This document shows, in pieces, positions 1-23,945 of a stretch of 23,945 nucleotides of DNA. Location of the stretch: IMG/VR virus record IMGVR_UViG_3300044647_002420, positions 1-23,945 of that record, one strand, 5' to 3'. The notes under the pieces are model-generated. The model had not been told where the DNA came from. It saw nothing but the letters and a program-made list of their open reading frames with translations, and did not search any database. This stretch comes from a virus. Made by a program: the position numbers and the translations under genes. The number at the start of each line of letters is the position of its first letter. Position 1 is the first letter of the stretch.

Positions 1-113
1 TAGCGTTTTCTAGCTAGTTTCCCTAAGGTGTACATGTCTTTACGGGTAAAGCCTTTTAAACCCCATTTATTACCAATCCTAGCTACGTATATAGTACCCT
101 CTATTATGCTCAT
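1..113 (-). CDS. Hypothetical protein, N-terminal part only
   Basis: The first 37 codons of a minus-strand gene that runs off the left edge of the window. It starts MSIIEGTIYVARIGNKWGLK and stays open to position 1. Its ATG overlaps the TGA of the upstream gene (ATGA), the usual junction in this gene block. The fragment is rich in Lys, Arg and Gly and has no recognisable domain. No function can be given. Confidence 0.6.
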   Translation of the reverse strand, partial: MSIIEGTIYVARIGNKWGLKGFTRKDMYTLGKLARKR

Positions 114-418
114 TCTTCACCTACTTCTTCTAGTGCTTCTTTACAGATGGTTATAACATAAGCCGGTCTCGTAGCTTCTTGCTTACATAAATCTAAAGCC
201 TCACGGAGTTTTTTGTTTTCAGCTAACAAGTCCTCTATTCGATCATTCATCTGCTTCATCTTAGATCCATTTATTTTCTGCATTTCCTTATACTCTATAG
301 CGGCTTGCCAAGATACAAAACATAAATGCCTTTCAAATTCATAAGCTAACGCGTCTGCATAGTGATTGCTTGCATCGCTCAACCACTTCTCAAACGCTTC
401 TTTGTCTTTATCGTTCAT
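110..418 (-). CDS. Hypothetical phage protein with coiled coil
   Basis: A 102-residue protein. The N-terminal half contains aromatic and acidic stretches (EAFEKWLSDASNHYADALAY, then WQAAIEY) like small accessory proteins I recall from enterobacterial phages; that resemblance is from memory only. Residues about 50-80 are a Lys/Glu/Leu-rich helix likely to form a coiled coil. It is coupled to both neighbours by ATGA overlaps, so it is almost certainly translated from the same polycistronic message. Function unknown. Confidence 0.75.
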   Translation of the reverse strand: MNDKDKEAFEKWLSDASNHYADALAYEFERHLCFVSWQAAIEYKEMQKINGSKMKQMNDRIEDLLAENKKLREALDLCKQEATRPAYVITICKEALEEVGEE

Positions 419-636
419 GCATTTTCCTGTCCTTTTTCCAGTTCTTTAATTTCTTTATTAATATATCTCATAAACAATATTGCTTTGTCTTCTCTAAGAA
501 ATACTCCGTCTCCACAATCAACTGTTGGTACGCGGAACTCAAACCCGCATTCAGTTTTATAGAATAGAGTGTCCTTGCGAAAGAATTGAAAATATACCTT
601 CTTTCCATCTTTAACCATATCTTTAACTGATTTCAT
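415..636 (-). CDS. Small hypothetical phage protein
   Basis: A 73-residue protein beginning MKSVKDMVKDGKKVYFQFFR. It has a beta-rich middle (LFYKTECGFEFRVP) and an amphipathic C-terminal helix (EDKAILFMRYINKEIKELE). Small phage proteins with this general plan occur in enterobacterial phages, from memory, with no assigned function. The ribosome binding site GGAGA lies about 8 nt before ATG, directly after an 8-bp hairpin (648-672) that could control its access. It overlaps the next gene by ATGA. Confidence 0.75.
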   Translation of the reverse strand: MKSVKDMVKDGKKVYFQFFRKDTLFYKTECGFEFRVPTVDCGDGVFLREDKAILFMRYINKEIKELEKGQENA

Positions 637-647
637 TTTGTATCTCC

Positions 648-672
648 AGTTGTCCAGAATTTGCGGACAACT
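648..672 (-). promoter_or_regulatory. Perfect hairpin just upstream of a ribosome binding site
   Basis: The arms AGTTGTCC and GGACAACT form a perfect 8-bp stem with a 9-nt loop. On the minus strand the 3' arm is followed at once by GGAGA, the ribosome binding site of the gene starting at 636, while the outer base of the 5' arm is the last base of the preceding gene's stop codon. The position suggests a translational or RNA-processing element, or a protein-binding dyad; there is no T-run, so it is not a terminator. Confidence 0.5.
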
Positions 673-767
673 TATTCGTTATCCGAAGTATTGAATATAG
701 AATAAACTATGCACACAGAGAACACAAATAGGACATGCACCCCAATTAGAATTAGGAAGTCACTCAT
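672..767 (-). CDS. 31-residue single-span membrane protein
   Basis: A short gene encoding MSDFLILIGVHVLFVFSVCI and 11 more residues, ending in TAA. Residues 4-25 are an uninterrupted hydrophobic stretch, followed by a polar tail (NTSDNE): one membrane helix. Its ATG overlaps the TGA of the upstream gene (ATGA), which argues strongly that it is translated despite its size. Its role is unknown; small phage membrane proteins may be holin-like, superinfection-exclusion or regulatory peptides, and nothing here decides between these. Confidence 0.65.
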   Translation of the reverse strand: MSDFLILIGVHVLFVFSVCIVYSIFNTSDNE

Positions 768-988
768 ACACGTTTCCAGTATTTGTAATCTGTAGATTGT
801 ATTTCAACTGTAGTAGCACCATCTGGTCTACTTGTACCCGGAAGGTTTCGAACATTACCCGATTGCATATCTATCCAGTGAATCAGTAGCTTTGATCTCT
901 TTTCATCAGCATAGCGCACTCTAACTACCAAGATGTCTAGGTCCTTGGCAGTGTCATGTCGGTAGGTACAGCCAGATCGGAATTTCAT
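764..988 (-). CDS. Small hypothetical protein
   Basis: A 74-residue basic protein, MKFRSGCTYRHDTAKDLDIL at the start and ending in a Trp-Lys-Arg-Val tail. The pattern of short strands (DILVVRVRYADEKRSKLLIHW) looks like a small beta barrel; I recall similar small proteins in marine phages but cannot name a family. An excellent ribosome binding site (AGGAGG, 5 nt before ATG) makes it probably well expressed. It is separated from the upstream gene by about 70 nt containing a hairpin. Confidence 0.7.
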   Translation of the reverse strand: MKFRSGCTYRHDTAKDLDILVVRVRYADEKRSKLLIHWIDMQSGNVRNLPGTSRPDGATTVEIQSTDYKYWKRV

Positions 989-1041
989 AATGCCTCCTGT
1001 TTAATCTATGCACAGCTATAAGACTACTAAAAAGTACAGAC

Positions 1042-1056
1042 CTCTCCGAAGGAGAG
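1042..1056 (-). other. Stem-loop right after a stop codon, possible weak terminator
   Basis: The arms CTCTCC and GGAGAG pair perfectly around a 3-nt loop, starting directly after the TAG of the gene at 1057-1317. A run of five T follows on the minus strand, but about 8 nt beyond the stem. That spacing is too long for a classic intrinsic terminator. It could be an attenuator or an RNA-stability hairpin. Confidence 0.4.
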
Positions 1057-1317
1057 CTATTTAGCAAACCTATGGTTATGCTTACGTTTACAATAATCGG
1101 AACAATATGTAACGGCAATTCCGCCTTTCGTTTCGTAGATGAAGTGCGGTTTGCCAATGTAGTCGAAGGTTAAATAATCTTTATAGCCAATCTTTACATA
1201 GCTACGGAAGGGAGCCTCTATAACTTTGGAACACTTTTCACATCGTGTCTTGGCGGAAGTATAGTTCGTTATAGCTGGACACTGGTTTGCAATTTTGCCT
1301 TCGAATGAGTATGACAT
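1057..1317 (-). CDS. Small zinc-binding-like protein
   Basis: An 86-residue protein with two Cys pairs, C26-x2-C29 and C72-x3-C76, separated by a beta-rich, aromatic middle (residues 36-70). The spacing is like zinc ribbon or FCS/TRASH-type metal knuckles, which usually mediate nucleic-acid or protein contacts. The C-terminus is basic (KRKHNHRFAK). The ATG overlaps the upstream stop by one base (TAATG). A specific family cannot be assigned. Confidence 0.7.
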   Translation of the reverse strand: MSYSFEGKIANQCPAITNYTSAKTRCEKCSKVIEAPFRSYVKIGYKDYLTFDYIGKPHFIYETKGGIAVTYCSDYCKRKHNHRFAK

Positions 1318-1490
1318 TATTTAATCCTACAAAGTTTATACATTCTACCATCTATATAAATAGTATTTAATTTAAACACTTCCTTACTTACAAAAAATTC
1401 ACCAACGATTCCGGAGCATATAAAAAAAGACACCAACGCTCCTAGCATTACTCCGTTCCAAAATGTTATTTCCAATTTTTGTTTAACCAT
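1317..1490 (-). CDS. 57-residue membrane protein
   Basis: The protein starts MVKQKLEITFWNGVMLGALV and has one membrane span at about residues 11-33, then a polar tail with a Cys near the end. A longer frame opens at 1553, but those extra residues are read out of frame through another well-supported small gene (1466-1621), so the ATG at 1490 is preferred. No strong ribosome binding site is visible, so it may depend on translational coupling to the overlapping upstream gene. Unknown function; a holin-like or superinfection-exclusion role is only a guess. Confidence 0.6.
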   Translation of the reverse strand: MVKQKLEITFWNGVMLGALVSFFICSGIVGEFFVSKEVFKLNTIYIDGRMYKLCRIK

Positions 1491-1621
1491 ACTGCTAAAA
1501 AAGGTATCCCTATAGTTATTATAATATGTACAATTTGAAAAAGCAAGCGCCATCTTTCGTAAGAAGACATCTTACTAAAATCTGACTCTATTTGATTTAC
1601 AATTTTCTCTCTAATACGCAT
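1466..1621 (-). CDS. 51-residue membrane protein
   Basis: This gene encodes MRIREKIVNQIESDFSKMSS and 31 more residues. The first 25 are charged and helical, then one membrane span (about 26-45, VHIIITIGIPFLAVW), then a basic end. It overlaps the downstream membrane-protein gene by 25 nt and the upstream Cys-rich gene by 25 nt. There is no clear ribosome binding site, so coupled translation is likely. Possibly a holin or another membrane-active peptide; this is inference from topology only. Confidence 0.55.
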   Translation of the reverse strand: MRIREKIVNQIESDFSKMSSYERWRLLFQIVHIIITIGIPFLAVWLNKNWK

Positions 1622-1767
1622 TTTGATAAAGTTTTATAGTTACTATTAATTTCTGACCCTAAACATTTTACATAGTATTGTTGACACTTTAGCTGTTCTT
1701 TTGTTGCAGCATGAGCATCCCAACCGTTTAATTGACATAACAGGGCAATAGCTTGAAGTATTTCCAT
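1597..1767 (-). CDS. 56-residue Cys-containing protein, possibly exported
   Basis: It starts MEILQAIALLCQLNGWDAHA and contains four cysteines (11, 27, 35, 50), with the pattern LKCQQYYVKCLG in the middle. Short phage proteins of this style (Cys, Gln-Tyr-Tyr, Cys) are familiar to me without a function; the hydrophobic start could be a poor signal sequence and the cysteines could form disulfides in the periplasm. There is no lipobox. The ribosome binding site is TAGGAA, about 8 nt before ATG. Confidence 0.55.
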   Translation of the reverse strand: MEILQAIALLCQLNGWDAHAATKEQLKCQQYYVKCLGSEINSNYKTLSKCVLERKL

Positions 1768-1768
1768 A

Positions 1769-1921
1769 TTATTTATTCCTAATCATTAACGCTCTAATGA
1801 AAAAGACACAAGCTACAAAACCAAAAGCAATGCCGGGAAGAGGCTTGTTGTTCATAGTTAGGTAGATATTTGCTAATGCAAATAAGTACCCTATTGCAGT
1901 AAGTTCTAATTTTTCTTTCAT
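1769..1921 (-). CDS. 50-residue two-span membrane protein
   Basis: It encodes MKEKLELTAIGYLFALANIY and 30 more residues. Two hydrophobic segments (about 8-22 and 29-44) are linked by a short polar turn (NNKPLPG), which predicts a helical hairpin in the inner membrane. AAGGA lies 4-5 nt before ATG. It ends one base before the start of the next gene. A two-span topology is compatible with a small holin, but no sequence signature proves it. Confidence 0.6.
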   Translation of the reverse strand: MKEKLELTAIGYLFALANIYLTMNNKPLPGIAFGFVACVFFIRALMIRNK

Positions 1922-1995
1922 AATGTCCTTAAAAAAAGCGAGCCGCTACCTCACAACTAACTCTAACATTTACCAGCATGTGACTCTGGTGGGTA

Positions 1996-2187
1996 TTACC
2001 CTACTTTAAGACTGATTCCAAAGCGGGAGGCTGCGCTCTGGATTGTCTTTACTGGACGGTGTAGAATTGCAGCAATGTTATTCGCAGTTAGTTTTCCTGC
2101 ATTTTCGATGATAAATCCAAGCGAGCCTGCAGTGAGTTCCTTACTAAGTTTTGTTGCTTTTCCGTTTACATTTGAAAATCGTTTCAT
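1996..2187 (-). CDS. Small helix-turn-helix-like protein
   Basis: A 63-residue basic protein. Residues about 33-60 (LTANNIAAILHRPVKTIQSA and onward) read as a helix-turn-helix: 'AILHRPVKTIQSAASRFGISL' has the spacing of homeodomain-like recognition helices found in short phage regulators. A good ribosome binding site (AAGGAG) precedes the ATG. It probably binds DNA, perhaps as a transcription regulator or as part of a replication or recombination complex; the target is unknown. Confidence 0.65.
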   Translation of the reverse strand: MKRFSNVNGKATKLSKELTAGSLGFIIENAGKLTANNIAAILHRPVKTIQSAASRFGISLKVG

Positions 2188-2215
2188 AGTTTCTCCTTTT
2201 CTTATTTATAGTATA

Positions 2216-2899
2216 TCACACTTTTTGTAATGGATGATCTGCTGGAAATTCAGTTTGCATTATCTTTTTTCTCTCGTCTCCACCATACTTAAGCCAAGGA
2301 ATACCATTCTTAGGCTTACTAATTTTAGAGTCAATAAACGCTATAGTTTTGTAAAAGAAATAGCGAAGGCTACGAGTTTCACCCCAGCATTCAAGTATGA
2401 AGGCTCTATCTTGAAGAGGTACAGAAAAAGCAAAGCGATAAATCTGATCGAGGTTATTCTGCCAAAAGAAGTTACGGTGTTTGAATTGCCATTCCACAAC
2501 TCTATCATTTTCATAGTTGACGGTTGGAGTTTTTTCTGGTCTAAGCTCCCAAAGCTGTTTAATGAGCTTTGTAAGAGAAAAAGCAGGAATAGGATAGGGG
2601 CTGAAGCTCCAGCCGTTTAAATGCATTGGGTGAAGAAATCCAAGGGAAGCCATACCAAGAATCTCGTCGCGTGATTGAGGAACTTTGCTATACCCATCTG
2701 GATGTCTGTTTGTGTAAAGCTGGCTGCTCGGGTGTTGTTTAACGCAGTCTCTAAAGCATTCGTTTAGCAAAGTAGAGTTAAGATTTCCTCCAGCTTTGTG
2801 GAAATAGGCGGAGTAGATCCAGCCATTGTTGCCAGCGGGTTCTCCGTTAATACAAGGTTTGTGGTGAAGTCTTCCAAACTTATCAAAATAACTATTCAT
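2216..2899 (-). CDS. Hypothetical protein, 227 residues
   Basis: The frame is open further upstream to a TTG at 2974, but the chosen start is the ATG at 2899 (MNSYFDKFGRLHHKPCINGE). This ATG sits inside the stop of the preceding 31-codon gene (ATGAATAG, 8-nt overlap) and has GAGG about 7 nt upstream, whereas the TTG start would bury that whole small gene. The protein is rich in aromatic residues and His and has a basic C-terminal third. Similar proteins seem to occur in marine phages, from memory, without a function. Confidence 0.7.
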   Translation of the reverse strand: MNSYFDKFGRLHHKPCINGEPAGNNGWIYSAYFHKAGGNLNSTLLNECFRDCVKQHPSSQLYTNRHPDGYSKVPQSRDEILGMASLGFLHPMHLNGWSFSPYPIPAFSLTKLIKQLWELRPEKTPTVNYENDRVVEWQFKHRNFFWQNNLDQIYRFAFSVPLQDRAFILECWGETRSLRYFFYKTIAFIDSKISKPKNGIPWLKYGGDERKKIMQTEFPADHPLQKV

Positions 2900-2987
2900 C
2901 CGTAGCCTCACAAGCTTTGCAAGCGCAGGAATATTCTGTATCTTTACATTCTTCTTTGCTACAAACACTACCAATAGTATCAGTCAT
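2892..2987 (-). CDS. 31-residue Cys-rich micro-protein
   Basis: It begins MTDTIGSVCSKEECKDTEYS and continues CACKACEATDE. Five cysteines (9, 14, 21, 23, 26) in an acidic background could hold one zinc ion or an iron-sulfur unit. The start overlaps the preceding stop by 8 nt (ATGACTGA) and its own stop overlaps the next start by 8 nt (ATGAATAG). This double coupling is the main evidence that it is a real gene. Function unknown. Confidence 0.6.
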   Translation of the reverse strand: MTDTIGSVCSKEECKDTEYSCACKACEATDE

Positions 2988-3204
2988 TTTCTTTCTCCTC
3001 TTCTGGTTCCCATGCTGTATCTAGGGTGCCAAGTTTTTTAAGATAAGTAAAGGGGGGTAACATTCCTGCCTTTACTAAAGCATTTAGTATACGTTCAGGA
3101 AGAGGAATAAATCCTTCTAGATTATCAATATCAGCTTTTAGCCAATCCTCAACAAACTTGCCATATTCGTCATCAATAATTTTTAAAGCTTCACTTTTTT
3201 TCAT
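2980..3204 (-). CDS. Small acidic hypothetical protein
   Basis: A 74-residue protein starting MKKSEALKIIDDEYGKFVED. An ATG five codons upstream is possible, but the start at 3204 forms the ATGA overlap typical of this region. The protein is mostly helical with an acidic tail (EPEEEKEND). No family recognised. Confidence 0.7.
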   Translation of the reverse strand: MKKSEALKIIDDEYGKFVEDWLKADIDNLEGFIPLPERILNALVKAGMLPPFTYLKKLGTLDTAWEPEEEKEND

Positions 3205-3752
3205 GATCCAACTATCCAATGTTTTTCATTAGCAATATAATTAGGAAGTTCTTTATCAGTATACAATGCTATATCAATAAATACAATTCTGTACTGGGGG
3301 TATAACATAAAATAGTCGTCTAGTGTTTGTACGGCGTGTAATTGCTTCCAGTGAGTAGGGTGTCGAGAGTACCCCTCTCCAACAAAGTCTACAGTAAATA
3401 AATATTTCCCAAGCTTAGGATTTATCATAGAAGGTCTTACTTCACATTCCGCATAACGCAAGCTTTCCATACAAAATACATCAATGTCATCACTAATGCA
3501 ATCCCACATTTGAGCGTCTTGTAATTGGAGTTTTTCATTTATCGTGTCTTCTTTAAAAGTTATTGCATGAGCTGGGAGTCCAGTAAATAATGCGCCATTG
3601 TCAAGTATTATGCTAAACTGTAGAGCTTGATTTTGACGAGACCTAACAGATACTAAATGACCACCAGTTTTTCCTTCCTTGTTTGAATCGCAATTAAAAA
3701 GAAAATAATCCCATACATAAACTCTAATAGGAGGAAGGTTTTGGTTATTCAT
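3201..3752 (-). CDS. Hypothetical protein, 183 residues
   Basis: A beta-rich soluble protein without membrane segments. Noticeable stretches are LPAHAITFKE, DAQMWDCISD and LFTVDFVGEGYSRHP, followed by LHAVQTLDDYFMLYPQYRIV. I recall proteins with the same order of elements in aquatic phages (a Trp-Asp-Cys segment, then 'DFxG', then a 'YPQ/PNxR' segment), always of unknown function. It overlaps the upstream gene by one base (TAATG) and the downstream gene by ATGA. Confidence 0.75.
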   Translation of the reverse strand: MNNQNLPPIRVYVWDYFLFNCDSNKEGKTGGHLVSVRSRQNQALQFSIILDNGALFTGLPAHAITFKEDTINEKLQLQDAQMWDCISDDIDVFCMESLRYAECEVRPSMINPKLGKYLFTVDFVGEGYSRHPTHWKQLHAVQTLDDYFMLYPQYRIVFIDIALYTDKELPNYIANEKHWIVGS

Positions 3753-3946
3753 TAAATAAACTCACTTTCATCTACGTCGTCAATATATTTCTCAACAATT
3801 ACCGGAGACACACCGTAGTCCTCGTTAGAAATATATAACTCTTCCATTGCGTTTTCTAATTTAGAAACCGCAACATCTTCGCTTGTATATACTCCAACAA
3901 TTGTTGTATTTTCAAGATCAACTAAGGTTGCTACGTAAACTTTCAT
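3752..3946 (-). CDS. Small acidic hypothetical protein
   Basis: A 64-residue acidic protein, MKVYVATLVDLENTTIVGVY at the start. The pattern of strand, 'IVGVYTSEDVAVSKLENAM' helix and strand resembles small alpha/beta phage proteins that describe themselves only as DUF families. The ATG overlaps the upstream stop by ATGA. No function can be assigned. Confidence 0.7.
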   Translation of the reverse strand: MKVYVATLVDLENTTIVGVYTSEDVAVSKLENAMEELYISNEDYGVSPVIVEKYIDDVDESEFI

Positions 3947-4140
3947 TCAATTCCTCTTAATTTTAAAAACTCAATAAAAAGTAGTAGGTCGGCTTTTGTA
4001 AAAGAAGTGGTAATATGTTGTTTGTTTCCCTTAGCGGATAGTATTAATATATTTTTATCCATGGCTTCTACTAGCTCTATTGAAGTTCCATTTATTTCGT
4101 GTAAAAATTTTGAAACGCTAATTTCTACTTTCTTAATCAC
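3943..4140 (-). CDS. Small hypothetical protein
   Basis: A 65-residue protein (MIKKVEISVSKFLHEINGTS at the start). It has an N-terminal strand, short hydrophobic strands (ILILSAKG) and a C-terminal Leu-rich helix (ADLLLFIEFLKLRG). It lies directly after the aminopropyltransferase gene with an ATGA overlap, so it is co-translated with it. No family recognised. Confidence 0.7.
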   Translation of the reverse strand: MIKKVEISVSKFLHEINGTSIELVEAMDKNILILSAKGNKQHITTSFTKADLLLFIEFLKLRGIE

Positions 4141-5162
4141 TCAACTTCCCCCGTTCTATATAAAAGCGCCATATTGTTTTCCACTGTATTTATTTCGACC
4201 TCTTCTTCTGAGCAAATATCGGGTCTAAATGTTGTCATAGCTTTTTCAAAAAACTCTTGCGATAATGTTTTGTATTCTCTATTGCTTTTAGAAAAATTTG
4301 GAGCAGGAGTTTCATCCAGCTTACCAATAGTATAAACCAAATCTCCAAAAGATGTTGGCGTATAAAATGTTTTTGTTTTAAATCCTGCCGCTTGTATGGT
4401 ATGTGCAATGCACTTAAAACATTTGCTTTTTTTAACCAAAGACCCACTTTGGACAGCAATTCCTCCTCCATTGTTAAGGAGTGGTATTAAACTTAAATAA
4501 AACTCCAACGAATATAGTTTATTAAAAATAATATCGTCTGGATCTGGGAAATCGCATATTATCACATCGTACTTAGTTGTGTTACTTTTTGCAAACTCAA
4601 ATGCATCCTCGTTTAGAATAGTACACTTTGCCATAGAGTTCTCATTAATTTCAACCATTATGGGATCAGATAAAAATAAGTCAGTTATGTTCTTATCAAA
4701 GTCAACAAGTGTTACTTGCGCGTTTGGATTCTCTTTGAATATCTGCTTTGCTACGAGTCCATCTCCCCCTCCAAGAATTAAAAACTTGGTCGGCTTTTCT
4801 TTTAAGGAGCAAGTGATTGGACCTACCAGTGCTTCATGATATATCTCTTCACTATTTGTAGTAAACTGTATTTGATCGTTAATAATAAGCATGTAATTAT
4901 TTTTTTCATCTCTTAAAAGAGACAGTCGCTGCGGACCTACATCATTTGTGTAGACGACAATATTACCGGGGGTCGGAGATAATACGTTAGCTGCCTTTTG
5001 ACAAAAGAAAATTAAAGTTTCCATGTCACTAGCGGTTATTGAGGTTGCTAAAAAGTGCCCATGTAAATCACCAATGGTTAATTGATTATTGTGTACTTGA
5101 AATACTAGATCATTAACTGATGTTGTAAAAGATCTCTCAATTCTTGTTTTTTTACTAAACAT
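4137..5162 (-). CDS. speE: Spermidine-synthase-like polyamine aminopropyltransferase
   Basis: Known family enzymes move the aminopropyl group of decarboxylated S-adenosylmethionine to putrescine or a related amine. Visible in this 341-residue protein: an N-terminal beta domain (1-105); QFTTNSEEIYHEALV (98-112) with the YHE signature; LILGGGDG (128-135), the nucleotide-binding loop; VDFD (153-156), acidic ligand site; DAF (186-188); and CDFPDPDD (203-210) with the catalytic Asp. The 'PDP...KLYS.EFY' block and the C-terminal VEIN.VEN segment match the subfamily that in bacteria often carries an N-terminal membrane domain; that domain is absent here. The start at 5162 (TAATG overlap) is preferred over an ATG four codons upstream. 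Whether it makes spermidine, and whether decarboxylated SAM comes from host or phage, is unknown. Confidence 0.85.
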   Translation of the reverse strand: MFSKKTRIERSFTTSVNDLVFQVHNNQLTIGDLHGHFLATSITASDMETLIFFCQKAANVLSPTPGNIVVYTNDVGPQRLSLLRDEKNNYMLIINDQIQFTTNSEEIYHEALVGPITCSLKEKPTKFLILGGGDGLVAKQIFKENPNAQVTLVDFDKNITDLFLSDPIMVEINENSMAKCTILNEDAFEFAKSNTTKYDVIICDFPDPDDIIFNKLYSLEFYLSLIPLLNNGGGIAVQSGSLVKKSKCFKCIAHTIQAAGFKTKTFYTPTSFGDLVYTIGKLDETPAPNFSKSNREYKTLSQEFFEKAMTTFRPDICSEEEVEINTVENNMALLYRTGEVE

Positions 5163-5524
5163 TAATGTCTCCAAACTAAACTAAGCTTTTTATAGTAAGT
5201 TTGAGCAGTCGGATTTTTAATTTTCTTAGCTCCAGATGTTCCGAGATTATAACATAATACGTACCCATTTTTTATTTTATGAGAACATCTTGTTTTTAAT
5301 TTACGTAAAGTATCCATTGCTATAGCTGTATTTGTGTCCGGATTAAATATCCAAGTATTATTATGAAATTTGTATACTCTACGATTAAGTTGGAATAGTC
5401 CACCATCGTTAGTTCTAGACAATGCAGCCGGATTCATATTGCTCTCTAATCTAGCCATTTGAAATGACAAAGATGGTTCTATTCCGTTTATTGCTGAATA
5501 AAGAGTTATAAATAAGTTAATCAA
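5162..5524 (-). CDS. SLT-type lytic transglycosylase, probable endolysin
   Basis: Lytic transglycosylases cleave the glycan strands of peptidoglycan. This 120-residue protein has the family hallmarks: catalytic Glu27 in ARLESNMNPAALS, the GGLFQLN block (41-47), YNLG (92-95) and a late Tyr (YYKKL, 110-114). It is close to a minimal SLT domain. The N-terminus (MINLFITLYSAINGI) is hydrophobic and might act as a weak signal or arrest sequence. The start codon is TTG, supported by AAGGGG 6 nt upstream and by an 8-nt overlap with the preceding stop (TTGATTAA). It overlaps the next gene by TAATG. A virion-associated role instead of lysis is possible. Confidence 0.8.
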   Translation of the reverse strand: MINLFITLYSAINGIEPSLSFQMARLESNMNPAALSRTNDGGLFQLNRRVYKFHNNTWIFNPDTNTAIAMDTLRKLKTRCSHKIKNGYVLCYNLGTSGAKKIKNPTAQTYYKKLSLVWRH

Positions 5525-5678
5525 GTTTATCCCCTTTTAATAACTTTTCTAAACCTCTTATAATTTCTATAAGACGCTTTTTCTCTTCTTCTAGTCTAAC
5601 ACAGTTTGAGCATTCTTTTTTAGTATAGGGGCAATGTGGCTGATTACAAGGAGTTACACAAAATCTACACTCGTCCAT
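5517..5678 (-). CDS. 53-residue Cys-rich zinc-knuckle-like protein
   Basis: It starts MDECRFCVTPCNQPHCPYTK, with cysteines at 4, 7, 11, 16, 23 and 26 and His15 in the first half, followed by a charged helix (residues 27-50) that may be a coiled coil. This looks like a compact zinc-binding module with a helical tail. The ATG follows the preceding TAA directly (TAAATG) and its end overlaps the TTG start of the transglycosylase. Function unknown. Confidence 0.65.
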   Translation of the reverse strand: MDECRFCVTPCNQPHCPYTKKECSNCVRLEEEKKRLIEIIRGLEKLLKGDKLD

Positions 5679-5801
5679 TTAAAATCCTATAATTATAGTT
5701 TTTCTGCCAAAGTGAAATTCTATTTGTAATAAATCTTGATACTTTAAGATTACTATCCCGAATGTTCTAACGTGCTTATGCTTTACTTTTATTATCTCCA
5801 T
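5679..5801 (-). CDS. 40-residue basic hypothetical protein
   Basis: The short frame MEIIKVKHKHVRTFGIVILK plus 20 residues is beta-rich and basic. The evidence that it is a gene is positional: GGGAG 5 nt before ATG, 26-nt overlap with the upstream gene and immediate TAAATG junction to the next. No family recognised. Confidence 0.6.
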   Translation of the reverse strand: MEIIKVKHKHVRTFGIVILKYQDLLQIEFHFGRKTIIIGF

Positions 5802-6120
5802 ATAGCTCCCTTATATTTATTCCAACTAATCCCGGTTCAACGTCTCTACTAACTCTGGGACCAATATCTAAAAGAATCATTCCCTTTTCAAATTTTGCTT
5901 TTTGGTATGGAAGATTTGGGTATATCTTTTTGATGTGTGTTTTTAGTAGTTTTTCTAATTTTTTATAGTCTTTTGGATTAACTTCAAAAGCCCAAACTTG
6001 TACTCCTGTGACATCAGGATTATTGAATGCAGCTTTCATACATTTTTTATAAAAATCCACCAAAGGGTTTTCTTTAGCATACTTAATACGTTTTGGAAAT
6101 GTTATATATATATAGTTCAT
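5776..6120 (-). CDS. Hypothetical protein, 114 residues
   Basis: A basic alpha/beta protein (MNYIYITFPKRIKYAKENPL at the start). Residues 36-80 (VTGVQVWAFEVNPKDYKKLE and a Lys-rich stretch) and 81-110 (GMILLDIGPRVSRDVEPG) alternate strands and helices. The ribosome binding site AGGAG lies 5 nt before ATG. A good sigma70-like promoter (6138-6166) lies just upstream, so a transcript may begin here. No family recognised. Confidence 0.75.
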   Translation of the reverse strand: MNYIYITFPKRIKYAKENPLVDFYKKCMKAAFNNPDVTGVQVWAFEVNPKDYKKLEKLLKTHIKKIYPNLPYQKAKFEKGMILLDIGPRVSRDVEPGLVGINIRELYGDNKSKA

Positions 6121-6137
6121 AATTACTCCTATCTCTT

Positions 6138-6166
6138 ATTATAACAAATGTACATAGAAGGAGCAA
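6138..6166 (-). promoter_or_regulatory. Probable sigma70-type promoter
   Basis: On the minus strand there is a perfect TATAAT (6143-6138) with an extended -10 TG one base upstream and a partial -35 TTGCTC at a 17-bp spacing. It points at the gene starting at 6120. It overlaps a phage-type promoter motif on the other strand. Confidence 0.5.
6141..6161 (+). promoter_or_regulatory. Recurring phage promoter motif, copy 1
   Basis: The sequence ATAACAAATGTACATAGAAG shares AACAAATGTACATAG (15 of 15 bases) with the minus-strand copy at 11061-11081 and the looser consensus with four late copies. It lies just ahead of the plus-strand zinc-ribbon gene, and its end merges into that gene's ribosome binding site. 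The layout resembles T7/SP6-type promoters, with a start at the purines after 'ATA'. Confidence 0.6.
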
Positions 6167-6168
6167 AT

Positions 6169-6360
6169 ATGATTTGCAAGATATGTAAAGAAGAAAAGCA
6201 GAAAGAGCCTATCGTTAGAGGAACTGTGACAAGGTTTGTTGATGAATCTGGTAAGCTATGGAATGGCAAGGTTTGCAGTTGTTGTTATCGAGAATATAAC
6301 CGCGAACGTATGCGCAATAAGCGTAAGCAATTAAAAGTTGGAAATCCAAGAAACGTGTAG
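6169..6360 (+). CDS. Small zinc-ribbon protein on the opposite strand
   Basis: A 63-residue protein, the only plus-strand gene among the left-hand genes. It has C3-x2-C6 and C36-x2-C39 (with an extra C38), then CYREYNRERMRNKRKQ, a basic helix. This zinc-ribbon plus 'REYNRER' pattern resembles the N-terminal part of phage recombination endonuclease VII/HNH-type nucleases, but the nuclease core is missing, so it may be a stand-alone DNA-binding piece or a remnant. The ATG at 6169 is chosen for its GAAGGAG 6 nt upstream; an ATG at 6148 lies inside the promoter motif. The 3' end overlaps a convergent gene by 30 nt. Confidence 0.75.
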   Translation: MICKICKEEKQKEPIVRGTVTRFVDESGKLWNGKVCSCCYREYNRERMRNKRKQLKVGNPRNV

Positions 6361-6588
6361 CCTGCATTCGTTTTCCAATGATTTGAATTCTAGTTGGTTA
6401 GCGTAGAATCCTTTCTTTTCTAGAGCGGGGATAATTCTTTTAGCAAGCTCTTTAGTTGCAAATACTTCAAATTCAAAAAAACCAAGTTCCGCATGTAGGT
6501 ATATAAGATGCTCAATGTCATATTTTGTAGTATATACACTTACTTCTGATCTTTTTGCTAACTTTACTGCTTGTTTTTTAGTAATCAT
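6331..6588 (-). CDS. Hypothetical protein, 85 residues
   Basis: It starts MITKKQAVKLAKRSEVSVYT and has a beta-alpha-beta pattern (HLIYLHAELGFFEFEVFATK, then a helix and more strands). No catalytic or binding motif is visible. AAGG lies about 8 nt before ATG. Its last 30 nt overlap the end of the convergent plus-strand gene. Confidence 0.7.
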   Translation of the reverse strand: MITKKQAVKLAKRSEVSVYTTKYDIEHLIYLHAELGFFEFEVFATKELAKRIIPALEKKGFYANQLEFKSLENECRLHVSWISNF

Positions 6589-6601
6589 TAAATAACCTTA
6601 G

Positions 6602-7099
6602 TTACCTTAATACATCTTTTTTCTTTCTAAAAAATTCAGTCATGCCGTACCATTCTTCATAAGAAAACTTATTACTTCTAGCAATGTTGCATCTGGTACA
6701 GCATACTACAACATTATCAAGACTATACCCTTTTAAATTATTTTTACGATCTAGATAATATGCTCTACTTAAATATTTACCGGAGACAACTGAATATTTT
6801 ACCCATGGTATTTTTGAATAACAATAATGACATTCTTGTATTTTAGTTAATTCCAAAAAATCTCCATATGTTATATCATTTTTTAATTTTCTATGGTCTT
6901 TTTTAAAACTATTATATATACTATAAAAAGGTGGTTTTGCATGACTGTGTATTTTACATTTTAAAGATGAATTTTTAAACTCTGACTTTCGTACTCTAAT
7001 TTCAGTAGTGCACATTTCCTCTGAGCACTTCAAAACTAAAATAATTCTAGGTCCGCCACTTTTTCTTGGCATTCTTTCTATTTTAATTAGATTATTCAT
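6602..7099 (-). CDS. HNH endonuclease with N-terminal zinc-finger-like region
   Basis: HNH enzymes nick or cut DNA; free-standing phage copies are often homing endonucleases. In this 165-residue protein, C90-x2-C93 and C134-x2-C137 form the zinc frame, between which lie LDRKNNLKGYSLDN (116-129) and VVCCTRCN (131-138), the HNH core with the conserved Asn. The position usually holding the first catalytic His reads as 'LDR', a common variant in phage members. Residues 25-53 hold an extra Cys/His cluster likely to bind zinc. The start at 7099 forms an ATGA overlap with the ribonucleotide reductase stop; an earlier ATG (7126) would lie inside that gene. Confidence 0.85.
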   Translation of the reverse strand: MNNLIKIERMPRKSGGPRIILVLKCSEEMCTTEIRVRKSEFKNSSLKCKIHSHAKPPFYSIYNSFKKDHRKLKNDITYGDFLELTKIQECHYCYSKIPWVKYSVVSGKYLSRAYYLDRKNNLKGYSLDNVVVCCTRCNIARSNKFSYEEWYGMTEFFRKKKDVLR

Positions 7100-8991
7100 T
7101 TTATTGGACAAACTCCCGTGGTGCATTCTGCTTCCATTTCAAAATCTCCAATAGCTTCAAGAGATTCAATCTTTTTAACTTTTGCAGAAAGTTCATCAAA
7201 TTGTTCTTTTGTAATTTCTTCTAAAGGAGCCTGATCAAATCCGTGTTCAGAATGTAAAAGAAAAGATACAGTTTTTAAACAAGTATTATAGTTTTTTGAA
7301 AGCCATTGTTTAATTTCAGCAAGTTCGTCTTTTTTGTAATAAATAGTTACAGAAACTGCATTGTCAGACCAATCAGTTTGCAGCCTTTTAATCACTTCAA
7401 GCTGATCAAGTGCCGTCATATCCTTGGCAAACTTGGTTCCTTCTGGAAATGAACTTGGGAAAGAAACGACAACTGTATTTTTATCCTCTGTTCCATCGAA
7501 ATTGCGCTGAAATTCAATTGGATAGCCATGACTGCGACAAACTTCCACAAGTGGATTGTTAGATGCAATACGAATACGTCGAATGTGGTATTGCGAATAA
7601 CCCGGATGTGCGCCCGGTGTAACGCCTCCTAGCAAACTCAAAGTACCGCTGGGCTTAACCGTTGTAAGCTTAATTGAAGTTGGAAATCCGTTTTTAGCAG
7701 AGTATTCAATATCAAAAGATCTTAACATTTCGTAAGCTTCCGGTAGCCAAGAACGTTGTTCTTCTGTTGCTTGGAGATAACCTGTAATTCCAATTCCCAT
7801 ACGCATATTTTTATGGACTACTGCTTCGGTTTCTGCATTATGGCAAGGTAGCGCCAGACTGTGTTTAGCAATTCGATATAGATTTTTAAGTACTTGGAAT
7901 AGCCGTTCTTTTGTTTTAATGTTTGGCAGAAAAGCTTCTGCTAGACAACAGGTTTCTTTATCCTCAAGAGATTGTTCTGCACAAGGATTAAAACCAATCA
8001 CATTAGGGTCTGGATATTGAGTTTGTCCAGTTCTTCCGATAGTTTGTGCCAGCTTTAGGTTAATCAATCCATAAGGCTCTCCATTACCATTATAGCCCTG
8101 CCAGAACTGTTCTGGAAGAAGGGAGAAGTCGTTGCAAACTACAGAATTATTTGACATTGCTCGCCAATTTGGAATATTTCCTAAGTCCCATCTTTTAGCA
8201 TTTAGAAACTGTAAGTCGTCCATATCTCCGATTGCAATTTCAGCGCTCCGCCGAACATTTCCAGCTACAACAATTGAGCCGATTATATTCATAATATCAA
8301 GACAATCGATTGGGCGAACTTTCTTGTTGGAACGAGAATTTAGTAACTTGTTAATCTCCGTAATACCCCAACAAAGATCTTCTGGACCAGAAGCTACTCC
8401 ACCAAAGCCTTTAATAAGAGATCCCTTTCCTCTAATGCAAATAGTCGAATAACTAAATCCTTTTCCGGTAATGAAATGAGCTTCTAATGTTTTTTGTAAA
8501 AGCTCTACCCATCCTTGTCGAGTATCTGGTACAATATAATCTGCGTCTTTTGTGTCTTGTCTAATAACTTTTACTTTTTTTGGTTTTGGAAGTTCATAAA
8601 CGTATTCTCTTTGAATATTAAACCCCACCCCACATCCTAGCATAAGCATATCCATCGTCCACGTAAAAGGACGAATAGGTTCATTTACTAGCGTGACAGC
8701 ACAGTTTTGTAAGCTCGGAAGCCCAAGTTTATCTACAGTCTTTGTACCAAGCTGCCAAAGAAAACGCCCAGCAACAATGCCTTCAAGATTAAGCATCATT
8801 TGTTTAACATCTTCACGTTCTTCTAGAGTAAATCCAACTTTTAATTGTTTGTCACAAGCATTTAAAACTCGTTCGATTGTCTGATTAAATTCTTCTGTTG
8901 GAGAACCATCTTCATCTCTGAGTTTTCTAGCATATGTTCTTTTATATGTTGCGTATCCAATTGGTCCCCATGGAATCGACACCTTGCTCAT
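7096..8991 (-). CDS. nrdJ: Adenosylcobalamin-dependent (class II, monomeric) ribonucleoside-triphosphate reductase
   Basis: The enzyme reduces ribonucleotides to deoxyribonucleotides using a B12-generated thiyl radical, supplying dNTPs for phage DNA. Key residues in this 631-residue protein: Cys97 (SLQNCAV) and Cys348 or 349 (CCLAEAF), the probable redox pair; Cys337 and Glu339 in NPCAEQ, radical and catalytic site; KPSGTLSLLGGVTPGAHPGY (446-465), phosphate site; and the C-terminal Cys623/Cys628 pair ending in GVCPIK, typical of the monomeric Lactobacillus-type enzyme. It is about 100 residues shorter than that enzyme. AAGGAGA lies 5 nt before ATG. No small subunit or activase is needed or seen. 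Its stop overlaps an HNH endonuclease gene. Confidence 0.95.
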   Translation of the reverse strand: MSKVSIPWGPIGYATYKRTYARKLRDEDGSPTEEFNQTIERVLNACDKQLKVGFTLEEREDVKQMMLNLEGIVAGRFLWQLGTKTVDKLGLPSLQNCAVTLVNEPIRPFTWTMDMLMLGCGVGFNIQREYVYELPKPKKVKVIRQDTKDADYIVPDTRQGWVELLQKTLEAHFITGKGFSYSTICIRGKGSLIKGFGGVASGPEDLCWGITEINKLLNSRSNKKVRPIDCLDIMNIIGSIVVAGNVRRSAEIAIGDMDDLQFLNAKRWDLGNIPNWRAMSNNSVVCNDFSLLPEQFWQGYNGNGEPYGLINLKLAQTIGRTGQTQYPDPNVIGFNPCAEQSLEDKETCCLAEAFLPNIKTKERLFQVLKNLYRIAKHSLALPCHNAETEAVVHKNMRMGIGITGYLQATEEQRSWLPEAYEMLRSFDIEYSAKNGFPTSIKLTTVKPSGTLSLLGGVTPGAHPGYSQYHIRRIRIASNNPLVEVCRSHGYPIEFQRNFDGTEDKNTVVVSFPSSFPEGTKFAKDMTALDQLEVIKRLQTDWSDNAVSVTIYYKKDELAEIKQWLSKNYNTCLKTVSFLLHSEHGFDQAPLEEITKEQFDELSAKVKKIESLEAIGDFEMEAECTTGVCPIK

Positions 8992-9003
8992 TTTTCTCCT
9001 TAA

Positions 9004-10035
9004 TTAAGTAAGTCTAATTTCTCTTGCTTTTCCAAAATGCTTTTTCAACATTTTGTTTTTCTCTTCGATTAGTTTAGCACACTCGGCGAAACTTTTTTCA
9101 GTTTTTTTATGAGTAAAGCACATTTCTCTGATGTCTACGATGGGCATGTTTTCTGTAAGTTTTAATTCAGTCTCAGATGGATCTCTTTTTAAATAAAGAT
9201 TCATTAGTTTTTTTCTTGCATCTACACTTGGATATTCTACGCGCACAAAAACATCAATACGTCCATTTCGTACCACGTTTTCTGGGATAGATTCGGGGTA
9301 GTTTGTAGATAGAAAATAGATAGCATTAGACACTGAAGTTGGACCATCTAAAAATTCAAGCATGTCTCGAATATCCTCTGAGTTTTCAAGCAATGACACA
9401 GCTTCTTCAAATACAAATATTTTAAGCGTATTTTTTGTAGATACTTCGATCTTTTCAAGGAACTTTCTAGACGGAACTCCGTCCATAAAGATAACGATTG
9501 CCTTTCTTTTACGGATGAACTCTCTAAGATATGAAGTCTTGCCAGTGCCCGGAGGACCAAATAGTAAAACCCCTAATTTGTAGGAAGCACAAGAATCATC
9601 ATATAGCTGTTTGTTATCTATAAAGTCATCCACTGTCCTATCTAAATCAATTAAGCTATCCATCAGTTCAATATACTTGTCTGCCCTAACTACAGTAGGA
9701 GTAAGTCTTTCTGGTGTTGCCGAAGAAGAATATTCGTGAAAATATATTCCCGGGGAGAGTTCAATAGGCGGTTCGTTTGGTGTAGTTTTTTCGTATATTT
9801 CCACTAAATTTTCTGTTTTAATATCGTAACTTTTATCAGTTCCCTTCAGGAACTTAGACATAGCCTCTGGAGATTCAAAGTATTTAAGCTCATGTTTGCT
9901 CCTTACAAAAGGACTAAAATAATCCCCACTTGGACCAGAGAACTTATACCAAATTTTACTATCAATAGAGCTTTGATCTGGTTGCTTATCCTCTTCTGCA
10001 TAGATAGAGGCGTTCATCTTATCTATAAAATTCAT
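9004..10035 (-). CDS. AAA+ ATPase
   Basis: A 343-residue protein. Residues 1-150 form an unassigned N-terminal domain. The ATPase core follows: Walker A GPPGTGKT (160-167), Walker B IFVFEE (206-211), sensor-1 LSTN (242-245) and RNGRID (256-261), with the arginine-finger position. The 'GRID.F..V..P' segment is typical of BCS1/proteasomal-type AAA proteins, which work as rings that remodel proteins. In phages such proteins serve replication, virion assembly or protein turnover; nothing here chooses among these. The start overlaps the upstream stop by ATGA, joining it to a coiled-coil protein that could be a partner. Confidence 0.85.
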   Translation of the reverse strand: MNFIDKMNASIYAEEDKQPDQSSIDSKIWYKFSGPSGDYFSPFVRSKHELKYFESPEAMSKFLKGTDKSYDIKTENLVEIYEKTTPNEPPIELSPGIYFHEYSSSATPERLTPTVVRADKYIELMDSLIDLDRTVDDFIDNKQLYDDSCASYKLGVLLFGPPGTGKTSYLREFIRKRKAIVIFMDGVPSRKFLEKIEVSTKNTLKIFVFEEAVSLLENSEDIRDMLEFLDGPTSVSNAIYFLSTNYPESIPENVVRNGRIDVFVRVEYPSVDARKKLMNLYLKRDPSETELKLTENMPIVDIREMCFTHKKTEKSFAECAKLIEEKNKMLKKHFGKAREIRLT

Positions 10036-10394
10036 ACTGGATTGCTCCGAATCTTTTCTTGAAGTTGATTTGTAATCTGTTCAATTTCATTTCGAGCGTC
10101 CAAAACTTCTTGTTTTAGTTCTTCTACCTCTTCGGCAGGGCGGTCTTTGTCGTTTTCAAGGAATGTCAGAGCCTTATCCAGAGAGTGTCTTACAATCTCA
10201 CAAAACTCTACAATAGTTTCTGCGTCTCCTCTTTTTAGCGCCACATAAGCAACATTTTCGGGTTTAATCTTTTCGTAAAGCTGATTAAACTCATTAGCAA
10301 GTTCTACATCTTTTCCATTTACGGCATTATTTTCAGAGGCTTTTAAAATTTCTAAAAGATAATTTCGTTGGCTATCATTCAAATACAATTTCAT
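10032..10394 (-). CDS. Coiled-coil protein of unknown function
   Basis: A 120-residue, highly acidic helical protein. Residues about 85-115 (EEVEELKQEVLDARNEIEQI and beyond) have heptad spacing and should form a coiled coil. GGGGA precedes the ATG. It overlaps the HU-like gene upstream by 20 nt and the AAA+ gene downstream by ATGA, so the three are coexpressed; an adaptor or regulator of the ATPase is a reasonable guess but not shown. Confidence 0.75.
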   Translation of the reverse strand: MKLYLNDSQRNYLLEILKASENNAVNGKDVELANEFNQLYEKIKPENVAYVALKRGDAETIVEFCEIVRHSLDKALTFLENDKDRPAEEVEELKQEVLDARNEIEQITNQLQEKIRSNPV

Positions 10395-10647
10395 CTGATC
10401 TTTCCCCTTTATCGTCGTTTAGTCTTTCAAAAACTTCATCGCTTAATCTAATTCTAATGGATAAACCAGAATCTGTGATCGATACATTGAATACTCCAAG
10501 TCCGTCCCAATACATTCGTTGGCTTTTTTTTAAGACCTCAACCAGCTCGTAGGCTGTTACTTTAAGTATAGCATCGACTTCTGTGTATTTCAAGTTTACA
10601 CGTTTTGCTACTTTTTTAGAAAGTCTATTCATTTTTGCTACGCGCAT
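10375..10647 (-). CDS. HU/IHF-like DNA-binding protein (tentative)
   Basis: A 90-residue protein. Residues 9-70 follow the HU/IHF plan: a helical N-terminus (LSKKVAKRVNLKYTEVDAIL), a second helix (AYELVEVLKKSQRMY), then the turn GLGVFNV leading into a strand. It lacks the full-length arms with a clear Pro tip, so DNA bending by intercalation is uncertain. It would act on phage DNA, for example in replication or packaging. The start ATG is one base after the upstream TAG. Confidence 0.6.
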   Translation of the reverse strand: MRVAKMNRLSKKVAKRVNLKYTEVDAILKVTAYELVEVLKKSQRMYWDGLGVFNVSITDSGLSIRIRLSDEVFERLNDDKGERSDEIVFE

Positions 10648-10648
10648 A

Positions 10649-11050
10649 CTAGTATATCCACAATCTCTTACCTGTCTTCTTTGGCTCTCTTACGTCAACA
10701 TGTACAAATTTTTTATTTCTACCATCGCCAATATTATCAAATACATTATAACATATTTCGTATACATCGTCCAATTCGTCTAGTGTCATAAGTACTGGAG
10801 CAATATCAGCAGCTAATCCTGACATATGAGCACTTCCAATCTTCCCTCCAACAGCAGCATTGTGTTCCGGACAACGGTAGCCAGAGTTTACTTTAAGAGC
10901 CTTGCCGTAGGTATCTCGTACCTGTTGCAATTTGTCGATGAGTTTTTGGTCAATAAATTGATCCGTACACTTCGAACAAGGGCATTGAAACTCTGACGAA
11001 TTAAAATTCTTACTAAGCTGCTTGTTTTCGCCTTTCTTAAATGGTATCAT
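10649..11050 (-). CDS. Peptidase M15A family, probable zinc D,D- or L,D-peptidase (lysis or wall processing)
   Basis: M15 peptidases cut the peptide crosslinks of peptidoglycan. This 133-residue protein contains SGYRCPEHNAAVGG (56-69), SAHMSGLAADI (73-83) and VHVDVR (116-121); His75, Asp82 and His117 are the expected zinc ligands. The N-terminus carries FQCPCSKC, a Cys cluster often seen in phage members. There is no signal peptide, so access to the wall would need a holin. A clear ribosome binding site (GGGGAGA) precedes the ATG and is part of a recurring promoter motif (11061-11081). It is the first gene of the left-hand block. Confidence 0.9.
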   Translation of the reverse strand: MIPFKKGENKQLSKNFNSSEFQCPCSKCTDQFIDQKLIDKLQQVRDTYGKALKVNSGYRCPEHNAAVGGKIGSAHMSGLAADIAPVLMTLDELDDVYEICYNVFDNIGDGRNKKFVHVDVREPKKTGKRLWIY

Positions 11051-11060
11051 AAAAAAATCT

Positions 11061-11081
11061 CCCCTATGTACATTTGTTTAA
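11061..11081 (-). promoter_or_regulatory. Recurring phage promoter motif, copy 2
   Basis: On the minus strand it reads TTAAACAAATGTACATAGGG. It shares AACAAATGTACATAG with the copy at 6141-6161 and faces the first left-hand gene (10649-11050). The GGGGAGA at its end doubles as that gene's ribosome binding site. 'CATAGGGGAGA' looks much like the start region of T7-type promoters. Confidence 0.65.
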
Positions 11082-11215
11082 GTAACACATAAATTATGCT
11101 ATGCGTCACTTATAATTTTAACTATTTAGTATATAAATATCTGGAAAGGAGTATAAATCTAGAGTATACTATTATACGTATGGTATACGATGGAGTGATA
11201 CAATCCTAACCGTTT

Positions 11216-11240
11216 CGCAGCTCGCTTTAGGCTCGCTGCG
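11216..11240. repeat. GC-rich inverted repeat with internal direct repeat
   Basis: CGCAGC and GCTGCG form 6-bp arms around 13 nt; within it, GCTCGCT is directly repeated 11 bp apart (11220-11226 and 11231-11237). It is a GC-rich island in an AT-rich region. It could be a protein-binding site; no T-run follows, so a terminator is unlikely. Confidence 0.45.
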
Positions 11241-11265
11241 TAAATTGCGTGTACTATATAGTAAT

Positions 11266-11295
11266 ATTATACACACGTTTCCTAAAATCAACCAA
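11266..11295 (-). promoter_or_regulatory. Possible sigma70-type promoter
   Basis: The minus strand has a perfect TATAAT (11271-11266) with a weak -35, TTGGTT, 18 bp upstream. It points toward the left-hand block. In such AT-rich DNA a TATAAT alone is weak evidence. It is offered as a candidate for early host-polymerase transcription. Confidence 0.3.
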
Positions 11296-11315
11296 ATTAT
11301 TTTTTACGTACATAA

Positions 11316-11334
11316 ATAACAAATATAACTGAGA
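11316..11334 (+). promoter_or_regulatory. Recurring phage promoter motif, copy 3 (start of late genes)
   Basis: The sequence ATAACAAATATAACTGAGA shares AAATAACAAATATA with the copy at 19483. It is the last such element before the late block and lies 85 bp before the first late gene (11419). Confidence 0.65.
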
Positions 11335-11418
11335 TGATGTAAGTTCGACTACCCCTAGTGGGGATACAAATTACACAAGCGATTAACACAGATTCTCACT
11401 TTTAACATAGGTAATAAA

Positions 11419-11706
11419 ATGCGAAATTATGATTTAATGCTCATATTAGTAAGTCTTTTTGTCGTTAGAATTATAGCGTTTTCGGCTAGTTATGCTGACG
11501 CTATCTGTTTACTATCTTTAGTAGCGTATAAGTTTGGTAAAGATTTTCTAGTACTAAAACGTATATCCTCTGATTTTGAAAGTAAACTTCAATCTCAAGA
11601 AAAGGAAACTAACGCAAAGCTTAACTTGTTAGCAGAAGAGATCGTAAAAGTAAGAAACTCATCTGAAGGCTTAAAGGCTGCTATTAACTTAACAGCTAAG
11701 AGGTAA
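11419..11706 (+). CDS. Membrane-anchored coiled-coil protein
   Basis: A 95-residue protein. Residues 5-38 are hydrophobic (LMLILVSLFVVRIIAFSASY and on to LLSLVAYKF), likely two short spans or one long hairpin; residues 45-90 are a polar helix with coiled-coil character. AGG lies about 8 nt before ATG. It is the first gene of the late block, two bases before the probable TerS. It might anchor a packaging or lysis factor at the membrane, or be a holin-like protein, but no family is recognised. Confidence 0.7.
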   Translation: MRNYDLMLILVSLFVVRIIAFSASYADAICLLSLVAYKFGKDFLVLKRISSDFESKLQSQEKETNAKLNLLAEEIVKVRNSSEGLKAAINLTAKR

Positions 11707-11707
11707 T

Positions 11708-12124
11708 ATGAAATTTCTGTCTGCTGATGATGTTAGGGATATCCTAAGCCAAAATGAAGAACTTAAGAAGTATGGCGAAAAGCTTACTCAAACAAATATT
11801 AAACTTCAAGAAGAACTAAATCAAGCAAAAGACAAGTTGCGTCATCTTGAAGAACTAACAAAGATTAATAGTAGTCCTTTGGCTATTGGCTCAAACGAAG
11901 AAGATGTTTGTCGAATTGAAATTGGTAGATATTATAATCTAGTAAAGACAAGACCCCTTGAGTTTAATGAAGTTAAGTCTTTTGAAATATACGTTAAATC
12001 TCTTATGCTCATCCGAGGTAAGACCGCAGTTGAAGACAAGAAATCTAAAAAGACACAATCTTTGAATGAAGATCAACTGCTACAACTAGCGTTGCAGGTT
12101 GTAGATGAATCAAACGAACAATAG
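11708..12124 (+). CDS. Probable terminase small subunit
   Basis: TerS recognises phage DNA and delivers it to TerL. The call rests on position (overlapping the start of TerL by 20 nt), size (138 residues) and composition: an N-terminal coiled coil (16-50), then a helical core (EEDVCRIEIGRYYNLVKTRP and EVKSFEIYVKSLMLIRG, about 64-103) resembling the 'EEVKxxEIYxKxL' segment I know from podovirus small subunits. No clear helix-turn-helix is visible. It could instead be another packaging accessory. Confidence 0.5.
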   Translation: MKFLSADDVRDILSQNEELKKYGEKLTQTNIKLQEELNQAKDKLRHLEELTKINSSPLAIGSNEEDVCRIEIGRYYNLVKTRPLEFNEVKSFEIYVKSLMLIRGKTAVEDKKSKKTQSLNEDQLLQLALQVVDESNEQ

Positions 12125-13538
12125 CCCATTACAGATAAGTCCACAACAAGCAAGAGAAATCCTTTGGAATAAAGGAAAGATCACTGATTTCCTATTAGAC
12201 TCAAATCAAAGAGTCTTAAGAGATCAGATACGAAGTGTCAAAAGAAAAACCCACGTTGCAGTATTTTCTCGACAAAGTGGTAAATCTTATGGTGCTCTGG
12301 GTATTGCGGTCGAAGAACTTTTATCACGTAAAAACATTACAATTTGCTACGTCGCGCCAAGACTTAAGCAGGGTAAGAAAATTGTTAAGGCTACGTTTGA
12401 TGAAATTTTTAAATCGTGTCCACAAGAACTTAAACCTAAGTTTGACAGAGACTCTTCTTCCTATGTATTCCCCTCTACAAAGAGCAAGCTTGAGCTATAT
12501 GGCTTTAATGCTGAAGAGATAGAATCTGCCCGAGGTCCAAAAGCACACATGATAATCGTCGATGAGTGCGGGTTTATGACCGATCTTAAGTATGGTCTTA
12601 GATCAGTGCTATATCCTAAGCTAAATACAACACGCGGTCCAATAATCCTTATTTCTACATTACCAAAATCGCAAGGTCATGAATTCTGGTATCTTGTTAA
12701 GAAAGCCGAGTTTGATGAAGTACTGATTAAGCGTAATATTTGGGACTGTCCGCGTTATACAAAAGAAGATATTGATGGGTTTGCCGAAGAAGTTGGCGGT
12801 TATGATTCTGTAGACTTTAAAAGAGAGTACCTTAACATAATGATCACGGACGAAGATCATGCCGTTATACCGGAAGCCAATGATGAAACCCTAGACCGAA
12901 TTGTAAAGCTTTATCAGCGCCCAGCCTATTTTGATCCTTACGTCTCCATGGATATTGGCGTAAAAGACTTGACAGGAGTATTATACGCGTACTATGATTT
13001 CCTTACAGGTAAGATCGTAATTGAGAATGAAGCAACTTTTAAAGGAAAATTGTTTACAACAGCAAATTTGGCAGCTTCAATCAAAAAAACAGAAGAGGAG
13101 TTATGGGGATTAAAGAAACCATTTCTTCGTGTTTCAGATAATAACAACTTGATTTTATTGAACGACTTAAACATTGATTATAACATCTCCTTCATTCCTA
13201 CAGCAAAAGACAATAAACACGCATGGATAAACCAAATACGTATTCTTATTGCCGAAGAACGCATTGTCATCAACCCTAAATGTAAGCAGTTGATTTTTCA
13301 TTTAAAAAACGCTACGTGGAATAAAAATAAAACCGAATATGATAGATCTCTCGACGGAGGTCACTATGACCTTATTGACTCACTCGCTTATCTTATTCGT
13401 AATATAGCGTACTCTCGTAACCCATATCCAAAAGGTTATGGCATGACTTATGGAGACGGAGCATTCCGTATTGGAAATGAAAATAGAAGTAATTTCGAGA
13501 GTCACATAGTTAACATGTTCTCAATAAAAAAGAATTAA
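12105..13538 (+). CDS. terL: Terminase large subunit (ATPase and nuclease)
   Basis: TerL is the motor that pumps DNA into the prohead and cuts it. In this 477-residue protein the ATPase half has the Walker A variant SRQSGKS (55-61), Walker B IIVDE (150-154) and the coupling motif STLP (184-187). The nuclease half has the RNase H-type acids Asp283 (SMDIGVKD), Asp345 (RVSD) and the C-terminal cluster GGHYDLIDSLAYL (418-430) with Asp422 and Asp425. Both halves are intact. The start overlaps the upstream gene by 20 nt, with AGG 7 nt before ATG. The stop codon lies inside a promoter motif. Confidence 0.95.
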   Translation: MNQTNNSPLQISPQQAREILWNKGKITDFLLDSNQRVLRDQIRSVKRKTHVAVFSRQSGKSYGALGIAVEELLSRKNITICYVAPRLKQGKKIVKATFDEIFKSCPQELKPKFDRDSSSYVFPSTKSKLELYGFNAEEIESARGPKAHMIIVDECGFMTDLKYGLRSVLYPKLNTTRGPIILISTLPKSQGHEFWYLVKKAEFDEVLIKRNIWDCPRYTKEDIDGFAEEVGGYDSVDFKREYLNIMITDEDHAVIPEANDETLDRIVKLYQRPAYFDPYVSMDIGVKDLTGVLYAYYDFLTGKIVIENEATFKGKLFTTANLAASIKKTEEELWGLKKPFLRVSDNNNLILLNDLNIDYNISFIPTAKDNKHAWINQIRILIAEERIVINPKCKQLIFHLKNATWNKNKTEYDRSLDGGHYDLIDSLAYLIRNIAYSRNPYPKGYGMTYGDGAFRIGNENRSNFESHIVNMFSIKKN

Positions 13539-13555
13539 ACAAATACTATTAGAGG
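13535..13555 (+). promoter_or_regulatory. Recurring phage promoter motif, copy 4 (portal)
   Basis: TTAAACAAATACTATTAGAG overlaps the terminase stop codon and ends 6 nt before the portal ATG. The terminal AGAGG may also serve as ribosome binding site. It diverges from the other late copies at two positions just after AACAAAT. Confidence 0.5.
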
Positions 13556-13561
13556 TTTAGA

Positions 13562-15583
13562 ATGGCTAAAGCTACATATTTTGCAGCAAGAGATGGTAAA
13601 GAAACAGCATCTGTTTTGCTTGAAAAGGCAACAGACTGGAGTAATACTCTTACCACTAACGGATATTTAGAAAAGTTGAAGACCTGCTGGGCAGCGTATC
13701 ATGGTGCGTATTTTACGGACACAGCTTCTGGTCATACAATTACGTTTGCTGGCGAGCAAGGAGAGCTTGCTCAGCTCCCGGTAAATCATATTCGTAACCT
13801 TGCTCAGCATATGTACGTTATGACAACTTCTAGCCGTCCGTCAATGGAAGCTCGTGCCGCAAATACGGATTATAAGTCTAGCGCACAAGTTACATTAGCT
13901 AATGGTTTGTTAGATTACTACATGCGTGAAAAGCGTCTTGAGCGTTATATTAATCGTGCCGTAGAATTCAGTATTGTAATTGGTGCTGGTTATGTTAAGG
14001 TTGAATGGGATGCTACTACTGGTAAGGTTGTAGAGGAAGACGAAGAAAGTGGAGAGAAGGTTTACGAAGGGGACATTAAGTTCACTAACTTATCTCCTTT
14101 TGATGTAGTTTTTGATGTAAACAAAGAAGACAACCAACATGATTGGATATTAGTTCGCACATATAAAAATAAATTCGATTTAGCTGCTAAGTACCAAGAA
14201 CTTGAAGATAAGATATTAGCTCTTGACACAAAATCAGTCAAGGACCGATATTCCTTACAAGTATTCAGAAAGAGTGAATCTGATGAAGTAGAAGTCTGGA
14301 CAATGTACCATAAAAAAAGCGATGCTATGCCAGAAGGAAGAGAGCTAGTATTTCTTTCAAATGATATTATTCTTCACGATCAAGTATTACCATATAGAAG
14401 AATTCCTATTTTCAGGATGAGTCCAAACGTAATTCTTGGAACAGACTTTGGTTATTCTAATCTCTTCGACCTTCTCCCATTACAGGAAGGTATTAACCAT
14501 TTGTACTCGTCTATCATGTCAAACAATATCGCTTTCGCTACACAAAACTTATTTGTTCGTTCTGGTGCCAATATTGATATTACAAATCTTGGTGGAGGAC
14601 TTAATATTATTCAAGGATCTGAAAAGCCAGAACCATTGAATCTTCTTGGCACATCTCAAGAAACATTTAGTTTCCTAAGTATTCTAGAAGGTAAGATGGA
14701 GCAGCTTTCCGGAGTGAACTCTGTAACCAGAGGTACACCCGATCCAGCACAAAATTTACGTTCAGGAAATTCCTTAGCCCTTGTTCAATCAATGGCGATC
14801 CAATTCCAGTCCGGACTTCAAAATCAATACGTGCAGCTTGTAGAAGATTTAGGGGTAGCTATTCTTGAAATATTACAAGATTATGCAATGGCTCCCAGAG
14901 TTGCATCTATTGTCGGAATAAATAATAAACAATACTTAGTTTCCTTTAAAGGTAGCGATATTGCTGATGTTAACCGAGTAATTGTGGACGTAGCAAATCC
15001 TCTATCAAGAACCACTGCTGGACGAGTTCAGATGGCAGAACAGCTAATGCAAATGAAGCCTGATGAGTTTTCTATTCAACAATACGCTCAAGTTATTAAT
15101 ACTGGTCGTATTGATGGAATGATGGAGAGTCCTGTAGATCAATCTAACCTTATTCAACAAGAGAACGAAAGACTTATTCAAGGAATTGCAGTACCGGCTC
15201 TTGTTATTGATGACCATAAAGAACACATTCTTCGTCATAGAACCGTTCTAAATGATATTGACATTCGTATGGATGACGAGAGGGCTTCTGTAATTTTTGC
15301 TCACATTCAAGAACATATTAACTTTGCAAGAAGCACTGATCCTGCAGTACTTACTATGACAAATCAACAGCAACTTCCTCCAGCAGCACCTCAAGCTCAA
15401 CCGGGACAAGACCTAGCGAATAATCCTGAACAAAATGTAGAAGGACAATCCTCAATTGGTCAAGTAATGGAAGGTTCAGAACAAACTCAAGGTCAAATGA
15501 TGCCGGGAACTCCAGCACCAGCTACTCCTCCTGCTCCATTTGAAAACTTACCAACATCAACAGTACCAACTCCTAACCAATAA
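13562..15583 (+). CDS. Portal protein (P22-type)
   Basis: The portal is the dodecameric ring at one head vertex through which DNA enters and leaves. This 673-residue protein shows the segments I associate with P22-like portals: GAGYVKVEWD, LSPFDVVFDV, LPYRRIPIFRM, then LQEGINHLYSSIMSNN, SGVNSVTRGTPDPAQNLRSG and the following helical NSLALVQ block. The last about 70 residues are Pro/Gln-rich and disordered. Its place after TerL and before the scaffold fits. The start has AGAGG 6 nt upstream. Confidence 0.9.
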   Translation: MAKATYFAARDGKETASVLLEKATDWSNTLTTNGYLEKLKTCWAAYHGAYFTDTASGHTITFAGEQGELAQLPVNHIRNLAQHMYVMTTSSRPSMEARAANTDYKSSAQVTLANGLLDYYMREKRLERYINRAVEFSIVIGAGYVKVEWDATTGKVVEEDEESGEKVYEGDIKFTNLSPFDVVFDVNKEDNQHDWILVRTYKNKFDLAAKYQELEDKILALDTKSVKDRYSLQVFRKSESDEVEVWTMYHKKSDAMPEGRELVFLSNDIILHDQVLPYRRIPIFRMSPNVILGTDFGYSNLFDLLPLQEGINHLYSSIMSNNIAFATQNLFVRSGANIDITNLGGGLNIIQGSEKPEPLNLLGTSQETFSFLSILEGKMEQLSGVNSVTRGTPDPAQNLRSGNSLALVQSMAIQFQSGLQNQYVQLVEDLGVAILEILQDYAMAPRVASIVGINNKQYLVSFKGSDIADVNRVIVDVANPLSRTTAGRVQMAEQLMQMKPDEFSIQQYAQVINTGRIDGMMESPVDQSNLIQQENERLIQGIAVPALVIDDHKEHILRHRTVLNDIDIRMDDERASVIFAHIQEHINFARSTDPAVLTMTNQQQLPPAAPQAQPGQDLANNPEQNVEGQSSIGQVMEGSEQTQGQMMPGTPAPATPPAPFENLPTSTVPTPNQ

Positions 15584-16434
15584 TGAAAACAAAACGCTTT
15601 TCTCCTATTACACCAAGAGCAGTCGAACAGTTTAGTTCTTTTATTGCAAATACTCCACTAGTTCAATACGATGATTTAGTTAACAAAGCGTTAGAGATGG
15701 GGTATGATCCAAATGAACTTATAGATGCATCTCTTGGTAGCGTAAAATATGAGAAATCAAGCGCAAGTTTAAAAAATCCGTTAGAGGATATTCTTAATGC
15801 TATTTATGAAAAAGACCCTACTCCGGGTAAGAGATATGTTATCGATCCTTCTGAAGCAGTTTCAGAAAGAGCAAAAGAAGTAGCAAGAAATCTGGAAGGT
15901 AGCGTTGGGTTTGCTTCTGCAGTTCCTTCAAAAAGAAGGGCACTAGCCGACTACGCTGCAGTAACTCCTCGTAAAACAGATTTAGATAAATTAAAAGCAA
16001 TAGCAGATGCGGGTCACGAATTAGAACATTTAAAAGATTTTGTAACTAGACCTGACTTTAGACCTAAAACAGAAAAGTCATTTAAACCGGGGCATCATTT
16101 TAAAGATATATACGAGCCGAGAGAACTTATTCGTGAAGTAAAAGGTTTACCCGAAGATGTCAAGTTAACAAAAGAAATCGTAAAACAAAGCAAGAAATCA
16201 GGACTGAGAACTTCTCCATTTACAAAACTAAGATCTCTAGTAGGTTTATTGCCCGGATTAGCTGCTGCAGGAATAGCAGCGTATGCTCCAGAATCTAAGG
16301 CAGCGCAAGTTCCCGCAAAAGTAATTGAAGAAGGCGATCCAACTTCTATACTGTTTCCCCCAGAAGCAGGCGCAGGAGAGGAAGAAGAAATAAAAAAGAT
16401 GTACGAAGAAGCAAAGAATAAAAGGAAAAAATAG
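15583..16434 (+). CDS. Head-region protein with HExxH motif and membrane-like segment
   Basis: Not a family I can name. The 283-residue protein holds HELEH (145-149) in 'ADAGHELEHLKDF', the HExxH pattern of zinc metallopeptidases, with possible third ligands His171, His172 or Glu178 downstream (GHHFKDIYEPREL). Residues about 216-235 (RSLVGLLPGLAAAGIAAYAP) are hydrophobic and Ala/Gly-rich, like membrane-active segments of ejected virion proteins. The C-terminus is acidic then basic. It lies between portal and scaffold genes (TAATG overlap), where prohead proteases or internal proteins are often encoded. Protease activity is inference. Confidence 0.65.
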   Translation: MKTKRFSPITPRAVEQFSSFIANTPLVQYDDLVNKALEMGYDPNELIDASLGSVKYEKSSASLKNPLEDILNAIYEKDPTPGKRYVIDPSEAVSERAKEVARNLEGSVGFASAVPSKRRALADYAAVTPRKTDLDKLKAIADAGHELEHLKDFVTRPDFRPKTEKSFKPGHHFKDIYEPRELIREVKGLPEDVKLTKEIVKQSKKSGLRTSPFTKLRSLVGLLPGLAAAGIAAYAPESKAAQVPAKVIEEGDPTSILFPPEAGAGEEEEIKKMYEEAKNKRKK

Positions 16435-16435
16435 T

Positions 16436-16708
16436 ATGATGGATAAATTGCAAGAAATTCTTAGAAAACTTCAAAATGGAGAGGAGCTTACAGAAGAAGA
16501 AGCTCTTGTTCTTAAAACTGAAACACAAGATACACAAGAAGCTGCCGAACCTATGATCAAAGCTGTAGGCGGTGAGCCAGATATGAAGCCCGAAAAGGCA
16601 TTAAAGTTATCTGGTGAAGTATCTAGTCCAGACATTGAAGAAATGGATAAAGTTGTAAACTACGAGGACTATCTTAAAAAGAAAAAAAGACAATTTGGCT
16701 ACGAATAA
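16436..16708 (+). CDS. Small acidic protein, possibly head-assembly accessory
   Basis: A 90-residue helical, highly charged protein, MMDKLQEILRKLQNGEELTE at the start, with a Lys-rich end (YLKKKKRQFGYE). A second ATG immediately follows the first and could be the real start. AGGA lies about 10 nt upstream. It starts one base after the upstream stop. No family recognised; the charge pattern is similar to accessory proteins of scaffolds. Confidence 0.7.
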   Translation: MMDKLQEILRKLQNGEELTEEEALVLKTETQDTQEAAEPMIKAVGGEPDMKPEKALKLSGEVSSPDIEEMDKVVNYEDYLKKKKRQFGYE

Positions 16709-16795
16709 AATTCAAAATCAATACTAGAAGCTATCACAATAACGTGACGCTTCACTTTAATCACTACCCTATATGGGCGTAACAAAGGAAAATGT

Positions 16796-17716
16796 ATGTC
16801 AGAAGTATCAAACGACGCACCAGTATCAGATGCTCCAGAAGTGGACGCAGCGGAACTAGAAGCAGAGCAAGCTTCTCCAGAAAGCCAAGAACTCAAAGAA
16901 GAACTCGAAGAGTTTGTTCTTAAAGTTAATGGTAAAGAAGTACGAGAAAAAATTAATCTCCGAGACAAAGAGCGTATTACTAAGGCTCTGCAAATGGAAA
17001 GAGTCGCAACTCAAGCATTCCAAGAGCGAGCAATTACAGCAAAACAACTACAAGAAGTACAGGCTGACGTACAGGAATTTCTGCAACAATTTACAGAAAA
17101 TCCAATGTCAATTGTAATGAACCCAGAATTTAATCTCTCCAAAGAACAAAAGCGTCAACTTGCCGAAGCTATTCTTCGTGAGGATTTAGAAGAGAGCCAA
17201 AAGACTCCAGAGCAACTTGAATACGAAGCTACCAAACGTAAATACGAAGAACTCCTTGCAGAAAAAGAAGCACTCGAAGAACAACGCAGATCTGATGAAC
17301 AAGCTCGTCTTGAACAAGAAGCAGCGATTGAGCTAGAAAATGAAATCGTTCAGGCTATTGAAATTGGATCACTTCCAAGATCTCAGTATATTTCAAAGAA
17401 GCTTGCCGATCTTGCATATATCGCATACTCTAACGGAATTGACCTAACTATTCAAGATCTCATACCATTCGTTAAGCAACAGTATAAGCGTGATATTGCT
17501 GAAATGATGGGGGTATTGGATGATGATGAAGTAGAAATGCTAGTGTCTAAAGAGCGTATTAGAGCTATTAGAAACAAGCAAATTCAATCAGTTAAGCCTA
17601 AAGACGGTGTTCCTAAAGCTCCACTTAAGACACAGGATACGGGCACCTCTAATAAAAAACAAGAAGAACCACAAAAGATTAAAGCAAAAGATTTCTTTAA
17701 GAATTTAGGTGGTTAA
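16796..17716 (+). CDS. Probable scaffolding protein
   Basis: Scaffolding proteins shape the prohead and leave before or during packaging. This 306-residue protein is acidic at the N-terminus, has a long coiled coil (about 140-195, rich in Glu, Lys, Arg, Gln) and a basic C-terminal region ending in a short Lys/Phe-rich helix (KIKAKDFFKNLGG) that would contact the capsid. Its position just before the capsid genes fits. AAAGGA lies 7 nt before ATG. The stop codon is part of a promoter motif. Confidence 0.75.
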   Translation: MSEVSNDAPVSDAPEVDAAELEAEQASPESQELKEELEEFVLKVNGKEVREKINLRDKERITKALQMERVATQAFQERAITAKQLQEVQADVQEFLQQFTENPMSIVMNPEFNLSKEQKRQLAEAILREDLEESQKTPEQLEYEATKRKYEELLAEKEALEEQRRSDEQARLEQEAAIELENEIVQAIEIGSLPRSQYISKKLADLAYIAYSNGIDLTIQDLIPFVKQQYKRDIAEMMGVLDDDEVEMLVSKERIRAIRNKQIQSVKPKDGVPKAPLKTQDTGTSNKKQEEPQKIKAKDFFKNLGG

Positions 17717-17730
17717 CAAATATAGTTGAG
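17713..17730 (+). promoter_or_regulatory. Recurring phage promoter motif, copy 5 (capsid genes)
   Basis: TTAACAAATATAGTTGAG overlaps the scaffold stop codon and precedes the capsid genes by about 110 nt. The predicted first transcribed purines lie at the start of the hairpin at 17726-17744, so the message would begin with a structured 5' end. Confidence 0.6.
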
Positions 17731-17775
17731 TAATCAGGACTCAATAGACTTTTAAGCAAGCACTTGCCCTTAAAA
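17726..17775 (+). other. Two stem-loops in the capsid-gene leader
   Basis: First stem: TTGAGT (17726-17731) with ACTCAA (17739-17744), loop 7 nt. Second stem: TTTTAAG (17750-17756) with CTTAAAA (17769-17775), extended by CAA/TTG with a 2-nt bulge around a 4-nt loop. No T-run follows, so these are not terminators. An A-rich single-stranded stretch (17799-17820) and AAGGA follow before the next ATG. Such leaders often stabilise highly expressed phage messages. Confidence 0.55.
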
Positions 17776-17839
17776 CATCGAATGACGCAATGTATCTCAA
17801 AAAAATAAAATAAAAAAAAGTTAATAAAAGGAAAACAAA

Positions 17840-18166
17840 ATGGCTACCTCACTCTTGTCAAAAGACCCAAAAATTCAAGATCTTCAGCTTGAACAGAGAG
17901 ATCTGCTTCTCGTTGCAAATCTAGTTACTCCATCAGCAGAAGATGCTGGTATCGTATCAATTACTGGACTAATTGCTGCTCGCGTAATTGCTATCGACGT
18001 AAAAGATACCGTAAAATCTGTTCAGAAAGTTCGCGTTATCAATCGCGCAACAGGTGCTTCTATTGCTCTTGCAGCATTACCTTCCGTTTCCGGTAGCGTA
18101 ATTTCTGTAACTGTTGATGGAACTGGCGCATCTAGCGTTTGCATTGAAGCGTCTTACAAAGCTTAA
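17840..18166 (+). CDS. Small head protein, possibly decoration/stabilisation
   Basis: A 108-residue beta-rich protein with an N-terminal helix and then Ala/Val/Ser-rich strands (GLIAARVIAIDVKDTVKSVQ; GSVISVTVDGTGASSVCIEA). Its place between scaffold and major capsid genes and its probable high expression (structured leader, AAGGA, A-rich upstream) suggest a capsid decoration protein. No family is recognised, so this is inference. Confidence 0.6.
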   Translation: MATSLLSKDPKIQDLQLEQRDLLLVANLVTPSAEDAGIVSITGLIAARVIAIDVKDTVKSVQKVRVINRATGASIALAALPSVSGSVISVTVDGTGASSVCIEASYKA

Positions 18167-18194
18167 TTTTAATTAAAAAAAAGGAAACTAAATT

Positions 18195-19412
18195 ATGAGT
18201 TCTACAGCTAACACACTTGACAACCTAAATGGTTTGTACAAAAAAGTTTACGATGGTAAACTTGAAAACTTGATCCCAGATGGAGTTAAGCTTCTTAACG
18301 CTATCAAATTCGTTCGCAAAGAAAAGCGTCCGGGTGCTGATTATAACCAATCAGTAATTCTTGGTATGGAGCATGGCGTTAGCTTTGCTGAACCAGATGA
18401 AGGCGCATTTGCTCTTAATCCACCTATCTCTGGTGTAATTAAGCAAGCTTCAATCAAAGGCTACCAAATGGTGCTTCGTTCTGCTATGGCGTTCGACACT
18501 ATGTTTGCCGCTGATTCTGCTGGCGAAAGAGCTTTTGAAGAAGCTACTAAGTACATTTTCCAAGCTATGATGGACTCTATGTCTAAGAAGCTTGAAATCC
18601 GTCTTTTCTACGGTCAGTCTGGTCTTGCTTCTATTGGAGCACCGTCTGGTAACGTTCTTCCTATCACTGCTGGTGAATGGGCACCGGGTATCTGGGGCGG
18701 AGCTGAAAATATGCGCCTTGAGATTTACAGTGCTGCTGGAGTTCTTCGTGGTGACTGTAAAGTAACAACTGTTGATTTTGACAATAAAACTGTCACAGTA
18801 GATGCTCTTCCTGCTGCAGTTGTTTCTACAGACGTTATTTTTGAGTATGGTTCATACGGCAAGGAAATGGCTGGTCTTCACAAGATCATCACTAACACGG
18901 GTTCACTTTTCGGAATTTCTGCTTCTCAGTATTCTCTCTGGAAAGGTAACTCTCACGCTGTTGGTGGAGCAATGTCGTTCAACAAGCTCGCTAAAGGTCT
19001 TGCTAAGCCGGTTGCTAAAGGTCTTCAGTCTGACGTAACTGTTTACGTTAACCCTGCTTCATGGGCTGATCTCATGACTGAGCAAGCTGGTTCTAGACGT
19101 TTCGACGTTTCGTACAAGTCTGCTACAGCTCAGAACGGTTCTGAAGCTCTTGAGTTTTTCTCTCAGAATGGTAAAATGACTATCGTAGCTTCTATCTTCG
19201 TGAAAGAAGGCTTCGCTTACGCTATTAACCATGACCAATTCCTACGTGTTGGTTCAACTGACCTTACTTTCAAAAATCCTCTTAGCAATGAAGACTTCTT
19301 CCACTTGCTTGAGAATAATGCTGGTGTTGGTATTCGTTGTTATACTAACCAAGCTTTGTTCTGTACAAAGATCGGTCATCAGCTACTATTCACAGGCATC
19401 ACAATTTCTTAA
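18195..19412 (+). CDS. Major capsid protein
   Basis: A 405-residue protein that I assign as major capsid protein from its position after the scaffold, its size, its probable high expression and its composition (long beta-rich body with EAL/GSLF-type helical turns, N-terminal helical arm). Segments such as LENLIPDGVKLLNAIKF, PADADYNQ-like 'RPGADYNQSVILGMEH', then YGSYGKEMAGLHKIITNTGS and LTFKNPLSNEDFFHLLEN resemble capsid proteins of podovirus genomes. AAGGA lies about 11 nt before ATG. It is the last gene before the strong terminator. Confidence 0.8.
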   Translation: MSSTANTLDNLNGLYKKVYDGKLENLIPDGVKLLNAIKFVRKEKRPGADYNQSVILGMEHGVSFAEPDEGAFALNPPISGVIKQASIKGYQMVLRSAMAFDTMFAADSAGERAFEEATKYIFQAMMDSMSKKLEIRLFYGQSGLASIGAPSGNVLPITAGEWAPGIWGGAENMRLEIYSAAGVLRGDCKVTTVDFDNKTVTVDALPAAVVSTDVIFEYGSYGKEMAGLHKIITNTGSLFGISASQYSLWKGNSHAVGGAMSFNKLAKGLAKPVAKGLQSDVTVYVNPASWADLMTEQAGSRRFDVSYKSATAQNGSEALEFFSQNGKMTIVASIFVKEGFAYAINHDQFLRVGSTDLTFKNPLSNEDFFHLLENNAGVGIRCYTNQALFCTKIGHQLLFTGITIS

Positions 19413-19443
19413 TTTCAACCACTTGTGCAATGCAAGAACGATG

Positions 19444-19472
19444 GGGGAAGCTTCGGCTTCCCCTTTTGTTTT
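19444..19472 (+). terminator. Strong intrinsic terminator after the capsid gene
   Basis: GGGGAAGC pairs perfectly with GCTTCCCC around a TTCG tetraloop, followed by TTTTGTTTT. An 8-bp GC-rich stem with UUCG loop and U-run is a textbook rho-independent terminator. It separates the capsid genes from the fibre genes, which have their own motif copy 11 nt downstream. Confidence 0.95.
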
Positions 19473-19482
19473 ATGTAGTTAA

Positions 19483-19502
19483 ATAACAAATATATCTAGA
19501 GG
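19483..19502 (+). promoter_or_regulatory. Recurring phage promoter motif, copy 6 (fibre genes)
   Basis: ATAACAAATATATCTAGAGG shares AAATAACAAATATA with the copy at 11316. It comes directly after the terminator and before a GTG-started gene, so transcription would be re-started here. The end AGAGG also serves as ribosome binding site. Confidence 0.65.
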
Positions 19503-19508
19503 TGCTGT

Positions 19509-19979
19509 GTGAGTGTTACTTTAATCGTAAATAATATACCATTTGATTACCCAGAGCAAGGCGAACCTGCCCCATGGGGAGAAGCAGCTACAGGATGGGC
19601 TACAGAAGTTACAAAAGTACTTAACTCTGTTAGCGGTCCTTCTGATATTCTTGAATCTTCTTCCACAATTTTAAACAATCAAACAACTTTTCAAAATATT
19701 CCCGGTCTTTTTTTTGACACAGCTCTTGTTCGTTCATTTAGTGTAACAGGAAATGTATATAGAACATATAGCGTAAGCCAAGAAGTAAGTGAATCGTTTA
19801 CTTTAACAGGACTTAATCAAGGTGGATCTGGATGGCTTCTGCAGATTGAGGGTATTGGCGACGCAGGAATGACTTTCAATATCGATGCTAGCGGACAAGT
19901 ACAATATAAATCATCAAATCTCACGAGCTATATTAGCGGGCTAATAAAGTTTAGAGGTGTTGGAATACTTAAAACTTAA
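19509..19979 (+). CDS. Tail-appendage or receptor-binding-type protein
   Basis: A 156-residue protein with a GTG start, supported by AGAGG 6 nt upstream. The N-terminal 'IVNNIPFDYPEQGEPAPWGE' with following WATEVTKVLN resembles the short N-terminal module seen in many phage tail-fibre proteins ('xYPxxGexxWGxxxTxW'). The remainder is beta-rich, ending in VQYKSSNLTSYISGLIKFRG. It may be a short fibre, adaptor or chaperone for the giant protein encoded 12 nt downstream. Confidence 0.7.
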   Translation: MSVTLIVNNIPFDYPEQGEPAPWGEAATGWATEVTKVLNSVSGPSDILESSSTILNNQTTFQNIPGLFFDTALVRSFSVTGNVYRTYSVSQEVSESFTLTGLNQGGSGWLLQIEGIGDAGMTFNIDASGQVQYKSSNLTSYISGLIKFRGVGILKT

Positions 19980-19991
19980 TAAGGAAATACG

Positions 19992-22900
19992 ATGACTACA
20001 ATAATGAAACGCTTTACTAAAGGCGTTGTTCTCAAAGGTGAATCAACAGACGTTACGGAAAACGCTGAAGGATCACTCTTTCAAAATAGTGCTGAGCTTC
20101 GTTTAAAAGCTTATATTGAGGGCGCAGTAAGGCAAATCGTAACTAACACGCAATCTCAAGTTCTCACTAATAAAACAATCGATGCAGATAACAACAGTGT
20201 TTCTAATATACAAACCAGTAGTCTGAAAGCTGGAGTACTTAATACTGATACGAGTTTAACTGGAGCAAGTAACACTCAACTTCCGTCAGCTCTTGCAGTA
20301 AAAACTTATGTAGACACAAAAGCTGCCGCACAAAACGAAGCTTCTGAGATCAGCTTTACTCCCGCAGGAACAATTGCTGCTACAACAGTGCAAGCAATGG
20401 GGCAAGAACTCGATGGAGATATTCAAGCTCATATAACAGATACTACAGATGCTCACGCGGCTTCTGCTATTACTAATACTCCTTCTGGTAACTTGGCTGC
20501 TACAACCGTACAAGGTGCTCTTGACGAACTTCAATCTGACGTAGATACACGAGCGACTACAACTGCCTTAACAAACCATACAACTGCTTCTGCTAACGTA
20601 CACGGTCTTGCTGTAGGGAGTTCTGTAGTTGGAACAACTGACTCTCAAGTACTCACCAATAAAACAATTACTGGTGCAGATATTCGCACTCCAATTCGTT
20701 CAGACGTTAAGCAAGATACAAAAGCTAACCTTACAACTTACGCTCTTACAGCGGCTAACGGGCAGCTTGTTTTTGCTACAGATACAAAAGAAATGTTCCA
20801 AGTTGTTGATGCTACTCTTAAAGCTGTTGGAGGCGGAGGTGGAGTTTCTGATGTTGATTCTCTACTGATTCAGCCATTTGATACTTCAGCTCTTACAGAC
20901 TTTACCCAGACAGGTTTAGAGCTTATTGAGACAAATCCACTTGATGGAACAAAGTCAGCTCGTCTTGTACACCAAGCAGCATCCACTCGTTCGTTCAAGC
21001 AAACCGTTGCTGTTCCGCCTAAGTTCCGTGGCGTAAACATGACAGCTTCTCTTACAATTCGTTCATCTGCCTCTCAAGGTAACGTAACAATTGTATTTCG
21101 TGATGAAACTAATAGCGTTGACTATCCAAGTCAGCAGCTTCAAACAGATTCACAAGCCATTGCTTCGCTTGTAACAAACTCAACAATTACAGTGTCGGGT
21201 TTCTCTAACTCAAACATTAACACACTGAAAGTAGGCATGACTGTTACTGGTTCTGGTATTCCAACTGGAACGACCATTGCGTCAATTAACACAACAGCGT
21301 TAACCATTACACTTTCTCAAGCTGCTACAGCTTCTGCCACTGTGTCGCTACGCTTCTCTGATTTGCCACGTACTTTACAGCTTGGCTTCAACATTCCAGC
21401 GAATTGTTCAAGCTATTCTTATACAATTTCTGCGCTACAAGAATCTGGTTCTCCAGAGACGTATATTGACGATGTTGTGCTTAAGAACTACTGGCTTGGA
21501 ATGAGCAATCAGGGACAAAGTACAGTATCTCTTCAAACTGCTAACGTAACCGCTTGGCAGCAATATACTCCAACCTTTCAAGGATTTGGTACTCCTTCCG
21601 CTGTTGAATTTGAATGGCGACAGGTGGGAGAAAACGTAGAAATTCGTGGTAAGTGGACTACAGGAACTGTAACTGCTGCTGAAGCTAGAATTAGTTTACC
21701 TTCTGGCTTAAATTCTGCAGGAACTTCAATTATTCCGTCAATTCAATCTGTAGGTCAATTTTATCGTAACCTTGCTACTACTAGTAATGGTGGTGTGGTA
21801 TTAATTGAACCTAGTGTTTCTTATATGACGCTTGGCTTATTCACTAACTCGAATAATCCTATTACTAAGGTTACAGCTAACGCAGCATTTAACTCTAGTG
21901 AACAGCAAATGTTATTCGCTTCCGTTCCTTGTGCAGGACTTACAGCAACTTCAACACAATCTTTTGTAACAACCGACCTCGTTCCAGCAAAAGCTGTATT
22001 TGGCAACAGTTCTATTGATGTTCCAAACATGACAGCTTGGCAGGGATATACGCCAACATTTCAAGGCTTTGGTACGCCAAGTGCTGTTGAGTTTGAATGG
22101 AGACAAGTTGGAGAGAATGTAGAGGTTAGGGGTAAGTTTATTTGTGGACCAAATACACCAGTAGAAGCAAGAATCGGACTTCCAGCAGGACTAATTTCAG
22201 CTAACACGAGCATAATTCCAAGTTTACAAATTGTAGGGCATGCTGTGGTTTCTGGCGCAAGTACAACTTATTTTTCCAGTGAAGTGTTAGTTGAACCAAG
22301 TGTTGGTTATTTAAACTTAGGAATACAAACTAGTACTGCTCATGCACTAACTAAGGTTGTAGGCACTGTTTACACCAACGGAGTTACACTATCTTTCTTC
22401 GCTTCCGTTCCCTGCGCAGGTTTAAGCGCGCTTAGCACGAAAACCATTGCACTCACTCAGAGTGGGTTGGTGCAGGAAGCTGATAGTATGGTAAGGTTAG
22501 ATACTGCTAATGGTTATGGTAGTACAGCTACTCGTATTCGTAGGTTTAGTAATATCAGAGACAATTTTGGGAGTGATATTACATATAGTGATAGTGCAAC
22601 TAATGGTGCTAGTTTTACTGTAAATGAAAGTGGTATTTATAATATAAGCTTTACCGATAATCCAAACGCAGTAAATCAAAACATAGGTATCTCAAAAAAT
22701 GCAAGCTCCTTAACATCTAACATAGATGATTTATCAGCTATCGAAAGATTAGCTTGGGAAAGAGCAACTTCAGCAGCAGAAGGTATTAGCTGTTCATGGA
22801 GTGGCTATTTATTAGCAGGGGATATTATCAGAGCGCACACTTCAGGTGCAGCAGCTTCGGTAAACGAAAGATGTCACTTCACAATGTCTCGACAAGGCTC

Positions 22901-23945
22901 CCTCTCTCAAATAGCAGTTTCTTCTGACCAGAAACTGCGAATCCCAACTTCTGAGCTACGCTTTGAAGGTTCGTCGAGCAGAGGCTCGACCGCTACAGCA
23001 ATTGTTCGCTTTGACAGCATAGCAAGAATTCGTGGCGATGCTTTTTCAGTGGTAAGCGATGCAACGAACGGAACAGCTATTACGATGTTGAAGGCTGGTA
23101 AGCTTGATGTTACGGGTAGTATTCAAATTAGCGCAGGTAATACAATTTATCTTTCTAAAAACCAAATAACATTAACGGCTGTTCCACTAGCTGCTGAATC
23201 AATAGCTTCTCAAGCTTCTGATAACTCGGTATCTGGAATGGTACATGTTGCTGGTAGTTTATTTGTTAACATTGGTGATGTTATTCGTTTAGTATCTACT
23301 GGTACTTTAACCTCTAACGCTCAGAATACAATGACACTTTCCTTCCAAGAGCAAGACATTGCTGTTAGCGTAACAAACACACTTCCCCAGTTTTCTGAGA
23401 GCGATACGCATGTTAGAGTAAGTGGTTTTGGCGGAAGAGGTTCTACTAATACTGAAGTTGTTTACTTTACTTCTGTAGCTTCAAACACAGGTTCTGCTGC
23501 TACCTATAATCCATCAGCCATTCTTGGAGATAGCTGGACGATTAATGAAACTGGTTTATATAATTTAACTTTTGAAGGTTCATCAAATAATAGTTCCGAT
23601 GCTGGCGGTTTCATGATTATGAAAAATGCCACCACTTCTCTAGGACCAACAAGTTTAAATACTTTAGCAATTTCATACGACAGAACTAACACAGCTACTA
23701 CAAACCAAAGATATCTAACAGCAACCGCTGCCGGAGTACTATTAACTCAAGGTGATATTGTTAGAGCCATTTCTCCAGCAACTGCTGCAAACTTTAACGA
23801 TGGTGCTCAATTCACAATCTCCAAAGTCGGCAAGCCTAACGTAACTGGCGTGAATGTAACTCCTTTCGTTAATATTCCACAGCCTGAAAATGAAGTTATT
23901 ACATTTAAAGGTACTGATACTTCAATGTTGAGTACAAGTACAATC
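19992..23945 (+). CDS. Giant tail-fibre protein, 3' end outside the window
   Basis: Open for 1318 codons without a stop, so incomplete at the right edge. AAGGA lies about 7 nt before ATG. The N-terminal 300 residues have fibre hallmarks: two 'QVLTNKTI' repeats (at about 57 and 219), 'LPSALAVKTYVD', 'DAHAASAI' and a Gly-rich linker. Residues about 300-510 look like a beta-sandwich carbohydrate-binding domain with an inserted repeat (VGMTVTGSGIPTGTTI, about 415). Then come two 161-residue repeats (about 518-835) and at least three C1q/TNF-like modules (from about 835). The role is host recognition by trimeric fibres. No enzymatic motif was seen. Confidence 0.85.
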   Translation, partial: MTTIMKRFTKGVVLKGESTDVTENAEGSLFQNSAELRLKAYIEGAVRQIVTNTQSQVLTNKTIDADNNSVSNIQTSSLKAGVLNTDTSLTGASNTQLPSALAVKTYVDTKAAAQNEASEISFTPAGTIAATTVQAMGQELDGDIQAHITDTTDAHAASAITNTPSGNLAATTVQGALDELQSDVDTRATTTALTNHTTASANVHGLAVGSSVVGTTDSQVLTNKTITGADIRTPIRSDVKQDTKANLTTYALTAANGQLVFATDTKEMFQVVDATLKAVGGGGGVSDVDSLLIQPFDTSALTDFTQTGLELIETNPLDGTKSARLVHQAASTRSFKQTVAVPPKFRGVNMTASLTIRSSASQGNVTIVFRDETNSVDYPSQQLQTDSQAIASLVTNSTITVSGFSNSNINTLKVGMTVTGSGIPTGTTIASINTTALTITLSQAATASATVSLRFSDLPRTLQLGFNIPANCSSYSYTISALQESGSPETYIDDVVLKNYWLGMSNQGQSTVSLQTANVTAWQQYTPTFQGFGTPSAVEFEWRQVGENVEIRGKWTTGTVTAAEARISLPSGLNSAGTSIIPSIQSVGQFYRNLATTSNGGVVLIEPSVSYMTLGLFTNSNNPITKVTANAAFNSSEQQMLFASVPCAGLTATSTQSFVTTDLVPAKAVFGNSSIDVPNMTAWQGYTPTFQGFGTPSAVEFEWRQVGENVEVRGKFICGPNTPVEARIGLPAGLISANTSIIPSLQIVGHAVVSGASTTYFSSEVLVEPSVGYLNLGIQTSTAHALTKVVGTVYTNGVTLSFFASVPCAGLSALSTKTIALTQSGLVQEADSMVRLDTANGYGSTATRIRRFSNIRDNFGSDITYSDSATNGASFTVNESGIYNISFTDNPNAVNQNIGISKNASSLTSNIDDLSAIERLAWERATSAAEGISCSWSGYLLAGDIIRAHTSGAAASVNERCHFTMSRQGSLSQIAVSSDQKLRIPTSELRFEGSSSRGSTATAIVRFDSIARIRGDAFSVVSDATNGTAITMLKAGKLDVTGSIQISAGNTIYLSKNQITLTAVPLAAESIASQASDNSVSGMVHVAGSLFVNIGDVIRLVSTGTLTSNAQNTMTLSFQEQDIAVSVTNTLPQFSESDTHVRVSGFGGRGSTNTEVVYFTSVASNTGSAATYNPSAILGDSWTINETGLYNLTFEGSSNNSSDAGGFMIMKNATTSLGPTSLNTLAISYDRTNTATTNQRYLTATAAGVLLTQGDIVRAISPATAANFNDGAQFTISKVGKPNVTGVNVTPFVNIPQPENEVITFKGTDTSMLSTSTI
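21543..22505 (+). repeat. Two-unit tandem repeat of 483 bp inside the fibre gene
   Basis: The unit beginning TAWQQYTPTFQGFGTPSAVE at about residue 521 recurs as TAWQGYTPTFQGFGTPSAVE at about residue 682. Both units end with FASVPCAGL at corresponding positions (codons starting at 21915 and 22398), so the period is exactly 483 bp without net insertion or deletion. The nucleotide copies differ at many synonymous sites, which indicates an old duplication. Confidence 0.85.
22488..23945 (+). repeat. Repeated C1q/TNF-like modules of about 155 residues
   Basis: Three modules follow each other. Each begins with a linker like 'RGSTATAIVRF' or 'RGSTNTEVVYF', then contains 'FTVNESGIYNISF', 'LKAGKLDVTGSIQ' or 'WTINETGLYNLTF', then 'AGDIIRA', 'IGDVIRL' or 'QGDIVRA', and ends with 'CHFTMSRQG', 'NTMTLSFQE' or 'AQFTISKVG'. 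A fourth linker begins near 23892. This is the pattern of C1q-like beta-sandwiches, which trimerise. Confidence 0.7.
22973..22990 (+). repeat. Perfect GC-rich inverted repeat inside the fibre gene
   Basis: GTCGAGC and GCTCGAC form 7-bp arms around AGAG, at the linker between two repeated modules (encoding SSSRGST). No T-run follows. It may be an RNA hairpin or a by-product of the coding sequence. Confidence 0.6.

Follow-up and report, generated by a model that had tools for sequence, protein, structure and literature searches.

A predicted clade-specific late promoter with attached structured leader RNAs in uncultured freshwater phages of about 80 kb

The late promoters of phage T4 have a single box of 8 bp, placed about one helical turn upstream of the start, with AT-rich DNA below it and no -35 element, and their variants include A at position -13 (PMC2988020). 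Phage phiEco32 likewise has promoters with a single box, tAATGTAtA, from which transcription starts 6 to 8 bp downstream and which is read by the sigma factor gp36 (PMC8948821). In AR9, the late promoters read AACA-6N-T-A/G and have been attributed to the phage's own non-virion multisubunit polymerase (PMC5312081).

The element described here was found in a window of 23,945 nucleotides from an environmental virus record (IMG/VR IMGVR_UViG_3300044647_002420), which is the whole stretch of DNA analysed. It resembles the T4 late promoters (gp55/gp33/gp45) in having a single AT-rich box at the -10 position, relative to the predicted start, in the AT-rich stretch below the box, in the lack of a -35 element and in its association with late virion genes; the A form of the box is identical to the T4 box at six of eight positions (TATAAATA in T4, AACAAATA or the same with a final G here). 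It differs from them at the other two box positions, the gp55 families phrog_234 and phrog_12791 gave no match at E 10, and the DNA polymerase of these phages belongs to family A. With phiEco32 (Kuravirus, 77.6 kb) the phages share a similar genome size, virion genes on the plus strand and a functional block on the minus strand, and the element shares with its middle and late promoters the single box with a start, predicted in our case, 6 to 8 bp downstream; however, the box sequence differs and no homologue of gp36 was found (phrog_1740, no match at E 10). Since the defining factor of each system was sought and not found, the motif is not assignable to the T4 or the phiEco32 type. The AACA tetranucleotide and the T-A/G start recall AR9, whereas the spacing is 8 here and 6 in AR9 and, unlike in AR9 and phiKZ, no phage multisubunit polymerase was found. 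The likeness to T7 and SP6 lies in a strand-aware promoter repeated along the genome; here, in contrast, no polymerase gene was found, the predicted start is A or G and the layout is that of a -10-like box.

Motif copies in the window

The original prediction had reported six strand-aware copies of AACAAAT, and all six are present where, and on the strands on which, it had placed them, the heptamer beginning at 6143, 11318, 13538, 17715 and 19485 on the plus strand and at 11078 on the minus strand. The copies, with their scores in the weight matrix described below, and a hairpin next to one of them are as follows.

6143 to 6157, plus strand: motif copy AACAAATGTACATAG, 22.7 bits, predicted +1 at about 6156, 5' of a lone plus-strand gene for a small Cys-rich (CxxC) protein
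11064 to 11078, minus strand: motif copy AACAAATGTACATAG, 20.2 bits, predicted +1 at about 11065, 5' of the M15 peptidase gene
11318 to 11332, plus strand: motif copy AACAAATATAACTGA, 19.2 bits, predicted +1 at 11331, terminase operon
13538 to 13552, plus strand: motif copy AACAAATACTATTAG, 19.9 bits, predicted +1 at about 13551, portal gene
17715 to 17729, plus strand: motif copy AACAAATATAGTTGA, 17.7 bits, predicted +1 at 17728, decoration/major capsid operon
19443 to 19464, plus strand: intrinsic-terminator-like hairpin after the major capsid gene, immediately 5' of the next copy
19485 to 19499, plus strand: motif copy AACAAATATATCTAG, 23.7 bits, predicted +1 at about 19498, gene at 19509 and the tail genes that follow

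The motif in the window reads AACAAAT-R-T-A-N-N-T-R, with one of the six copies deviating in the middle, and the T claimed as sixth base after the box is found in every copy. A matrix scan confirmed that each copy lies upstream of a gene on that gene's strand; the distance of at most about 110 nt that had been part of the same claim does not hold for the copy at 17715, which is 125 nt from its gene. The copy at 13538 lies 24 nt upstream of the portal ATG, the CxxC gene after the copy at 6143 probably starts in reality at the ATG at 6169, and the M15 peptidase (endolysin-like) gene opens the minus-strand block. Exclusively at the locus of the M15 peptidase, the motif is preceded at a distance of about 31 nt by a TGACGCA-like box (window about 11100-11109, minus strand); most relatives have kept it there, and it possibly represents the -35 element of a tandem host-type promoter.

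Taken alone, the heptamer shows no enrichment in the window (10 exact matches, 9.1 expected), and four of its exact matches are intragenic (8798, minus; 11791, plus; 14551, minus; 23261, minus), where two inexact ones had been noted originally. The other six are in non-coding DNA, which makes up 7.7% of the window (binomial p of about 3e-5). Because the heptamer by itself is at chance level, the signal consists of the extended motif together with its position. We used a cross-validated weight matrix of 23 columns, in which every genome in turn was scored with a matrix built from the others; the one for the window was trained only on ten related IMG/VR phages, with the window excluded. Exactly six matches in the window exceeded 12 bits (17.7 to 23.7 bits), all of them 5' of same-strand genes, the next best score being 9.8; dinucleotide shuffles of the window gave a mean of 0.5 matches above this threshold and a maximum of 3.

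Distribution in the phage clade

A scan with the large terminase returned, among the matches listed, 20 related viral contigs that are 73 to 90% identical in that protein. Ten related contigs were read whole, making eleven records with the window, and the search over relatives that had been suggested at the outset bore out the motif, as the element is found again at homologous loci. When one mismatch is allowed, the pattern AACAAATRTANNTRG occurs in all 11 records, window included, and is nearly absent from them when read backwards. With the cross-validated matrix, each relative has 4 to 11 upstream sites, and each of the other records gave 5 to 16 matrix matches versus 0.1 to 3.3 in shuffles.

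Two of the relatives, G006 and G002, close on themselves (an exact 126-bp head-tail overlap in G006, 269 bp at 98% in G002), form circles of about 82 and 79 kb with largely collinear gene order, and are probably complete genomes. In these two circles, none of the 20 copies scoring above 15 bits is located in a replication block; copies precede the genes for terminase, portal, scaffold, decoration protein plus major capsid protein, tail, M15 peptidase and one small CxxC protein of the same kind as in the window, hence mainly late (virion, packaging, lysis) genes, and each genome also has one copy inside a tail gene. Among 2.9 million viral contigs, the 16-mer TAACAAATGTACATAG lies 5' of genes only in this clade, and its other matches resemble coding matches. 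Among the papers searched, we found none naming AACAAAT as a phage late promoter. A search with the portal protein found no relatives in cellular genomes that would point to a host, and the motif is absent from the Silvanigrella phage CP017838, a distant structural relative (portal 29%, terminase 26%).

Several other features of these genomes deserve mention. A second recurrent 8-mer, GTGCATAG, occurs in the window at 1013-1006 and 714-707 (both minus strand) and in several copies per relative, often just 5' of or at start codons in a variable, non-late block. The ribonucleotide reductase encoded at window 7096-8991 (minus strand) shares only 27% identity with the reductase that G006 has at this locus, to which most other relatives are 83 to 91% identical, and it has apparently been swapped for a different reductase at this one locus. 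The window also carries a phage gene with a spermidine/spermine synthase domain (4137-5174, minus strand; PF01564, E 5.5e-26), and in the corresponding region G006 has a ClpX-like gene. A conserved 81-aa protein (L030:9296-9541, minus strand; G006 49296-49541) resembles the PhaR-type PHB_acc_N DNA-binding domain, which was detected in the protein set at E 1.7e-13 and assigned to this protein by eye; it may be a phage regulator. A ClpP-like protein of G006 (L029:13306-14055, minus strand), with an apparent signal peptide, is encoded next to an apparently secreted metalloprotease-like protein, both features being judged by eye. The family A DNA polymerase (L024:1496-3793, plus strand) has 44% full-length identity with that of the Flavobacterium phages immuto, by far the closest among the phage matches listed.

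Anatomy of the element and its structured leaders

An alignment of 87 upstream sites, seeded with the heptamer AACAAAT, has as conserved columns the heptamer, R, T, A, two free bases, T and a purine-rich run. Since the heptamer was the seed, its seven bases are conserved by construction, which is not so for the later columns. The -35 region shows no conservation among the 87 sites. Most genes carry Shine-Dalgarno sequences, and the purine run is partly the Shine-Dalgarno sequence of genes that start 23 to 30 nt downstream; sites with long leaders, in which there is no such overlap, agree on AACAAAT-A-T-A-N-N-T followed by G or A. In 53 of 82 sites, a T-purine step, with T at -1 and a purine at +1, falls at the same fixed distance, and if this purine is taken as +1 the box spans -13 to -6. 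With starts inferred in this manner from the motif, the predicted +1 column is 60% A and 23% G over all sites, and the 32 long-leader sites have 19 G, 8 A and 5 T.

Following the motif, the terminase, scaffold and decoration loci have a leader of 70 to 130 nt that is conserved across the relatives. In the window these leaders are the following.

11331 to 11418, plus strand: leader of the terminase operon, a structured RNA whose 5' stem starts at the predicted +1
16725 to 16795, plus strand: leader of the scaffold-like gene, a structured RNA (95.6% paired, 4 pairs changed on both sides)
17728 to 17839, plus strand: leader of the decoration/major capsid operon, a conserved stretch with a covarying hairpin (97.5% paired, 5 pairs changed on both sides)

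The terminase leader has 14 pairs, with 98.7% of cells paired and 5 pairs changed on both sides, versus 28 to 60% paired in slid controls, and its first stem begins at the predicted +1 or at the base after it. An RNA pattern of this leader, from which the box was left out, found 13 stretches among viral contigs, mostly in records already known, and every stretch read with enough upstream sequence has AACAAAT at the same place. The pattern of the decoration leader recovers related contigs with the motif at the same place, one coding chance match excepted. Upstream of the scaffold gene the relatives carry a further motif site; the window has kept the leader and lost a recognisable box. None of the three leader places in the window has a match in Rfam. 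Two of the three leaders share a CUACC-hairpin-like element.

Because the covarying leaders begin at or near the predicted +1 at the terminase and decoration loci, they lend independent support to a transcription start there. They suggest that some late mRNAs of the clade start in folded leader RNAs without an Rfam match, possibly serving translational control or as a protein-binding site. The short-leader sites, which lie 23 to 30 nt from the start codon and adjoin the Shine-Dalgarno sequence, would also suit a motif that is no promoter and works at the RNA level, as a signal for translation or processing. We consider this very improbable, since the motif at the terminase, scaffold and decoration genes lies about 80 to 130 nt upstream with the structured leader in between, one copy directly follows the terminator-like hairpin, and the leader stems start after the box and not within it. 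The original description of the copies as phage-specific promoters is supported by the cross-validated enrichment, the conservation at homologous loci, the location before mainly late genes and the leaders at or near +1, and we infer that the motif is a clade-specific late promoter with attached structured leaders.

Polymerase, specificity factor and proposed mechanism

The same description had assigned the promoters to a single-subunit RNA polymerase of the T7/SP6 type and suggested looking for its gene. Such a phage-encoded enzyme would fit a strand-aware motif of about 18 bp that ends in T-A-G/purine and is spread along the late genes, yet no T7-like gene is found in the two circular relatives: the family PF00940 has no match there even at E 10, in a search that detected the T7 positive control at E 1e-109, and tblastn with the T7 RNA polymerase gave chance matches only. 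None of the large proteins examined in the circular genomes resembles an RNA polymerase; they resemble tail/virion proteins, a family A DNA polymerase, a primase-helicase, RIIA or ribonucleotide reductase. T7-type polymerases are moreover expected to have a near-invariant G at +1. Without a detectable T7-type polymerase, and with A or G as predicted +1, the single-subunit interpretation fails; it is very probably wrong, and we give it hardly any credence. Only marginally better is the prospect of a strongly diverged phage polymerase (N4-like, crAss-like or jumbo-phage-like) missed by the profiles used. The AACA and T-R start of the AR9 late promoters speak for such an enzyme (PMC5312081), whereas the spacing here is AACA-8N-T-R, a profile search found no beta or beta' domains in the two circular genomes, with cellular controls positive in 14 of 14 genomes, and the large proteins have the other resemblances listed above; we regard it as highly unlikely.

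The absence of a recognisable phage RNA polymerase makes it most likely that the box is read by the host polymerase together with a phage factor. Searches for this factor gave no match to Sigma70_r2, and no sliding clamp was noticed on inspection of the proteins of the two circular genomes. Two conserved proteins encoded beside the late block of G006 (31826-32410 and 32364-32711, both minus strand) are candidates only: their AlphaFold models have a mean pLDDT of 56 and 71, respectively, Foldseek found no significant fold for the second, and neither has a sequence relative in the PDB. That no phage sigma factor was found, and that the layout is that of the -10 element of a multisubunit polymerase, would also be expected if a host alternative sigma factor, or the primary sigma factor with a phage activator bound elsewhere, read the box without any new phage protein for -10 recognition. 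This we hold to be unlikely, though to be taken seriously: TAACAAATGTACATAG is found 5' of genes only in this clade, and a replication block without the motif is in line with timing controlled by a phage product. A reading in terms of Bacteroidota promoters, whose -7 element is TAnnTTTG, was also considered, as the reverse complement of the box contains this sequence; it was rejected because such promoters would read away from all genes, and most genes have Shine-Dalgarno sequences.

Our current working hypothesis, which we favour with moderate confidence, is that the motif is the late promoter of an uncultured clade of freshwater phages of about 80 kb and is used by the host core polymerase with a phage-encoded factor. 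The promoter would lack a -35 element and comprise a single -10-type box (AACAAATR, about -13 to -6), AT-rich DNA after it and a start at T(-1)R(+1). Genes for early functions and replication would probably be left to the host polymerase and its primary sigma factor; the head of the early block has sigma-70-like matches, including TTGACA-17-GACAAT with an extended -10, in a number only moderately above expectation (8 versus 4.5 in shuffles). Late in infection, the host core polymerase carrying the phage-encoded specificity factor would open the box and transcribe the virion, packaging and lysis genes, some of the transcripts bearing folded 5' leaders that begin at +1. It counts against this hypothesis that no sigma family is detectable, that no sliding clamp was noticed and that the scaffold leader of the window is kept without a recognisable box. 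A narrower version, which we put forward tentatively, is that this clade-specific single-box promoter depends on a factor that is no polymerase and belongs to none of the known sigma families, and that its late mRNAs carry folded leaders of a new kind.

Together, our results map the predicted promoters, predict start sites and describe folded leaders for phages met here only in environmental sequence, and the two circular genomes narrow the candidates for the factor to a few dozen small conserved proteins. If the hypothesis is true, a new sigma-like factor would lengthen the short list of ways in which phages redirect the host polymerase.
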